Origin: Paucibacter sp. Y2R2-4
Lineage (GTDB): Bacteria; Pseudomonadota; Gammaproteobacteria; Burkholderiales; Burkholderiaceae_C
Assembly (NCBI RefSeq): GCF_025717535.1
Contig: NZ_JAJIRO010000003.1
Coordinates: forward strand, 496,001 to 560,000
DNA length: 64,000 nt
Reading direction: 5' to 3'
Shown: positions 1 through 64,000 of the stretch, piece after piece
Numbering within the stretch: the first letter of the stretch is position 1
Layout of the letters: every line of letters begins with the position of its first letter
Notes under the pieces: model-generated
The model's database searches: none
Told to the model about the DNA's origin: nothing
Seen by the model: the letters and a program-made list of their open reading frames with translations, nothing else
Translations under genes and position numbers: made by a program

Positions 1-2
1 AT

Positions 3-422
3 ACCGGAACCGTTGTGGCTTCCGGTACGACTGCCGTGACCAATGGTGGCTTGCAAGGCTATCGCGTCACTGAAACCACGTTGACAAACACGCAGCGTGG
101 CATCTACAAGGCAAGTGCTGACGTCGCAGACTTCTCCTTGAGCGAAGGGCACTACTGGCTTCGCTGGAGTCTGACGGGTTCGCTGGCTTCCGGCCCCTGG
201 CAGCCTCCCACTTCCGATGCTCGCGTCGGCAACGCTGCGCAGGCCCTGTCTGGCGCTTCTTTTAGCACTATCACCGACGCAGGTTCAACTTTGAGTGTGG
301 AACTGCCCTTCGCCATCAACGGCATCACGGCCGCCGTTCCTGAACCCAGCACCTATATGCTGATGTTGGCTGGTGGTCTGGCGGTCGGCGCCATCGCGCG
401 CCGCCGTCGTCAGCAAGGCTGA
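3..422 (+). CDS. PEP-CTERM sorting-domain protein, 3' part
   Basis: The reading frame is already open at the window edge, so this is the C-terminal part (about 139 codons) of a longer gene. The last 25-30 residues carry the PEP-CTERM signal: VPEPS, then a hydrophobic helix (YMLMLAGGLAVGAIA), then the basic tail RRRRQQG. In this family exosortase (EpsH/XrtA type) recognises the signal after Sec export, and the proteins usually go to the surface or the exopolysaccharide matrix. The visible upstream part is low-complexity, rich in Thr, Ser and Gly, with no domain I recognise. A GTG at 15 could start translation, but the absence of a signal peptide makes a start outside the window more likely. 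A clear terminator follows 20 bases later. Confidence 0.85.
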   Translation, partial: TGTVVASGTTAVTNGGLQGYRVTETTLTNTQRGIYKASADVADFSLSEGHYWLRWSLTGSLASGPWQPPTSDARVGNAAQALSGASFSTITDAGSTLSVELPFAINGITAAVPEPSTYMLMLAGGLAVGAIARRRRQQG

Positions 423-441
423 AACTAGCGTTTGAAAAGAG

Positions 442-465
442 CGCCCACCGCTGGTGGGCGTTTTT
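442..465 (+). terminator. Rho-independent terminator after the PEP-CTERM gene
   Basis: CGCCCACC (442-449) pairs perfectly with GGTGGGCG (453-460) around a three-base loop and is followed at once by five T. It sits 20 bases after the stop codon of the PEP-CTERM gene and insulates metH part 1 from it. Confidence 0.9.
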
Positions 466-548
466 ATTGGCGGGCTCGCAAATGCAAGTTTGCATCTGCT
501 TTTGGCCTTCGCCGGCGCCGGGTCGCCGCGCCTTTCTACAATGGCGTC

Positions 549-1607
549 ATGAACGCAAACCCGAGCACCTACACCCGCGGCGCGGCCTTGCCCGCCATCC
601 TGCAGCAGCGCATCGCGATTTTGGACGGTGCCATGGGCACGATGATCCAGCGCTACAAGCTGGTTGAGGCGGACTTCCGCGGCCCGCGTTTTGCCGATCA
701 CCCCAAGGATCTGAAGGGCAATAACGACTTGTTGGTGCTGACCCGGCCCGATGTGATTCGCGAGATCCACGAGAAATACCTGGCCGCCGGCGCCGACATC
801 ATCGAGACCAACACCTTCGGCACCACCACCGTGGCCCAAGAGGACTACGGCCTGGAAGCGCTGGCCTACGAGATGAATGTGGCGGCCGCGCGCATTGCCC
901 GCGAGGCCTGCGACCAATACAGCACGCCCGACAAGCCGCGCTTTGCCGCCGGCGCCCTCGGCCCCACGCCGCGCACCGCCAGCATCAGCCCCGATGTGAA
1001 CGACCCCGGCGCCCGCAATGTCGACTTCGATACGCTGCGCGCCGCTTACTACGAGCAGGCCAAGGGCTTGCTGGATGGCGGCGTCGATCTGTTCCTGGTT
1101 GAGACCATTTTTGACACCTTGAACGCCAAGGCCGCCATCTTCGCGCTGGATGAGTTGATGGAAGACACCGGCGAGCGTCTGCCCGTCATCATCAGCGGCA
1201 CCGTCACCGACGCTTCGGGCCGCATCCTCTCCGGCCAAACGGTGACCGCTTTCTGGCACTCGGTGCGCCACGCCAAGCCGCTGGCTATTGGCCTGAACTG
1301 CGCGCTGGGTGCGACGCTGATGCGCCCCTACATCGAAGAGTTGGCCAAAGCTGCTGGGGCCACGGCGATCAGCTGCTACCCCAATGCCGGCCTGCCCAAT
1401 CCGATGAGCGACACCGGCTTTGACGAGACGCCCGATGTGACCGGCCGTTTGATGGAAGAGTTTGCCCGCAGCGGCTTCTTGAACATCGCCGGCGGCTGCT
1501 GCGGCACCACGCCGGAGCACATCGCGGCGATCGCCAAGGGCGTGTCGGCGTATCGGCCGCGCGTCAGCGGCGAAAAGTTCTTCAGCGGCTTGGTCGCCGA
1601 GGCCTGA
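549..1607 (+). CDS. metH: Methionine synthase part 1: homocysteine S-methyltransferase domain
   Basis: This 352-residue protein is the N-terminal catalytic module of cobalamin-dependent methionine synthase, which carries the homocysteine and its zinc. The start of the TIM barrel ([11 protein letters not shown]) is near residue 24. The zinc ligands are present: a Cys in GLNCALGA and the Cys pair in [11 protein letters not shown] near the C-terminus. E. coli MetH is a single chain of about 1,227 residues; here the gene stops after the first domain and the other three domains are encoded separately at 3070-5817. Splitting metH this way is common in Burkholderiales. I chose the ATG at 549 because family similarity begins soon after it; the frame itself is open from 432. 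It converges with the HD-GYP-like gene, leaving only 10 bases between stop codons. Confidence 0.93.
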
Positions 1608-1617
1608 GCGAGCGGCC

Positions 1618-2898
1618 TCAGCTCATCTTCAGCAACTTCTCCATCGACACCCGCAGCTTTAACTCGTGCGGGGCCAAGCTGGCCGCAATCGCTTGGGCGG
1701 CCAAGCGGGTGTCGCGCGGCACCGGTTCGCTCAAGGGGTTGCCGCTCTTGCCCAAGAGGCTGGCCACCATCGGCTCGGTGGCGCTGTGGCCGCGTTTGAA
1801 GACGATGCCGACCTCGCCATTGGCCAGCCGTACCAGGCTGCCCAGCGGGTAGAGACCAATCGTTTTGACGATGGCCGCGCCGGCTTCGTCGGGCTGCTTC
1901 AGCTCATCCAAAAACACCGCCCGGGCGGCCATGGCACCGGTTTGCGCTTTGCGCGAGGCGCGCGGGCTGACGCGCGAGGCAAAGATGTCGATGCGGCGCA
2001 GCAGCCGCGCCAGTTGTTCGGCTGGGGCGCGGCCCGCCAGCGGGCCGGGGCCGGCGTCGTGATGCAAACACACGGTCTTCAGCCAGAGCTCTGACTTGGC
2101 GCCGAGTTCGGCCAGCAGTTTTGCCGAGCGGTCGCCATGTGAGATCAGGCTTTGCTGCTGGTTGTGGCTGGGCTCGTCGGACTGTGCCGCCATGCGGTCT
2201 TGATGTGCGCTGATGCTGATATTCATGCTCAGCGCAGCTTGGGTGAGGGCCAAGCGCCAATCGTCCGGCCAGCCCAGCTTGAGCGCGCATTGCTCGGCCA
2301 AGGCCAGGCAGAGCAGGGCGTGGCGGGCGCTGTAGCGCTCAAAGCCCTGGCTGGCGTCAAAGATCAGGAACATCAAAATCGCATCGGGCCGGTGGGAGAG
2401 CCGGGCGATGGCATCGGTGTGCAGTTGTTGAAAGCGGCCGCGGAAGTCCTCGGTATTTGGGTCGCGCAGCAGGCTGTGGGCATGCATCTGCAGATCGGCC
2501 CAGGCCGCTTGCTCGCCCAGATCGAGGCGTTGCACTTTGTCGGGTTTGTAGTCGGCCTGCACCTTGACGATGTCGCCCAGGTTGGCGCCCTGGTGCATCA
2601 TGGTGTCCATCTTGTGGGCCAGGGCGCGCTGGTATTCCTTGGTCTCATGCGCCAGCACCCAGATCGGGCGCGCCAACAAGGCCTGCATCTGCGGCGTGTT
2701 GGGCAAGGTCTGGCCGCTGGCCACCAGCAGCTTTCCCTCGGCGTCGCGCAAGGAGAAGGTGAGCACCTGACCGGCGCGCAGGCTGTGGGGGGGAAGCTGT
2801 ATCAGATCCAAGAGGCCTCGCACATGTTTTGTGTGGATTGTCGGCTGAACCTGCTGGCGATTGAGGCCTGGACCCGGACTGCGCGTAAAATCACGCAC
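1618..2898 (-). CDS. Degenerate HD-GYP-like protein
   Basis: This protein of up to 426 residues has the layout of an HD-GYP cyclic-di-GMP phosphodiesterase but lacks its catalytic residues. The first helix pair is recognisable (YSARHALLCLALAEQCALKLG), but where HDIGK is expected it reads SMNISISAH. The HHERxDGSGYP element has become HHDAGPGPLAG. The later ARLLRRIDIFASRVSPR and the C-terminal IGLYPLGSLVRLANGE match the family well. The inferred role is a non-catalytic sensor, scaffold or c-di-GMP binder rather than an enzyme. The first start, a GTG at 2898, abuts the riboswitch on the other strand; another in-frame GTG at 2823 (VRGLLDLI) is a reasonable alternative. The gene separates the two metH halves and has no obvious link to methionine. 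Confidence 0.72.
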   Translation of the reverse strand: MRDFTRSPGPGLNRQQVQPTIHTKHVRGLLDLIQLPPHSLRAGQVLTFSLRDAEGKLLVASGQTLPNTPQMQALLARPIWVLAHETKEYQRALAHKMDTMMHQGANLGDIVKVQADYKPDKVQRLDLGEQAAWADLQMHAHSLLRDPNTEDFRGRFQQLHTDAIARLSHRPDAILMFLIFDASQGFERYSARHALLCLALAEQCALKLGWPDDWRLALTQAALSMNISISAHQDRMAAQSDEPSHNQQQSLISHGDRSAKLLAELGAKSELWLKTVCLHHDAGPGPLAGRAPAEQLARLLRRIDIFASRVSPRASRKAQTGAMAARAVFLDELKQPDEAGAAIVKTIGLYPLGSLVRLANGEVGIVFKRGHSATEPMVASLLGKSGNPLSEPVPRDTRLAAQAIAASLAPHELKLRVSMEKLLKMS

Positions 2899-3012
2899 GG
2901 TTCAAGGAGCGTTGCGACCAGCCCACCCGCATTGATCGTGAGATTGGCGGCGGCTCGCCAGGCTTGAACGGGCAGCCCACACTGATCTGGGTTGTTGACA
3001 ACGACGCTCACC
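2899..3012 (+). promoter_or_regulatory. SAH riboswitch upstream of metH part 2
   Basis: The leader matches the S-adenosylhomocysteine riboswitch. GTTCAAG (2900-2906) pairs with CTTGAAC (2963-2969) to make P1. The conserved GAGCGTTGC follows directly at 2907-2915. Its GAGCG can pair with CGCTC (3005-3009) in the downstream conserved ACGCTCACC, the pseudoknot expected of this class. CAGCCCA (2973-2979) and TGGGTTG (2989-2995) form the optional internal stem. SAH riboswitches are switched on by SAH and usually precede ahcY or metH, so high SAH should raise expression of the reactivation and cobalamin half of methionine synthase. Only this half of the split enzyme has the leader. Between it and the ATG lies a strong hairpin, GGCCGCG (3028-3034) with CGCGGCC (3042-3048), which may belong to the expression platform. 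Confidence 0.85.
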
Positions 3013-3069
3013 GATCCATGATTTCGTGGCCGCGGTGAGTTCGCGGCCCAAGATTCCCTCGAGGCCGCC

Positions 3070-5817
3070 ATGTCTGCTGAAACCCTTGCCCTGACCCCTA
3101 ACGTCCCCGTCGAAGCGATGAAGCTCTCGGGCCTGGAGCCGGTGCAGATTGGCGCCGGCACGCTCTTCGTCAATATCGGCGAGCGCACCAATGTGACGGG
3201 CTCTAAGGCCTTTGCGCGCTTGATCTTGAATGGGCAGTTCGAGGACGCCCTGGCCGTCGCGCGCCAGCAGGTTGAGAACGGTGCGCAGGTCATCGATATC
3301 AATATGGACGAGGCCATGCTGGATAGCAAGGCCGCCATGGTGCGTTTCCTGAACCTGATCGCCGGTGAGCCCGAGATCGCCCGTGTGCCCATCATGATCG
3401 ACAGCTCCAAATGGGCCGTCATCGAAGCCGGCCTGAAGTGCATTCAGGGCAAGGGCATCGTCAACTCGATCTCGATGAAAGAGGGCGAAGAAGAATTCCG
3501 CCGCCAAGCCAATCTGGTGCGCCGCTATGGCGCTGCCGCCGTGGTGATGGCTTTTGACGAGCAAGGCCAGGCCGACACCTTTGCCCGCAAGATCGAGATT
3601 TGCGAGCGAGCCTACAAGATCCTGGTGCACGAGGTGGGCTTCCCGGCCGAGGACATCATCTTCGATCCGAACATCTTCGCCATCGCCACCGGCATCGAAG
3701 AGCACAACAACTACGCAGTCGACTTCATCGAAGCCACGCGCTGGATCAAGCAGAACCTGCCCGGTGCCAAGGTCAGCGGTGGCGTGTCGAATGTGAGCTT
3801 CAGCTTCCGGGGCAATGACCCGGTGCGCGAGGCCATCCACACCGTCTTCCTGTACCACGCGATTCAAGCGGGCATGGACATGGGCATCGTCAACGCCGGC
3901 ATGGTCGGCGTGTACGACGATCTCGACGCCGAATTGCGTGAGCGCGTGGAGGACGTGGTGCTGAACCGCCGACCCGACTCCGGCGAGCGCCTGATCGAAG
4001 TGGCCGAGCGCGCCAAGGGCATGGCCATTGACGACACGGCCCGGCTGGCTTGGCGCGCTGGCGATGTGAATGAGCGCCTCAGCCATTCGCTGGTGCACGG
4101 CATCACCGAGTTCATCACCACCGACACCGAAGAAGCTTGGCAAGCGATTCAGGCCAAAGGCGGTCGGCCACTGCATGTGATTGAAGGCCCGCTGATGGCC
4201 GGCATGAATGTGGTCGGCGACTTGTTCGGCGCTGGCAAGATGTTTTTGCCCCAGGTGGTCAAGTCGGCCCGCGTGATGAAGTCGGCGGTGGCGCATTTGC
4301 TGCCCTATATCGAGGCCGAAAAGAAGGCCTTGATCGACGCCGGCGGCGAGGCGAAACCGAAGGGCAAGATCGTCATTGCCACCGTCAAGGGCGATGTGCA
4401 CGACATCGGCAAGAACATCGTCACCGTGGTCTTGCAGTGCAATAACTTTGAAGTCGTGAATATGGGCGTGATGGTGCCCTGCCAGGACATCTTGGCCAAG
4501 GCCAAGGAAGAGGGCGCCGACATCATCGGCCTGTCCGGCCTGATCACGCCCAGCCTGGAGGAGATGCAGCACGTGGCCGCCGAGATGCAGCGGGACGAGC
4601 ATTTCCGCTCGCGCGGCACGCCTCTGCTGATTGGCGGCGCCACCTGCAGCCGGGTGCACACGGCGGTCAAAATCTCGCCGCATTACGAAGGCCCGGTGGT
4701 CTATGTGCCGGACGCTTCGCGCAGCGTCGGTGTTTGCAGCGACCTGCTTTCGGACGAGCGCGCCGCCAAGTTCATTGCCGAGTTGCGCAGCGATTACGAG
4801 CAGGTGCGCCATCTGCACGCCAACAAAAAGCAGACCCCCATGGTCAGCTTGGCCGCCGCGCGCGCCAACAAGCATGCCCTGGACTGGGCGAGTTATCTGC
4901 CGCCGGTGCCGCAGTTCATCGGCCGCCGGGTAATCCGCAATTACGACCTGGCCGAGTTGGCCGAGAGCATCGACTGGGGCCCCTTCTTCCAGACCTGGGA
5001 CCTGGCTGGGCCCTTCCCGGCCATCCTCAAGGATGAGGTGGTGGGCACCGAGGCGCAGCGCGTCTTCAGCGATGGCAAGCGCATGCTGCAGCGCCTGATC
5101 GCCGGTCGCTGGTTGACGGCCAGCGGCGTGTTCGGGCTCTACCCGGCCGCGCAGGTGAACGACGACGACATCGAGATCTACACCGATGAAAGCCGCAGCG
5201 AGGTCTTGATGACCTGGCACGGTCTGCGCATGCAGTCGGATCGACCGGTGGTGGACGGCGTCAAACGGCCAAACCGCTGCTTGTCCGATTTCATCGCGCC
5301 CAAAGGTGTGGTGCCGGATTACATCGGCTTGTTTGCCGTCACCGCGGGCCTGGGCGTCGAGAAAAAGGAAGCCCAGTTCCTGGCCGATCTGGACGACTAC
5401 TCCGCCATCATGTTCAAGGCCCTGGCTGACCGTTTGGCCGAAGCCTTTGCCGAGCGCTTGCACCAGCGGGTGCGCACGGAGTTCTGGGGTTATGCCCCGG
5501 ACGAGGCCTTGAGCAGCGAGGAGCTGATCGAAGAAAAGTACCGAGGCATTCGCCCGGCTCCAGGCTACCCGGCTTGCCCCGACCACTTGGTCAAGCGTGA
5601 GTTGTTCAAAGCCTTGAACCCCGAAGAGATCGGCATGGGCCTGACCGACAGCATGGCCATGACGCCGGCTGCCAGCGTCTCAGGCTTTTACTTCGCGCAT
5701 CCCGAAGCGGCTTACTTCAATGTCGGCCGTATCGGCGAAGACCAGGTGGCCGATTGGGCAGAGCGCATGCGGCTGAACAAAGAGGCGGCCGAGCGGGCCT
5801 TGGCGCCGCTTTTGTAA
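3070..5817 (+). CDS. metH: Methionine synthase part 2: pterin, cobalamin and activation domains
   Basis: This 915-residue chain completes the split MetH. The methyltetrahydrofolate (pterin) domain comes first, with [14 protein letters not shown] near residue 35. The helical cap of the B12 module follows, then the cobalamin domain with the histidine motif [10 protein letters not shown] near residue 440. The C-terminal AdoMet-binding reactivation domain includes [12 protein letters not shown] near residue 830. It transfers methyl from 5-methyl-THF to cobalamin and works with the part 1 protein to make methionine in the cytosol. ATG 3070 gives [13 protein letters not shown] and the usual domain spacing. 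The SAH riboswitch lies in its leader, so it is regulated separately from part 1. Confidence 0.96.
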
Positions 5818-5914
5818 GCCGAAGTAAGAGCCGGGCTTTGGGCGGATCAGCGGTGCACGGCGTGCTAGGGTTGGGCGTTAGTTGTTGACCGAGTATTTCA
5901 AAGGAGTTTTGCAG

Positions 5915-6667
5915 ATGAAGCCCGCACAAATCGCCATCGGCGCTGTCGCCGCGATTGCTATTGCTGGTCTGGCCTATCAGGCGGGGCGCAGCCAAACGCC
6001 GGCCGTCGTTGCCAATGGATCTGCCGTGTCGGCCTCGGCGCCCGCTCCAGAAGCCAGTGCTGTGCTGGCTTCAGCAGCAGTTGCTGCCTCGGTGCCCCTG
6101 GTCGCGGAGCCGCCCGCCTCGGTGCCTGCGGTCAATCCAGCCGCCAGCACGCCTGCGCCGCAGGTGGCGACCAAGGCGCCGAGCAAGCCCGCAGCGCGTC
6201 CGGCGCCCAAGCCGGCAAACCCAGCGCCAACTCAAGCGCAGCCACCGCAGGAGCACAGCCATGTGGCCAAGGCGGATCCTGACGTGACCGAGTCTCAGCC
6301 TCAGAAGCCCGCAGAACCGGCTGCGCCCAGGCTTTGCGCCGAATGTGCCACTGTGGTGCAGGTGCGCAGCGAGCATCGCGAGGGCAAGGGCAGCGGCTTA
6401 GGTGCCGTCGGTGGCGCGGTGCTGGGCGGCCTCTTGGGCAATCAGATTGGCGGCGGCACCGGCAAGACTCTGGCGACAGTCGCCGGTGCGGCCGCGGGCG
6501 GCTTTGCTGGCAATGCCGTGGAGAAGAATCACAATGCGCGCCAGGTCTGGGTGGTGCGCGTCAGCTATCCGGACGGCCGCACCCGCAGCTTCGAATATGA
6601 GCATCAGCCCGATTTGCGGGTCGATATGGTGGTGCGCGAGCGCGACGGCGTGTTGGAGCGCTACTAA
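5915..6667 (+). CDS. Glycine-zipper 2TM envelope protein
   Basis: This 250-residue protein has an N-terminal membrane or signal segment (IAIGAVAAIAIAGLAYQAG), then a long Ala/Pro-rich linker with many Lys-Pro pairs (about residues 35-135). The glycine-zipper hairpin GGAVLGGLLGNQIGGGTGK comes near residue 170. The C-terminal domain is of the kind seen in SlyB/YcfJ-type proteins. Family members sit in or span the envelope and are often stress-linked; the Pro-rich linker may cross periplasm or peptidoglycan. A good ribosome site (AAAGGAG, from about 5900) lies just ahead of ATG 5915. The gene stands alone and converges with the comM remnant. No lipobox Cys is visible, so it is probably anchored by the N-terminal helix. 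Confidence 0.8.
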   Translation: MKPAQIAIGAVAAIAIAGLAYQAGRSQTPAVVANGSAVSASAPAPEASAVLASAAVAASVPLVAEPPASVPAVNPAASTPAPQVATKAPSKPAARPAPKPANPAPTQAQPPQEHSHVAKADPDVTESQPQKPAEPAAPRLCAECATVVQVRSEHREGKGSGLGAVGGAVLGGLLGNQIGGGTGKTLATVAGAAAGGFAGNAVEKNHNARQVWVVRVSYPDGRTRSFEYEHQPDLRVDMVVRERDGVLERY

Positions 6668-6692
6668 GACTTTGCGGAATTGAGGCCGGGCC

Positions 6693-7169
6693 TCAGTGCA
6701 TCAGCCCGCGCCGCAACTGAATGGCCTCGGCCATATGGGGCAATTGAATGCGTTTCGATGGCTCCAAATCGGCGATGCTGCGGGCCACGCGCAAAAGGCG
6801 GTGGTAGCCGCGCGCTGACAGCCCCAGCTGAGCGGCGGCCTTTTGCAAAAAGTCCATCGCCGCAGGCTCTGCCTGAGCGTATTGCTCCAGCTGGCGCGCA
6901 CTCAAGCGCGCGTTGCAGCAAGCTTGGCGCTCCATGGCAATCTTGCGTGCGCCGGCCACGCGCTGAGCCACCACGGCGCTGCTTTCGCCGTCCGGCAGGC
7001 CGGCCAGCTCTTTGGGGGCCAGCATGGGCACTTCGATCATCAGATCCAAACGGTCCAAAAACGGGCCGCTGAGTCGGCTTTGATAACGCGCAATTTGACC
7101 GGGTGCACAGATGCAGGCCTTGAGCGGATTGCCCAGATGCCCGCAAGGGCATGGGTTCATGGCTAGGGT
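6693..7169 (-). pseudogene. comM: comM 3' fragment (Mg-chelatase-like competence helicase)
   Basis: These are the last 155 codons of ComM/YifB, beginning at the conserved AMNPCPCGHLG and continuing through RYQSRLSGPFLDRLDL (sensor/arginine-finger region) and the C-terminal winged-helix segment (LSARGYHRLLRVARSIADLE). Intact ComM has about 505 residues and is a branch-migration helicase for natural transformation. Here everything before the MNPCPCG motif is replaced by island DNA, so the Walker motifs are absent. The matching first 48 codons, same strand, are at 43789-43932. The frame runs on to 7205 through non-homologous sequence, which is why the fragment looks open at its 5' end. The exact junction lies between about 7161 and 7175. 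Confidence 0.93.
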
Positions 7170-7594
7170 TGTCAAGCGACTTTTTTCAAGATTTGTACCT
7201 AGCAAGACCCATCGGCGAGTCCATCAGCGGGCAGCGAGGCCCGAGCAACGACTGCTCCTTCAGTGTGAACTGGGCCAATCGACCCAACACTGCCTTTCAG
7301 GTCGTCAACTTGACCGACAGCACCGCAGCGTGTGCTCCCTGTCACCATGTGCGAGTCCGCCGTCTGCAGCTGGCCATGCCCCGTCGCCGGAGAGCGGCTG
7401 ATCTTCGACAGTTCAAAGTACCGTGTGAGGCAACGGGCAAGTGCATGGTGAGCTCAGTTCAGGTGCAGCCAACTGGGTGCTTGACCGGTGCCCGGTCGAT
7501 GGTGCGCTCGCTGTACTGCGCGATGCTAAGAGTCACTATTGGCATCGAGTTCTGGAATCTCCGGAGCTGTTTGACGGCGGCGTCAGAAGGCGGG
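7170..7594. other. Gene-free left edge of the island
   Basis: I find no convincing gene, RNA or repeat array between the comM fragment and nucC. Plus-strand frames (for example 7151-7645) are open by GC bias and resemble no family I know. The first bases (TGTCAAGCGACTTTTTTCAAG) could be a transposon terminus; nothing similar was seen at the right edge. Confidence 0.5.
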
Positions 7595-8359
7595 TTAGGG
7601 CTGGATGATGCGGCTGTAGGCTGCCCAGTCAATCGCAGGTACTGAGCCGAGCGATTGCAGCCGATCGAGAAGGCGGAACAAGAAGAACATCATTGCTGCG
7701 TCGTCGGTGACGACGAGCGGGTTCCCGCTGTAGCGATCGTACGAGCCATGGTCGAGCGCGCAGACGCAATCGAGCGCGGAGTTGGGGTCAGTGCCCAGGT
7801 TTTTTAGGAACGGCTTGCCCAGACCAGTCGTCCAGCCCGCCTTCGGTGCAAGGAGACCGGCGAGGATGCGGAAGTGCGGCTTAGCTGGGTATGTACCGCC
7901 CGCGTGCGAGATTGGAACCGAGGTGCGGGTCATCTTGCGCACCGATGCGGCCTTGGCCTCTGCATACTCGATGTAGCCCTTGCTGACCTCCGGTTTGCAT
8001 TCAAAGACTGCGTAAACGGCTTCGGCAGGGATGTAGCGGTGGTTCTTCTGGTCAAGTAGAGTCGGCGTGAAGTGGCGGTCAAAGATGACCGCATCGATTT
8101 GCTCGCTACGGCCCCCCTTTGAATCAATGATGATTCCAGTCGCTACCTCGTAGCGGTTGGGCAAGTACGAACGGAGAAGTTCGACCCAATGGTCCTCGTT
8201 GACTGCGCCCATGACCCCTGCATGGCTCACGGACTGGTTGGCCAACGTCATCTTGGCGCGCAGCGCCAATCGGACGTTGGAGAAAGCCTCCTTCATCCAG
8301 GTCGTATCGCCCGGGGCTGCGGTGAGGGCGATGGCGTTAGGGGTGGGGTTTTGCTTCAT
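7595..8359 (-). CDS. nucC: NucC, CBASS effector endonuclease
   Basis: This 254-residue protein matches NucC, the homotrimeric restriction-like nuclease activated by cyclic tri-AMP, which degrades the genome during phage infection. The PD-(D/E)XK active site is visible: Asp89 in SEQIDAVIFD, then Glu120 and Lys122 in AVFECKP. Also diagnostic are YLPNRYEVATG, IPAEAVYAVFE, the block ISHAGGTYPAKP (around the second-messenger pocket in NucC) and the C-terminal FLFRLLDRLQSLG. It is the last gene of the operon, starting 10 bases after the CD-NTase stop. NucC in such operons implies a triadenylate signal and abortive infection. It looks complete. Confidence 0.92.
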   Translation of the reverse strand: MKQNPTPNAIALTAAPGDTTWMKEAFSNVRLALRAKMTLANQSVSHAGVMGAVNEDHWVELLRSYLPNRYEVATGIIIDSKGGRSEQIDAVIFDRHFTPTLLDQKNHRYIPAEAVYAVFECKPEVSKGYIEYAEAKAASVRKMTRTSVPISHAGGTYPAKPHFRILAGLLAPKAGWTTGLGKPFLKNLGTDPNSALDCVCALDHGSYDRYSGNPLVVTDDAAMMFFLFRLLDRLQSLGSVPAIDWAAYSRIIQP

Positions 8360-8369
8360 GATGTGGCGC

Positions 8370-9275
8370 TCAGGACAGAGGGAACTTCGAACCGAAAAGC
8401 GCGCGCCATGCCCTCAGCGCTTCGCCGTTTTGGCCCTTGCGTGCCAGGTCGATGGCATGAGACGCCTCGCGGCTAGCTGCAGTCAGCAGTTGGCCAGCGC
8501 GCTCCTTGCGGGCAGCGTCCATGCCGTCGCTGATAGGCGAACCCAGGCCGGCTGGATCTGGCCACTCGTCCTTGATGCGGTCGGCAAGCGATGAAAAGAA
8601 GGCTTGGATCTCATAGTCGAACCGTCCCTGCCAACCGCCATGGAGGCACTCAAGCGCCATGGCCTCGATCAGGAATGAAGGCTTGACCGGCTTGTCGGCG
8701 CCATGCTTAGCGTTGTTGTTCCAGTACTTGACCATTCGCACCAGGCCCTTCCATTCACTGTCGAAAGCTTGGTGTGCTTTCTTGGCCTTCTCAGCGTGGA
8801 TGTCCGGGTTTGTCTTCATCCACTTTCCGGTGTCGGCATTGGGAATCTCGTAGTCGTCGCCGGCTGCGGCGGCCGGCACGACGTCAACACTTAATACGCG
8901 GTAGTCGGTGTTGTCATCAGAGTCGACCACCACGCCAAAATCGACGTTGATAGAGCGGCCCTGCTTGCGCACAGCGTCCTTGCCGTACTTCTCCACCAGC
9001 GCGTCGTAGTAGGCCCCCAGGACGACTGACGGAGCTTGGCCTCGATACTTCTTGGCGTCGGAATCGCCCATCACAAAGAAGATGTCGATGTCCTTGAGCG
9101 GCTTGGTCTTGGTGTACCGGGCATACGAGCCTGTCAGGAAGTCGCGCTCGATGGAAAACTTTGTGCGAATGAACTCGCGCACTTCGATGTGACGCTTGGA
9201 GGCGTTGTCCTGCTCTCGGGTATTGAGCTCGAGGCGGGACTTGAATTTGCGGAATGCGTCGTCGGTGGTAATCAT
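8370..9275 (-). CDS. CBASS CD-NTase (cGAS/DncV-like nucleotidyltransferase)
   Basis: This 301-residue enzyme is the signal generator of the operon. The polymerase-beta-type active site is present: Gly49-Ser50 in TGSYARY, Asp62 and Asp64 in KDIDIF, and a third acidic residue in SVDVVPA. The C-terminal helical domain has YWNNN and [10 protein letters not shown]. With HORMA, TRIP13 and NucC neighbours the product should be cyclic tri-AMP, as in the CdnC and CdnD enzymes of E. coli MS115-1 and Pseudomonas aeruginosa; I cannot assign the clade by eye, so no symbol is given. Its ATG overlaps the HORMA stop codon (TAATG), so translation is coupled. In known type III systems the enzyme works only when bound to a closed HORMA protein. 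Confidence 0.92.
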
Positions 9276-9775
9276 TAGCGGGTTCTCCAGTAAGCAGCAC
9301 TCGCACCGAGGCCGTTGTGTTCAATCGTTGAGCCGAGGCTTTGGCGCACCATGCCTTCGGTAGAGCGGGCGGAAACAGGGCCCCATCCGTCGACATCTGG
9401 ACGACCCGGTTTGTTCTGCAAGAGCACGTCGTAATACGCCGATGCAGGCGCAACGCCGGCCTTCTTGATTGAGTACTTCAACTGCTCCGTATCGGTGTAG
9501 AAGGTGCCATTGCCGCCGCCAGTGGAATAGAGGATGTCGATGTCCCAGCGAACAATCAAGCCGTTGGTGGATGGGTCGAAGATCTCAAGCTGTACGCGCT
9601 CAAGGTAGCCAGATTCAATCCAGGTCTTGATGGCGCGCTGGTTGCTGTCCCAATCCGTGGTCAGCTTCTCCGGGTTGAGGCCACTAAGGCGGACGATGTC
9701 CTTCAGGCTCTTTAGGATGTTGTCAGTTACGTAGGTTACCGAGTGGGTGTACGTGTTGATGGATACGGCACTCAT
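9275..9775 (-). CDS. cap7: Bacterial HORMA-domain protein (Cap7-type)
   Basis: This 166-residue protein fits the bacterial HORMA family that binds and activates the CD-NTase in type III CBASS. It starts with the typical helix ([23 protein letters not shown] cut here to its sense: a Thr/Ser-rich start followed by an amphipathic helix). The middle has a beta strand pair ([10 protein letters not shown] and [12 protein letters not shown]), and the C-terminal safety-belt region is Gly-rich, ending [18 protein letters not shown] proteins switch between open and closed forms upon peptide binding, and the TRIP13-like ATPase of the same operon reopens them. It overlaps its upstream neighbour by four bases (ATGA) and the CD-NTase by one. 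Confidence 0.85.
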
Positions 9776-10248
9776 AGCTTCAGGAATCCTTCCAAATCAA
9801 GCTCCACTTCGGTGTCTGCCGAGCCCTTTTCAGCTGCCTCGGTGGCGATGCCACTGGCCGCGTCGCGTGCGACCACGTGGCTGCCGCTCTTCTTGAGTGC
9901 TGCGGCGACCCATGAAAGGTCTTCGGCCGCAACTGGCAGGGAGACCTGCCAGTCACCTTTGAGGGCGTCGAAGCCCAGCTTCGCTTCGTTGCCGGCTGAC
10001 GTTTCGAGCGACTCGTCGTCGAACAGGCAATAGATGCGGGTGCGTGGGCCGTCGCAGGTCACGACAATCGGACTGGCCTTCGGTGACTGGTCGGTGATGA
10101 CGCTGGCCGCAATGCCAGCCACGCTCATCAGCTCAGCACGGGCTTCCACGTTCGAGCTGCTCCCACCAAGGAGGTCGACGATGGCGGTCCAGGTGGCCGA
10201 AGCGTCGCGGAATGGAACGCTGCGGAAGTCGCGGCGCACTGTACTCAT
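9772..10248 (-). CDS. cap8: Second CBASS HORMA-type partner (Cap8-like)
   Basis: This 158-residue protein occupies the slot of the second HORMA protein (Cap8) in two-HORMA type III CBASS operons such as that of P. aeruginosa. It opens with [17 protein letters not shown], has an alternating strand/helix middle ([20 protein letters not shown], cut at 20 residues), and ends in an acidic stretch ([14 protein letters not shown]) that could act as a closure peptide for its partner. Sequence alone is weak; the call rests mainly on operon position and size. It is translationally coupled at both ends by ATGA overlaps. An unrelated regulatory subunit cannot be excluded. Confidence 0.65.
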
Positions 10249-11291
10249 TTGGAGCCCTCCTTGAGTGCGCGTGCGGACTTTGCCAGCTTGGCCGCAGCGA
10301 GCAGGTCGTCGGCGGTCAGCTTGTTCGGGTCGAGAGCCGTCTCGCGGCGCATGGCCATGGCGTTCACGACCATTTTGCGCAGCGCGCGGCCGTCCAGGCC
10401 GTGGCTGGCTCTGGCAATCTTGGTGATATGCGAAGAGTTAGCGATGACGCCAAGCGCCGGGAATTGCTTGGCGAGGCTGCCCAGGCAGAGCTGGAGAATC
10501 TGCTCAACAGCTTCAGGGCCCGGCGGCGGAACTTCGATGACCAAGTCACAGCGCGAGGTGAACGCGCCGTCGATGGCCTGCGGGAAGTTGCTTGTCGCGA
10601 GGAAGAGGATGTTGGTGTGGCGCTCGGCGAGGGCGTCCAGTTGAACCAACACCGCATCGGTGGCGCGATGGATGTCCACCGGGTTCGCTTCCAGGCTCAG
10701 GCGAGTGCGGTCCGCCGCCAGCGTCTCAACTTCGTCGAGCAGGACCATCGTCGGGCCCTGCTCGGCCTGTTCGACGATGGTCTGCGAGAACAGCTGACTC
10801 ACGGCGCGCTGCGTCTTGCCCATTGCGGAGCTGGTCAGGGCATGAGGGTCAACCTCGACGAGCCGGGGCTTCTGGCCCTTCATGATGCCGCCCACCTTGC
10901 TGGCCAGTCCGCGGGCCAAGGAGGACTTGCCCGTGCCGGGTGGTCCTGAGAGCAGAATCACGCCGTGCATCGGCAACTGGTCGCGCGACACCACGGGACG
11001 CAGCTTGAAGTTCAAGAGAGCCTGGGAGAGCAGACGCTCCTTGATGTCGTCTGCGACGACGATGCCGTCCCATTGGGCATCCAGGGTTTCATGGGGCAAA
11101 ACACGCACGGCTGCTATGCCGGGCGGAAGGTCTTCAGGTCGCACGAGATACTGTGCTGCGGAGGGGGCTTTCAATGCTGTTCCGTCCTCTGGGGACGCCG
11201 TTGTTACGATGGATTTGAGTGTTCCCGAAACACGGAAAGGATTGGTTGAAGCTCGGTTCAGGTGTGCTATCTCGGCGGTTCCCGGATACAA
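10245..11291 (-). CDS. cap6: TRIP13/Pch2-like AAA+ ATPase (Cap6)
   Basis: This is the first gene of the CBASS operon. The AAA+ core has Walker A (SGPPGTGKSSLARGLA), Walker B (TMVLLDEVETLA), sensor 1 (FLATSNFPQAID) and the arginine-finger stretch AFTSRCDLVIEV. TRIP13-type ATPases remodel closed HORMA proteins back to the open form, which keeps the CD-NTase off without infection. The open frame begins at a TTG (11291), but similarity to relatives begins near LKAPSAAQYLV, so a TTG at 11174 preceded by GAGG is likelier and gives about 310 residues. No ATG lies in the N-terminal part. The stop overlaps the next start by four bases. Confidence 0.88.
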   Translation of the reverse strand: MYPGTAEIAHLNRASTNPFRVSGTLKSIVTTASPEDGTALKAPSAAQYLVRPEDLPPGIAAVRVLPHETLDAQWDGIVVADDIKERLLSQALLNFKLRPVVSRDQLPMHGVILLSGPPGTGKSSLARGLASKVGGIMKGQKPRLVEVDPHALTSSAMGKTQRAVSQLFSQTIVEQAEQGPTMVLLDEVETLAADRTRLSLEANPVDIHRATDAVLVQLDALAERHTNILFLATSNFPQAIDGAFTSRCDLVIEVPPPGPEAVEQILQLCLGSLAKQFPALGVIANSSHITKIARASHGLDGRALRKMVVNAMAMRRETALDPNKLTADDLLAAAKLAKSARALKEGSK

Positions 11292-11330
11292 GATTTCCGC
11301 GACTTGTCTAGGATCTCCTAATCCGGGTGC

Positions 11331-11360
11331 CTTGCCGGTTCAGAATCCTGAATCGGCAAG
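11331..11360. promoter_or_regulatory. Long inverted repeat between the CBASS operon and the two-component genes
   Basis: CTTGCCGGTTCAG (11331-11343) and CTGAATCGGCAAG (11348-11360) are 13-base arms with a single mismatch around a 4-base loop. The site lies in the divergent region between cap6 and the response regulator. There is no T tract, so it is not a terminator; a dimeric regulator operator is the simplest reading, and the adjacent response regulator is the obvious candidate. A second, shorter dyad (CCCGGAT at 11281 and ATCCGGG at 11321) frames the same region. Confidence 0.6.
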
Positions 11361-11426
11361 CAGGGAATACTTAAGCCAAGACGTGAGATGCTCGCGTCAT
11401 TAGAAATAGCTCTGCCGAGGCTAGCC

Positions 11427-12125
11427 ATGACCCGTATTGCCATCATTGAAGATGTGCTTATTGACAGCGAGAACATCAAGACGCTCATTCAGAACTCGAT
11501 GGATGCCGAAGTTAGGCAGGCGTTCACGAAGGAAGACGCAGACACGCTGTTGAAGTCAGAGCCGTTTGACCTAGTGATCATGGACGTCGAACTCGGAAGC
11601 GGTGCGAAAAACCGCTACGCAGGGCTTGGCCTGCTGAGCGATATCCGTGCGAATTGGCCGACTATCGTGGTGTCCGGGATGCCGGAAGAGAACCTTCGAG
11701 GTCTCGCGCTGACGCTACATGCGTACGACTTCATCCCGAAGCCGATTGAAGAGCAAGACCTCATCAACACCATTGAGCATGCGCTCATCTGGGCCAAGTC
11801 GGATGTGGCGCGTGACCTCGCCGCACAGCCTGGGTTACCCGAGGGCCTGACGGCTGACCCACAGCGGAAGAATCGGTTTCGTTGGAAGGGGCTACCCGTC
11901 CAGCTGACCATTACGGAGCTCAGCATCGTCCAGGCCCTGGTTGAGCGCCCTGGAGTCTTGGTCGAGGCGCGAGACCTACTTAAGAATTTGAAATCTGGCC
12001 TGACCCCCAAAGCTCTCGCAACCCAAATGTCGGGTGTCCGCAGAAAGTTCCGTGACGTCGACGTTGACTTTGACCGTATCGATAATGAACCCGGCCGCGG
12101 CTACCTCTGGAAGACGTTACCGTAA
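11427..12125 (+). CDS. OmpR-like response regulator next to CBASS
   Basis: This 232-residue protein has a receiver domain with acidic pocket Glu8/Asp9, phospho-acceptor Asp53 in FDLVIMDVELG, a conserved Ser in IVVSGMPEEN and Lys in FIPKPIEEQD. The C-terminal part (about 145-232) looks like a winged helix (LPVQLTITELSIVQALVERP; QMSGVRRKFRDVDVDFDRI; EPGRGYLWK), as in OmpR/PhoB DNA-binding domains. I start it at ATG 11427 (MTRIAIIED), with GAGG a few bases upstream. It overlaps the histidine kinase gene by 41 bases and is transcribed away from the CBASS operon, so it probably controls itself and may control CBASS. Confidence 0.85.
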   Translation: MTRIAIIEDVLIDSENIKTLIQNSMDAEVRQAFTKEDADTLLKSEPFDLVIMDVELGSGAKNRYAGLGLLSDIRANWPTIVVSGMPEENLRGLALTLHAYDFIPKPIEEQDLINTIEHALIWAKSDVARDLAAQPGLPEGLTADPQRKNRFRWKGLPVQLTITELSIVQALVERPGVLVEARDLLKNLKSGLTPKALATQMSGVRRKFRDVDVDFDRIDNEPGRGYLWKTLP

Positions 12126-14280
12126 GCGCTGGTTCCAGCGTCTCCAACGCTGGAACTTCACGCTCGGCACCATCGCGTTCCTCGTTGCCCTCACTCTGTG
12201 CCTCATTGGGGCTTTAGCCGATATCAATTTCGCGGCGCTCCAGAAGGAGCAACGAGTTCGAGAGTCGGAGCTGAAGGGGCAGCTTGCGCAGTTCCTTCTC
12301 AGCATTCGAGAGCCGGATGGCTCTTCGTTGTTGGAGAACCCTCAGGAGTTCTCGGCAGGGTCGCGTCCTTTGAATGTGGTGACCCTGCGCCGGTCATTCT
12401 TCACTTATCTCTTGCAGACTGGTAACGCAAAAGTATTCAAGACTGGCGACATCAGCTTCGAAGCACCGCGTGCGTGTCAAGTCGAATACCAGGGCGTGCG
12501 CAAGGACGGAACTTCTTCTGGGAGTCTGCGCACCTGCTTTGCTGCCGTGCTCGCCGACCAAAGCGGCCGGTACGTCTACTTTTCTCTGCGCTACCCCTCA
12601 AGCAAGATTGAGCGCCACCGTCCAGGTCGCCCGCTGGCAGAGGTCAATAGGGTGGTGTTCACATTCAGCGGACAAAAGCAAGGGCGACTCACTCTCTCCT
12701 ACCAAATTCCTCCGCTGGCGAAGTCCAAATACCCGTCGCAGCTGGCACGCTTTGACCAGGTTCATGAACTGGCCGGGTTCTACGCCGGTGAGGGCGGGCA
12801 GCCGTCAAGGCTCGTGAGTGGCCAAGCCTTTGAGAGCTTGGTCGAAGAGGATGGCAGTGCGGCGCGCAACTACGTGACGGTTGTGGGACGCCTTGATGCA
12901 GCGCTTTTTCAGGTCCCGTCTTCCGATGAACAGTGGCCGACTAGCGCGCTCAAGAAAGTAAACATCGGCGTCGAGGTCTACGACAAGGCGGGGCCGGACG
13001 GCAAGGCCGAGGCCTTGTTCCAAGTTTCTGCCGGACAGGTGGGTACGCCCCTTGTTTCACTGACCCAAGCCTACTTGGCTGCGATCCCCTCCCGTGCATC
13101 GCTGCAGGTCAGAGCAACTGGGGCCGGTGGGAATAGGTCCGTTGTTTGGCGCTCCGACGATGACAGCGTTAGTCAATCCACAACCCGGCTAGACGGAAGG
13201 TGGCAGTGGCTTGCCGACAAGTGGACCGAACTCATTATCTCGAAGGCTTTTCTGCAAAGCTCGCCGATGGTCGAGTCCCAGAACCTGCGGATTGGAGGTG
13301 TGGCGAACGCTACGGCTACGCTGACTTCGACGCCATTCATGTTGCCCGACCTTGCAACGAGAGCGTTCACCTGGATTTCTGGGGCCCTCTTCCTCATCCT
13401 GGGAATGACCTTCTACTGGGGGCACAACAATTGGCAGTTGCGGCGAATTCGAAAAACAGCCTATGCCGTTGTCGTGAAGCGAACGGGCGAGGAACACTTA
13501 AAGCAATTTGCTGCGCGAGACGAACTCGGGACACTTGCACGCGTGTTCTACCTAGTTCTGCGGCGGAGTCGCTCTCGGGACTCCAACTTGGTTAAGCGGT
13601 TACGTGAAGAACAGGCTATGCGAGCCGAAAAGCTTCGGTTGCAAGAAGGTCATCTACAGAACCGCAAGTCCATTCTTGACGCCATCGGGCACGAAATTCG
13701 CTCGCCGCTGCAATCGCTCTTGAACATCACGAAGGAATTGCCCGCCGTGCAGCAGCAGCTAGGTCGCATTCGGCGAGCTGTCACGGCGCTCTTCACGGCT
13801 AATAGCGTGGAAGAGGGCCTGCGGTCAGGAGAAATCGCCCTGTCGCCACATGACTTGGCTGACTGGTTGAGTCGATACGCACGTAACCTCGACGAGGCAG
13901 GGCGAAAAGTGAAGTACGTCGGCCCGATCGATGAAATCATTGTTCAGATGGACTCAATGCAGCTGGAGCAAATTCTGGACAGTCTGCTGGATAACGCGGA
14001 GAGGTATCGTATCCCTGGCTCCGACATTGAGCTAAGACTTCAACAAGGGGCCTTCTCCGTTGAGTTGGCCGTATTCAATCAAGGTCCTGCCATTCCAGAG
14101 GCGGGTATCGAGCAAATTTTCGATTTGGGTGTCTCCGACGGCCATTCGGGTGTGAACAGCGGGCTGGGGCTCTTTGCGTCACGCATTTACGCTTTGGCGA
14201 TGGAGGCAACGCTGTCTGCTCGCAATGAGCCAACGGGTGTGTCCTTTGCCCTGCAGTTCCCCTGGCGCGCCAGCAAGTAA
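12085..14280 (+). CDS. Membrane sensor histidine kinase
   Basis: This 731-residue kinase has one membrane helix near residues 25-45 (LGTIAFLVALTLCLIGALA) and a large extracytoplasmic domain to about residue 425 that I do not recognise. A second helix lies at about 428-446 (WISGALFLILGMTFYWG), followed by a HAMP-like linker. The H box is AIGHEIRSPLQSLLN with His536, the N box LDSLLDNAERY, and the ATP lid IFDLGVSDGHSG with SGLGLFASRIYA. The RSPLQ in place of RTPLT is unusual but seen in some kinases. The ATG at 12085 lies inside the regulator gene (41-base overlap), so the pair is co-translated. What it senses is unknown; the position suggests an envelope signal. Confidence 0.87.
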   Translation: MNPAAATSGRRYRKRWFQRLQRWNFTLGTIAFLVALTLCLIGALADINFAALQKEQRVRESELKGQLAQFLLSIREPDGSSLLENPQEFSAGSRPLNVVTLRRSFFTYLLQTGNAKVFKTGDISFEAPRACQVEYQGVRKDGTSSGSLRTCFAAVLADQSGRYVYFSLRYPSSKIERHRPGRPLAEVNRVVFTFSGQKQGRLTLSYQIPPLAKSKYPSQLARFDQVHELAGFYAGEGGQPSRLVSGQAFESLVEEDGSAARNYVTVVGRLDAALFQVPSSDEQWPTSALKKVNIGVEVYDKAGPDGKAEALFQVSAGQVGTPLVSLTQAYLAAIPSRASLQVRATGAGGNRSVVWRSDDDSVSQSTTRLDGRWQWLADKWTELIISKAFLQSSPMVESQNLRIGGVANATATLTSTPFMLPDLATRAFTWISGALFLILGMTFYWGHNNWQLRRIRKTAYAVVVKRTGEEHLKQFAARDELGTLARVFYLVLRRSRSRDSNLVKRLREEQAMRAEKLRLQEGHLQNRKSILDAIGHEIRSPLQSLLNITKELPAVQQQLGRIRRAVTALFTANSVEEGLRSGEIALSPHDLADWLSRYARNLDEAGRKVKYVGPIDEIIVQMDSMQLEQILDSLLDNAERYRIPGSDIELRLQQGAFSVELAVFNQGPAIPEAGIEQIFDLGVSDGHSGVNSGLGLFASRIYALAMEATLSARNEPTGVSFALQFPWRASK

Positions 14281-14412
14281 GGCCGCTCATCATTGCGCGC
14301 TCACGCCGCGGCAATCGCAATTGAAGCTGCTGCGCAGCCACGCGAGCGCTTGGGCAGACACCGTGCCCCGAGCCGTCCGGTTCCCGCCACGTCTGGACTA
14401 CTTGCTTCCATC

Positions 14413-17400
14413 TTAAAGCCAGTTCCCCATCAACACATATGGAGCCCAGAAGTACGGATGCCGCAGGTCAGCGCTTGCGGCCTCATCCTTGATAGCTCCC
14501 TTCAGCATGCCCAGTTGAGCCTGCTGCAGTGCGGCTGCCTTGCTCATGCTTCTCTTCTCGCCGCGCTGGCGATAGAACTCCATCATCAGCGGCGCAGCGC
14601 CTACATCGGCCACCGGCCACAGAGTGGCCAGCACAGCCTTGGCACCCTTTGATCGGAACAGGCCTCCAAGAGAGTCCAGTGCGCCTTCGCTCACGCCGGA
14701 TTCACAGGCTGATAAGGCGATCAGGTCGTATTGGCCTAGGCGCGGCGTCCAGCCGAGGATCTGACCGGTGCTCAGCTTGCTGCCATCACCGAGCAACAGA
14801 AGCGACTTCTCGACCTTGAAGTGCGTGGCGATGTGCAGGAAGCTGGCGCCTCCACCGGCGGGTCCGAGCAGGCGTTGCAGGAGCTCGGGCGTGAAGGCGG
14901 CGTCCAGATAGCGCTGCCCGCTGATCATGCCCTCATCGGCACGGCAATCCTTCGCGCCGACCTCACGGATCACGCCGCAGACCTCCCGGCGCACACCCGG
15001 CAGCGCCACGCTGCCGAACTCCGCATCGGACTGTGATGCACCCAGGGCTACGCCGCGCCAGAGATCGCGTGTTGGTGTCTCCAGCCCTTCGAGCTTGCCG
15101 CTGCCATCTGCGGTCAGGATTGACACGGCATAGTGTTCGACAAGGTGCGTCCCGTCCGGACGCATCAGCGCCGCGAACGGTAGCGCCCGCAGATTGCCGA
15201 ACGGCAGGATCGCCCACTGTCGGATGTTTGGCGCGTTCTTGAGCTGCGCTTCGGCTGGAGCGATCAGATGCTGATACAGAGCCTGGGCTGGTGCCCGGTA
15301 GTCCTTGCGGGCTTGGATGGCGTCACGCAAGGCCTTTACCAGCGCATCCAACTCAGTCTCAGAGACCTTTGCGATCAGCGGAACGGCGCCCTGTTCTGTG
15401 GTGAGGATCAGGGTCAAACCGCGCGCGCCGGGTAGCAGCAACAGACCGGCGGTCTTCAAGCCGCCATCGCCCCGTTCGCGCAGTTCGGTGAGCTTGGCCG
15501 ACAGTTCGGTGCGGGCGCTGTCGAAAGCCTGCAGGCGCCGCTCGTTGGCCTGCCGGCTAGCGGCCACGAACCTCTGCGTGGCGGCTTCCATGATGTTGCG
15601 GGTGCGGGTGTCGAGTTGAAGTCGCCTCTCGTCCAGGTCCGTCATCTCAGGCCCAGTCGACGATGCGCGGCCGGCCTTGACGGCGTCCGCCACGGCAGCG
15701 CGGCGGCGCTCGAAATCCCGCCATTCGCCGGCTACCCGATCCAGATCCTGGCGATATGCGTCCTCCTCGGCCGTCCAAGTCAAGTTCTGAGCGCCCGAGC
15801 CGGCACCACCATTACGACGCAGATACTCGGTCAGCTCCGACTCCTTCAACAATAGCAGCACGCGCTCCGCTTCGGCGATTCGCCCCCGTTGGATAAGCAA
15901 TGCGGACAGCGCCCGATAGGGGTCAGCCAACTTCTTGGTGAAGGACTCGCGCGTGGCCGCATCCAGCCCCCGGGTACCGGCTCGCATGCGCTGGCGCGTG
16001 TTCACCGAGAGCTTGAAGTAGAAGATCGCTTCATCCAGAGCGCCACCGTCTTGGCGCTTATCTAGGGCAAAGGCCAGATTGGACGAGAAGACTGCCAGTT
16101 CATTGATCGCCCTTTGATTGCGCTCAGGGTCGACGATGTTGGTCACCAACACAGAGCGCACCGCCCGACGGTACAGCGGCAAGGCGTCGTCGTAGCGCCC
16201 CATCGACAAGTACAGCCCTGCCAAGTTGTTCAAGCTCGTCGCCGTGCTCACGTGATCCAGGCCCAACGCCTTTTCGGTGACCGCCAGCGCCCGAAGATAC
16301 AGAGGCAAGGCCTCGTCGTAGCGGCCGATAGACTCGTACAGCCGCGCCAAGTTATTCAGGCGAGTCGCTGTGCTTTCGTGATTCGGTCCCAACGAATTTT
16401 CGGTGATCGCCAGCGCCCGCTTGTACAGCGGCGAAGCCTGGTCGTAGCGCCCCATCGGCACGTACAGCCCTGCCAAGTTGTTCAAGCTCGTCGCCGTGCT
16501 CACGTGATCCGGGCCCAACACCTTTTCGTTGATCGCCAGCGCCTGCTTGTACAGCGGCAAGGCCTCGTCGAAGCGGCCCATCAACGCGTACAGCCCCGCT
16601 AAGTTGTTCAGGCTCGTTGCCGTGCTCGCATGATCGATGCCCAACGCCTTGTCGGTGATCGCCAGCGCCCGCTTGTACAGCGGCAAAGATTCGTCGAACC
16701 GGCCGATAGACTCGTATAGCTGCGCTAGGTTGTTTAGACTCGCCGCAGTGGCCGCATGATCCGGGCCCAATGCTTTTTCGTTGATCGCCAGCGCTCGCCT
16801 GAACAGCGGCAGGCCTTCAGCGTAGCGATCCATCAACAGGTAGAACGATGCTAAGTTGTTCAGGCTCGTCGCCGTACCCGTGTGATCAGGGCCTAACGAC
16901 TTTTCTGTGATCGCCAGCGCACTTTTATAGAGCGGCAGGGCGTCGTCGTAGCGGCCCATTGCCACATACAAGTGGGCCAAGTTGTTCAGATCAATCGCAG
17001 TGTTCGGATGCTCAGGACCGAGTGCTTTTTCGTCGATTGCCAGCGCCCGCTTGTACAGGGGCAAGGCCTCTTCGTACCGGCCCATCGACTGGTACAACCC
17101 CGCTAGGTTGTTCAGGCCCGCCGCATTGCTCGCATGTTCTGGACCCAACACCTTTTCGGTGATCGCTATCGCCCGCTTGTACAGCGGCAATGCATCGCCA
17201 TAGCGGCCCGTTGACTCGTACAACCCGGCTAGGTTGTTCAGGACCGTAGATGTTCTTTCATGATTCGGGCCGAATGCCCTTTCGACAATCGACAGTGCCC
17301 GCCTGTATAGCGGAAGGGCTTCGTCGTAATGCCCCACTGAAACGTAAAGCCCGGCTACATTGTTCAGACCCCGCGCCGTGTCAACATGATCGGGGCCCGA

Positions 17401-17829
17401 CGCCTTTTCGGTGATTGCCAGCGCCCGTTTGTAGAGTGACAAGGCCTCGCTGTAGCGGCCCATTGTCTTGTACAACAATCCCAGGTTATTTAGATCAACC
17501 GCGGTGTCTGGATGCTCAGGACCGATGGCTTTTTCGTTAATCGCCAGCGCCCGCTTGTACAACGGCAAGGCCTCCTCGTAGCGGCCCATTTCCCGACATA
17601 ACACAGCCAGGTTGTTGATGGTTGTCGCCGTACTCGCATGTTCCGGGCCATATGCGACCTCCGCTTCGGCCAACGCTTGTCGTGCGACATCCATCGCTTC
17701 GGCGTACCTGCCCTGGCTGTAGAGCTGGAAGACCTTCCCGTTGAGAGTCGCTACGTCGGCCAACGCAAGGATTGGGCTTGTCAGGAACCCAACGAACAGC
17801 CAGGCCCAAATCCAACTTCGGGGTGTCAT
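14413..17829 (-). CDS. Exported TPR-CHAT protein (caspase-like peptidase)
   Basis: This 1,138-residue protein starts with a signal peptide (WIWAWLFVGFLTSPILALA). Twelve full kinesin-light-chain-type TPRs of exactly 42 residues follow (residues 45-548), of the form ALPLYKRALAI-EK-LGP-H-TA--LNNLA-LY--MGRY-E, then one degenerate repeat. A helical linker leads to the C-terminal CHAT domain, whose caspase-like dyad is visible as His1003 in LHIATHF and Cys1042 in IALSACESG. CHAT proteases are clan CD peptidases; some, such as Craspase TPR-CHAT, are defence effectors, but those are cytoplasmic. Here the signal peptide argues for a periplasmic or surface role. The start ATG overlaps the stop of the DUF900 hydrolase by four bases, so the two are one operon. 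Confidence 0.88.
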   Translation of the reverse strand: MTPRSWIWAWLFVGFLTSPILALADVATLNGKVFQLYSQGRYAEAMDVARQALAEAEVAYGPEHASTATTINNLAVLCREMGRYEEALPLYKRALAINEKAIGPEHPDTAVDLNNLGLLYKTMGRYSEALSLYKRALAITEKASGPDHVDTARGLNNVAGLYVSVGHYDEALPLYRRALSIVERAFGPNHERTSTVLNNLAGLYESTGRYGDALPLYKRAIAITEKVLGPEHASNAAGLNNLAGLYQSMGRYEEALPLYKRALAIDEKALGPEHPNTAIDLNNLAHLYVAMGRYDDALPLYKSALAITEKSLGPDHTGTATSLNNLASFYLLMDRYAEGLPLFRRALAINEKALGPDHAATAASLNNLAQLYESIGRFDESLPLYKRALAITDKALGIDHASTATSLNNLAGLYALMGRFDEALPLYKQALAINEKVLGPDHVSTATSLNNLAGLYVPMGRYDQASPLYKRALAITENSLGPNHESTATRLNNLARLYESIGRYDEALPLYLRALAVTEKALGLDHVSTATSLNNLAGLYLSMGRYDDALPLYRRAVRSVLVTNIVDPERNQRAINELAVFSSNLAFALDKRQDGGALDEAIFYFKLSVNTRQRMRAGTRGLDAATRESFTKKLADPYRALSALLIQRGRIAEAERVLLLLKESELTEYLRRNGGAGSGAQNLTWTAEEDAYRQDLDRVAGEWRDFERRRAAVADAVKAGRASSTGPEMTDLDERRLQLDTRTRNIMEAATQRFVAASRQANERRLQAFDSARTELSAKLTELRERGDGGLKTAGLLLLPGARGLTLILTTEQGAVPLIAKVSETELDALVKALRDAIQARKDYRAPAQALYQHLIAPAEAQLKNAPNIRQWAILPFGNLRALPFAALMRPDGTHLVEHYAVSILTADGSGKLEGLETPTRDLWRGVALGASQSDAEFGSVALPGVRREVCGVIREVGAKDCRADEGMISGQRYLDAAFTPELLQRLLGPAGGGASFLHIATHFKVEKSLLLLGDGSKLSTGQILGWTPRLGQYDLIALSACESGVSEGALDSLGGLFRSKGAKAVLATLWPVADVGAAPLMMEFYRQRGEKRSMSKAAALQQAQLGMLKGAIKDEAASADLRHPYFWAPYVLMGNWL
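16186..17697 (-). repeat. Twelve tandem 126-bp units encoding TPRs
   Basis: The DNA for residues 45-548 of the TPR-CHAT protein consists of twelve 126-bp in-frame repeats without indels. Several neighbouring units are nearly identical at the DNA level, for example around 16180-16300, 16440-16560 and 16560-16680, which suggests recent duplication or gene conversion. Unit number is likely to vary between strains. Confidence 0.9.
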
Positions 17830-19280
17830 CGCCTGAACTCCCAGAATTCACCCTGACTCCCTTTTGCCTTCATCAGACGTGGCCGTTTGTTTGGCTCAAG
17901 GCCTTGGTGGATTATCAGGAAGAGGTCACTCATTACGGTCTCGCTGTCCCCGAAATAGCTGTGTGACAGGCCAAACCACTCCTTCGTAATCGCGCTTGCG
18001 TCGATGGAGTCGATGCCGGCAAGAACGGCGATGTCCGTCCCTCCTGAACCCAGTCGTCGCTCTCCGTGCAGCCAGGCCGATAGTGCCACCGGCACGTCCT
18101 GCTTTGACGCGTAGAGGGTATAGCGCGGGGCGTTAGCGCTCTTCAGCTCATAGATCCAACGTTGGCGGAATTCTTCTTCACCAAGGTCTGGTGAAGCCAG
18201 GATGACCTGCCTGAATGCCTTGTCGGCACCAGGACGCTGTCGGAGTAATTCGGCGAGGCCTTGCGTCAGAACTCGATTGCCCATGCTGTGTGCCACTACA
18301 TAGACCGGTACTCCAGGACCCAGGCGAGTCAATTGGTCGAGAACCTTGGCCATTTGCCTCCAGGCTGTGCGTGCTTTCTCTTCGTCGCGGGTGTACCACA
18401 GTAAATCACCATCAGACGGCCAACTGAACAACACTGTCGGCCCCGGGAAGGCTAGGTCGTAAGCCAGCTGTGCGGCGCGCTCCGCCGCCGTCGCAAATGT
18501 AGTGTTGTATCCGTGGACGAAGAGCAGCACGCCGCTCTTGTCAAAGGCCCCCGCGCGAAGAGCTAATTCGGCCTTCCAGCCAGGGATCGTGAAGGTTTTG
18601 AATGCCTCGGACAATACGATATGTCGGTCTGGCGAGGGGTCCCACTCAAGGCGCAGCAAGGATGGGCTCTCGAGATTTGCCCAGCGATGATCCGCGGGAA
18701 TTGAAACATCCACGGAACCAAAGCTCAACTTATCACTGCGAGCCTTTCCGAACGCCTCAGCAGTCTTCGCCGTCCCAGTGGGTTCGCGAGTAGTTGCGAA
18801 GTAGAGACGCAGCCAGTCGTGGCGCTTGGCATCTGCGACAGTACCAGGCGGAGGTAACTTCGCGGGTGCGTTCCGAGCAGCCGATTGACGCGCTACGGCG
18901 TTGAGCCTAGGTTGATCTCCTGCACCTCGGCTTCTCTCGGTCAGGATCACCGCAAGATCTTCCTGCTCGTAGCTGACTTTCAGTTCGGCGATCGGTTCGT
19001 TACCGCACAACTGTGCATCGAAGTTCGCTACCTGAATTTCGTCTGCTTTAAGCTCCGGCCAAAGCTTCTCTCGCACAGCGCGGCTTGCCACTACCTGCAA
19101 GAGGTCACCGAGCGGTGGCCCGTCTGCGCTGAACTTGAGCTGCCGAGTCTGCAGGAATTCCCTGTCTCTTTCGAATGATTTCCCACGTACGCACATCAAG
19201 GTCACTTGCGCTGTGGCCACAACAGGTAAGAGTAGCGAAAGCGCTGCAATCCACCTGGCTTGAATGAATCGGGAAAACAT
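17826..19280 (-). CDS. Exported DUF900-type alpha/beta hydrolase
   Basis: This 484-residue protein has a signal peptide (WIAALSLLLPVVATAQ) and, after an unknown N-terminal region of about 150 residues, a DUF900-like alpha/beta hydrolase domain. The oxyanion segment is LLFVHGYNTTFA, the nucleophile elbow VAHSMGNRVL (catalytic Ser), and FSWPSDGDLLWY lies between, all typical of this esterase/lipase-like group. Later parts contain the expected Asp (ASPDLGEEEF) and a C-terminal His (LSHSYFGD). The natural substrate is unknown. It is transcribed first, with TPR-CHAT overlapping by four bases, so the pair probably acts together outside the cytoplasm. Confidence 0.85.
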   Translation of the reverse strand: MFSRFIQARWIAALSLLLPVVATAQVTLMCVRGKSFERDREFLQTRQLKFSADGPPLGDLLQVVASRAVREKLWPELKADEIQVANFDAQLCGNEPIAELKVSYEQEDLAVILTERSRGAGDQPRLNAVARQSAARNAPAKLPPPGTVADAKRHDWLRLYFATTREPTGTAKTAEAFGKARSDKLSFGSVDVSIPADHRWANLESPSLLRLEWDPSPDRHIVLSEAFKTFTIPGWKAELALRAGAFDKSGVLLFVHGYNTTFATAAERAAQLAYDLAFPGPTVLFSWPSDGDLLWYTRDEEKARTAWRQMAKVLDQLTRLGPGVPVYVVAHSMGNRVLTQGLAELLRQRPGADKAFRQVILASPDLGEEEFRQRWIYELKSANAPRYTLYASKQDVPVALSAWLHGERRLGSGGTDIAVLAGIDSIDASAITKEWFGLSHSYFGDSETVMSDLFLIIHQGLEPNKRPRLMKAKGSQGEFWEFRR

Positions 19281-19353
19281 TGATACTCTCCTTTAGGTTG
19301 CTAGCTCCAGATCTCTTCGCATCTTGCACGCTACTCGGCTGGATCTGACGCAA

Positions 19354-20025
19354 TCAGCCCTGCTGAGGCCCTGCCGCATGCGATTGAGCAGCAGCGATGA
19401 CTACTTCCGGGTTGCTGGCCAAGATCTCTCGCGGGCGCCTGCCGCCAATCGTCGCGCTGATGGATTCAAACCAGCTTGCGAGCTGGAACGGCCGGTAGCC
19501 AGCCAAGATGCCAATAACCTCAGCCAACGCTGCATAGGGCTCTCCGTGTGGGTCAAATACATAGGCAGGCAACCGTCGTTGCCCCTCCTGTTCAATCGCA
19601 AAGACATGCATTTCATTCAGCCATCTATTGGCGCCAGCGTCTTCAACTCTGCGCCAGGTCGTGCCAGATAGAACTGCCGCAACGGTTCTCTGTTCAAGCA
19701 CCTGCCGCGGGTTCAAGCTTTGTCCAGACGTTCTCAGAATTGAATCTAGTCGATCAAGGTCAGCCTGCGATATCCCTAACGCTCCGCAGCAAAGAACCAA
19801 TCTGCTGCAGTTCGCGCTAAACAGGGAGGCTTGGTCATCCAAAGCGGCCCACGGTCGCCCCGTGTGGCCGTTGTCATGGAGCCAGCAGCGTATTTCGGCC
19901 TCGCGCTCACCCTTCTCATTGCGTACCACTGGAGTCGAGCCGACTATGCGAAGCCGCAGGTCTTCTGTGAAGAACTCCCGAATCTCATCAAGCGGATGTG
20001 CCTCCCGCCAACTTGAGCTGATCAC
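19354..20025 (-). CDS. MbcA/ParS/Xre-type toxin-binding-domain protein
   Basis: This 223-residue protein ends in a region like the MbcA/ParS/Xre antitoxin C-terminal domain: a block LPAYVFDPHGEPYAALAEVI, then a Trp-Phe helix (FQLASWFESI) and GGRRPREILA, a signature of that domain. In such antitoxins the domain usually binds a RES-family toxin, but I see no RES-like gene nearby and no obvious helix-turn-helix in the N-terminal 130 residues. The GTG start at 20025 has no clear ribosome site and the frame is open further upstream, so the N-terminus is uncertain. It could be a stand-alone antitoxin relative or a host-side adaptor. Confidence 0.55.
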   Translation of the reverse strand: MISSSWREAHPLDEIREFFTEDLRLRIVGSTPVVRNEKGEREAEIRCWLHDNGHTGRPWAALDDQASLFSANCSRLVLCCGALGISQADLDRLDSILRTSGQSLNPRQVLEQRTVAAVLSGTTWRRVEDAGANRWLNEMHVFAIEQEGQRRLPAYVFDPHGEPYAALAEVIGILAGYRPFQLASWFESISATIGGRRPREILASNPEVVIAAAQSHAAGPQQG

Positions 20026-20115
20026 GACGTCGACATCTGGGCGCTGCCGTAGCCACGGCTCTCTTATTCCTCGGCATGAGTCGCTTGACCTAGCTGCATC
20101 CTCACTCTAAGCATC

Positions 20116-20580
20116 TCACGACCTCTTCGCACCGCTCTGAGAAAGGGCGAAGACAAGCTGCTGATCAATGAAGTGCTCAGCTGACTCGATGCGAAAACCG
20201 GCGGCAAAGTCCTGGCCTGCCCGATCTCGAAACACCACCGTGAGGTTCCCATCAACAGGATCACGCGCGCGCCAGATTGAGGCGACTTCTCGGCTTGTCC
20301 ACTGGCCGGTGGACGAATCTTGGGGCGGAATCATGCAGACCAGCCCCACCAGTCTTTCACGCTCCATGTTCTCGACTCGATCCACGACGTCGTCTGCCGA
20401 GGCCACAGCCCATGACAAGCAGATCGATTCATCGCCAGAACCCTCAATGACGCTCGCGATGAACCACGGATGCGGGAAGGTCAAATGGAACGCACTCCAG
20501 TATCGCGCCCCTGCAGAAGTGAGTGCGGGGGCGAGACCTGGAGGAAGGCTGATAGCGAGCGCAGGAAGGGTAACGAACAT
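20116..20580 (-). CDS. Hypothetical protein
   Basis: This 154-residue protein starts at ATG 20580 (a TTG two codons earlier is also possible). The first 25 residues are hydrophobic and Pro/Ala-rich (FVTLPALAISLPPGLAPAL), possibly a poor signal sequence. The rest looks like a small mixed alpha/beta domain with WSAFHLTFPHPWFIASVIEG and VFRDRAGQDFAAGFRIESA. I do not recognise a family. It lies 90 bases upstream of the MbcA-like gene on the same strand and may be co-transcribed with it. Confidence 0.5.
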   Translation of the reverse strand: MFVTLPALAISLPPGLAPALTSAGARYWSAFHLTFPHPWFIASVIEGSGDESICLSWAVASADDVVDRVENMERERLVGLVCMIPPQDSSTGQWTSREVASIWRARDPVDGNLTVVFRDRAGQDFAAGFRIESAEHFIDQQLVFALSQSGAKRS

Positions 20581-20766
20581 TGTCAAATTGGCTCCGGAAC
20601 TGAACAGATCCGAAAGCTCTCTTTCGCGTTATATAAAACGCAACTATTCTGGCGCCATCACGTCGAAACACCTAGCTAGCGCGCGATGGGCGGCGCCTGC
20701 AACGGTCATAGATTCGCTTTCGGAATACGGAGCAAATTGAGCTACGGTGGCTGCTCAAGGTGGACC

Positions 20767-21072
20767 ATGCTCAAGTCTTTACATTCCCGACACAACGATG
20801 TTTTCCTACGAATGCTCCGCGGCCGGCGCGAATCTCAACGCCTGCGCCAGTTGGACTTGGCCGCGCGCCTGGGGCGTGGCCAAGCCACCGTCAGCAAAGT
20901 TGAGCGTGGAGCGCGCAGATTGGACGTGGTTGAGCTCTGGGCATGGCTGAATGCCCTTGACATCGACTTTGTAACGTTCAACCGAGAGCTGGACCAAAGG
21001 TTGAGAGCCAATCCTGTGCCCGATTCGAGGTTCCGGAAAACACGGCATCAAGCTACACCCAAGAAAAAGTAG
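20767..21072 (+). CDS. XRE-family HTH protein
   Basis: This 101-residue protein contains a Cro/CI-type helix-turn-helix (LRQLDLAARLGRGQATVSKV with ERGARRLDVVELWAWLNAL after it) and a basic tail (RKTRHQATPKKK). Proteins of this size and shape are antitoxins or small repressors. I chose the ATG at 20767 (MLKSLHSRH) because the HTH begins soon after; the open frame extends to 20686 through Cys/Gly-rich sequence that looks non-coding. Divergent partners lie to the left. Confidence 0.75.
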   Translation: MLKSLHSRHNDVFLRMLRGRRESQRLRQLDLAARLGRGQATVSKVERGARRLDVVELWAWLNALDIDFVTFNRELDQRLRANPVPDSRFRKTRHQATPKKK

Positions 21073-21178
21073 TCAACTGGCCCCATTGAGGGCTAGCGAC
21101 CACCTAACTTCCAATAAAAGCTGACTGGCCCCAAGTACGCCTGCGTTTTAAATAACGTGGCCTTAATGGGACCACTGC
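21071..21178. repeat. Three imperfect ~20-bp repeats between the two XRE genes
   Basis: Copies begin near 21074 (CAACTGGCCCCATTGAGG), near 21119 (GCTGACTGGCCCCAAGTACG) and, inverted, at 21155-21178 (on the minus strand GCAGTGGTCCCATTAAGGCC). They share (C/G)TGGCCCCA or TGGTCCCATT. Possible readings are XRE operators or binding sites at the end of a lost transposon. Confidence 0.55.
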
Positions 21179-21193
21179 GGGACGCTTAGGGGG

Positions 21194-21496
21194 ATGTCAT
21201 ACCGCCCCAAACCAGCACCTGCTCGCGGCCGCCCACGTGGTTCAACAAGCTTTGACGCCGTTGTCGCGATTGCCTTTGGATCACTTATACGTGAAGGCCG
21301 AGTAGCCGCGGGAATCTCGCAAGAGTCGATGGCGCACATGGCGAGCGTCGAGCGCTCGTACTATGGTCGGATTGAACGAGGCGAGAGTCAGCCTACCTTG
21401 TTTGTCCTACTTAAAATTTGTACGGCTCTTGGAACCGATAGCGGAACGATCGTGAGCCTCGTTGAGGACACCGTTCGAGAGCGAAGTCAACAATAG
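21194..21496 (+). CDS. XRE-family HTH protein
   Basis: This 100-residue protein has a basic, Pro-rich N-terminus (MSYRPKPAPARGRPRGS) followed by a Cro/CI helix-turn-helix: IREGRVAAGISQESMAHMA, ERSYYGRIERGESQPTL, LLKICTALG. It resembles short phage or island repressors. A ribosome site (GGGGG near 21189) lies close to the ATG. It is the second XRE gene in a row in the same direction; the repeats just upstream may be its operator. Confidence 0.78.
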   Translation: MSYRPKPAPARGRPRGSTSFDAVVAIAFGSLIREGRVAAGISQESMAHMASVERSYYGRIERGESQPTLFVLLKICTALGTDSGTIVSLVEDTVRERSQQ

Positions 21497-21539
21497 AAAA
21501 TCGCTTCGATTGCGCACTCTTGGTGAATTGCAGGGGCGT

Positions 21540-22973
21540 TCAGGGCACAACTGATTTGGTTCGACAAAATGCGGCCAGCGCCGCCACTAGGCGCTGGTAG
21601 GTCGCTTGTGCTTTGATGTGCTGCTCGCAACAATCAGTCGCCTGCTCTCTGAGAAAAACTTTCGGATATTCCCGGCCCGAAGCAATTCTGTAGGTCGCGA
21701 AAAGATCGCTAACGACTTTTGCCCTATCTACGCCATGTCGCCGAATTATGTTTTCCGCTGGAACATCTTTGTTAGCGGCAACTACTTCCTCTTCTCTGTA
21801 CTTAGCTGACTCAACATACTGAAAGGCACCATTCTTATAGAGCACATATAGGAATACTTTGTTCAAGGTGGACGCTTTTGACTGCCGGAAAGCTTCCCTG
21901 AAACCGAGTCTTCCGATTGCATGCAAAACGACATATGTGTCATCGCGCTTGCGATCAGAGAAATAATCAATTAACTCGTGTAAATCATGCTTTGCGATTT
22001 GAAGTGCTTGCTTCCGACTAGTAGTAAGTGACTCAAGTGTCTTGAGCAAATCGTTTTTGGCTTGCCCCCGTAAAAAGCCTTCAAGCGCACTCAAAGACAG
22101 TTCATTTACGACTCTATCTGGACGGAAGTTCTTTGTTGTCAATCGAAGTAGGTCACTAATCGCCCCATCTCCGAGGCCAGAAACCAAAAATCTTCTCTGC
22201 GCGCCGTCAATATTTAGTTGACCAAGGCTTTCATTTCGCCAGTACGAATCGGAAGTGCCGGTCTCGATGCCGAAGCCGGTGGCAAGGATTACTTTGCTAA
22301 AGCTCTCTTGCCCAGATGGTTGCGCCGTGTCACCATCGATTTTTCTATTCGATACCTTGGTGTCCCGTATCCACTCAACGACTGGATGGTCCTTAATACG
22401 TTTGCGTCCCTTCGAACTTGATGGACGCATAGATATTTTTAAATGTGTAACCCCCAATAGTACCGATATGGTGCGGGTGAATTTTCCGCGCCTAATGCTT
22501 CCACGGTCGTTTGAAGGCTTAACGGCACAGGAATCAACAATCTTTTGCCAGCCAGCTTCGATTTCATACGACACATTGGAGGCGGTATCAGTTGTCCAGT
22601 TCAATATCGGGAGATCTGACATATCGACCTTCGATTCGGGCAGAGGCCAGTCAATTATCTGAGGATGGATCCACCGGGTGTCACACCCATTCTGAACTGC
22701 GAGAAGATCCGTCAATCTTTCAAATATCCGAATATCCATCCAGCCCAACTGCAGCAGTCTCGCCGATAGCGTTAGACCCGCGATTCCACCCCCAATAATT
22801 GCGATGTTCTTGCGCTCAAGTGTTGGCGTGGCCGAGTGAAGAAGTTCGGCAAGACATATTGCCCTCAGTTGTTGGCTGCGAATAGTCACCAGATTGTCGG
22901 CCAGTCCGATTGCATAGATCGGCTCGCCACTATCAGTAGCCTTAAAATGGTCAAGCGTTATTCGTTCTGCCAT
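21540..22973 (-). CDS. FAD/NAD(P)-binding oxidoreductase of unknown role
   Basis: This 477-residue protein has a Rossmann dinucleotide site near residue 58 (NIAIIGGGIAGLTLSARLL) with an acidic strand end (IRIFERL), and the ATGFG element near residue 240 typical of two-dinucleotide-binding flavoproteins. The C-terminal half (about 270-477) is largely helical and charged and not of a kind I recognise. The first 55 residues precede the Rossmann fold, which is unusual. The DNA here and to 26.5 kb is visibly richer in A and T than the backbone, a sign of transfer. No substrate can be given. Confidence 0.65.
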   Translation of the reverse strand: MAERITLDHFKATDSGEPIYAIGLADNLVTIRSQQLRAICLAELLHSATPTLERKNIAIIGGGIAGLTLSARLLQLGWMDIRIFERLTDLLAVQNGCDTRWIHPQIIDWPLPESKVDMSDLPILNWTTDTASNVSYEIEAGWQKIVDSCAVKPSNDRGSIRRGKFTRTISVLLGVTHLKISMRPSSSKGRKRIKDHPVVEWIRDTKVSNRKIDGDTAQPSGQESFSKVILATGFGIETGTSDSYWRNESLGQLNIDGAQRRFLVSGLGDGAISDLLRLTTKNFRPDRVVNELSLSALEGFLRGQAKNDLLKTLESLTTSRKQALQIAKHDLHELIDYFSDRKRDDTYVVLHAIGRLGFREAFRQSKASTLNKVFLYVLYKNGAFQYVESAKYREEEVVAANKDVPAENIIRRHGVDRAKVVSDLFATYRIASGREYPKVFLREQATDCCEQHIKAQATYQRLVAALAAFCRTKSVVP

Positions 22974-23466
22974 TCATCCACCTCGCCCTAAATTTATATT
23001 TTCTTTGGTCAATCGAAAAAATGATGAACGAAAATATTAACACACGCGAACCTCCCTTTAGTTACGACTGATTCTGATAGAGGCTGTGAGTCACTCAGAA
23101 TCTCTGAAACCTGTCTGAAAGCTAGAATCAACCCCATTCTGCGGGCCTGCTGCCGTTGACAGCCCCCTTATGGCGACAGCGCACTCTGCATATGCTGCAA
23201 CTCGACGGAGGACTATCATGGAAGCTACAGGGAATACTTCTCATCGCAAGCCATGAAACAAGTGTGAAATCGATGGACTAAAGAAGACGGTCTAGTTGAG
23301 GGGTATCGCTGCTCTGCAACCGGGGAGGGGTGTCGATGCGGAATTTGGGCGTAGAATTGAATTTTCTGGCCAATAGAAGAATCTCGATAAAGGGAGGATA
23401 GCCTTGAGATATCTATTTCCCGGGCATTGACGTCGCGCAGTTGTCAGAAAAAAACCTATTGCAGCT
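22974..23466. other. AT-rich intergenic region with a possible 12-codon leader
   Basis: No long gene is visible. The region separates two minus-strand genes and probably holds the promoter of the FAD gene. The only coding-like item is the tiny plus-strand frame at 23218 with a strong ribosome site. Confidence 0.4.
23218..23256 (+). CDS. Possible 12-residue leader peptide
   Basis: GGAGG lies a few bases ahead of ATG 23218, an ideal ribosome site, and the frame reads MEATGNTSHRKP before TGA. Nothing obvious is encoded downstream on the plus strand, so this may be a relic, a regulatory peptide or chance. Confidence 0.2.
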   Translation: MEATGNTSHRKP

Positions 23467-24675
23467 TTAGACAATTCCAGGCCCTGATGCAACTTGGACT
23501 TTAATCGGCAAGCCCTCTATAGATAGAGTACTTTCGTTCTCTAGTGCAGATGAATCCTGCTCGCTAAAGATCATGGCGCCTTCAATGACGATGATGTCAA
23601 ACTTACCCTTTCTGAATATTTGGGCAAGACCGTCAAAATCTGCGATTCTCGCGTCCAGCAGCAAGTGTAGCTCGCTCTCAAGTTTCTCAATAACACTCAA
23701 TTGCTGGTTAAGTGCACGCTGAGCGCTCTCCGCCGTCCAGTTGAGTTCCTCATAGCCATGTTTGAGGTTGTTGATCTTCCGACGGAGAGAATCAGCACCT
23801 CTGGTATGTCGCTCTAGTCGTTCATTAAAAACTTTGCGGATTGAATCTCTTGCTTTCTCTAAAGCTCGTTTGTGGCGTCCGATATTACTTGGTGAGTAGA
23901 TACCACTAAGCACGACTTGGCAAGCCCTAGCGGCAGCATACCGTTCGTAGGCGGCGAAGACGCTGTGCTGCATAAGCTCGCGAATTGCTGCGGTCGGTCT
24001 GTCAAGCTTTCGGCACTCATTAAAAGCTACACCCGTGTACTCGTCGAAGCTCTCGGAGTCCATTTCCTTTGCTTTGTGCTGCACTGCCAGGTCATCCAGG
24101 AGTGCGCTCAAAATTTCAAAACAATCGTCGGTGTTGTTAGTCACACGACGCAAATTAGCCTCATTTAGTTTCTCGTCCCCTTCAATTAAGCTTTCAAAGC
24201 AGTCAACGATAACTTCGGATATTCTCTCAAGTTTCGCCTTGTCGCCAGATATCTGGCGGTTTCTTATGTCGGTACAGATGTCGGTTATGTAACTCAAACG
24301 AGCATGAATTGAGTTGAGTGCTCCCATCGTCAGCAGCATCGGAATCATGTTTCGGGCAACATGACCGTCCACCTTCTCCAAGGCCGCAACAGAAGTAATT
24401 CTTCCACCTTGGACAACGCTGGTTGTCTGAAGGCCGGTCAACGGGCCTTTATGAATTGTCATTAATTCGCCGGATGCCCCGGGTCTGTACACGATACGAT
24501 AAAAGACCTCTTCGCCCGGCTTCCCAAACTGAGATTGGAGGTGCTGACTTACCTCCTGAGTCCAAGGTGACCGAAAATGGTGAGTTGGGTTCTTGATCAG
24601 TGTTGCCAAAAATGGGTGCTTGTCAAACTGAACCTTGATTGCCAACTGTGAGTCGTTATTCTGGCCTGCTTCCAT
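23467..24675 (-). CDS. Unrecognised helical protein
   Basis: This 402-residue protein resembles no family I can name. The N-terminal 100 residues are mixed (FRSPWTQEVSQHLQS; FYRIVYRPGASGELM). The middle (about 110-330) is strongly helical, with charged heptad-like stretches (RALEKARDSIRKVFNERLER; LNQQLSVIEKLESELHLLL) suggesting coiled coils. The C-terminal 60 residues look like a small beta domain (KFDIIVIEGAMIFSEQD; STLSIEGLPIKVQVASG). No membrane segment or signal peptide is seen, so it is probably cytoplasmic. A good ribosome site (GGAGA) precedes the ATG. Its low-GC neighbours on the same strand suggest a functional unit with the P-loop ATPase. Confidence 0.6.
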   Translation of the reverse strand: MEAGQNNDSQLAIKVQFDKHPFLATLIKNPTHHFRSPWTQEVSQHLQSQFGKPGEEVFYRIVYRPGASGELMTIHKGPLTGLQTTSVVQGGRITSVAALEKVDGHVARNMIPMLLTMGALNSIHARLSYITDICTDIRNRQISGDKAKLERISEVIVDCFESLIEGDEKLNEANLRRVTNNTDDCFEILSALLDDLAVQHKAKEMDSESFDEYTGVAFNECRKLDRPTAAIRELMQHSVFAAYERYAAARACQVVLSGIYSPSNIGRHKRALEKARDSIRKVFNERLERHTRGADSLRRKINNLKHGYEELNWTAESAQRALNQQLSVIEKLESELHLLLDARIADFDGLAQIFRKGKFDIIVIEGAMIFSEQDSSALENESTLSIEGLPIKVQVASGPGIV

Positions 24676-24901
24676 GGGGGCATCTCCAAACTAGCTAGCT
24701 GGCAGTACCTCTCTGCAAGGCACTCTATTTTGTGAAGTTTGTAATAACGTTCTTGTAAGAACCGTATGACAGGGCATATTGCATTGCTCGGGGGTAGCTA
24801 GCACTTATTAGTTGCACAGAACAATGATCCGGATACCGGGATGCAATCTGGCGGTCCTATTTAGATTTGCGAGGCTTAGCCGTATGCCTCAGTTCAGCAT
24901 T

Positions 24902-26485
24902 TCAGTGTCGACGTTTGCGTCTCCGGGGCGCAGGCTTCTGAGCTTCCGTAAATCCGGGTAGGGGCTCTTGCAGTTCAACGTACTTTGGCTTTGCTTGTTT
25001 GATTTGCTCGCCGGCCCGGTACGACCGGTTGCCATCAAGATCAAGCGCATTTGCAAACGACGGATGAATCACCCAACGCAAATCAGGATGCTCTGTCCAA
25101 CTGGAGAATAGTTCTGGCCGATCAATAAAGTGATGGTGCTTATAGACTCCAGGCCCAAGAGACTGCTTTCCTTGGATGAAGTCAATCATGTGGAGGAATC
25201 TTGCTATTTGCAAGGATGCTGTGTCGACGCACTCCGGCATGGTTGGCAATATCCCAACGCCAATGATTTTGGCGACGATGAACGATCTAAGTGAGTTGGA
25301 GCTTGGGAATGAATTTTTGCCGTAGGTAGAGAACTGATTGAGCATTAGTTCTATTTTTGCATAAATAGCGCGATGCTCAGCCTGAAGAAATGCGATACGA
25401 TTCTTCCCAAATTTATATAGGGCGGATCTGGCTTCAGTGCTTGATACTGGAGGAATGTTGCATGCTTCGAGGCACAGTTTGCAATACTCAATCAGCCAGC
25501 GAGGTCGATACATACTTATGGTCGCTAAGGTTTGCGTAATCCATGTTTTGTTCTCATTGCCAAATGGAGAGTCAAATTCGAGATCAAAATTCTGAAAGTA
25601 GAGCCGAATTAGCGCTTCTTGACGACTCCGAACATGCTTCTCGCTAAGTGTTCCGGCGATAAGCGCCTCCATATCATCGCCAGTTCGCTCGAGATATGAC
25701 TCGATACGTCGTGCCAGAATCGCACCGAGCTGCTCGGTAGTCCACCCGACACTAATCTGTGTTTCACGAAGAGTCGGTATTTTGTCGAATGTCGACTCAA
25801 GAATCTTCATTACGTGCGGCCTGACGGTTATTCTGATCTTAACGTTCGTCACAAGCTGTGAAATGGTCTGCGCCGATATTAAAAGTCCCGCAAGAATTGT
25901 GTTAAACCTTTCCGTATTGTCGTAGCTGTCATCGAACTCATCCAGCAGTAGCCAAAAGTTTTTGTCGATGGTCTTTATTAGACCAAGGACTTCTTCATGG
26001 CGAACGACCGGGTCCATTTTTGCACGTTCAATTGGAAGCGCTTTGAAGTTAATCTTGTCTAGAACGTGAGTTACTATATTCTTCTGTTTGGCGCCCTTTT
26101 TTTCAGCGTATTCAACAGCGTTAATAGCTGCTTCGGAAAAGGCGATTTGCGGCTGCCGCCCAATTTCAGTAAATAACCAACCTAGTAGTTGTGTATTCCA
26201 AAAGTTGACATACCCATGGACATCTAGGTTTTCTCGTGGATATTCGACTTGCCCGCTAATTTTGTTTATGACAATGTGGCGGGGGCACTTATTGAGGTCA
26301 CGGTTTAACTGAAGGAGAAGGCCACTCTTGCCAGAGCCTCGTGGAGCATTGAGGACAAGCAGCTGTTCGTTTTCGTCGCGGAGCGACTGCAGAATGTCCT
26401 CTCTCTCAATACAGTATGTAAGGAATCTCCTGTCGTGCTGCGCCATATCGCTGCCAAGTATCTCGTTGATTGTTTTTCGATCCAT
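24902..26485 (-). CDS. P-loop ATPase, Sll1717/KAP-like
   Basis: This 527-residue protein has Walker A at residues 46-54 (NAPRGSGKSG) and Walker B at 177-186 (FWLLLDEFDD), with an arginine-rich sensor region (VKIRITVRPHVM) about 50 residues later. The N-terminal ERED with RFLTYCIE and the DEFDD box resemble the Sll1717/KAP-type STAND-like NTPases found in defence islands. After the ATPase (about residue 330) comes an unrecognised helical region with a very basic C-terminus (APRRRKRRH), a possible nucleic-acid contact. No transmembrane segments are seen, unlike classical KAP proteins. It is the first gene of a three-gene AT-rich block. A defence role is inferred only. Confidence 0.7.
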   Translation of the reverse strand: MDRKTINEILGSDMAQHDRRFLTYCIEREDILQSLRDENEQLLVLNAPRGSGKSGLLLQLNRDLNKCPRHIVINKISGQVEYPRENLDVHGYVNFWNTQLLGWLFTEIGRQPQIAFSEAAINAVEYAEKKGAKQKNIVTHVLDKINFKALPIERAKMDPVVRHEEVLGLIKTIDKNFWLLLDEFDDSYDNTERFNTILAGLLISAQTISQLVTNVKIRITVRPHVMKILESTFDKIPTLRETQISVGWTTEQLGAILARRIESYLERTGDDMEALIAGTLSEKHVRSRQEALIRLYFQNFDLEFDSPFGNENKTWITQTLATISMYRPRWLIEYCKLCLEACNIPPVSSTEARSALYKFGKNRIAFLQAEHRAIYAKIELMLNQFSTYGKNSFPSSNSLRSFIVAKIIGVGILPTMPECVDTASLQIARFLHMIDFIQGKQSLGPGVYKHHHFIDRPELFSSWTEHPDLRWVIHPSFANALDLDGNRSYRAGEQIKQAKPKYVELQEPLPGFTEAQKPAPRRRKRRH

Positions 26486-27843
26486 AGGGCTGCTTGGTTA
26501 GATCTCTCTCAATCGAAGTGGGCTATCACTTGGCTTGGCAGGAGCGGGGTGCGGAATAAGTGAGGCCTAACAAAGCCGTTCGACAACTCTCAATCGATAC
26601 GCACACCCGGCCATAGTGCTGGATCTGCAATGCATCCTAAAGCGTCTCGAACGCTAGCCGGATGGCCTTCTGGCCTCATGCCATTGCTCATTTGCAATGA
26701 CGCAGCTTATCAAAGTTACTTTAAGCCCAGCGCATCGGATTTACTTGCTTGACCTACCTGCAGCAAGCCCCTTCGACCACTCCAGAATCCCTGCGTAACC
26801 TTGAGCAAACCAGTGGCGATACGATGGCAGTCCGGCGCGATCGCGAGACTCAAGGGCGGGTTAGTCTCCTGCGATCGTCAGCATTGCCTGGTCCCGCGAT
26901 AGCCTAGGAAGATTGGACTCGTAGGTCGGCGAAGCAATTGCGACTCGCGCCTCTCCTTTGCGACTGACGGGCGTTAGTTGATGCGACTGACCTACCGTGT
27001 GTTGCGAAGGCTACGTTGTGGCGAGGGGTTCAGGGTGCTTTCAATGCTGGGTGACTGCCCCATAGCATTTGTGGGTCGGGTGGCTTGGCAAGCTGGCCGC
27101 TTTCGGCGATTCCGGTCCTACGGGACGCTGAAATTGAACTGCGGCAAAGTGCCCAAAGCCGAAGTTCCGGATCCAAGGGATGGACAGTACCGCAGCGGTT
27201 GTCGCCGATCACGGCCGGCGTCGATGCGGCAGCTATGCCGCCGCGCACGGCCGATATTGCCGGTCACTCGCAGCCCGCGTGCCAGCTCGGGAAGCAGCAG
27301 TCGTGCGGTAGACCCAGGCATCGGCAAACACTGCATTCGCTACGGTCGACCGCGTTCACGCAAAGTCGGTAGCAGCGCTTGCTGCCTTTCGTGGTTGGCT
27401 GGCTTTATCAAAGTTGGGGATGCGCTTGCCAGAGTGGCCAGTAAAGTTTGGGGACCGGATTCACCTGTGGGAGGACAGATTCTGAAGGATCCGGTTGATT
27501 CTTGCCGCGCTCGCGGCACTGCTTACCGCTGAAGACGATCGAACTCAGCCACTGCGGTGATAGGGGGAGAACCCCAGTTTCGGGCCGATTGGCGCTGCCC
27601 CCCCCTTGGCCCGGGGCCCTTCGGCGACCTAGCGAGATTCATCGCAATGCAGCGGAGCTACCTGATTGTTGCTGAACGCCGCGGGCTGGACCCGGCTTTA
27701 CCAAGTGCCGTCAAACTGGACGTCCTGAAGGCGGTTTGGACTTTACGCAGCCTCTTTCGGTAGGACCGAACAGTTCGGCACCAAGTTTCCGGAAGCCGAT
27801 TTCTGCGGCTTCTTGGTCGATGTAGTGTCTAAGGAGATTGCAA
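26486..27843. other. 1.36-kb stretch with no recognisable gene
   Basis: I see no gene or RNA I can support here. A 184-codon plus-strand frame (26978-27532) is Arg/Ser/Cys-rich, without domains, and overlaps open frames on the other strand, as expected of decayed GC-rich DNA. Base composition shifts back to GC-rich at about 26.9 kb, so a recombination junction probably lies in this stretch. Confidence 0.45.
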
Positions 27844-29820
27844 ATGTTCCTTCGCCTTTTCGGACTGCTGACATTTATGCTGCTTAGTGGGTGTGGGGAT
27901 TCGCTAACCAGGATGGTGAATGCGAAGTTTCCTCCCATCACCGTAGAGGAACAGCGGCAAGCAGCAATCACCTCCACCGCTCAAGCACTGGCAAAGCTCG
28001 CCACTCCAAACATTGGAGTTGGAGTAGCAATGTCGGATGCGACAGCCGCGCTGCTTACGGAAGAGCTCAAAAAGCAGGGTGTGGCGAAGCTCAGCCTTCG
28101 TGGTGATGAGCAGTTGCTTAGGGTGTCGATCGATTTCGCTCGGCAGTTCTCCAAGGACGATGCCGGAGACAATCAGGCAGCAATCGCGGCGCTAGGCGCG
28201 CTGAAACCGCGCATTGAAGGAACCGTCACTGCCTATGCGGGGCTCACTGGAGCGATAGCTCAGGCTGGCGCATCCGGTCCAGAACTTGAGTTGCGGCTGC
28301 TACCAGCATTTTCGTCCGTGCATGTCGAGAAAATCGAGCTTGCAGACAAGGTAGACGTCACTTTGGTTGGGTCCGCTATCGTCGCGGTCCTAAACCAGTT
28401 TAAGGACAACATCTCGGGAGAACTAAGCCGCTCCCCTCTGACACGGGTCACGTTGCCCGCACTCTCTGACAAGCCGTTTAACCCCAGCGACACGTTTTCT
28501 ATCGACGACGCCGGCGGCAAGGCCACCATCGAAGTGGTGTCAAAGCCGATAGTGATTCCGTTCAAGGTGGACGGCATCGCTTGGCTGGTCGCAAAGGATC
28601 ACCTTACGTCGTTAGTACAGCTATCGCCGGTCAGCGTTGCAGCAGCCGTGCAGGCCGTCGACGTTAAACCTACCTTCAGCGGCATCCAAGATCGAGTAAA
28701 CGAAATTGTCGAGCAGGTGTTCGAAGTTCCTACCCCAGAGGGAACGTGGGTAGCCGTGAAGAGAGACGTGGTCGCCTTGGCGATGAACAGCGTTACTTCT
28801 CAGGCGCAGCTTTGCGTCAAGGCATCTGTGTCGGTGCCTAACCAACACACCAGCACGAAGATAAAGTTGCCGAACGGACTTGGAATTAACTGCTCTTCCG
28901 ACCGTGTGTGCAAGTCCGACAAGCAGTGCAGTTTCAGTGCCAACCGAGACACTCGGGACTGCAGTGCCTGCCTGCTGCGAGCTCCGAGAGTTTGCGCATT
29001 CGGCGGCTGCGTCGGCGGACAGTGCACCCTCAGAGGGAATGACCCATTCTGTGAGGCTGCCAAAGCGGCCCAGAACGTCATCTACGACACAGACGCCAAC
29101 TTGCGCAAGGCGGACTGCGACCGGTTGAGGGAGACAGAGAACGCCACCTGTGAGGTGGAAAAGGCTGGCGAGAAGTTGCTGTGCGAAGCGAAGAAGGAGG
29201 CGCTCAATCGCCTCGCGGCCACTGGGAACTTTGCCAATCTCGATGTCGATTCGCGGTTCGCGACCGACAACCTTCAGGTCTGCCTTCGCGACTTCGACAT
29301 GTCGCCGGCCCTTGACCGAGTTCAGTTCGCACTCGAAGTGCAAGGTGAGGCGAAGGCCGATGTTGATGTCAAGTTCGTTCCATTGGACATCGTCGGACAC
29401 CTGACCTGTCAGTTCCCATGGTCGCAGTCTAAGAACTTCACCGCGTCACTACGTGAGTCCCGTGTGGGCATCGCGTCGAACGTCCAACTCTCAACAGCGA
29501 ACGGCGATGCACGGGCAAACTTTGCCGTGGACAACATTGACGTCAAGGCTAAGCTCAAGCCGGGCCCCACGGAGTTCCTGGTCAGCAGTCCCGAACTTCT
29601 ACTCAAGTGTCCGGTGCTCGCCGGCATTGCCCCCACCGTTGTAGCGTTGACGCCTTTCGTGCCGCAGTTGAAAGGAGAGGTCGACTACACGCTCAAGGAC
29701 CAGAAGGCATCAGTGAAGTTGGCCATCCCGAAGCAAACTGTCGGCGGCGTCGCAATGGTCGTCAACGTAGTGCCGAACAAGGAAACGATTGTGGCAACGG
29801 CGTCGCGTGCGAGGCCTTGA
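27844..29820 (+). CDS. Large exported lipoprotein with Cys-rich middle
   Basis: This 658-residue protein has a lipoprotein signal: LFGLLTFMLLSGC, with the lipid-accepting Cys near residue 17. A ribosome site (AAGGAG) sits 8 bases before ATG 27844. Residues 30-340 alternate short strands and helices (for example VSKPIVIPFKVDGIAWLVAK). A Cys-rich stretch, about 350-440, has at least ten Cys in patterns such as CSSDRVCKSDKQCSF and CSACLLRAPRVCAFGGC, probably disulphide-bonded. The C-terminal 200 residues are again strand-rich, with repeated lipid-transfer-like sheets (SNVQLSTANGDARANFAVD). I do not recognise a family. It is probably an outer-membrane or periplasmic lipoprotein. Confidence 0.65.
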   Translation: MFLRLFGLLTFMLLSGCGDSLTRMVNAKFPPITVEEQRQAAITSTAQALAKLATPNIGVGVAMSDATAALLTEELKKQGVAKLSLRGDEQLLRVSIDFARQFSKDDAGDNQAAIAALGALKPRIEGTVTAYAGLTGAIAQAGASGPELELRLLPAFSSVHVEKIELADKVDVTLVGSAIVAVLNQFKDNISGELSRSPLTRVTLPALSDKPFNPSDTFSIDDAGGKATIEVVSKPIVIPFKVDGIAWLVAKDHLTSLVQLSPVSVAAAVQAVDVKPTFSGIQDRVNEIVEQVFEVPTPEGTWVAVKRDVVALAMNSVTSQAQLCVKASVSVPNQHTSTKIKLPNGLGINCSSDRVCKSDKQCSFSANRDTRDCSACLLRAPRVCAFGGCVGGQCTLRGNDPFCEAAKAAQNVIYDTDANLRKADCDRLRETENATCEVEKAGEKLLCEAKKEALNRLAATGNFANLDVDSRFATDNLQVCLRDFDMSPALDRVQFALEVQGEAKADVDVKFVPLDIVGHLTCQFPWSQSKNFTASLRESRVGIASNVQLSTANGDARANFAVDNIDVKAKLKPGPTEFLVSSPELLLKCPVLAGIAPTVVALTPFVPQLKGEVDYTLKDQKASVKLAIPKQTVGGVAMVVNVVPNKETIVATASRARP

Positions 29821-30261
29821 ACTATGCACTGCGTGCGAATGCGTCAATTTGACACCGTGGGGCGTCGCGTGCATGCCTCGTCTCGCTAGGATTGTGGACG
29901 TCAGCTATCCGGCTTGGCGTCGACCGACGGCTTCTGGCCAACAGCGTGGGGCGACCCAAGCGCCGGACAGCCTTCATGCAGCGAACGGGAGCCCACACTG
30001 TCAGCGCTGCAAAAGCGCACGATGGTGGGCCGCCCACTCGATGGGAGACCATCATATGATCTGCAGCCAACATCCTTTCGCGCGAGCCGTGGAACCAGGG
30101 TGACATGCAACCCGCGATCCGTACCACGGCAATAGAGATGAATCCAACCCAGCGGATTTCTCAAATAGACTGGCACGGGTTCTGGGGGCAGGTCAAAGAC
30201 TAATCCGAACTTACGTCAGCTCCCTGGCCGTCTCACGACCACCCGGTCGCAGCCAAGTTGC
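29821..30261. other. Intergenic region without supported features
   Basis: The lipoprotein gene and the exported-protein gene at 30262 converge here. I see no gene, tRNA, attC or terminator I can support. Overlapping short frames on both strands look accidental. Confidence 0.4.
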
Positions 30262-31329
30262 TCAGCTCGGCTTGAGCAGCCGATACATAAAGACGCAGTC
30301 CCAGTAGCTGGAGTGCTCCCAGGCCTTGTCGGCGTCCTCCCTCTCCCACTGCCACTGGTGCAGCGGGGGCGTGGGAAGGCGGTCGGGCGCCGGGCAGCGC
30401 GCAAGGACCTGATCCTTCACCGCCTGAGTCGACCCCTCGGCCAACCACCGGAAGAACGCGTTATTCGGGTCGCCCATGGTCTTGAACGTCGCGCAGCTCC
30501 GTTCCTCCCCAGAGACGAGCAGCTTGGCCGCCACCTCCAGATCTGGGTGGGTCGACCCCATCATGCGTTCGAGCAGGATCCCGACCGCCACCAGGTGTTG
30601 AGAGAAGCCAACCCGGTTGCACTCGGCGCCGAGCTTCACAAAGCCCGCGGTCTTGCCTGACCAGGACCCTAGGTAGGCGCGCAAGCTGCCGCTGGGCAGC
30701 GGCTGCATCCCAGCCTTCTCCTGGAGCCAGCTCACGGTCGCCGAAAGCGCCGCGGCATCACCAGGCCGCACGGTGCACTCGAAGTTCTGCTTGTCGCCAG
30801 GCTTGGGTGGGTCAGTGCAGAACCTCGGCACCGGGGCCCTGACCAGACAGGCGCCGCCGAGCTCGACCCAGCAAGGCACGTGATCGTGAAGCCACATGAG
30901 CCAGCGTAACGCCGAGTCGATGTCTTTGGTCTTCAAGAGGTAGAGCTGGACGCCCATTGCCATGTCAGGGGAGAAGCTGGCGCCACCCCGGTCGTTGCCG
31001 TTCAAGCGGATCCGCGGCGAGCGGTACCACTGGCCCGAGTTTCTATCGAGCGCTTCCTTTACGCCCAGGCATCCCAGAGGCTCACCAACGGCGCACAGGA
31101 GGCCGTTAAAAAGGGTCATGTCGCCGTCGTCGCACGGCTGAGCCGCCTCTCCGGTCGGCCGGCTGGGGAACCTCACGCCGCCAGGCGTGGCTTCGCAGAG
31201 GAAGGCATTCGGGCGCCAGAGTCCGGTGTAGCGGTCATCCAGTTCATCGGCCGCTGCCAAGTCAGGGAAGAAGCCCCCAAGGGCGAAGGCGAGCATGGCT
31301 CGCCGCAGTGTGCTGCAGTACCAGGTCAC
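30262..31329 (-). CDS. Exported hypothetical protein
   Basis: This 355-residue protein starts at a GTG (31329) with an excellent ribosome site (GGGAGG six bases before). The N-terminus is a signal peptide: basic (TLRRA), hydrophobic (MLAFALGGFFPDL), then AAADE, a likely cleavage site. The mature part has several Cys pairs (FLCEATPGG; AQPCDDGD; LLCAVGEPLGCLG; RFCTDP; FECTV) and many Trp residues, consistent with a disulphide-stabilised periplasmic protein. No catalytic motif or known domain is evident. Confidence 0.6.
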   Translation of the reverse strand: MTWYCSTLRRAMLAFALGGFFPDLAAADELDDRYTGLWRPNAFLCEATPGGVRFPSRPTGEAAQPCDDGDMTLFNGLLCAVGEPLGCLGVKEALDRNSGQWYRSPRIRLNGNDRGGASFSPDMAMGVQLYLLKTKDIDSALRWLMWLHDHVPCWVELGGACLVRAPVPRFCTDPPKPGDKQNFECTVRPGDAAALSATVSWLQEKAGMQPLPSGSLRAYLGSWSGKTAGFVKLGAECNRVGFSQHLVAVGILLERMMGSTHPDLEVAAKLLVSGEERSCATFKTMGDPNNAFFRWLAEGSTQAVKDQVLARCPAPDRLPTPPLHQWQWEREDADKAWEHSSYWDCVFMYRLLKPS

Positions 31330-31429
31330 GAGCGTCCTCCCGAGGCATTGATGCAGTAGGATTGGAGTGCGTAGAACGCGGGCTTCACATCCATAGAAAT
31401 GAGGACGATGGCAGCGTTAGAGCGTGTGA

Positions 31430-31680
31430 AACTCGTACTTTGAACGCTGGCGCCTGCGTACTTGCTCTTCCAGCTGTACCAGGTCGCTGCGCTGGTTCCG
31501 TGCTTGCAGCACACCTCGGCAACCTGCAACCTGCAACCGGCAATACAGCCTCGCCTTCCTTCAGGATCTCCACGATCTGGCTCTCGCTGAACTTGATCTT
31601 CCTTATCTGGGCCTTTTCCTCCTCGGGTCGCTTTCTCCAGTTATAGGCTGTCTACTTATGGGGAGCGCTTACGGGATGTC
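31430..31680 (-). pseudogene. IS3-family transposase orfA remnant and IS end
   Basis: On the minus strand the frame begins with basic residues and reaches IRKIKFSESQIVEILKEGEA, then after a frame change VAEVCCKHGTSAATWYSWKS with KYAG, the helix-turn-helix protein (OrfA) of IS3-family elements. The shift coincides with three copies of the 7-mer GGTTGCA, a likely replication-slippage duplication. The frame then runs into unrelated sequence; orfB with the DDE domain is absent. Just upstream, TGTCTACTTATGGGGAGCGC is in the position of the IS terminal repeat. The element is dead. Confidence 0.75.
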
Positions 31681-31711
31681 TATTGCTATTGCAGCGCAGC
31701 GTGAGCATTCG

Positions 31712-32836
31712 CTATGGCTTTGCAATGGTGATGTGAAGAAGGTCCTTGAGCGCGTTGAACTTATCCAGTGAGATTGACTTCTGCATGTACCCTACCGGCT
31801 CTAGCTTGGCGCTGATCGTAAGGCCGGCGGGGTCGCCGTTATTGGAATCTTGAACGACTCTCACTGAGGTGACACCTGTAGGCACATACATCGGGATATC
31901 GCAGTAATAGTCCCCGGCCTGTGGGCCATCTTGGCCGCTAACGTTGGCGTTGCAGCGTGGCTGATGCTTCTCGTCAACATACACGTTGATCGAAGCGCTC
32001 GGGCCGGGTTTGGTGCCATTCATGCTCATGCGCCCGGATACGGTCAATATCGCCTGGCCAGGTCCTCCCATGTTCAAGCTGACGGTTCCTGAGACTGGCA
32101 CCTTGATTGACTTGCTATCCGTCAGTCGAGGTGGGGGTGTTGGGACTGTCTTGGAATAGTTGATCGTGCTGACTAGCATGTCGGCAGCTGGGTCAACGTT
32201 GAATGCGATGATGGAACTCTGCGCGCCCTGCATCAAACTGCACACCGCCGTTGTCGTTGCGGTTAGGTTTGTTCCGCCGTCACACACGATCTTTTTTCCC
32301 GGCGATGCAGTCGTTACCTTCAATTTCTTCGGCGCCGATGGCGGTGCGTTGTAGACCATCGTGATGACAAAATCATCGGTCGGCGGATACTCCCCGGTGA
32401 TGTAAGCGGAAAAGCCGCGTTGCCCAGTGCAGGCTTTGACTATCTCGGCCGCATTTGTCGAGACCCTCTTTGTGTACTCGTCTAGCTTGACGCTCGTACT
32501 CGTGCTTGAGTAATAGTCAGAGCAGAACGATTGTTTGAAGCTACTGAAGTCCGTTGAAGACCCGGTGAAACCGATTGCCACTGGCAAATTCGGAATTTTG
32601 AAGTCCAGACCAATCGCCCGGGCTTGCTCCACAGTGGAGGCTGTAGACGAGCACAGGTGTTCAACCGCGATACTGACCTGCGAATAGCGCGACTTCGACG
32701 AATTCACTTCATACAAGCCGTCCTGAAAGAGGGACTTGCAAACTTCTGCCGGAATCTGAGCAACAACAGGCGAAAGCCAAAGCAGCAGGGGCGCGATCAG
32801 GAGGTTGCACTTCATGTGGTGTCGCAGCAGTTGCAT
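31712..32836 (-). CDS. Exported hypothetical protein
   Basis: This 374-residue protein begins with a signal peptide (MKCNLLIAPLLLWLSPVVA, after a short leader; a first ATG at 32836 and a second at 32815 are both possible). The mature part has six or more Cys and two apparent beta-sandwich segments: ITMVYNAPPSAPKKLKVTTA, and VSLNMGGPGQAILTVSGRMS followed by VYVDEKHQPRC. Its style (Ser/Thr-rich, immunoglobulin-like strands) suggests an exported binding protein. I do not recognise a family. The next gene lies several hundred bases away, so it is probably single. Confidence 0.55.
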   Translation of the reverse strand: MQLLRHHMKCNLLIAPLLLWLSPVVAQIPAEVCKSLFQDGLYEVNSSKSRYSQVSIAVEHLCSSTASTVEQARAIGLDFKIPNLPVAIGFTGSSTDFSSFKQSFCSDYYSSTSTSVKLDEYTKRVSTNAAEIVKACTGQRGFSAYITGEYPPTDDFVITMVYNAPPSAPKKLKVTTASPGKKIVCDGGTNLTATTTAVCSLMQGAQSSIIAFNVDPAADMLVSTINYSKTVPTPPPRLTDSKSIKVPVSGTVSLNMGGPGQAILTVSGRMSMNGTKPGPSASINVYVDEKHQPRCNANVSGQDGPQAGDYYCDIPMYVPTGVTSVRVVQDSNNGDPAGLTISAKLEPVGYMQKSISLDKFNALKDLLHITIAKP

Positions 32837-33544
32837 AAGGTCTCCGCTCGGAAAATGTTGACCGGGTGACTTGCACCTAGACGGTGAGCTCCACCGGATT
32901 GCTAAACCAGTTTCTGACTTTCCCAGAGATCATGTACATAAGCTTGCCTTTGAGCAACAGCAGGCGTCACTAGCTTTGTTGATGCAATGGAGGGCACATG
33001 GGGCTACTACTATTTGGCTGCCGGATCGTTCACGGTCAACCCCAAGCCGTGATTTGGGTGGGACTAAAGGGGCGTGCAGGAGTCGCCAGCCCAGCAAGTC
33101 GAAGAGGTCCGTCACGCCGTGGCCTTGAGCTGGAAAGCTGCCAGAAGACCGGGTGAATGGCGCGGTGACCCTTGGAGTATTGCGGCGCACGTGGTCGACA
33201 TCTGATCTACTGCGCTTCCCCAAGAGGGCCGTCAGGCCGCGCTTACCTACGTGGCCATCGACCGGTCATTGAAGCCGGGTGGTCTGCGGATGAGTCAACG
33301 CCTGCTGCGCGCGCACCACCGTGAAGTCAGGTTGGAAACGCGAACGACTCCAATCCCTTCTGTGCTGGCCACGCCCTTGGATCTGGAATATCGGCTTTGG
33401 GCACGGAGCTGCCGAAGGCCCGCTGGCTTGAATTTCGATGGGCAGGTCAGTGCCCGTAGTGGACATTCGCGTCAGAACACCACTAGGAAGTTGAGACCCG
33501 AAAGCTGAGGTTGCCCGCCTGCGTTGCAGCGCCCGAATGCTGTC
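32837..33544. other. Gene-free stretch left of the cassette array
   Basis: No gene is supportable. A 97-codon minus-strand frame (32930-33223) and others have no family resemblance, and composition is mixed. Decayed DNA between the exported-protein gene and the last integron cassette is the simplest view. Confidence 0.4.
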
Positions 33545-33591
33545 GTTCAACGCACTAAGTTAACGGACGCCGCAGGCGGTCCGTGTTTGAC
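33545..33591 (-). repeat. Possible degenerate attC
   Basis: GTTCAAC (33545) and GTTTGAC (33585) flank a hairpin (GGACGCCG...GGTCC). The position is right for the last cassette's attC, but the site is short and the second core box deviates. Confidence 0.35.
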
Positions 33592-33646
33592 TGATAGTCT
33601 ATTAAGCACTCTTTCGCCTCCAGACAAGAGAGAAGTGCGAGTTCGG

Positions 33647-33949
33647 TCACGCTGACCCAAGCCAAGCGACGCACGCACAGCCTAAGAAAAAAAGGCTTGC
33701 CACGTTGAGGACACTTGCGATTCCTTTCGCTTTTGGCAGTTGCAAACTCAATCCCTTGCGCTCGACTCGCTCAAAAAGTGCGTGCGGCTGAATTGCAATT
33801 GCAAAACCTGACAAACCGCAGCCAAGGTTGAAAAGCATCGAATGCAAAATATTTCGATCGACTCCAAAAGCGGCGCGGTAAGTAAATGCTAGACCGACGC
33901 CTGCAAAGACTGCAGACCAAACCAATTCTTTGGTGACAACGAGTTTCAT
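33647..33949 (-). CDS. Cassette-encoded small membrane protein
   Basis: This is the last cassette of the array: 100 residues from ATG 33949 (MKLVVTKELVW). Three or four hydrophobic segments (LVWSAVFAGVGLAFTYRAAF; SMLFNLGCGLSGFAIAI; LNVASLFFLGCACVAWLG) suggest an integral membrane protein of unknown function. The next site, attC 33953-34063, lies directly upstream of its start, as usual for cassette genes. Confidence 0.6.
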   Translation of the reverse strand: MKLVVTKELVWSAVFAGVGLAFTYRAAFGVDRNILHSMLFNLGCGLSGFAIAIQPHALFERVERKGLSLQLPKAKGIASVLNVASLFFLGCACVAWLGSA

Positions 33950-33952
33950 GTT

Positions 33953-34063
33953 GGGCAACGTTTGAGCTAACCGGCTCGCGACGGCAGGACGCCGTAGGGC
34001 CAGAATGAAATGAGGCCCGTAGGTGGCATGCCGTCACGGGTCCAGTTGAGTGAGAGGTTAGGT
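33953..34063 (-). repeat. attC site
   Basis: Core boxes GGGCAAC (33953) and GTTAGGT (34057) enclose a stem with GACGGCA and TGCCGTC. It overlaps the stop of the gene at 34058. Confidence 0.75.
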
Positions 34064-34462
34064 CGCACCGCGCGTGCCCCGCTTGCCGAACAGCCTGGCA
34101 ATGAGCGGCAGCTGCAAGAAGTAGGAGGCGAAGAACGCCAGAAGGACGAGGTACCAGTGCCCCATGTGAAAGGCAGCTTGGTCAAATCGAATGGGCAGGT
34201 TTGTTGCCTCAACCAATACAGCAACTTCACATGCCGAGACAAGGGCAGCCACGAACCGCGCGAAAGTTGTGGGCCGCACCAGCTCCGCTCTTGCGCTCCT
34301 GGCTTTTCGGCCTTTCAATCGTAGGAGGAACCCAACGGCGAGTGCAGCCAGGACGATGCCGATGATGAACTTTCCCAGCAATACAGACACTGTTGCGCCA
34401 GATGCAGCGAAAGCTAAACCAAAGGCTTCAGCCACGAGTTCGAACTTTGATGCGACGTTCAT
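34058..34462 (-). CDS. Cassette-encoded membrane protein
   Basis: This 134-residue protein starts at ATG 34462 with a good ribosome site (AAGGG). It has hydrophobic stretches VLLGKFIIGIVLAALAVGFL and WYLVLLAFFASYFLQLPLIA, with a further weak one between (VAALVSACEVAVLVEA). There is no known domain. It is probably an inner-membrane protein. Confidence 0.6.
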   Translation of the reverse strand: MNVASKFELVAEAFGLAFAASGATVSVLLGKFIIGIVLAALAVGFLLRLKGRKARSARAELVRPTTFARFVAALVSACEVAVLVEATNLPIRFDQAAFHMGHWYLVLLAFFASYFLQLPLIARLFGKRGTRGAT

Positions 34463-34549
34463 CCGTACCCTTGCTGCAAAGGGGACGCGATCGCTTGGGG
34501 TGGAATGCAACTTCAAGGCAGAGGGCAATTGGAAGTGGTCTTATGTGCG

Positions 34550-34606
34550 GCTCAACGTGAAATCTCAGCGGGCGGCGAAGCCGGCCGCTGCAGTGAAGGG
34601 TTGAAC
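34550..34606 (-). repeat. attC site (57 bp)
   Basis: GCTCAAC (34550) and GTTGAAC (34600) flank CAGCGGGCGGCGAAGCCGG. It is closely related to the attC at 35135, with the same length and core sequence. Confidence 0.85.
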
Positions 34607-35125
34607 CTCGTTTGCCTCAAGTGCCGAACGAGATACTTGCGAGATTTTGGTCGCCCCGAGCACTAGATCAATAGCCTGATAGAACTCCGCGAACAAAAAA
34701 TCCTTTGGCTTTCTCGTGGCCTCGGAGGCTCGCTGGATCGCAGCAAGCGCTGCAGTCCGATACGCACGGAGTTGCTTCGTAGGCGTGAGCATCTGAACAT
34801 CCAACCAATTGATCTGCCCGACGCTACGAAGTTCGCGATGCTTGGGCATGTACGAGGTGCGGCCATCCGGCCCCGCAAAAGCTACTCCAGTTCCCCAAGA
34901 CTCGAAGTCGGCAACTTCCAGCACAAGCATGAAGATTTCAATCGATGCTCCAAAGGACCGCCCGGCGAGTCGTTGATTTAAGTAGGCGTCGATGCCAGGT
35001 GTAAAAAGCCGCCAACGTCCAGGATTTGATTTCCAATGTTCGAGCGGCCAGGCATTGCCATTCGAATGCTGGCTGCCGAGGTGCAACACTTCGACGCCAG
35101 TCTTCAGGAACGTATAGAAACGCAT
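34565..35125 (-). CDS. Cassette-encoded hypothetical protein
   Basis: This 186-residue protein starts at ATG 35125 (MRFYTFLKTGVEVL). It has an N-terminal region with many aromatic residues (RWRLFTPGIDAYL), a strand-rich centre (IEIFMLVLEVADFESWG) and a helical C-terminus (RAYRTAALAAIQRASEA). It is soluble, without signal peptide, with no family I recognise. It reads into its own attC, as many cassette genes do. Confidence 0.55.
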   Translation of the reverse strand: MRFYTFLKTGVEVLHLGSQHSNGNAWPLEHWKSNPGRWRLFTPGIDAYLNQRLAGRSFGASIEIFMLVLEVADFESWGTGVAFAGPDGRTSYMPKHRELRSVGQINWLDVQMLTPTKQLRAYRTAALAAIQRASEATRKPKDFLFAEFYQAIDLVLGATKISQVSRSALEANEVQPFTAAAGFAAR

Positions 35126-35134
35126 CGCTGCGAG

Positions 35135-35191
35135 GTTCAACGTTCAAGGTCAGCGGGCGGCGAAGCCGTCTGCTGCAGCGGTGGGTTGGAC
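35135..35191 (-). repeat. attC site (57 bp)
   Basis: GTTCAAC (35135) and GTTGGAC (35185) flank CAGCGGGCGGCGAAGCCG; it is nearly the same as the site at 34550, so the two cassettes share an attC type. Confidence 0.87.
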
Positions 35192-35192
35192 C

Positions 35193-35555
35193 TCAGCATA
35201 CGAAACCAGGGGCTAGCGCCTGCTTCTTCAGATCGATGCCGATCCAGCACTCATGCGCCCCCTTTGGGTGCTTGGCGCACATGATCTCTCCGGATACTTT
35301 CGTCATCGTTCCGTCGTCAAAGCACTCGTCTCGCTTTTGCTTGGACGATATTGCGTTGAAAAGATCCCTGGCCGCGCTGCCGGTCAAGTACAGGCGAAGA
35401 AGTGAATCTTTCGCGTCGCCTGGGGCCGGATCGGTCAAGCTGGATGTGCCGATCGAATAGGTACCAGTCAGCTTTGCGGGAGCTTGATGATCTGGCGCGG
35501 CGCGGCTTGAACTGATCAGCGCCAAGGCAATGATGAGGGGCGTGGGCGATCGCAT
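35193..35555 (-). CDS. Cassette-encoded exported protein
   Basis: This 120-residue protein has a signal-like start (MRSPTPLIIALALISSSRAA) and a mature domain with three Cys (DECFDDG; IMCAKHP; HECWIGID) and a fourth at the C-terminus (GFVC). It is probably periplasmic and disulphide-bonded. No family is recognised. Confidence 0.6.
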   Translation of the reverse strand: MRSPTPLIIALALISSSRAAPDHQAPAKLTGTYSIGTSSLTDPAPGDAKDSLLRLYLTGSAARDLFNAISSKQKRDECFDDGTMTKVSGEIMCAKHPKGAHECWIGIDLKKQALAPGFVC

Positions 35556-35613
35556 GGGCAATCCGACTTGTCAGGTTTTGCAGGCTGGAAATCGCGATGT
35601 CGCGGAGTCTGAG

Positions 35614-35739
35614 GTCCAACGTTCGAGCTAAGCGGGGGCCGACGGTGTGACGACTGGCCCGCGAGGCCGATGATATGAGTAGCGGCCTCGCGGGCCAGGC
35701 GGCGCGCCGTTGCCTCTCGGCTTGAGCGAGGGGGTGGGC
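35614..35739 (-). repeat. attC site (126 bp)
   Basis: GTCCAAC (35614) and the variant box GGTGGGC (35733) flank a long palindrome with GGCCTCGCGGGCCAG and CTGGCCCGCGAGGCC arms. Confidence 0.8.
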
Positions 35740-35740
35740 C

Positions 35741-36232
35741 TCACTCGGACGCCGCTGCGAGAACGGCCCACAGTCTCTCGCCGAGATGCTGACGAACCTG
35801 CTCCGCCGCGACAAACTCTTCAGAGACCAGCGCCGTGAACATTATGTAGTGTGCCCGCATGGCCTGAACACCGAATACTTCATGAACTCTATAGCCGTCT
35901 CTAATTTGTACTTTGGTGTACTCGACGAAGGCTGTGTAATTCGTTCCAGGAACTTCTAACAGATCACGTTTGTTCCGCTTCGCGAGCTCTTCTACAAAAC
36001 CCTTTGCGTCGAAGGGCGGTGCCCCGGCTGGACGTGTACCTGTAGGCCCGAGTTTCAACTGATACGCGACACCTGGCGCTGGAACGACGACGACCCGGCC
36101 CAGCTGATCAATTTTGTGTGTTGCGGGAGCCTTGTCGATCTTCAGCGTTACTGTAGATCCAGGGAAAGCAACCTCCGACGCATTGCCAGCAATCGAGAAG
36201 GAAAGGAGCAAGGCGGCGGCGAGGAGTCGCAT
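35741..36232 (-). CDS. Cassette-encoded exported protein
   Basis: This 163-residue protein starts with a signal peptide (MRLLAAALLLSFSIAGNAS). The mature part has two strand-rich halves (VTLKIDKAPATHKIDQLGRV; NYTAFVEYTKVQIRDGYRV) and a helical end (FVAAEQVRQHLGERLWAVLA). There is no known domain. Its stop lies right beside the attC, the compact arrangement seen across this array. Confidence 0.62.
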   Translation of the reverse strand: MRLLAAALLLSFSIAGNASEVAFPGSTVTLKIDKAPATHKIDQLGRVVVVPAPGVAYQLKLGPTGTRPAGAPPFDAKGFVEELAKRNKRDLLEVPGTNYTAFVEYTKVQIRDGYRVHEVFGVQAMRAHYIMFTALVSEEFVAAEQVRQHLGERLWAVLAAASE

Positions 36233-36239
36233 TTGTGAG

Positions 36240-36341
36240 GCCTAACGTTTGACATGAGGGGCGGACGACGGCGGCACCAGCCTCGGCAAGCAGCACAAAC
36301 CGTGCTCGCCGTTGGCCGTCCCCTCGATGGAATGGTTAGGC
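36240..36341 (-). repeat. attC site (102 bp)
   Basis: Exact core boxes GCCTAAC (36240) and GTTAGGC (36335) flank a long imperfect palindrome (GAGGGGCGGACGACGGCG; CGCCGTTGGCCGTCCCCTC). Confidence 0.92.
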
Positions 36342-36767
36342 ATTGGCGGCCTCGGTTGGCGACTGGATTCGTTCGACCTTTATCCTGGGTGAAATGAACG
36401 GGATGCCATTTGACCGAAGTGTAAGTAGCCAATGATCGTCTTTGTAGAAAGTGACCTTGGCGGTCTTGTTGTCGAGCCACTCCAAGCTGTCGAGGTTGAA
36501 CGAACGATAGGGAACGAAGAACTGCCTGCAAGACAAGGTTCTCATTGAGTTTGAGTCAATGAGAACGAAGTTCGTCGTCTCTTCGAAGGGGCAGTCGCAA
36601 TCTGTAACCAAGAGGTACCCATAGTCCGTTCTGAACTGATGGAGAAGGGTGTATCCCGGCACAGTGGCGTTGATCGGCTCACCGTTCACAAAGAGTCGAG
36701 TCCTTAGCGGCCACTTTTCGTAAGGGCCTTCATGGCGTTCTAGAGAAAAGATGCAGATCTTCTCCAT
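36336..36767 (-). CDS. Cassette-encoded hypothetical protein
   Basis: This 143-residue protein is predicted soluble, rich in beta strands and aromatic residues (GYLLVTDCDCPFEETTNFVL; QFFVPYRSFNLDSLEWLD; DDHWLLTLRSNGIPFISP). Three or four Cys are present. It resembles the small single-domain proteins often found in cassettes. No family is recognised. Confidence 0.62.
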   Translation of the reverse strand: MEKICIFSLERHEGPYEKWPLRTRLFVNGEPINATVPGYTLLHQFRTDYGYLLVTDCDCPFEETTNFVLIDSNSMRTLSCRQFFVPYRSFNLDSLEWLDNKTAKVTFYKDDHWLLTLRSNGIPFISPRIKVERIQSPTEAANA

Positions 36768-36772
36768 GCGAT

Positions 36773-36901
36773 GCCTAACGTTTGAGCTGAGCCGGGTATG
36801 ACGGCAGGACGCCTTGGCCCGGACTGAGAGAATGAAGCGCGTACCTCAGGCCGGGCCAAGGTGGAATGCCGTTGGGCCTCGGCTCCAGCGAGGTGTTAGG
36901 C
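36773..36901 (-). repeat. attC site (129 bp)
   Basis: GCCTAAC (36773) and GTTAGGC (36895), with arms GACGGCAGGACGCCTTGGCC and GGCCAAGGTGGAATGCCGT. Confidence 0.93.
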
Positions 36902-37267
36902 ATCGTTGCTTCGAATTAAGTACACAACCAGAGCAGACGCGAACGCAACCGCAAGACTGATCATGGCGAGCAAGGCCACTGGATCACCGCCGGAGACAAT
37001 GAATGCACTGCCAATCAAGAATCCAATTCCGGGTATCACGAATAGGGCACCAGCGAGAACAGGGAACGCAACTAGTGCTATGAAGAAGGCTTTCATTGCA
37101 CCATCAAGTCGACTATCAGGAACGGTTTGATCCTTCCAAACTTCTGCCTCACTCTCTGACTCTGCTACCGGCCTCCAGCCCTTCGGATCAGTGAACTGCG
37201 CATCGCAAGATGGGCAACTGCTGCTTCGAATGTTAAGCGTCAATCCACAGTTAGGGCACTTCGCCAT
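36896..37267 (-). CDS. Cassette-encoded zinc-ribbon membrane protein
   Basis: This 123-residue protein opens with a zinc ribbon, CPNCGLTLNIRSSSCPSCD (two CxxC pairs), followed by a charged linker and two hydrophobic segments (AFFIALVAFPVLAGALFVIP with GIGFLIGSAFIV; ALLAMISLAVAFASALVVYL). Small zinc-ribbon/two-helix proteins like this are frequent in environmental cassettes. The function is unknown; the N-terminal ribbon is probably cytoplasmic. Confidence 0.65.
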   Translation of the reverse strand: MAKCPNCGLTLNIRSSSCPSCDAQFTDPKGWRPVAESESEAEVWKDQTVPDSRLDGAMKAFFIALVAFPVLAGALFVIPGIGFLIGSAFIVSGGDPVALLAMISLAVAFASALVVYLIRSNDA

Positions 37268-37275
37268 AGTTCGAT

Positions 37276-37325
37276 GCCTAACGTGTTGTAGGGAGACAGC
37301 CGTGCTGGAAGTCCCAGTTCGAGTA
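37276..37325 (-). repeat. Partial attC and gene-less cassette remnant
   Basis: GCCTAACGTGTTGTAGGG at 37276 matches the right-edge element at 39870 almost exactly, but no second core box is recognisable. The 120 bases up to the next attC at 37396 contain no gene, so this looks like a decayed or empty cassette. Confidence 0.5.
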
Positions 37326-37395
37326 GATCAAACGATGCAGTTGACTATCAGTGAGACTAGAAAGAGTTTCGGACATGACCAATGAGCTTTCAGAG

Positions 37396-37506
37396 GCCTA
37401 ACTCTCGATTTGAAGGGTCGGAGCCAGTTTGCCGCGCGGAGCTGAGAATAAGCCGGCAGCAAGGTGCGGCCAGTTGGTGGTGGTCCACTCGAGGGACTGG
37501 TTGGAC
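37396..37506 (-). repeat. attC site (111 bp)
   Basis: GCCTAAC (37396) and GTTGGAC (37500); arms TCTCGATTTGAAGGGTCGG and GGTGGTCCACTCGAGGGA are imperfectly paired. Confidence 0.85.
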
Positions 37507-37577
37507 CCCTCCGGCAGTTGAGGGCCAGTGGATTGCAGGTAAGAGCAATGCGTCGAGCTTGTACGGAGCACCATAGG

Positions 37578-37721
37578 CTAGCCAAACACGCCTGATACCG
37601 CGAGAAGCGCAACACCAAGCTGAACACTGACAGCCGCGCCTCGAACGATCTTGCTTTTCGACGCGACGGCAATTGCCCCAGGAAGGATGATTCCGGCGAC
37701 AAGAATGTGTATTGATTTCAT
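37578..37721 (-). CDS. Cassette-encoded 47-residue membrane peptide
   Basis: This cassette is too short for a larger gene. The one plausible frame starts at ATG 37721 and reads MKSIHILVAGIILPGAIAVA, a basic SKSKIVRG loop, and a second hydrophobic helix (AAVSVQLGVALLAVSGVFG) before TAG: a two-helix hairpin. The ribosome site is weak. Small hydrophobic products are common in cassettes, but this one could be non-coding. Confidence 0.45.
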   Translation of the reverse strand: MKSIHILVAGIILPGAIAVASKSKIVRGAAVSVQLGVALLAVSGVFG

Positions 37722-37792
37722 TTCACGCGTATTGACGATAACTGGACGGTCGCATTTCAGGATATCTGCGAATCACAAAACGGTCTTCTTGG

Positions 37793-37926
37793 GCCCCAAC
37801 GTTCGAGGTAATCGGGCGCCACCGGTGGGAGGCCAGTGCCCGGCCGGCAAAAATGTACTGCGTACCACCACCGGGCGGGTGCTGGTAACACCGCCGTTGG
37901 TGTTCCTGTTGACCGAGGGGTTAGGC
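37793..37926 (-). repeat. attC site (134 bp)
   Basis: The box CCCCAAC (ending 37800) and GTTAGGC (37920) flank a long palindrome around ACCACCGGGCGGGTGCTGGT. Confidence 0.82.
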
Positions 37927-37927
37927 C

Positions 37928-38422
37928 TCACCGTGCAAGCCTGACCACACAGGCTCCGATGGCTAGGAGCGCCAACGACACAGGAGCGAGAAGGTGGACG
38001 GCAAGCACCATTCGGAGGTGGTGCCGCGTGATCAGGTTCACGATGCGCAAAGTGCGGCTATGCAGGGTGAACTCAGCCTGGGCGATCAAGTTGGATTCCT
38101 GCGTTTCGGCTCGCGCTCGTTGCGTGTGCCAATGCTTGTGGGAGGCGCGTTTTGCTAGATGCCAAGTGGCAAAGTCCGAGGCGAGGCACAGACAGTACGA
38201 GAGAAGCAGGAAAGTACAGCTTGATGCGATAAGAAGGATGAGCGCCCACTGATTGGCCGAAGTCAGCTTGATTCCCAATGCCTGAATTTCACCAGGGACA
38301 AACCCGCCCCAGACGACGGCGAGTGCAAGAAAGGAGGTCACAACGAGACTTCGACCTTGTTTCCTGGTGATTTCGCGAAGCGGGTCGGACGCTGCGACTT
38401 GGGATGGCGTGGAGATTGACAT
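37928..38422 (-). CDS. Cassette-encoded membrane protein
   Basis: This 164-residue protein has about four hydrophobic segments (SLVVTSFLALAVVWGGFV; QWALILLIASSCTFLLLSY; LRIVNLITRHHLRMVLAVHL; APVSLALLAIGACVVRL), with a charged His/Arg/Lys-rich loop between the second and third. No known family. Confidence 0.6.
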   Translation of the reverse strand: MSISTPSQVAASDPLREITRKQGRSLVVTSFLALAVVWGGFVPGEIQALGIKLTSANQWALILLIASSCTFLLLSYCLCLASDFATWHLAKRASHKHWHTQRARAETQESNLIAQAEFTLHSRTLRIVNLITRHHLRMVLAVHLLAPVSLALLAIGACVVRLAR

Positions 38423-38433
38423 GCGAACGTGAG

Positions 38434-38502
38434 TCCTAGCGTTTGAGATGAGAGACGGCGCCAGGCTTGCCGGGTGACGACCTCTCGATTGAAGGGTTAG
38501 CC
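38434..38502 (-). repeat. attC site (69 bp)
   Basis: The boxes TCCTAGC (38434) and GTTAGCC (38496) both vary from consensus; the short stem is GAGACGGCGCCAGG/CCGGGTGACGACCTCTC. Confidence 0.72.
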
Positions 38503-39003
38503 GTCGCGGCTCCCCAAACCAGGGAAGTGCTCTATGTGTTCAAGATCAAGAGCCTCCGCGCGAAAAGTGACGAACGCTTGTAGCAACTTTGTTTCACATC
38601 TTTCCGCCGATTCAGCAATTTTTGATAGATCTTCAAGCCTCAAGTGTTTGTCGTCGACGTTTGAAGCTATAGCCTCGAGGACCTGAGTATCAAGATCACC
38701 TTGTAGGAATACTAAGCACAGCGGATTGTGGGCTACAAGGTTTCTATACTTTGACAGTGATCGGGCCTCCGAGACCGCTGCACTGAACGCCTTCTTTGTG
38801 GATTCGGATGCTTCTCGGGATTCGCAAAGATCAGCGATGAGGGCAAGGCGGGCAGAAAGAGATGCCTTGGCAAAGTGCTTGTGAATCTTCTCTCCTGCCC
38901 ACTCGCGAATGCAGTCATGAGAGGTTCGTTCAATGCTGCCGAAGGCAATGAACAACCTACCAATCAGCGGAATCCAGGGGGTTGAATCTACGAGCTTGAC
39001 CAT
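38497..39003 (-). CDS. Cassette-encoded HEPN-like protein
   Basis: This 168-residue all-helical protein contains KYRNLVAHNP, which fits the Rx4-6H catalytic motif (RNxxxH) of HEPN RNases near residue 93, preceded by the long helices usual in this fold (LSARLALIADLCESREASES). HEPN proteins are the toxins of many toxin-antitoxin pairs (often with MNT antitoxins) and RNase parts of defence systems. No MNT-type partner is visible in this cassette, so it may act alone or with a chromosomal partner. Confidence 0.6.
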   Translation of the reverse strand: MVKLVDSTPWIPLIGRLFIAFGSIERTSHDCIREWAGEKIHKHFAKASLSARLALIADLCESREASESTKKAFSAAVSEARSLSKYRNLVAHNPLCLVFLQGDLDTQVLEAIASNVDDKHLRLEDLSKIAESAERCETKLLQAFVTFRAEALDLEHIEHFPGLGSRDG

Positions 39004-39022
39004 ACGGGAAGTAGATTGCGAC

Positions 39023-39139
39023 GCCTAACGCCAAGGTTAATCAGCGCCGGAGCGCGATGCGCGTAGGGCACCAACATTGGCCATGAAAATGGCGAAGCCA
39101 TGGCCAGTGCTGGCGTCCACTTTGAACCGACAGTTAGGC
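39023..39139 (-). repeat. attC site (117 bp)
   Basis: Consensus core boxes GCCTAAC (39023) and GTTAGGC (39133) flank a palindrome around GGCCATGAAAATGGCGAAGC. It is the attC of the first cassette. Confidence 0.92.
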
Positions 39140-39145
39140 ATTGGT

Positions 39146-39820
39146 TTAAGAACGCACTCGTGCCATGAACTCAGTGACACCGGCAAGCATTTGAGCTACT
39201 TGCTCTGCTGAGTAAAGTTCGTACTTCCCATGCGCGGCATTGTTTCGGAGGTCGAGCCAAGCCGTAATAAGCTTTTGATCCAGCTTCGTGTACGCATCCG
39301 CCTTTGCTAATTCAGCGTTTAATCTGTCAGCCTTGCGAGGAATAAATTTTCCTTCTTTTTCTTCCTCGGTAGACACGGAGTGCTTCTGGCATAGCTGTCT
39401 TAAGTGCTCTTCTAATACTGATCCACACATGACGGCCGCAGGATCCTTGTAGCCAGACTCAAGCAGGTGTTCAGCCATCTCGAGAAAATCCGCAAAGACT
39501 TCCGCAGACACCAAGCTTTTGATGGAAAGCAGCCAGCCGCCTGCAATTTCGTCCGCGATTGCTTCAAGTATTGCGACTCCTGCCTCAGCATCACTTTTGT
39601 AGTGGCGCAGGGTGCTTTTATGGAACTGCTCGTAGTGTGGGTGCTCTCGACCGTATGTGCGATCAATAAATGACAACGCAGCCGTTCTGAACCCTGTCAT
39701 GGGTGCATCTTGTACGTAGTTGACGTTGTACTGGCCTCCGGTGCTGTATGCCGTAGCAAGTACAGCCTTGCCTGTCGCAATCAATTGCTGCGCGCGTTTA
39801 TGTAGTTCTTCTGTAAGCAA
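39146..39820 (-). CDS. First-cassette HEPN-like protein
   Basis: This 224-residue helical protein carries LRNNAAHGKYE near residue 195, again an RNxxxH HEPN motif, and an upstream segment (ESGYKDPAAVMCGSVLEEHL) like the helical core of DUF4145/abortive-infection-type HEPN proteins. The start is a TTG at 39820 preceded by AAGGGAAG. As the cassette nearest the vanished attI it would be the best expressed in a working integron. Confidence 0.6.
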   Translation of the reverse strand: MLTEELHKRAQQLIATGKAVLATAYSTGGQYNVNYVQDAPMTGFRTAALSFIDRTYGREHPHYEQFHKSTLRHYKSDAEAGVAILEAIADEIAGGWLLSIKSLVSAEVFADFLEMAEHLLESGYKDPAAVMCGSVLEEHLRQLCQKHSVSTEEEKEGKFIPRKADRLNAELAKADAYTKLDQKLITAWLDLRNNAAHGKYELYSAEQVAQMLAGVTEFMARVRS

Positions 39821-39869
39821 GATGCTTCCCTTCGTAACATCTCGAGTAACGGTACGGTTGTTTGACTCG

Positions 39870-39912
39870 GCCTAACGTGTTGTAGGGCGACAGCCCGTGC
39901 GCCCTAACGTCG
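39870..39912 (-). repeat. Truncated attC or attI-like element at the array edge
   Basis: GCCTAACGTGTTGTAGGGCG at 39870, then a GGGCG/CGCCC hairpin, closes the array at its upstream end. The first 18 bases match the element at 37276. No second core box is seen, so a cassette or the attI/intI end was probably deleted here. Confidence 0.5.
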
Positions 39913-40313
39913 GATCCATGCCGTGTCTCAAGTGCTTGATGCATTTGTACTATTCCTCCCCATACTGCATTTCCATACAGTACCAAATTTCCAACCAAAC
40001 CCGGCAGCTTGTTACTTTTTCTTCTGTGCCTTGCCGGAGCTCAGGCGACCACATGTTGCCACGCTCGAGCGAGGCTTTGCCACCCCGCAAAACCCTGCAT
40101 CCGCAGACCTCACCTGCACTGCCGGCGCTGCGTTCAGTCACCCTGCAACAAAGCGGACCTCAACGAATGTCTGCAATTGGACGATCCCCCAGGTTCAAGA
40201 AGCCAATACGGATGACTGCAACGGGCACATTGTTGACCTTGGTGGCCTTGCCACTTTCCAGTTCCCGTTGCGGGGACATGTTCAAAGTCTCAAAAGTGTC
40301 CAGTAGGCGTAAA
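39877..40313. other. Region where an integron integrase would be expected
   Basis: Frames on both strands (for example 39897-40355) lack any tyrosine-recombinase feature: no R-HxxR-Y box is seen. The sequence is AT-rich then GC-rich and looks like broken coding DNA. The LexA box of umuD ends it. Confidence 0.45.
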
Positions 40314-40329
40314 CTGTATGTATGTACAG
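40314..40329 (+). promoter_or_regulatory. LexA box (SOS operator) of umuDC
   Basis: CTGTATGTATGTACAG fits the CTG-N10-CAG LexA consensus with an alternating AT/GT core, directly ahead of umuD. Repair polymerase genes are SOS-regulated, so DNA damage should induce this operon. Confidence 0.85.
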
Positions 40330-40330
40330 T

Positions 40331-40786
40331 ATGTTTCAAGCGCAGTCCTCGATAGAAGGCCCACACGCACCAATTGCCGTTGTCGCCGTAGATGGCGCCT
40401 GGGTTAAGGGTCTCCTCGGCTCAGTCCAAGCCGGCTTTCCTTCGCCCGCAGAGGACCATGGTGTCGAGCGCATTGACCTCAACAAAGAGCTCATCAAGCA
40501 CCCTCAGGCCACGTTCATGATGCGTGTGCGCGGGGCATCCATGCGTGAAGCAGGTATCGATGATGGTGACGTGGTGCTCGTAGACCGTGCTGTCAAACCG
40601 TCACATGGGCATGTCGTTGTCGCCGTTGTAGATGGCGAGTTCACTGTTAAGCGGCTCTGGAAGCGTGGGATCAACCTGAAGCTACAGGCAGCCAATCCGA
40701 CTTACCCGGACATTCTCCCTCGTGACGGTCAGACCGTCGAAGTTTGGGGTGTCGTCACGACGGCCATCAAATCGATGCGTGTCTAA
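40331..40786 (+). CDS. umuD: UmuD-like SOS protease/accessory protein
   Basis: This 151-residue protein has the self-cleavage site Ala34-Gly35 ([10 protein letters not shown]), catalytic Ser70 in RGASMREAG and Lys107 in DGEFTVKRL, all matching UmuD. RecA-stimulated cleavage would yield the active UmuD' that binds UmuC to form DNA polymerase V. ATG 40331 directly follows the LexA box, so the mRNA leader is extremely short or absent; an ATG at 40322 lies inside the box. It is 20 bases upstream of umuC and cotranscribed. Copies of umuDC on plasmids and islands are common. Confidence 0.92.
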
Positions 40787-40806
40787 GATCGGCGTGCGGA
40801 AAGCCT

Positions 40807-42180
40807 ATGTTTGCGCTTGTCGACGGCAACAATTTCTATGTCTCATGCGAACGGGTTTTCAGGCCGTCCCTTCTTGGCCGGCCCGTCATCGTGCTTTCCA
40901 ACAATGATGGCTGCGCCATTGCGCGCTCAAACGAGGCCAAGGCCCTTGGCGTGCGAATGGGCCACCCATGGTTTCAATGCAAGGATTTCGAACGCGACCA
41001 TGGCCTAGTGGCTCTGAGTGCAAATTTTGCGCTCTATGGAGACATGTCTGACAGGATGATGGTTGTTGCGTCGAGCTACGCTCCTCGGCAAGAGATTTAC
41101 TCGATCGACGAGTCATTTCTTGACTTCACGGGAGTTCAGGGTGATTTGGTCGTTATGTGTCGGAACATGCGAGCCCAAATATTGCAGTGGGTTGGTATCC
41201 CCTGTGGCGTTGGCATCGGACCGACAAAGACTCTGGCCAAGCTTGCCAACTACATCGCCAAAACCACCGAACGCAAGCCTGGCAGCTACCCGGAGAAGCT
41301 GGGGCAGGTTTGCCATCTCGGTGCCATGTCGCAGGACGAATTGCATGCCGTTTTTGCTGCAACGGATGTCGGGGAAGTCTGGGGCGTTGGCAAGCGCATC
41401 GGGGCACAACTCCGAGAGGGGGGCGTGTGCACAGTTCTTGATTTGGTGCGGCTTGATGCCTCAACGGCCAGGCGGCATTTCTCGGTGATCCTGGAAAAGA
41501 CCGTCCGCGAACTTAAGGGTACCCCGTGTATTGAGGTCGATGACCAGCCTGCGCCGAAACAGCAAATCATGGTGAGCCGCTCCTTCGGCCATGCGGTGAC
41601 GAAGGGTCGTGACCTTGCCACCGCCATCACTGAATACACAAGTCGCGCGGCGGAGAAACTGCGAGGGCAAGGTAGTGCAGCGGGGGCCATCGTTGTGTTC
41701 ATTCGAACAAGCCCGTTTCGGAAGGATGACCCGCAGTACAGCGCGACCGTGACCGTGCCCTTGCTTAGACCGACTGCTGATAGCGCGCTACTCACCACTT
41801 CGGCGATTGCAGGTCTTCGAGGCATCTACAAGGCGGGTTTCAAATACGCCAAAGCAGGGGTGATGCTGGTCGATTTGCAGTCAACTGACGTGCAGCAGGG
41901 TGAGCTGGATTTTGATGCTATCGAGACCCCGCCAGGGCATGACCGCGAAGGGGGGCAGGGCGTGTCTGGGTCGGCAGTTTCTTGCCATCAAAGCGGACAG
42001 CGAGGCAGCGCGAAATTGATGTCAGCGATGGATGCGGTCAATAGACGGTACGGGCGAGGCTCGTTGAAACTTGCTGGCGCCGGATTGGAAATGGACCGTA
42101 AAGGGTGGACCATGAAACAGGAGCGGCGCACGCCCCAGTACACGACTTGTTGGGGTGATATCGCGGTTGTGAGGGCTTAG
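40807..42180 (+). CDS. umuC: UmuC, catalytic subunit of DNA polymerase V
   Basis: This 457-residue Y-family polymerase has the palm motif [17 protein letters not shown] at the N-terminus, [19 protein letters not shown], the catalytic [10 protein letters not shown] near residue 100, and the helix-hairpin-helix [11 protein letters not shown]. The C-terminus has the typical [12 protein letters not shown] and ending [15 protein letters not shown]. It performs error-prone bypass synthesis. I took ATG 40807 (MFALVDG); the frame is open back to 40744 inside umuD. It is full length, with a slightly longer linker before the C-terminus than in E. coli (422 residues). Confidence 0.95.
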
Positions 42181-42335
42181 GTCGGAGGGCCTTGAGGCTT
42201 CTTTCATCTTTGAACGAAGAATGCCTGCTCACCCGTCGCACCAAGGGATGTTTCGCAACCTCGTATAACCAGCACGGTTGTCAACAATGCATCTGATCCA
42301 ATAGGCCCTCGCTGCTATCCCTCCCTCAAATTCAA

Positions 42336-43106
42336 GTGCACTTCTTGGTTTCCCGCTCCCTAATCTCACTTGCTGTTGCCGGTCTTTTTACATGGCTACT
42401 GCCGGCCAGTGCGGCTTCGCTAGCAGAGGAGGTAGCGCAGTTGCCGACCTCATTTGCGCGCTGCGCCCACTTCTTCGTCCAACGCCAGCCGCCTGCCGTT
42501 CCTCGCAATCCGCGTGTTCGTGAGCTTTGCTATGGGAGCTTTGCGGTACTGCACAGTGGTGATACGAAAACACCAGTATTCGTTGCTCAGCGCCTCAACA
42601 AGCAGGCCCTGGGCGGTATCAAACGCCAGAATGAGCGATTCTTTGCTGATGCAAGGCTGCCTCTTGCTGAGCGGGCCGAACTTGACGACTACAAGCGGTC
42701 TGGCTATTCCCGCGGCCACATGGCGCCGTCAGGTGATATGGCCACGGAGGAGGCTCTTGCCCAATCCTTCTCGTTGGCAAATATGGTGCCTCAGTCGATT
42801 CGACACAATTCCGGTGCCTGGTCGAAGATCGAACAAGACACGCGGAAGTATGTACAGCGTGCCAACGGCGATGTTTTCGTGATTACCGGGCCGGTTTTTG
42901 GCTCTGAAAGCTTGCGGATCGGGGCCAATGGTGTCCGTGTACCTACTCATATCTTCAAATTGGTGTTCGACAGTCAGACTCGGAAAGCTTGGGCTCACTG
43001 GCAGAGAAACATGGATGATGAGGTCGCATCGAAGCCAATCAGCTATTCGGAGTTGGTGCAGCGCACAGGTGTGGAGTGGCTCCCGCCAGGGGCATTGGCA
43101 CGTTGA
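42336..43106 (+). CDS. Exported DNA/RNA non-specific endonuclease
   Basis: This 256-residue protein of the NUC/His-Me finger family starts at a GTG with a signal peptide (LISLAVAGLFTWLLPASAAS). The catalytic motif is YSRGHMAPSGDM, with His128 as general base; the metal-binding Asn is in FSLANMVPQ and QSIRHNSGAW. The usual DRGH is SRGH here. It cuts DNA and RNA in the periplasm or outside the cell. The gene follows umuC by 155 bases on the same strand, without an obvious shared operon. Confidence 0.88.
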   Translation: MHFLVSRSLISLAVAGLFTWLLPASAASLAEEVAQLPTSFARCAHFFVQRQPPAVPRNPRVRELCYGSFAVLHSGDTKTPVFVAQRLNKQALGGIKRQNERFFADARLPLAERAELDDYKRSGYSRGHMAPSGDMATEEALAQSFSLANMVPQSIRHNSGAWSKIEQDTRKYVQRANGDVFVITGPVFGSESLRIGANGVRVPTHIFKLVFDSQTRKAWAHWQRNMDDEVASKPISYSELVQRTGVEWLPPGALAR

Positions 43107-43121
43107 TCCCAACGGAAGACA

Positions 43122-43502
43122 TCAACCTTGCGTTTGCGGACCAACTTGCTGCCATTCGTCCGCAACTGATTTCCAATCTGCTGTACGTTCTATTGCTTGC
43201 CCCGTGCCGTCCTTGCCTGACCATACTGCCCAGAAATCCGGGTCGTCCGACTTTGGTCTTGAGTGCTGCTGAAACTGCGCTTCTTCGCGTTTTGCATGGT
43301 CTTCATCGCTTTGAAATCCATCTTTCAGCATCGATAGCCGCCGTTGCATGGTGTCGGGTGAGACTAGGACCTGGTGTATCCCTGCGCCGTGCTCGTGGTC
43401 GTGTAACTGGCAATCGCCGAAATCTAGAGCCGGCTCTGGCTTTGCGGCTTCGGCCTTCTCTTTCTTGCGCTTCGTGTTGGCGCCGACACAAGGTTGAGCC
43501 AC
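43122..43502 (-). CDS. Hypothetical protein near the right end of the island
   Basis: This 126-codon frame starts at a GTG and reads MAQPCVGANTKRKKEKAEAA, then a charged region (FQSDEDHAKREEAQFQQ) and KSDDPDFWAVWSGKDGTG near the C-terminus. Composition is protein-like and the frame continues upstream to a TAG at about 43562, so it may be the tail of a longer, truncated gene. It overlaps two of the end repeats. A relic of a transposition gene is possible but unproven. Confidence 0.4.
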   Translation of the reverse strand: MAQPCVGANTKRKKEKAEAAKPEPALDFGDCQLHDHEHGAGIHQVLVSPDTMQRRLSMLKDGFQSDEDHAKREEAQFQQHSRPKSDDPDFWAVWSGKDGTGQAIERTADWKSVADEWQQVGPQTQG

Positions 43503-43637
43503 CGCGCCGACATTTGACTGAGCCAGTCTTTGCGGCCAGATTGTCAGTATCTGCGGGGCCTACTTAGCGATCCATATGGCTCAATGGAATGTCGGCACCG
43601 GCACTCAAATTGGATCAATAGCGCGTCGGCGCCAACA
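43474..43637. repeat. Four ~26-bp repeats, two in each orientation, near the right end
   Basis: Copies fit GGCTCAR-N5-TGTCGGCGCC: two on the minus strand (43474-43500 and 43501-43525) and two on the plus strand (43577-43603, 43611-43637). The five-base spacer is constant in all four. Clustered, directionally ordered sites of this size close to an element end resemble the transposase-binding repeats of Tn7-like or Tn5053-like elements. Confidence 0.7.
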
Positions 43638-43788
43638 CTCTAGGTCACCCGTTACACGTTCCGACAGCTACTAGTCCGTGTGCTCTTACGGCATTGGGCT
43701 CCGGGGCGAAGTCCGACAGGTTTGAAGGCATTTCCGGGTCAACCGCCCTCAGAGGGAGCCGCTCGACGGGTTCTATTTCTGACCAACA
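43638..43788. other. Right terminus of the island
   Basis: Read inward from comM the sequence begins TGTTGGTCAGAAATAGAACC, and a related stretch (GTTGACCCGGAAATGCC) follows about 45 bases further in. No gene is present. The five bases ACCGC straddle the junction (43788-43792). Confidence 0.45.
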
Positions 43789-43932
43789 CCGCTCGCGCGA
43801 TTCCTTGACTTCGGTGTCGGCCAAACCGACCAAGACGAAAGACGGCAAACCGTTGGCCAGATGAACTTCGACGCTGACCGGCGCGGCGGCCAGCCCGTCC
43901 AGGGCGCGGCTATGAACAATGGCCAGTGACAT
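43789..43932 (-). pseudogene. comM: comM 5' fragment
   Basis: These first 48 codons of ComM are intact: MSLAIVHSRALDGLAAAPV, then LANGLPSFVLVGLAD and EVKESRER, the standard N-terminus of the Mg-chelatase-like family. Directly after the codon for Arg48 homology stops (a Val is usual) and island DNA follows. With the C-terminal piece at 6693-7169 it accounts for about 205 of some 505 residues, so the gene cannot make a working helicase. Its promoter lies between here and the porin gene. Confidence 0.93.
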
Positions 43933-44236
43933 CGCGTGCTCGGCTCTTGGGCATTGCGGGTGCCGCTGCGGCGCGGCCGACCCAAGCCTTGGATTGTGAC
44001 CGCCTTGCGGTTGTTTGCGGTGCGCGCCCAAAAACAGTGCATCACCGGATGGCCAGGGCCGAGGCGAACGGTCCAGATTGGTGCGCGCTCGCGCCTGATC
44101 GACCCCAATTCAGGCCCTGCTCAGGCCTTCTAGCCCCAAAGCGCAGCTTTTTTGACTTGGCACGAAAGCTGCAAAGGTGCAGCTAAGTCCTTTTGTAGTT
44201 CCTCCTCTTCCCCATCCCCTTGATAGGAAACTCGTG
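43933..44236. promoter_or_regulatory. Divergent control region of comM and the porin-glnK-amtB genes
   Basis: About 300 bases without a gene, holding the sigma54 promoter listed separately. Upstream of it are GGTGCGCG/CGCGCC half-sites around 44075-44095 and 44020-44035 that could be NtrC enhancer sites, but none fits the NtrC consensus fully. Confidence 0.45.
44158..44173 (+). promoter_or_regulatory. Sigma54 (RpoN) promoter
   Basis: TGGCACGAAAGCTGCA matches the -24/-12 consensus TGGCACG-N4-TTGCA, with GG at 44159 and GC at 44171 and exactly ten bases between. It precedes the porin gene by about 65 bases; glnK and amtB follow, so nitrogen limitation through NtrC is the expected control. Confidence 0.87.
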
Positions 44237-44995
44237 ATGAAGTCGACTCTTGCTGCAAGCTTTGCTCCTTTGGCCCTGGTCGCCTTGATGGCGCTGCCCG
44301 CGCAAACGGCTCAGGCCGAAGAGGCCGCCGCTGCGCCGGCCGCCAGCCCGCTGTCTTTCAACATCAGCTTGGTCAACGAGTACCGCTATCGCGGCATCTC
44401 TCAGTCCCGCCTGGATCCAGCGCTGCAAGGCGGGGCCGACTACGCTTTCGAGAGCGGCTTCTACATCGGCACCTGGGCCTCGACCATCAAATGGATCAAG
44501 GACGCGCCCTACAACGGTGGCGCCTCGGTCGAGATTGACGTCTATGGTGGCTACAAGACCGAGATCGCCAGCGGCTTGACGCTGGACGTCGGTGCGCTGA
44601 GCTATATCTACCCCAGCAATGACCTGAACCCCAGCGCCAACACCACCGAGATTTACGGCGCCCTGAGCTTTGGCCCGGTCACCGCCAAGTATTCGCACAG
44701 CGTGACCAATCTCTTCGGCACCGCCGACAGCAAGGGCAGCGGCTATCTGGACGTGTCGGCGACTTTTGATGTCGGCGGCGGCTTTACCTTGGTGCCCCAT
44801 GTGGGCTACCAAAAGGTCAAGAACAACGATGCCGGCACCTACACCGACTACTCGGTGACGCTGAACAAAGACTTCGCCGGCTTCACCTTCGGCGCGGCCA
44901 TCATCGGCACTGACACCAAGGCCTATATGGGCGGCCCCAGCATGAAGAATCTGGGCAAAGATGGTTTCGTGGTGTCCGTCAAAAAGACCTTCTAA
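44237..44995 (+). CDS. TorF-family putative porin
   Basis: This 252-residue protein has a signal peptide (LVALMALPAQTAQA) and a beta-barrel domain of the kind often annotated TIGR02001 (bacterial TorF-like porin): SFNISLVNEYRYRGISQS at the mature N-terminus, alternating strands, and a C-terminal aromatic residue (KKTF) typical of outer-membrane proteins. It starts an operon with glnK (30 bases) and amtB, a pairing common in betaproteobacteria, suggesting uptake of a nitrogenous solute. The ATG at 44237 is chosen over the upstream open frame because the signal peptide starts there. Confidence 0.85.
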   Translation: MKSTLAASFAPLALVALMALPAQTAQAEEAAAAPAASPLSFNISLVNEYRYRGISQSRLDPALQGGADYAFESGFYIGTWASTIKWIKDAPYNGGASVEIDVYGGYKTEIASGLTLDVGALSYIYPSNDLNPSANTTEIYGALSFGPVTAKYSHSVTNLFGTADSKGSGYLDVSATFDVGGGFTLVPHVGYQKVKNNDAGTYTDYSVTLNKDFAGFTFGAAIIGTDTKAYMGGPSMKNLGKDGFVVSVKKTF

Positions 44996-45364
<369 letters not shown>

Positions 45365-45396
45365 GCCCGGCTCAGCAGACATTTGGAGATACCAGA

Positions 45397-46947
45397 ATGA
45401 AGAAATTGTTTGCTTGTCTGGCCCTGGCCGCTGCGGTGCTCGCGCCGACCGCCTGGGCTCAATCCGATGCCGCTTCCGCCCCTGTGGCGGCGGCCTCGGC
45501 CGTGATTGCCGCCGCAGCCCCCGCGGCTGAGGCGGCTGCATCTGCAGCACTGGCCGCGCCTGCTGCCGCTGATGCAGCGTCGGCCGCTTCGGCTGCAGTT
45601 GCCCCGGCACCGGTGCCCAACAAGGGCGATACCACCTGGATGATGCTGTCCACCCTGCTGGTCATCATGATGACGGTGCCAGGTCTTGCCCTGTTCTACG
45701 GCGGCCTGGTGCGCAGCAAGAACATGCTGTCGGTGCTGATGCAAGTGATGGTGGCTTTCTCGATGATTGTGGTGCTGTGGGTGCTGTACGGCTACAGCTT
45801 CGCCTTCACCGAGGGCAATGCCTATATCGGCGGTACCGATCGCTTGATGATGAAGGGCATCTGGGACAACGTAGCCGGAACCTTTGCCAACGCCGCGACC
45901 TTCAGCAAGGGTGTGGTGATTCCGGAAGTCGTGTTCGCCGCCTTCCAGGCCACCTTTGCCGGTATCACGGCTTGCTTGATCGTGGGTGCCTTCGCCGAGC
46001 GCATCAAGTTCTCAGCTGCGCTGCTGTTCCTGGCCCTGTGGTTCACCTTCAGCTATTTGCCGATTGCCCACATGGTCTGGTTCTGGATGGGCCCGGATGC
46101 CTACAGCGCCGCTGCGGTGGTGGATGAGATGAATGGCAAGGCCGGTCTGATCTGGCAATGGGGCGCGCTGGACTTCGCCGGCGGCACCGTGGTGCACATC
46201 AACGCGGCTGTGGCCGGCTTGGTGGGTGCTTACATGATTGGCAAGCGCGTCGGTTACGGCAAGGAAGCTTTCACACCTCACAGCCTGACTTTGACCATGG
46301 TGGGTGCTTCGCTGCTGTGGGTGGGCTGGTTTGGTTTCAACGCCGGCTCTGCACTGGAGGCCAACGGCTTCGCTGCGCTGGCCTTCATCAACACCTTTGT
46401 GGCCGCTGCGGCCGCGGTGCTGGCTTGGTCCATCGGCGAAGCGCTGCACAAGGGCAAGGCTTCGATGCTGGGTGCGGCCTCGGGTGCTGTGGCGGGCTTG
46501 GTGGCCATCACACCGGCCGCTGGCAATGTGGGCATCGGGGGCGCTTTGGTGATCGGCTTCGTGGCGGGCTTCGCTTGCCTCTGGGGTGTGACCGGCTTGA
46601 AGAAGCTGCTCGGTGCTGACGACTCCTTGGACGTCTTCGGCGTGCACGGTGTTGGCGGCATCGTGGGTGCCTTGCTGACGGGTGTTTTCAACTCACCCGC
46701 TCTGGGTGGCCCCAGCGCCGTCGGTGACTGGGTCACGGCTTCCATGATCACGCCGGACGCTTACTCCATTGCCACCCAGGTCTGGACCCAGGCCAAGGCC
46801 GTGGGCGTGACCGTGGTTTGGTCGGCTGTCGTCTCGGTGATCGCCTACAAGATCGTCGATCTGGTGATCGGCCTGCGCGTCAGCGAGGAAGAAGAGCGTG
46901 AAGGCTTGGACATCAGCTCGCACGGCGAGACGGCCTATCACAAGTAA
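45397..46947 (+). CDS. amtB: Ammonium transporter AmtB
   Basis: This 516-residue protein has a signal peptide and a long Ala-rich linker (about residues 20-70), then eleven membrane helices. Recognisable Amt elements include PGLALFYGGLVRSKNMLSVL, the histidine-bearing DFAGGTVVHINAAVAGLVGA and the second His in LDVFGVHGVGGIVGALLTG. It conducts NH3/NH4+ and is gated by GlnK. The extended Ala/Ser-rich N-terminus is longer than in E. coli AmtB but common in Burkholderiales. A terminator follows. Confidence 0.97.
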   Translation: MKKLFACLALAAAVLAPTAWAQSDAASAPVAAASAVIAAAAPAAEAAASAALAAPAAADAASAASAAVAPAPVPNKGDTTWMMLSTLLVIMMTVPGLALFYGGLVRSKNMLSVLMQVMVAFSMIVVLWVLYGYSFAFTEGNAYIGGTDRLMMKGIWDNVAGTFANAATFSKGVVIPEVVFAAFQATFAGITACLIVGAFAERIKFSAALLFLALWFTFSYLPIAHMVWFWMGPDAYSAAAVVDEMNGKAGLIWQWGALDFAGGTVVHINAAVAGLVGAYMIGKRVGYGKEAFTPHSLTLTMVGASLLWVGWFGFNAGSALEANGFAALAFINTFVAAAAAVLAWSIGEALHKGKASMLGAASGAVAGLVAITPAAGNVGIGGALVIGFVAGFACLWGVTGLKKLLGADDSLDVFGVHGVGGIVGALLTGVFNSPALGGPSAVGDWVTASMITPDAYSIATQVWTQAKAVGVTVVWSAVVSVIAYKIVDLVIGLRVSEEEEREGLDISSHGETAYHK

Positions 46948-47000
46948 GAGCAAGTCAAGATAAACAAGCGCGCCTCTGCGTCGCGCTTGTTGAATACCAA

Positions 47001-47026
47001 GGGCTGCCGCGAGGCAGCCCTTTTTT
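47001..47026 (+). terminator. Rho-independent terminator after amtB
   Basis: GGGCTGCC (47001-47008) pairs with GGCAGCCC (47013-47020) around GCGA and is followed by six T. It ends the porin-glnK-amtB operon. Confidence 0.93.
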
Positions 47027-47061
47027 CATGGCCCTCTCGGCCCGCAGCAGAGCCGTTCTTC

Positions 47062-47481
47062 TTAACTGCGCTCCGGCCCGGCTTCGGGCCTGGGCCGTGC
47101 TTTCAGAAGCACCTCGGTCAGCTCCAGCAACTTGGCGGGGCTGAAAGGTTTGGGCAGGAAGAAATTGGCGCCGGCGGCCAAGGACTTGGCCTTGGTTGCT
47201 TGGGCCGCGTCGGCGGTCAGCATCACCACCAAGGTGTGCGCCAGGGACGGTTCTTTGCGAATCTGGGCGCAGACCTCAATGCCGTCCAGCCCGCCGGGCA
47301 TCATCAGGTCCAGATAGACCAAATCGGGCTGCACGGTGCGGGCCATCTCCAGTCCCAAAGTGCCATTGGGCGCTTCATACAAGGTGTGGCCGGTGTCTTC
47401 GAGCGCCCAACGAATCAACCGCCGGATGTCGGCGTGATCTTCCACCACCAGAATCTTGGCTTGCATAGAGTCCTTGTCCAT
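47062..47481 (-). CDS. Single-domain CheY-like response regulator
   Basis: This 139-residue receiver domain stands alone: acidic pair in ILVVEDHADIRR, phospho-acceptor Asp in DLVYLDLMMPGGLDG, Thr in VVMLTADAAQ and Lys in FFLPKPFSPAKL. There is no output domain, so it should act through protein-protein contact or as a phosphorelay intermediate. Either ATG 47481 or 47466 (MQAKILVVED) may be used. No kinase is adjacent. Confidence 0.87.
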   Translation of the reverse strand: MDKDSMQAKILVVEDHADIRRLIRWALEDTGHTLYEAPNGTLGLEMARTVQPDLVYLDLMMPGGLDGIEVCAQIRKEPSLAHTLVVMLTADAAQATKAKSLAAGANFFLPKPFSPAKLLELTEVLLKARPRPEAGPERS

Positions 47482-47599
47482 TGCAGGTACGCTGCGCTGA
47501 GCTTCAGCATAGCTTTGTTTGTTCGGCCTTTCTTTGACCTTTATTCGGACAAACGCCTTGGTTTTTAAAGGCCCGGCCCCAGATGCTGAGGTCTCTAGA

Positions 47600-48934
47600 A
47601 TGACCTCAACCCAGCTACCCAGCTCCGAGCTTCACACCATGGTCCCCCACCTCATCACCGCACTGACTGGCCCGATCAATGAACTCGAGCAGCGCGTGCT
47701 GGAATCGATGCCGGCCATCGAACGCTGGTTCCGGCTCGAATGGATGGAGCACACGCCGCCTTTCTACAGCTCGGTGGACCTGCGCAATGCCGGCTTCAAG
47801 CTGGCGCCGGTGGACACCAATCTTTTCCCGGGCGGCTTCAACAATCTGACGCAAGAGATGTTGCCGCTGTCGGTGCAAGCGGCAATGGCGGCCATCGAGA
47901 AGATCTGCCCCGAGGCCAAGAACCTCTTGCTGATCCCCGAAAACCACACCCGCAACACTTTCTATCTGAGCAATGTTGCCACGCTCAAGCGCATCTTCAC
48001 CCAGGCGGGTTTGAATGTGCGCCTGGGTTCGCTGGACCCGCAGGTGACCGAGCCCACCGAGCTCAGGCTGGCTGACGGCAGCACGCTGACGGTGGAGCCG
48101 CTGCTGCGCAACCGAGGCCGCTTGGGCCTGAAGGACTTTGACCCCTGCACGATTCTGCTCAATAACGACTTGTCGGCCGGTGTGCCTCGGGAACTGGAGC
48201 ATTTGCATGAGCAGTACCTTTTGCCGCCTTTGCATGCGGGCTGGACGGTGCGGCGCAAGAGCCAGCACTTCAAGGCCTATGAAGACGTGGCAAAGAAGTT
48301 CTCCAAGCTGCTGGGCATGGACCCTTGGCTGATCAACCCTTTGACCGTGCCGGTCACCGGCATTGATTTCAACGAAGGCCAGGGCCTGGAAGCGCTGCAG
48401 ACCCAGGTCGATCTGGTGTTGAGCAAGACGCGCAAGAAGTACAAGGAGTACGGCATTCAGGAGAAGCCCTTTGTCGTCGTCAAGCCGGATGCCGGCACCT
48501 ACGGCATGGGCATCTGTACGGTGCGCGATGCGAAAGAATTGGCCGACCCGAGCCGGCGCCTGCGCAACAAGATGAGCGTCATCAAAGACGGCCAAGAAGT
48601 GCACCAGGTCATCGTGCAAGAGGGCGTGGTCACGCATGAGCGGGTCAACGAAGCGGTGGCCGAGCCGGTCGTCTACATGATGGATCGCTATGTGGTGGGA
48701 GGCTTCTACCGCGTCCATGCAGACCGCGGCGCGGACGAAAACCTCAACTCGCCCGGCTCCAGCTTTGTGCCGCTGGCCTTCTCGCAGGCTTCGCAGCTGC
48801 CGCGCCCCGGCGAGAAGCCCGGCGCCAGCGGCCCGAACCGCTTTTATATGTATGGCGTGATTGCTCGCCTGGCCATGCTGGCGGCCAGCTATGAGCTGGA
48901 AGTGACCGACCCCGAAGCCGAGGTTTACGCTTAA
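47600..48934 (+). CDS. gshA: Glutamate-cysteine ligase, proteobacterial ATP-grasp-like type
   Basis: This 444-residue enzyme makes gamma-glutamylcysteine from glutamate, cysteine and ATP, the first step of glutathione synthesis. It belongs to the betaproteobacterial GshA family (PF08886) rather than the E. coli type: PPFYSSVDLRNAGFKLAPVD, FPGGFNNLT, LNNDLSAGVPREL, VVKPDAGTYGMGI and the C-terminal GPNRFYMYGVIARLAMLAAS with SYELE. ATG 47600 is taken. A partner gshB is at 59082. It faces the CheY-like gene divergently and the LysR gene convergently. Confidence 0.92.
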   Translation: MTSTQLPSSELHTMVPHLITALTGPINELEQRVLESMPAIERWFRLEWMEHTPPFYSSVDLRNAGFKLAPVDTNLFPGGFNNLTQEMLPLSVQAAMAAIEKICPEAKNLLLIPENHTRNTFYLSNVATLKRIFTQAGLNVRLGSLDPQVTEPTELRLADGSTLTVEPLLRNRGRLGLKDFDPCTILLNNDLSAGVPRELEHLHEQYLLPPLHAGWTVRRKSQHFKAYEDVAKKFSKLLGMDPWLINPLTVPVTGIDFNEGQGLEALQTQVDLVLSKTRKKYKEYGIQEKPFVVVKPDAGTYGMGICTVRDAKELADPSRRLRNKMSVIKDGQEVHQVIVQEGVVTHERVNEAVAEPVVYMMDRYVVGGFYRVHADRGADENLNSPGSSFVPLAFSQASQLPRPGEKPGASGPNRFYMYGVIARLAMLAASYELEVTDPEAEVYA

Positions 48935-48962
48935 GCCAAGAGCTGGGCCTTCGGGCCTTTAT

Positions 48963-49937
48963 TCAGGCCCGGACTTCGGCCGCAGTGCGCAGCAATTGTT
49001 TGAAGTGCTCAACCACCTCGCTTTGAGGCTCGGGCAGGTGCCAGAGCGTCAGATTGGCCAGGCCCAGGTCCGCGTCCAGCGGCAAGATCTTCACCAACTC
49101 ATTCTGCGCCGCAATGCGGGCCACATGCAGCGGCAGCAGGGTCAGCAGCGGCATGCGTTTCATCATGCTGAGCGTCAGCGTGATGTCGCCCGTTTCGATC
49201 AGATTGGTGGGCAAGGGCAGCTTCATGCTTTGCCACAGTCGGTCTTGCAGCAGGCGTGAGCGGGTGCCGGGCAGCGGCCAGATCCAGCCCTGGCTGTTGA
49301 GTGTGTCCCAGCCCAGCTTGGCACTGCCCTTGGCCAACGGGTGCACGGTGCTGATGACCAGCACCTCGCGTTGCGCCAACAGGCAATGCGCATCCAGGTC
49401 GGCCGGCATGTCTTGTGGCGGCATGCGGGCGATGACCAGATCCAAACGGCCTTCACGCAGCTCCGCCACCAGCGAAGTCAGCGCATGGGTGCGCACACTC
49501 AAGGTGATGTTGGGGTAGTCCCGCTTCATGGCGGCCATCGCGTCAGGCAAGACCTGGGCCAGGGCCGCATTGGTGGCGCCGATCAGCAACTCACCCGAAG
49601 CGCCGCGCACCATCGAAGCCACATCGCCACTGCCGCGCTGCAGATCGGCCTCCAGCTTTTGGGCCAGGGCCACCAGGCGTTGGCCCAGCGGTGTTGCGCG
49701 CAGGCTGCGGCCGCGGCGCTGGAACAGGGTTTGTCCCAGGCCAGCCTCAATTTCGGCCAGCGCCTTGCTGACGGCCGGTTGGGTGACATGCAGGGTTTCG
49801 GCCGCTTCGCTGAGGCTTCCTGCCTCTGAAAGCGCCTGCAAGACCCGCAAATGACGCAGGCTCAGGCGTCGGCTGATGAAGCTCTCGGCGGCCTCGGGCG
49901 AAGGGGTTTGCGGGGCGGCCGTGCTTGAAATAACCAT
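48963..49937 (-). CDS. LysR-family transcriptional regulator
   Basis: This 324-residue protein has the LysR HTH at residues 25-85 (LRHLRVLQALSEAGSLSEAA, LHVTQPAVSKALAEIEAGLG) and a two-lobe periplasmic-binding-type co-inducer domain. It resembles the GbpR/PcaQ branch, which often responds to aromatic or sugar acids, though specificity cannot be read. It is divergent from the TonB-dependent receptor gene (130 bases apart), the classic regulator-target layout. Confidence 0.92.
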   Translation of the reverse strand: MVISSTAAPQTPSPEAAESFISRRLSLRHLRVLQALSEAGSLSEAAETLHVTQPAVSKALAEIEAGLGQTLFQRRGRSLRATPLGQRLVALAQKLEADLQRGSGDVASMVRGASGELLIGATNAALAQVLPDAMAAMKRDYPNITLSVRTHALTSLVAELREGRLDLVIARMPPQDMPADLDAHCLLAQREVLVISTVHPLAKGSAKLGWDTLNSQGWIWPLPGTRSRLLQDRLWQSMKLPLPTNLIETGDITLTLSMMKRMPLLTLLPLHVARIAAQNELVKILPLDADLGLANLTLWHLPEPQSEVVEHFKQLLRTAAEVRA

Positions 49938-50066
49938 TCGGAAACTTTAGCAAACCATAGCTCATGGCCGCTTCGACACATTCCCTTAACTTTGCGCCGC
50001 TAGTGCGCAGAGGCAGTCTCAGCTGCAGCACCGGACCCCCTCTTTCTTTTCAAACTGGAGATATTC

Positions 50067-52802
50067 GTGCAGCAGCGTTTTCATCTGATTGCCTTGGCCG
50101 TTCTCAGCACTTGCGGGCTTGCCCAGGCGCAGCAGGGCGAGCCGGCGTCCAAACTGGAGCGAGTCGAAGTCACCGGTTCGATGATCAAGCGCCTGGACTC
50201 GGAGACGCCGGCCCCGGTCAGCGTGATCTCGCGCAAGATGATTGAGCGCAGCGGCGCGACCTCATTGGACGAGCTGCTGCGCATGGACAGCAGCACCGGC
50301 ACCGGCAGCCTCAACGATATGGACACCGGCAACGGCTTCGCCACCGGCACGGCCTCCATCGGCCTGCGCGGCATGGGCTCGGCGGCCACGCTGACCTTGA
50401 TCAACGGCCGCCGCCTGGCCCCGGCCGCTGTGGTGGACCCGAACTCGGGTCAGTCCACGGTGTTCAACGTCAACTCGATTCCGGTCTCGGCCATTGAGCG
50501 GGTTGAAATCCTCAAGGACGGCGCATCGTCCCTGTATGGCTCGGACGCCATGGCCGGCGTCGTCAACATCATCTTGCGCAAGGACTACCGCGGCCAACTG
50601 GTTTCTCTGAACGCCCAGCAAAGCCTGCTCGACGGCCTGTTCAAGACTGCCACCGGCAGTGCCATGCTGGGCTTTGGCAATCTGGACAGCGATGGCTTCA
50701 ATCTGTTTGGCGGCATCGACGTCTACAAGCGTGACGGCGTGATGATTGCCGAGGCGCCGGACCGTGTGCGCCAAGACTTGTTCGGCCCTTTGTTTGGCCG
50801 CTTGACCACCGACAGCACCAGCGCCTACCCCGGCAATCTCTACACCTACAACGCCGGCAAGTCGGGCAGCTTCCGGGCCATGATGCCGGGCTGCGCGCCG
50901 GAGAATCAGCTGCCGACCTCGGCCACCAATGCGGTGCCGGTTTGCAAATTCAACGCGGACGCCGCCGGCATTCAATACACCGGCGACCAGACCCGCAAGG
51001 CCGGCTTCCTGCGTGGCAGTTTGGCGCTTGGCAAGGACACGATTCTTTCCGCCGAGTTGCTGGCTTCTCGGGTGGAAAGCGCCTACGCCGAGGCCTCGAC
51101 CTCGCGCACCGAAGCGCTGACGCAATGGGGCGATGCCAAGGGCAATGCAGTGCTCTTCAACGGGCTGGCGCTGCCGGGCAGCCATCCTGACAATCCGACC
51201 CGTTTGGCCACCGTGGCCAAGCCGGTGGTGATGAAGGTCGGCAGCAATAGCTACAGCTTCACCAAACCCACGGTGTTGGGTCTGCGCTATCGCTTTGCCG
51301 ACATCCCGTCCGCCAGCAGCAGCGTGGCGGACAACCTGCGCTTTGTGCTAAGCGCCACGACGCTGGTCGCCGGCTGGGACGTCGATACCGGCTTCTTGCA
51401 CCATATCCAGAAAAACCAGCGCATCGGTGAGGGGCGACTGAGTTTGTCGGGCCTGAACAAGGCGCTGGAAACCGGCAGCTACCGCTTTGGCGGCAGCAAT
51501 TCTGCCGAGGCCATTGCCGGTATTGCCCGCAATACGCTGGACGAGGGTCGTAGCGTCACCAGCTCCTTGGATGCACGCGGAAGTCGAGAGTTAGGGGAGC
51601 TGGCCGGAGGCGCCATGATGCTGGGTCTGGGCGGTGAACTGCGGCGCGAGACCTTCTCGGTCGAGGCCGACCCCTTGATGGCCAAGGGCGACATCATCGG
51701 CCGCGGCATCGGTGAGGCCCAGGGCAGTCGAAACGTGGCGGCCGCCTATGCCGAGTTGCAATTGCCATTGGTGAAGAACCTGGAAACCCAGGTGGCCCTG
51801 CGCGGGGAGCACTACAGCGACTTCGGCTCGGCCGTGACCGGCAAGCTGGGCGCCAAGTACAAGCTGATGGACGGGCTGGCGCTGCGTGGCACGCATGCCA
51901 CCGGTTTCCGCGCCCCCTCGCTGTCGCAGATCGCCAAGTCGGCCGTGTTCGCTTTCTCCACCGTGCAAGACAAGCAACTCTGCCCGGTCAAATCCACCGG
52001 CAACGACGATTGCGAACGCCGCATCTCCAGCGTCAACCAAAGCAATCCGAATCTGCAGCCGGAGAAGTCCAAGTCCTACACCTTGGGACTCTTGTTTGAA
52101 CCTGCCAAGGGGGCGGAACTGGTGCTGGACGCTTGGTACTTCGACCGCAAGGGCGAGGTCGACCGCCTGACGGCGCAGCAGGTGATTGACCGCGAATCGG
52201 AGTTCTCAGATTCGGTGATCCGCTTTGCCAGCGATGTGCCCGGCAAACCGGGGCAGATCACCCAGGTGCTGCGCAAGTTCCGCAATTTGGCGCAGTCCAA
52301 GACCGGCGGTATCGACTTTGAGAGCAGCTTCCGCTGGAGTGCCAGCGAGGGCAATGACTTCAAGATCAAGTTCAGCGGCTCGCGCATGCTGACGCGCAAG
52401 CGCCAGGCCGAGGAGGGTCAGCCGGTCATCGAGACGCTGGGCTTCTATGGTGTGCCGCGCGTCAAGAGCAAGGTGAGCCTGGATTGGGATCGCGGCCCTT
52501 GGTCGCTCACCTTGACCAGCAACTACGCCGGCAGCTTCCGCAGCCACAGCGCCACGGGCAGCTGCCAGGCCGAATTGGTCGAAGCCAAGCGCGAGGACTT
52601 GTGCACCATGGCGGCCTGGGTGACCGGCGACCTGGCCATGGTCTACCGGGGCTTTAACGGACTCAAGCTGAGCGCTACCTTGCGCAACTTCACTGGGGCC
52701 AAGCCACCGTTTGACCCGACCGAAGGCGATACCGGATTCGACAGCACTTACAGCAACCCTTATGGACGCTACCTGTCCGTGACGGCCAGCTACGAGTTCT
52801 GA
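50067..52802 (+). CDS. TonB-dependent receptor
   Basis: This 911-residue outer-membrane protein starts at a GTG after GGAG (RBS). It has a signal peptide, a TonB box-like segment (LERVEVTGSMIKR), the plug domain (PAPVSVISRKMIERSGATSL; IGLRGMGSAATLTLINGRRL; VEILKDGASSLYGSDAMAGV) and a 22-strand barrel ending in an aromatic residue (VTASYEF). The plug sequence is of the CirA/BtuB-like type found with oligopeptide or polysaccharide uptake; the ligand is unknown. The next gene, an S9 peptidase, may process the same substrate. Confidence 0.95.
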   Translation: MQQRFHLIALAVLSTCGLAQAQQGEPASKLERVEVTGSMIKRLDSETPAPVSVISRKMIERSGATSLDELLRMDSSTGTGSLNDMDTGNGFATGTASIGLRGMGSAATLTLINGRRLAPAAVVDPNSGQSTVFNVNSIPVSAIERVEILKDGASSLYGSDAMAGVVNIILRKDYRGQLVSLNAQQSLLDGLFKTATGSAMLGFGNLDSDGFNLFGGIDVYKRDGVMIAEAPDRVRQDLFGPLFGRLTTDSTSAYPGNLYTYNAGKSGSFRAMMPGCAPENQLPTSATNAVPVCKFNADAAGIQYTGDQTRKAGFLRGSLALGKDTILSAELLASRVESAYAEASTSRTEALTQWGDAKGNAVLFNGLALPGSHPDNPTRLATVAKPVVMKVGSNSYSFTKPTVLGLRYRFADIPSASSSVADNLRFVLSATTLVAGWDVDTGFLHHIQKNQRIGEGRLSLSGLNKALETGSYRFGGSNSAEAIAGIARNTLDEGRSVTSSLDARGSRELGELAGGAMMLGLGGELRRETFSVEADPLMAKGDIIGRGIGEAQGSRNVAAAYAELQLPLVKNLETQVALRGEHYSDFGSAVTGKLGAKYKLMDGLALRGTHATGFRAPSLSQIAKSAVFAFSTVQDKQLCPVKSTGNDDCERRISSVNQSNPNLQPEKSKSYTLGLLFEPAKGAELVLDAWYFDRKGEVDRLTAQQVIDRESEFSDSVIRFASDVPGKPGQITQVLRKFRNLAQSKTGGIDFESSFRWSASEGNDFKIKFSGSRMLTRKRQAEEGQPVIETLGFYGVPRVKSKVSLDWDRGPWSLTLTSNYAGSFRSHSATGSCQAELVEAKREDLCTMAAWVTGDLAMVYRGFNGLKLSATLRNFTGAKPPFDPTEGDTGFDSTYSNPYGRYLSVTASYEF

Positions 52803-52828
52803 TTCTTCGCCAGCCTTTATCCTTCGAT

Positions 52829-52866
52829 GCCGGGCCCGCCATGCGCTGAGGCCCGGCGTTTGCTTT
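52829..52866 (+). terminator. Probable terminator after the TonB-dependent receptor
   Basis: GCCGGGCC (52829-52836) pairs with GGCCCGGC (52850-52857), followed by GTTTGCTTT. The T run is broken, so termination may be partial. The peptidase gene begins 20 bases later. Confidence 0.55.
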
Positions 52867-52885
52867 CCTCTTTGCCTCCATCGCA

Positions 52886-55021
52886 ATGAATCTATCGCCC
52901 CGCCATCCTCGCTACCCCCGCCGCCTGCTTCATTTGAGCCTTGCTCTGTGTTTGTGCCTCTCCGCACTCGGCACGCAGGCCCGCTGGGTTCAGCCGGTCT
53001 TGCCCGCGGCCAATCTGGTGGCGGATGGCATTCCCGCTTTTGAGCGCCTGCGCACCGCCGAGCGCAAGGAGCCGAGCGCGGTGCGCTTTCTGGACTGGCA
53101 TCCGCTGCGCGCCGAGATGCTGGTGCTGGCGATGGCCGGCGGCAGCCAGCAACTGCACAGCCTGAACGAGCCCGGCGCCAAGCCTAGGCTTTTGACGCGG
53201 GGGCGCGACAAGGTGGAGTCCGCCCGTTGGGAGCCAGGCAGGGGTGAGTTCTTGGTCTTCAGCCGCGACCAGGGCGGCGATGAGGCCTATCGACTGTTTC
53301 GCCTGCAGATGCAGGATAGCCAAGGCCAAGCAGCAAGCTCGGTTGAAGAGCCCTTGGCGCTGACGCCGGTCGGCGTTCGCGTCAGCGAATACGCATTCCT
53401 GCCCGCAGGCCGTGGCTTGGTCTATGTGATGGACAGTCTCGATCGCCAGGCCGATCCGGCCTTGCAAGGCGGCGCGCGCAAGTCCGTCAGCCAGCTGCGC
53501 TGGGTGGACCCGCTCAAGCCGGAAGAGGGCCGAACCCTGGGCCTGGTCGAAGGCGGGCGTTACACCGACTTGCGTGTCTCTCCCAGTGGCCAGGTGGTGG
53601 TGAACCGCACCCTCGCTGGCCGCACTCAGACGATGCGCATCGATGCAGAAAGCGGCCGAGCCCAGCCGCTGGGCGCCTCGGTGCTGGCCAGCGAGGCGGA
53701 CTTCTCGGCTTTCGCTGAGGCCGATGAAGAAATGCTCTGGAGCCGCCGTGTCCACAACGGTGAGTTCCGACAGCTCAGTTCCTTGAACCTCCAAAATGGC
53801 CGGCGTTCCGGCTTGCTGGGCGAGTTCAAGGCCGATCTCGAAGTGCTGGCTGCACCGCCCGTCGGCAGCGATCGCCCGCTGGCCTTGGTGCACAACGAAG
53901 ACGGCGTGTCGGTGCTGCGCCTGTACACGCCGGGCAGCAGCGCGGCGCCGCAGCGCATTGCAGCTCATTTGCCGGCCGGGCTGATTCAAAATCCGCGCTG
54001 GCATGCGCGGCTGCCGCTCTTGGCCTTTGATCAGATGTCGGCTCAGCACCCTGGGCGCATCCAGGTCTATGACCAAAGCCGCGATGAATTGCGCGCTTGG
54101 ACTGGTAGCGATGAAGGCCAGGACAAGGGCGATGCCAGGAGTGAGTCCAAGAGCGAATACGCCAGCCTGCGTTGGACCAGTTTTGACGGCCTGAGCATCT
54201 CGGGCCTGCACATCGCGCCGCCGGCCCGCTTCAAAGGCCCGCGGCCGGTCTACATCAGCATCCACGGCGGGCCGGCTTCGCAGTCTCGCCCGGGCTATCT
54301 GACTGCCACGCTGCGCCATCTGGTCGAGCAAATGGGCATGCATGTGATCTTGCCGAATGTGCGTGGCTCGGACGGTTTCGGCAAAAAGTTCCTCAACTTG
54401 GATAACGGCCGGCGCCGCGAAGATTCGGTCAAGGACATCAGCGCCTTGCTGGACTTGATCGCCACCCGCGCCGATATGGACGCCGCCAAGGTGGTGGTGG
54501 CCGGCGGCAGCTATGGCGGCTATATGTCGCTGGCGGTGGCGACGCATGAGTCCAAGCGCATTGCCGGCAGCATTTGCCGGGTGGGCATTGCCAACTTTGT
54601 GTCTTTCTTGGAGAACACCGAAAGCTACCGCCGCGACAACCGTCGCGCCGAGTACGGCGACGAGCGTGATCCCAAGATGCGCGAGTTCCTGCAGCAGATC
54701 TCCCCGCTGAACCGGGCCGCCGAGGTGAAGAAGCCACTCTTTGTGGTGCATGGCCGCAATGACCCGCGCGTGCCCTATGCCGAGGCACAGCAGATGGTGC
54801 AGGCGGTGCGTGCGCAGGGCACGCCGGTGTGGTTCTTGACCGCCGAAGATGAGGGCCACAGCTTCACCAAGGCGGACAACCGCGACTACCTATTCCAGGC
54901 GACCTTGGAGTTTGTGCGCCAGGTCATCAAGGCCCCGGCCGCAACGCCGGCCCTGGTCTCGGACCCTGAGGCGCTGAGTTCAAAAGACAAGGCCGCTTCG
55001 GCTGCTGCTAGTGCTGATTGA
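52886..55021 (+). CDS. Exported S9-family (prolyl oligopeptidase-like) peptidase
   Basis: This 711-residue protein has a signal peptide (LHLSLALCLCLSALGTQA), a seven-bladed-propeller-like N-terminal domain (about 60-430) and a C-terminal alpha/beta hydrolase. The catalytic triad is visible: Ser542 in VVAGGSYGGYMSLAV, Asp near 625 in VVHGRNDPRVPY, and His near 657 in TAEDEGHSF. S9 enzymes cleave peptides, here in the periplasm. Its position after the TonB-dependent receptor suggests peptide uptake and breakdown as one system. The C-terminal tail is Ala/Ser/Lys-rich and probably disordered. Confidence 0.93.
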   Translation: MNLSPRHPRYPRRLLHLSLALCLCLSALGTQARWVQPVLPAANLVADGIPAFERLRTAERKEPSAVRFLDWHPLRAEMLVLAMAGGSQQLHSLNEPGAKPRLLTRGRDKVESARWEPGRGEFLVFSRDQGGDEAYRLFRLQMQDSQGQAASSVEEPLALTPVGVRVSEYAFLPAGRGLVYVMDSLDRQADPALQGGARKSVSQLRWVDPLKPEEGRTLGLVEGGRYTDLRVSPSGQVVVNRTLAGRTQTMRIDAESGRAQPLGASVLASEADFSAFAEADEEMLWSRRVHNGEFRQLSSLNLQNGRRSGLLGEFKADLEVLAAPPVGSDRPLALVHNEDGVSVLRLYTPGSSAAPQRIAAHLPAGLIQNPRWHARLPLLAFDQMSAQHPGRIQVYDQSRDELRAWTGSDEGQDKGDARSESKSEYASLRWTSFDGLSISGLHIAPPARFKGPRPVYISIHGGPASQSRPGYLTATLRHLVEQMGMHVILPNVRGSDGFGKKFLNLDNGRRREDSVKDISALLDLIATRADMDAAKVVVAGGSYGGYMSLAVATHESKRIAGSICRVGIANFVSFLENTESYRRDNRRAEYGDERDPKMREFLQQISPLNRAAEVKKPLFVVHGRNDPRVPYAEAQQMVQAVRAQGTPVWFLTAEDEGHSFTKADNRDYLFQATLEFVRQVIKAPAATPALVSDPEALSSKDKAASAAASAD

Positions 55022-55060
55022 CGCGGTGCAGCAAAGCAGGCGCAAAATAGCGCTTTTGGC

Positions 55061-56974
55061 TTGACGCTGCCTCGGCTGCAGCAACATCACGTGAGTTCAC
55101 CCAAATCGGCGCATTCGCCATCGGCCATGGCCGGTCTGACCCTCGGTGCTCTGGGGGTCGTCTATGGCGACATCGGTACCAGCCCGCTGTATGCGCTCAA
55201 GGAAGTCTTCCATGGCGGCCATGTGGCGCCGACGGCGGACAACATCCTGGGCGTCTTGTCGCTCTTGTTCTGGACCATGACCATCATTGTCTCGATCAAG
55301 TATGTATTACTGATCTTGCGGGCCGACAACAACGGCGAGGGTGGTTTGATCGCCATGCTGGCGCTGGCCACCAATGCGGTCAATGACAAGCCAACGCTGC
55401 GCCGGGTGCTCTTGCTGGTGGGCCTGTTTGGAACCGCCATCTTTTACGGCGACGCGGTCATCACCCCGGCCATGACGGTGCTGGGAGCGGTAGAGGGCAT
55501 TGATGTCTATGCGCCGCAATTGCATGACCTGATCCTGCCGCTGACCTTGGTGGTCTTGGCGGGCCTGTTCGCCGTGCAGCGCTTCGGCACCGGCGGTATT
55601 GGCAAGGCCTTTGGCCCGGTGATGCTGGCCTGGTTTGGCAGCCTGACGCTCTTGGGCTTGCCGCATATTTTTGAGAACCCGCATGTGCTGGTGGCCGTCA
55701 ATCCAGCCTATGCCTGGGACTTTTGCATGTCGCACAAGCTGGTCGCCTTCATCGCCCTGGGTGCGGTGGTGCTGGTCGTGACCGGGGGTGAAGCGCTGTA
55801 CGCCGACCTGGGCCACTTCGGCAAAAAGCCGATTCGCATCGCTTGGTACGGCGTCGTCATGCCCGCTTTGGTGGTCAATTACTTCGGTCAAGGCGCGATG
55901 CTCTTGAACGAGCCCTCGGCCATCAAGAACCCCTTCTTCCTCTTGGCGCCGGACTGGGCCGAGATCCCGCTTTTCGTCTTGGCCACCATGGCGGCCGTCG
56001 TCGCGTCGCAGGCGCTCATCACTGCAGCGTTTTCGGTCACCAAGCAGGCGGTGCAGCTGGGCATCTTGCCGCGCATGCGCATCTTGCACACCTCGGTGCG
56101 TGATATCGGCCAGATTTATGTGCCCTTCGTCAACTGGGGCTTGTTTGTCTTCATCGTGCTGGCGGTGGTCTTGTTTGGCTCCAGCAGCAAGCTGGCCGGC
56201 GCCTATGGCATCGCGGTGACCATCGACATGACCATCACCACGGTGATGACCTTCTTCGTCATCCGCTATGGCTGGAAGTACCCGCTGGCGCTGTGCATCT
56301 TGGCCACCGGTTTCTTCTTTGTCATCGATGTGGTGTTCTTGAGTTCCAATTTGCTCAAGCTGGTGGCCGGCGGCTGGTTCCCGCTGATGATTGGCATCGG
56401 CATGTTCACCCTGATGCTGACTTGGAAGCAGGGTCGCCGCCAACTCAGCGACAAGCTGCGTGAGGACGCGATCGAGTTGCCGAGCTTCCTGGACGCGGTC
56501 TTCGTCAATCCGCCGCTGCGGGTGGAAGGCACGGCCGTGTTCTTGTCCGCCGAGGCCGGCGTGACGCCGAATGCGCTCCTGCACAACCTCAAACACAACA
56601 AGGTGCTGCATGCGCAGAACTTGTTCGTGACGGTCAAGCACCATGAGGTGCCGTGGATTGGTTTCGACAAGCGTCTGGAGGTCCAGTCCCTGGGCAATGC
56701 TTGCTGGGCCGTGGCCCTGCACTTCGGCTTCAAGAATGAGCCGGATGTGCCCGACGCCTTGAAGTTGCTGCAGTCTCACGGCGTGCAATTGGAAGAGATG
56801 GAAACCAGCTATTTCCTCTCGCGCGATATCGTGATCCCGACCGTCGGCAGCGGCATGGCGCTCTGGCGCGAGAAGCTCTTCGCCAGCATGCACCGCAATG
56901 CCGCCGCGGCCGCAGACTTCTTGCATCTGCCCACCAACCGCATCGTCGAGTTGGGCTCCAAGGTAGAGATCTGA
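55061..56974 (+). CDS. kup: Kup potassium uptake transporter
   Basis: This protein of up to 637 residues is a KUP/HAK transporter: [20 protein letters not shown] at the N-terminus, [40 protein letters not shown], and a cytoplasmic C-terminal domain with [15 protein letters not shown]. It brings K+ into the cell with protons. The first start is a TTG at 55061; a GTG at 55091 or the ATG at 55127, which directly precedes the conserved start, are alternatives. It follows the S9 peptidase gene by 40 bases but is probably independent in function. Confidence 0.95.
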
Positions 56975-56990
56975 GCCGAGCCGGCTGAAC

Positions 56991-57764
56991 TCAGTCCAGG
57001 GCGAGCATGGCGCTTTGCCCTTGCTCAGTCAGGTGCACCACCGAGCCCGGCGGGATCAAGTTCCAGCCGCTTTGCGAGTCTTCCAAAGGTTCTGAAGCGA
57101 CGACCAGGCCTGAGCCTTCCACTTGTCGGATGTAAAGCGTCGGCGCCCGCTTGTCGCTCGAAAAGCGAAAGGCGTGCACCTGCCGCCCGTCGGCCAAGGC
57201 GCCGGCAAAACGCAGTGGTTCTTGGATGTGCAGCACATGCATCATGGCCAGGGTCTCATTGAGGATCTGGCTGACGGCATCCGGAATGGTTTGCCCGGCC
57301 TCGATGCGGGCCACGATCAAGAGGAAGAGCAGCTCTGAGTCGGTGGCGCCGCGCCGCTCGGCATAGAGGTGGTCGGGCAGGCGCGCCTCCATGGCACGGC
57401 GGATCTGGCCATAACCGCCAATCTGGCCGTTGTGCATGAAGAGATAAGGGCCGTAGCGAAACGGGTGGCAGTTCTGCCGGGCAATGCCAGTGCCGGTGGC
57501 AGCGCGTACATGGGCAAAGAAGAGGTGGGAGCGCACATTGGCGCACAGGGCCAAGAGGTTCTCGTCCGACCAGGCGGGCATCACCTCGCGGTAAATGCCC
57601 GGTGACTTCAGCTCGCCATACCAGCCAATGCCGAAGCCATCGCCATTCGTGACCGCTTTGGCCTGGTCCGCGCGCAGCGACTGCCGCACCAAGGAGTGCT
57701 GTGGCTTGCAGACCAACTCATCCAGAAAAATCGAGGGACCCAGATAGGCAAGAAACCGGCACAT
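56991..57764 (-). CDS. Class II glutamine amidotransferase (YafJ/EgtC-like)
   Basis: This 257-residue protein begins MCRFLAYLG, with Cys2 the nucleophile of N-terminal (Ntn) glutamine amidotransferases. Other family marks are NGDGFGIGWYGEL, FFAHVRAATG, CHPFRYGPYLFMHNGQIGGY and RRGATDSELLFLL. Related proteins hydrolyse gamma-glutamyl amides (EgtC) or act on unknown substrates (YafJ). It converges with kup and diverges from benE. Confidence 0.93.
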   Translation of the reverse strand: MCRFLAYLGPSIFLDELVCKPQHSLVRQSLRADQAKAVTNGDGFGIGWYGELKSPGIYREVMPAWSDENLLALCANVRSHLFFAHVRAATGTGIARQNCHPFRYGPYLFMHNGQIGGYGQIRRAMEARLPDHLYAERRGATDSELLFLLIVARIEAGQTIPDAVSQILNETLAMMHVLHIQEPLRFAGALADGRQVHAFRFSSDKRAPTLYIRQVEGSGLVVASEPLEDSQSGWNLIPPGSVVHLTEQGQSAMLALD

Positions 57765-57875
57765 GCGTGTTCGCTCGCTTTCCTCAAAGTTTCATTGATT
57801 CACCAACACCGAAGCGGGCTGACGGGCAAAGCCCACGGCGCAGCGCCGCTTGCGCCAGCCCGCTATGCTGCGGGC

Positions 57876-59042
57876 ATGAAGCAGTGGCTCAATGATCTCT
57901 CAGTCTCGGCCTTTGTGGCGGGTTTTGTCGCGGTGCTGGTGGGCTTCACCAGTTCGGTGGCCATCATTTTTCAGGCCGCCCAAGCGCTGGGCGCGACGCC
58001 GGCACAGACCAGTTCTTGGATTTGGGCCCTGGGCCTGGGCATGGGCATCACCAGTTTCGGCCTGTCGGCCTGGACCCGCCAACCGATCTTGACCGCCTGG
58101 TCCACCCCCGGCGCGGCGCTGATTGCGGCTACAGCCGGACTGTCCATGCCCGAAGCCATCGGCGCCTTTTTGATCAGCTCCGCCTTGATTGTTTTGTTCG
58201 GTGTGACCGGGTGGTTTGAGCGCTTGATGGGGCGCATTCCGCTCTCGGTGGCGGCGGCCTTGTTGGCCGGCGTGTTGACGCGTTTCGGCCTGGACGCGGT
58301 CTTGTCGGTCAAGACCGCGCCCTTGTTGGTTTTGATGATGGCTGGGGCCTATCTCTTGGGCAAACGCCTGTGGCCGCGCTATGCCGTGCCCAGCGTCTTG
58401 TTGGTCGGCGTCTTGGTGGCGGCGGGCCAGGGCGGCTTGCATTTGGGCGCGGTGGACTGGGCCTGGGCTCAGCCGGTCTGGACCACGCCCACGCTGAGCC
58501 TGGCGGCCGTGGTCGGCGTGGCCCTGCCTTTGTTCTTGGTCACCATGGCCTCGCAGAATTTGCCGGGTGTAGCGGCGCAAAGGGCGGCGGGCTATGAAAT
58601 CCCGGTGTCCAAAAGCATTGCGGCGACCGGTGTGGTGGGCTTGGCCTTGGCGCCCTTCGGCGGCTATGCCTTCAATCTGGCCGCCATCACCGCCGCCATT
58701 TGCAATGGCCGAGAGGCCCATGAAGACCCGCGCCGGCGCTATATCGCGGCCATGATGGCGGGTCTGGTTTATTTGGCCGTGGGCTTGGCCGGCGGCGCGG
58801 TGGTGGGGCTGTTGGCGGCCTTTCCGCGCGAGCTGGTGGCGGCGGTGGCCGGGCTGGCGCTGATTGGCACGATTGCCGGCGGCCTGGCCACGGCCTTGAA
58901 AGAAGAACAACATCGTGACGCGGCTTGTCTGACCTTTTTGGTCACGCTCTCCGGCGTCAGCATCGCCGGCATTGGCTCGGCGTTTTGGGGCGTGGTGGCC
59001 GGCAGCTTGGCGCTGCTGGCGCAACAAGTTCGCCGTAGGTGA
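57876..59042 (+). CDS. benE: BenE-type benzoate/H+ symporter
   Basis: This 388-residue membrane protein has about twelve helices. It matches BenE: SVSAFVAGFVAVLVGFTSSV at the start, SWIWALGLGMGITSF, FLVTMASQNLPGVAAQRAAG and LAPFGGYAFNLAAITAAICN. It probably imports benzoate or a similar aromatic acid by proton symport. ATG 57876 is chosen because the open frame to 57696 runs into the overlapping divergent gene. No benzoate catabolism genes are nearby. Confidence 0.9.
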   Translation: MKQWLNDLSVSAFVAGFVAVLVGFTSSVAIIFQAAQALGATPAQTSSWIWALGLGMGITSFGLSAWTRQPILTAWSTPGAALIAATAGLSMPEAIGAFLISSALIVLFGVTGWFERLMGRIPLSVAAALLAGVLTRFGLDAVLSVKTAPLLVLMMAGAYLLGKRLWPRYAVPSVLLVGVLVAAGQGGLHLGAVDWAWAQPVWTTPTLSLAAVVGVALPLFLVTMASQNLPGVAAQRAAGYEIPVSKSIAATGVVGLALAPFGGYAFNLAAITAAICNGREAHEDPRRRYIAAMMAGLVYLAVGLAGGAVVGLLAAFPRELVAAVAGLALIGTIAGGLATALKEEQHRDAACLTFLVTLSGVSIAGIGSAFWGVVAGSLALLAQQVRRR

Positions 59043-59081
59043 AGCCCTCCAGATTCAATGTTTTTAGAGAAAGACCGAACC

Positions 59082-60044
59082 ATGAAATTGCTCTTTGTTG
59101 CCGACCCGCTGGAGACCTTCAAGACCTACAAGGACTCCACCTTCGCCATGATGCGCGAGGCCGCCAAGCGCGGCCATCAGCTCTGGGCCTGTGAGCCGCA
59201 AGACCTGATCTGGCGCTCCGGCGGTCGCGTGGAGGCGCGCCAGTCGCGCGCCATCACCTTGACGGGCGACGCCCTCAACTGGTTTGCCGAAGGCGAGCGG
59301 GTCGATCTCGTGGTGGCCGAAGTCGATGCGGTGCTGATGCGCAAAGACCCGCCTTTTGACAGCGAGTTTTTCTACGCCACCCATTTGCTGGAACAAGCCG
59401 AGCGCGAGGGCGCGCGCGTCTTCAACAAGCCGCAAGCGCTGCGCGACCACCCGGAGAAGCTGGCTCTGATGCAGTTCCCGCAGTTCTGCCCTCCCACCTT
59501 GGTGACGCGCAGCGAGTCGGCCATCCGCGCCTTCCATGCCGAGCATGGCGACATCATCCTCAAGCCGCTGGACGGCATGGGCGGCGCCGGTATTTTCCGC
59601 GTCGGCGCCGACGGCATGAACCTGGGTGCCATCATCGAAACGCTGAACAAGGGCGGTGCCGAGACCGTCATGGTGCAGCGTTACTTGCCCGCCATCAAGG
59701 ACGGTGACAAACGCGTGCTGGTGATCGGCGGCAAGCCCGTGCCTTTCTGCCTGGCGCGCATTCCGCAAGGCGGCGAGGTGCGTGGCAATTTGGCAGCCGG
59801 CGGCAAGGGCGTGGCACGCGCCATCAGCGAGCGAGATCGTGAGATTGCCGAAAGCGTCGGCCCCATCCTGGCTGCGCGCGGCTTGCTGCTGGTGGGACTG
59901 GATGTGATTGGGGAGAACCTTACCGAGGTCAATGTCACCAGCCCGACCTGCTTCCAAGAAATCACCGACCAAACCGGCTTTGATGTAGCCAAAATGTTCA
60001 TTGACGCGCTGGAAGCAGCGCTCCTCTCGGAGAAACAAGCATGA
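59082..60044 (+). CDS. gshB: Glutathione synthetase
   Basis: This 320-residue ATP-grasp enzyme joins gamma-glutamylcysteine and glycine, the second step of glutathione synthesis. Recognised parts are [39 protein letters not shown], the ATP-grasp lysine in [18 protein letters not shown] and [23 protein letters not shown] 59082 is preferred to 59058. Its stop overlaps the next ATG by four bases (ATGA), so glutathione synthesis is translationally coupled to the glutathione-dependent formaldehyde dehydrogenase. Confidence 0.96.
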
Positions 60045-61150
60045 TCAAGACCCGTGCTGCTGTGGCCTGGAAGGCCGGCGCCCCATTGACGATCGAAGAG
60101 GTGCAACTCGACGGCCCGCGTGCTGGCGAGGTCTTGGTGGAAGTGAAGGCCACCGGCATTTGCCACACCGATTACTACACGCTCTCGGGTGCCGACCCGG
60201 AAGGCATCTTCCCCGCCATCTTGGGCCACGAAGGCGCAGGCATCGTGCTGGAAGTGGGTGAGGGCGTCACCTGGCTCAAGCCCGGCGACCATGTGATTCC
60301 GCTCTACACGCCCGAGTGCCGGCAGTGCAAGTTCTGCCTCTCGCGCAAAACCAATCTCTGCCAGGCGATTCGTTCGACCCAAGGCAAGGGCTTGATGCCG
60401 GATGCCACCTCGCGTTTCTCCATCGACGGCAAGCCCATTTTTCACTACATGGGCACCTCAACCTTCTCGAATCACATCGTGGTGCCCGGCATCGCCTTGG
60501 CCAAGATTCGTGAAGACGCGCCCTTTGACAAGGTCTGCTACATCGGCTGCGGCGTCACCACCGGCGTGGGCGCCGTGCTGTTCACGGCCAAGGTGGAGGC
60601 GGGAGCCAATGTGGTGGTGTTCGGCCTCGGCGGCATCGGCTTGAACGTGATTCAAGGCGCCAAGATGGTGGGCGCCGACAAGATCATTGGCGTTGACCTG
60701 AACCCGGCGCGTGAAGCGATGGCGCGCCAGTTCGGCATGACGCATTTCATCAACCCCAAGGATGTGGCCAATGTGGTCGACCACATCGTGCAACTGACCG
60801 ATGGTGGCGCCGACTACAGCTTTGAGTGCATCGGCAACACCCAGGTGATGCGCGATGCGCTGGAATGCACCCACAAGGGCTGGGGCCGCAGCATCATCAT
60901 CGGCGTGGCGCCGGCAGGGGCCGAGATCAGCACCCGGCCTTTCCAGTTGGTCACCGGCCGCAAGTGGGAGGGCTCGGCCTTTGGCGGCGCGCGCGGCCGC
61001 ACCGATGTGCCCAAGATCGTCGATTGGTATATGGACGGCAAGCTCAATATCGACGACCTGATCACCCACAAGCTGCCGCTGGAGCGCATCAACGAGGGCT
61101 TTGATTTGATGAAGCGCGGCGAGTCGATCCGCGCGGTGGTGGAGTTCTGA
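60041..61150 (+). CDS. frmA: S-(hydroxymethyl)glutathione dehydrogenase (class III ADH)
   Basis: This 369-residue zinc enzyme oxidises S-hydroxymethylglutathione, formed from formaldehyde and glutathione, to S-formylglutathione with NAD+. The catalytic zinc ligands are in [12 protein letters not shown] and GHEGAGIV, the structural zinc site in [16 protein letters not shown], and the Rossmann motif is [19 protein letters not shown]. It can also reduce S-nitrosoglutathione. It is encoded with gshB upstream and fghA two bases downstream. Confidence 0.97.
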
Positions 61151-61152
61151 GC

Positions 61153-62031
61153 GTGAGCGCCGACTTGCTCGGCTTGGAACTGCTGAGCGACCACGGCTGC
61201 TTCGGCGGTCGCCAGCAGTTCTACCGCCACGCCTCGCGCGAGATCGGTTTACCGATGCGCTTTGCGCTGTTTGTGCCGCCGCGCCCTCGTGGCTTGTTGG
61301 TCTTTTTGGCCGGGCTGACTTGCACCGAGGAGACCTTCACCATGAAGGCGGGCGCTCAGGCCGCGGCCTCGCGTTTGGGTCTGGCCTTGCTGATGCCCGA
61401 CACCAGCCCGCGTGGCACCGAGGTGGCCGGTCAGGCCGAGAGTTGGGACTTCGGCCTCGGCGCCGGTTTTTACCTGGATGCGGTGGAGGCGCCCTGGGCC
61501 CAGCACTGGCGCATGGAGAGTTATTTGATCGCTGAGCTCTTGCCCGGTGTGCAGCAGCACCTGGCGCAGGCGCATGGCTTGGAGCCACAGCGCCCCGGCA
61601 TCTTCGGGCACTCCATGGGGGGCCATGGCGCGTTGACGTTGGCGCTGCGCCATCCGTCCTTGTTCCGCTCGGTTTCAGCGTTTGCGCCCATCTGCGCGCC
61701 GATGCAATGCCCTTGGGGCCAGAAAGCCTTTGGCGGCTATCTGGGCCAGAGCGACGCCAGCCATGCGATCTGGGCCGGTCATGACGCCACGGCCTTGATG
61801 CTGGCGCGTGGATCAGCGGCCTACGCAGGGGGCATCTTGATCGACCAAGGCTTGGCCGATCCGTTCCTGGCCACCCAACTCAAGCCCGAAGCTTTTGAAG
61901 TGGCTTGCCAAGTGGCGGGGCAAGACCTGACCCTGCGTCGCCATGCTGGCTATGACCATGGCTATTACTTCATCGCCAGCTTTGTCGAGGACCACCTGCG
62001 GCATCACGCCGGGCAATTGTTGGCGGTTTGA
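61153..62031 (+). CDS. fghA: S-formylglutathione hydrolase
   Basis: This 292-residue esterase-D-type hydrolase completes the pathway: S-formylglutathione to formate and glutathione. It starts at a GTG, two bases after frmA. The nucleophile is in FGHSMGGHGALTLAL; the oxyanion region LVFLAGLTCTEETFTMKAG and the C-terminal His in RHAGYDHGYYFIASFV match the family. The gshB-frmA-fghA order lets one transcript provide glutathione and its use. Confidence 0.96.
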   Translation: MSADLLGLELLSDHGCFGGRQQFYRHASREIGLPMRFALFVPPRPRGLLVFLAGLTCTEETFTMKAGAQAAASRLGLALLMPDTSPRGTEVAGQAESWDFGLGAGFYLDAVEAPWAQHWRMESYLIAELLPGVQQHLAQAHGLEPQRPGIFGHSMGGHGALTLALRHPSLFRSVSAFAPICAPMQCPWGQKAFGGYLGQSDASHAIWAGHDATALMLARGSAAYAGGILIDQGLADPFLATQLKPEAFEVACQVAGQDLTLRRHAGYDHGYYFIASFVEDHLRHHAGQLLAV

Positions 62032-62048
62032 ACGTGAGTGGGCTCTGC

Positions 62049-63422
62049 TTAAGCTCGGCATAACAGGCGCAAGCGCAAAGGCTTGGCCGGGCGCAAGGTG
62101 ATGTTCAAGACCGGCTGCGGCGCGGCCTCACCGGGCACGGCTTGAATCTCATAGCGCTGCAGCAAGAGCGCCGCAATCAGCGTGATCTCGGTTTGCGCAA
62201 AGTGGCTGCCCAGGCAAACGCGCGGGCCGGCGCCGAAGGGCATGTAGGCGCCGCGAGGAATTTCCGGTGCGCCTGGCGCAAATCGCTCAGGCTTGAAGGC
62301 CTCAGGCTCGGGGAACCAGCGCGCGTCGCGCTGGGTGACGCCGGGCGTGAGCCGAATCAAGGCCCCAGCAGGGATGGTCAGCCCGGCAATCTCGATCGCT
62401 TCGGTGGTCTGGCGGCTCATCAGGGCGGGTGCCGCCGGGTAGAGCCTGAGCGTTTCCTTGATGGTCTGGCTCAGGTATTCCAGTTGCGGCAGGTCTTCGA
62501 AGCGCGGCGTGCGGCCCTGCAGCACCCGGTCCACCTCCGCGCTGGCGAGGCGCGCGGTTTCGGGCTTGGCTGCCATGCACCAGCCCCACCAGGTCAACGC
62601 CGCTGCGCTGGTCTCATGGCCGGCCAAAAAAGTGGTCATGCATTCGTCGCGCAACTCGGTGTCGCTGAGCGGCTGGCCGTCCTCGTGGCGCAGCTGCATC
62701 AACATGGCCAGCAGGTCGTCGGGAGTCTCGCCTTGCAGCGCCTTGCGTGCTGCGATGTGTTGCCGAATCAGAGCATCCAGGGCCCGCATAGAGCGTCGCT
62801 TGCCTGTCTTCCAGGGCGCCCACAGCGGCGCACTCTTGGGCCAGTACATCTCCTTCATGCCTTCGATGCTCAGCACGCGCACAGCCTCTTCAGCCAGGCG
62901 GGCTTCGGCGTTGGCGGCGCTGCTGAACAGGGTGCGCATGATGACGTCCATGGTCACGCGGGTCATGGCTTGCTCGAAGTCCAGGTCCAGCTGCGCTTGG
63001 TCGGGCCAGCTCGCCAGTGCGGCGCTGCCGGCCTCCACCATGGCGGCGGCAAAGCCGGCCACCCGCTTGGGGCTGAAGCCTGGTTGCAGCATGCGGCGCT
63101 TTTCGTTCCAGGCCTTGCCTTCGGCCACCAGCACGCTGTGGCCATGCACGGCGGCAAAGACCTCGGTGGCGCGCTCCCAGCGAATCATTCGATCGTGCCC
63201 GCTGAGCAGCAACTCGCGCAGTTGTTCTGGGTGAAAGAAGCTGTAGTCGCGGTACTTGCCAAAGCGCATATAGATGACATCGCCATAGCGCTGCTGCAGA
63301 CCTTGCAAATGGCCCAGGTAGTCGCGCCCCAGTTTGAATAACTCGGGGAAGCCGAAGAGATGGCAGGGTGGGCCGGGTGGCAGCTTGCTGCCGGTTCTGG
63401 AGTTCAAGATTTGGGTCGTCAT
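62049..63422 (-). CDS. Cytochrome P450
   Basis: This 457-residue soluble P450 has the haem-binding loop FGAGPRVCLGSHFAQTE (Cys near residue 403), the oxygen-binding I helix TTFLAGHETSAAALTWW, the K-helix ExxR in KETLRLYPAAPAL and the PERF-like RFAPGAPEIPRGAYMPF. It resembles CYP102/CYP110-like fatty-acid or alkane hydroxylases, but the substrate cannot be read. No ferredoxin or reductase gene is adjacent. It converges with fghA, 17 bases apart. Confidence 0.93.
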   Translation of the reverse strand: MTTQILNSRTGSKLPPGPPCHLFGFPELFKLGRDYLGHLQGLQQRYGDVIYMRFGKYRDYSFFHPEQLRELLLSGHDRMIRWERATEVFAAVHGHSVLVAEGKAWNEKRRMLQPGFSPKRVAGFAAAMVEAGSAALASWPDQAQLDLDFEQAMTRVTMDVIMRTLFSSAANAEARLAEEAVRVLSIEGMKEMYWPKSAPLWAPWKTGKRRSMRALDALIRQHIAARKALQGETPDDLLAMLMQLRHEDGQPLSDTELRDECMTTFLAGHETSAAALTWWGWCMAAKPETARLASAEVDRVLQGRTPRFEDLPQLEYLSQTIKETLRLYPAAPALMSRQTTEAIEIAGLTIPAGALIRLTPGVTQRDARWFPEPEAFKPERFAPGAPEIPRGAYMPFGAGPRVCLGSHFAQTEITLIAALLLQRYEIQAVPGEAAPQPVLNITLRPAKPLRLRLLCRA

Positions 63423-63510
63423 GGGCGCATCATCGGCAATGCGGCGCGCGGGGTCTTGAACGAAAGCGACATCCGAAAGGTCTGCTGTGAGCTGGCTCTA
63501 CACTGCCGGC

Positions 63511-64000
63511 ATGGACAACTCAGCCCTGCATCCCGACACCGTGGCGCGCCTGCTGGCGCCCAGCATGGGCTTGAGCGGCTGTGTCCATTCTTGTATGTGG
63601 CGCGACACCACGCCGGCCGCTTCTTTGAGCGAGGGGCAACGCAGGGGCTGGTTCCCGGCAACGCCGTTTTGTGGCCTCAGCTGGATGTTGCATGGCAGTG
63701 GCTCACAAGTATTCGCCGATGGAAGCATGCAAGCGATGCCCAGCCCCAGCTTGGTGGTGGGGCCTCGCAGCGGGCCGGTGCAGTTCCGCTCGGCGGGACC
63801 GGGCCGTATCTTCATGGTGGCTTTGCTGCCGGAGGCCTTTCATGCGCTGACCGGGCTGGATCTCAGTCGCTTGATGGATCGCTGCGTGAGCCTGGAGTCG
63901 GTCTTGGGCTCCGATTGGCAGGCCATGAGTGCCGACATCTTGGCGGCCAGCGATGAAGTGCAATGCCAACAGATTCTGGAGGCCTTCTTGTTGCCACGCT
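63511..64000 (+). CDS. Probable AraC-type regulator, 5' part
   Basis: The frame starts at ATG 63511 (MDNSALHPDTVARLLAPS) and is open to the window end, 163 codons. It looks like the N-terminal sensor half of an AraC-family regulator: LSWMLHGSGSQVFADGS, SLVVGPRSGPVQFRSAGPGR, FMVALLPEAFHALTGLDLSR, the pattern of the DUF6597-like cupin domain. The DNA-binding helices would lie beyond the edge. It is divergent from the P450 gene, 88 bases away, and may regulate it. Confidence 0.65.
   Translation, partial: MDNSALHPDTVARLLAPSMGLSGCVHSCMWRDTTPAASLSEGQRRGWFPATPFCGLSWMLHGSGSQVFADGSMQAMPSPSLVVGPRSGPVQFRSAGPGRIFMVALLPEAFHALTGLDLSRLMDRCVSLESVLGSDWQAMSADILAASDEVQCQQILEAFLLPR

Follow-up and report, generated by a model that had tools for sequence, protein, structure and literature searches.

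The cassette array

The window, by which we mean the whole 64 kb stretch of DNA analysed, carries a cassette array that we call D; A, B, C, E and F denote the other arrays or clusters of the same genome. We searched for attC sites with a covariance model, R1, trained on 19 attC sites from two other arrays of the genome and on none from the window. R1 found nine sites, all on the minus strand between 33.9 and 38.5 kb, with E-values from 1.5e-17 to 7.3e-6, and the next rows in the window reached only E=0.23 and 0.49. These sites are attC 2 (38434..38502, 69 bp, E=4.9e-6), attC 3 (37794..37926, 133 bp, E=5.2e-7), attC 4 (37396..37506, 111 bp, E=1.5e-17), which is of a type common to arrays A-C and E, and six more at 36773..36901 (129 bp, E=6.8e-11, fold z -6.1), 36240..36341 (102 bp, E=3.1e-17), 35614..35739 (126 bp, E=7.3e-6), 35135..35191 (57 bp, E=1.9e-6), 34550..34606 (57 bp, E=1.5e-7) and 33953..34063 (111 bp, E=2.1e-12).

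A strict core search of the whole window, which required RYYYAAC...GTTRRRY pairs to be spaced by 45-160 bp and to be 5/7 complementary or better, returned eight minus-strand rows, seven of which, representing six distinct sites, fell within 34.5-39.2 kb. Core boxes also brought in two minus-strand sites missed by R1. The first, attC 1 (39139-39023, 117 bp), has 7/7 complementary cores, and an equally good fold arose in just 6 of 200 shuffles; the second, a weak last attC-like site (33647-33546), has poor cores and folds at the chance level set by shuffles (z -0.9). The D sites measure 57-133 bp. When folded singly as DNA, five of the eleven (s2, s3, s4, s9 and s12) were unremarkable, with z above -1, so the case for attC depends on the covariance model and the shared cores. 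The attC cluster is real: the earlier note had described an array of about eleven sites, to be abandoned if a covariance search found fewer than two, and R1 supplies nine (E<1e-5) of about eleven in all.

All cassette genes lie on the minus strand. That of cassette 1 (39146..39820, 224 aa) bears a weak HEPN resemblance that falls short of the Pfam cut-off (PF18735, E=0.0016), and its best match among solved structures, at E=0.36, was not meaningful; the 168 aa ORF of cassette 2 (38497..39003) has an Rx4H motif, seen by eye and without Pfam support. TM-like stretches suggest membrane-like products for cassette 3 (37928..38422, 164 aa), the small ORF of cassette 4 (37578..37721, 47 aa) and the genes at 34058..34528 (156 aa) and 33647..33958 (103 aa), and a 123 aa gene (36896..37267) joins membrane-like stretches to a zinc-ribbon-like N-terminus that is below the Pfam cut-off. 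Two ORFs have signal-peptide-like starts by eye (35741..36232, 163 aa; 35193..35561, 122 aa), and by Pfam scan the products of 36336..36767 (143 aa) and 34565..35140 (191 aa) are unknown proteins. The cassettes had been described from the letters as encoding mostly unknown membrane or exported proteins, a description that agrees with TM-like stretches in five of eleven ORFs, two more being signal-peptide-like by eye, and with a Pfam scan in which none of ten D cassette proteins passed the cut-off. Inside the array, a second attI core (37276..37304, minus strand), 29 bp identical to the attI of array B, is fused to a cut cassette ORF (37305..37376) that starts MSETLSSLTDSQLHRLIYSNWDFQ. In DNA comparisons at E<=1e-5, D had no cassette in common with any of A, B, C, E and F, and the cassette proteins gave one match, at 31% identity, on which grounds we rejected the idea that D shares cassettes with them.

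The head of the array

By sequence homology, an attI site (39870..39911, minus strand; 27-base core at 39896-39870) heads array D. Among 24 other loci examined, 7 have a site upstream of intI that lies within 2-5 mismatches of this core; in the other 17, some of which carry little upstream DNA, it was not seen within 5 mismatches. A box at 39963..39982, TACTGTATGGAAATGCAGTA, is LexA-like in sequence and position, and a near-identical box precedes the G004 intI. On the plus strand, a 5' stub of intI comprising 31 codons (40053..40145) is cut off before LLDQLRERIRYLHYS and stops just ahead of conserved integrase sequence. The stub aligns with residues 1-31 of the intact G004 IntI (BLASTP, E=4e-8, one-protein search), and the DNA of the leader and stub matches G004 at 71% over 255 bp.

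A TIGR02249 profile search of the genome gave no row on contig C3 within the window. The statement that the window has no integrase, which an intI gene in the region would have contradicted, was thus borne out, with the 31-codon stub as the only trace of one. CALINs are usually defined as clusters of attC sites without a neighbouring integrase, and D, a chromosomal attC cluster of about the usual size, has no integron integrase gene beside it; nor is it a complete integron, having a stub for an intI. The CALIN label of the earlier note stands in this respect but was incomplete, for it overlooked the attI and the intI 5' stub. Because D retains attI, the LexA-like box and the stub, unlike a usual CALIN, its origin through intI loss is directly readable, and we regard it as an integron with intI deleted, not as stray cassettes. 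Our preferred reading is that D is a fossil integron, in which most of intI was lost and attI and about eleven cassettes were kept (probability about 0.88).

An excerpt of PMC8618304 lists three proposed routes to a CALIN: loss of intI, off-target insertion and rearrangement. By the second, a distant integrase would have added cassettes serially at a secondary site where no integron ever stood, and integrase genes are indeed present elsewhere in this genome. Such an array should have no attI or intI remnant at its head, but attI, the leader and 31 intI codons are all there in the correct order and orientation; we therefore rejected this origin as highly improbable. We give practically no weight to the idea that the sites are chance palindromes or that intI is missing merely through an assembly break. 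Five of the eleven sites do fold no better than shuffles, and in arrays A and B the assembly truly does break at intI, but the nine R1 matches lie on a single strand within 4.6 kb of the 64 kb, and D sits about 340 kb inside an 876 kb contig with continuous flanks, an interior position that led us to reject an assembly artefact for D.

Related arrays and core pairing

Array C has the same intI truncation junction as D, with 90% over 363 bp. Two further arrays, A and B, lead with attI at the end of a contig, and two other contigs terminate in integron-integrase fragments, a positive outcome for the suggested search of the genome for an intI with similar attC sites; these fragments and the attI-led arrays elsewhere with the same attC types had been overlooked. 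The bacterium is Roseateles/Paucibacter-like, and its integrase is a relative of IntI1 (about 76%). Pieced together from contig-end fragments, A and B look like two additional integrons that possess an integrase gene, of which the assembly lacks about 0.7 kb in each case; the split contigs are presumably joined in this way, and B is probably to be paired, by elimination, with contig C2. For A, the flanks on contigs C6 and C1 are adjacent in five relatives, and these empty sites lack the array. Comparable searches for the others gave no empty site: none of 17 relatives yielded the right flank of D (1,850 bp), the right flank of B was matched in 1 of 17 at 67%, and the LysR-side flank of C aligns full length in five relatives with the other flank absent within 1.5 kb.

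The fossil integron reading implies that an integron with an IntI1-related integrase formerly worked at the D locus. IntI, transcribed divergently beside the LexA-type box, would have put circular cassettes into attI by attI x attC recombination, and most of intI would have been lost later, so that 31 codons survive together with the regulatory region, attI and some eleven cassettes. This intI-deleted platform is also present at a second locus of the genome, array C, and A and B, as assigned to the contig-end integrase fragments, would represent integrase-bearing arrays with attC sites of the same families. Since the attC families of D occur also in A and B, the integrase of A or B could, judging from these sequences, still act on D in trans, though the sites of D are decaying.

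Core pairing bears on this point. Pairing is perfect in 11/11 sites of A, 12/18 of B, 15/26 of C and 5/11 of D, the count for D including the two sites missed by R1 and those for A-C only model-found sites; in C, missed sites may lie in gaps as long as 2.1 kb. The contrast is modest (A vs D, p=0.012; A+B vs C+D, p=0.04; both uncorrected), and B and C differ little. Cassette starts pair with their own R'' better than in any of 10,000 shuffles in each of A, B and C; in D the corresponding value was p=0.06 over nine pairs. The four attI-nearest cassettes of C are its most decayed, which speaks against recent use of the orphan attI in trans.

It is possible, but we think doubtful, that D is instead a working though non-autonomous platform whose attI and attC sites are used in trans, with C and D having each undergone cassette changes after intI was lost. 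C and D would descend from one intI-deleted ancestor yet have no cassette-gene DNA in common; the attI core of D is intact, the cassettes adjoining both of its attI cores pair perfectly, and attC families are common to D, A and B. Against this, pairing has decayed in D as well as in the attI-proximal part of C, no cassette is common to D and the other arrays by the DNA comparison given above, the proteins giving the single match at 31%, and recombination between platforms could also give the common leader.

Platform ends and known systems

The four large platforms A-D have imperfect GTGCCC...GGGCAC inverted repeats at all eight ends, as judged by a 20-base consensus that was fixed when some of the ends were already known. 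In D, the left terminal repeat (GTGCCC..., 40209..40228, minus strand, 6 mismatches to the 20-base repeat) forms the outer platform end, and homology with array C begins there. The right one (...CGGGCAC, 33469-33450, minus strand, 3 mismatches) closes a conserved array end (33450..33552, minus strand) that matches the ends of A and C, not B, at 92-93% over 103-104 bp. For the putative comM island in which the earlier note placed the array, an N-terminal fragment of comM lies at 43645-44031 (PF13541 positions 1-34 of 121). The sole Rfam family to pass its gathering threshold within the window was a SAH riboswitch.

These ends invite the tentative, on balance unlikely, reading that A-D are transposable units delimited by the repeats. 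Homology stops at the repeat in the pairs A/B, C/D and R. koreensis/Paucibacter KBW04, KBW04 having a 2.9 kb unit of intI and three attC sites with a repeat at each end, and array A is missing from its site in the five relatives. However, the consensus was not chosen blind, clusters E and F have no terminal repeat, and among 99 other intI loci only 3, from two genomes, have one within 700 bp of intI. Inspection of the A-D ends by eye revealed no target site duplication; empty sites were found for A only, and these come with an extra 280 bp or so of flanking DNA. Repeat pairs also surround 27149-33404 of the window and, on contig C5, ordinary genes (GGDEF, chemotaxis-receptor, catalase and others; 10 proteins scanned), and platform ends have been reassorted between platforms. 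No transposase was found among the proteins scanned, and a transposon with its own transposase is not supported. Integrons flanked by MITE-like repeats were reportedly described by Gillings in 2009; the platforms resemble these in placing an integron between short inverted terminal repeats but differ in having repeats of about 20 bp that are imperfect and chromosomal and show no visible target duplication, and movement would have to be presumed. That whole chromosomal integrons of this Roseateles/Paucibacter lineage move about the genome as units bounded by GTGCCC...GGGCAC, with integrase-deleted derivatives multiplying and their attI served in trans by the integrase of sister copies, is a conjecture that we consider less probable still.

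The fossil integron reading places D near sedentary chromosomal integrons with an IntI1-related integrase, of which A and B appear to be examples: its attI is close to the class 1 layout, its attC sites span the lengths given above and its proteins are mostly unknown. Unlike these, the window copy has lost intI, and the genome has several platforms instead of one. For a Paucibacter IntI, an excerpt of PMC7784347 gives 72% identity to IntI1. PMC12444791 describes integrons of Xanthomonas in which intI is inactivated, along with separate CALINs; the likeness is that a single genus combines truncated intI and CALINs with intact integrons, but Xanthomonas intI occupies one ancestral locus (ilvD), whereas here platforms with related ends stand at several.

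Collectively, the occurrence in one genome of intI-deleted platforms and integrase-assigned arrays, with the junction, attI and a contrast in decay, makes the loss route to CALINs directly readable. The setting of D and C also makes trans service of an orphan attI testable. Chromosomal integrons related to class 1 form the group from which clinical class 1 integrons arose, and the common platform ends raise the question of how class 1-related chromosomal integrons change place.

Cassettes and attC sites of array D

The window covers bases 496001-560000 of contig C3. Its minus strand carries small genes interleaved with palindromes that have a GCCTAAC-like sequence at one end and a GTTAGGC-like sequence at the other (array D). 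We searched it with R1, an attC covariance model trained on 19 sites taken exclusively from two other arrays of the same genome; 16 pairs were formed in 88% of cells of these sites and their covariation score exceeded all 500 shuffles, figures that serve as description only because the training sites are related. R1 identified nine attC sites in the window at E<1e-5, on the minus strand only (33953-38502), with the next match at E=0.23. Two further minus-strand attC-like sites lie outside these nine, one with fully complementary cores (39139-39023) and one weak (33647-33546), which brings the count to the roughly eleven sites read from the sequence by the earlier note, which called the array a CALIN.

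No Pfam match above cut-off was obtained for the ten array D cassette proteins scanned, PADLOC gave no match at E<=0.01 among ten, and cassette 1 showed a weak, below-cut-off resemblance to HEPN families (E=0.0016). TM-like stretches were present in 5 of 11 cassette ORFs, and no cassette-gene DNA was common to D and the other arrays at E<=1e-5. Inside the array, a second attI core (37304-37276), with 29 bases identical to the attI of array B, is fused to a cut cassette frame.

An attI site and an integrase remnant at the head of array D

Array D is headed by an attI site (39911-39870), recognized by similarity over a 27-base core that matches, with 2-5 mismatches, a site upstream of intI in 7 of 24 loci from other genomes; the other 17, some of which have little upstream DNA, show no such site, and a class 1 attI (L155) differs at 8 positions. 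Upstream lies a LexA-like box (39982-39963). Beyond it, a 31-codon frame (40053-40145) matches residues 1-31 of the integrase of genome G004 (E=4e-8, one-protein search) and ends immediately before the conserved LLDQLRERIRYLHYS. This intI stub is on the plus strand, the orientation expected of intI, and the DNA from within it to attI is 71% identical over 255 bp to the G004 intI-attI region. Because attI, the LexA-like box and the intI stub stand at its head, array D is the remains of an integron whose intI has been lost. A umuD/umuC-like pair (40322-42180, plus strand) with its own LexA-like box (40331-40312) adjoins the remnant where intI would have extended.

CALINs are already described in PMC8618304 and PMC9024848, together with the origins proposed for them and the degraded state they are likely to be in, and PMC9229058 places CALINs alongside intI genes in Shewanella. 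Among the literature matches listed, with subscription literature mostly outside their scope, none reported a CALIN that carries both an attI and an intI stub.

Elsewhere in the window we observed a comM N-terminal fragment (43645-44031, minus strand; PF13541 positions 1-34 of 121), and comM looks to have been cut by an island. The window also holds CBASS-like defence genes (7595-11291, minus strand) for a bacterial HORMA protein, a SMODS nucleotidyltransferase, a TRIP13-like AAA ATPase and a DUF6602 protein; a Sll1717-family P-loop ATPase weakly matching an anti-phage protein model (24902-26485, minus strand); a large TPR protein beside a DUF900 hydrolase, slightly below the FxSxx-COOH system cut-off (14413-19280, minus strand); and an SAH riboswitch (2898-3016, plus strand; 44.9 bits).

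Related platforms and their decay

Across the genome (nine contigs, 5.13 Mb), R1 gave 96 matches (E<=0.05) spread over ten stretches. Discarding 25 that hit the same palindromes in antisense left 71: 11 in array A (end of contig C1), 18 in array B (end of contig C3), 26 in array C (C3:348-365 kb), nine in array D, two and three in the small clusters E (C1:746 kb) and F (C1:219 kb), and two single sites; 19 of the 29 matches in A and B are the model's own training sites. In the attI core comparison, cluster E showed an attI-like end at a distance of 8 mismatches. Of the two small attC clusters on G000:C1, at L091 (2985-3025) and L092, one has an attI-like end similar to the one in G003, and neither has the GTGCCC repeat.

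In both A and B the contig ends 212 bases from attI, and contigs C2 and C6 each end with an integron integrase gene of which the final third is present (TIGR02249 positions 205-315). These fragments have open frames, score below the full-length TIGR02249 cut-off and are 98% identical over 456 bp. The C6 flank adjoins the array A flank, without an integron, in five relatives (G001, G003, G008, G009 and G013); C6 therefore most likely joins C1, and array A was either gained here or lost in the relatives. Array B is assigned to C2 by elimination, and the assembly lacks about 0.7 kb of each of the two intI genes. The leader of array C is 90% identical to that of D over 363 bp, intI truncation junction included, and its stub is additionally frameshifted.

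In an integrated cassette, the opening bases, which derive from the preceding core, are expected to pair with the R'' at that cassette's own end. Consecutive sites of A, B and C paired better than shuffled partners (in each array, 0 of 10,000 shuffles did as well), those of D only weakly so (p=0.06, nine pairs). With attI-adjacent cassettes included, pairing was perfect in 11/11 cassettes of A, 12/18 of B, 15/26 of C and 5/11 of D, the last comprising three of nine consecutive pairs and two cassettes beside attI cores. A and B together (23/29) differed from C and D (20/37; p=0.04), as did A from D (p=0.012), both uncorrected and with two sites missed by R1 counted in D, model-found sites only in A-C, and stretches as long as 2.1 kb between sites of C that may conceal further attC. 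In-trans mobilization of CALINs is possible according to PMC12444791. In array C, the four attI-nearest cassettes are among the most decayed, and their decay speaks against recent in-trans use of its attI.

Platform boundaries and integrase relatives

The end of array D (33552-33450) matches those of A and C at 92-93% identity and was not found in B. At the left ends, A goes with B and C goes with D; the platforms have thus reassorted their ends. Homology between platforms breaks off at GTGCCC on the left and GGGCAC on the right. A 20-base GTGCCC-anchored repeat (<=6 mismatches), its consensus picked once some ends had been seen, is present at all eight ends of A-D; 82 kb of further loci from this genome contain it once, at C's own left end, compared with 0.6 expected per 64 kb under a first-order random model at the loose setting, and clusters E and F and the two single sites do not show it. 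At <=3 mismatches it matches eight places genome-wide: the right end of D, one place 45 bp beside it, and six on contig C5 surrounding ordinary genes.

Roseateles koreensis and Paucibacter KBW04 agree at 73 of the 78 bases that follow intI, up to GGGCAC, and then diverge; this break, together with a 2.9 kb KBW04 unit of intI and three attC with the repeat at both ends, lends the boundary independent support. G013 and DJ2R-2 carry a variant, GCTTTGAGCAG, in the position 3' of intI. The repeat lay within 700 bp of intI in only three rows of 99 intI loci (seven of the 99 rows cover less than 700 bp), and these three represent two genomes, L047 and L142 being identical in sequence; the evidence is against the repeat as a general feature of integron boundaries. 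No target duplication was seen at the platform ends, and movement of the platforms as units is hinted at rather than proven.

A second repeat pair in the window (27149 and 33385) encloses a neighbouring 6.3 kb stretch (27149-33404), bounded by an inverted pair, GTGCCCAAAGCCGA.., of about 30 bp, lying 45 bp from the integron and encoding three large proteins without a Pfam match; similar 45 bp spacers occur at C5:86.6 kb and C3:368.1 kb. Separately, L229 16238-16365 (G000:C5, about 100.3 kb) resembles the conserved array end of the integron (75% identity over 130 bp) and is possibly an older, eroded integron end; the best attC match in the surrounding 16 kb or so, at E=0.16, is not convincing.

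Among the best 80 of at least 567 matches to the IntI of the genus member G013, the top named ones were Paucibacter sp. DJ2R-2 (92%), Rhizobacter sp. Root1238 (90%) and Roseateles koreensis (88%), and numerous loci of clinical and other origin stood at 76%; a class 1 attI end was present in 22 retrieved loci. These IntI relatives point to a Roseateles/Paucibacter affinity of the genome. A published comment (PMC7784347) assigns a Paucibacter IntI encoded on the chromosome, with 72% identity to IntI1, to a novel class rather than to class 1, and PMC5460862 discusses how the class 1 ancestor was captured from the chromosome of a betaproteobacterium.

All 18 genus genomes carry attC at E<=1e-4, our genome having the most rows among the matches listed (at least 65, antisense rows included, from at most 150 candidates per genome). 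An integrase exceeds the TIGR02249 cut-off in 13 of the 18, our genome being counted in the 18 and absent from the 13 because its integrase copies are cut. In G001, one array adjoins a full intI and another adjoins an intI fragment with a stop, the latter being a parallel case to array D.
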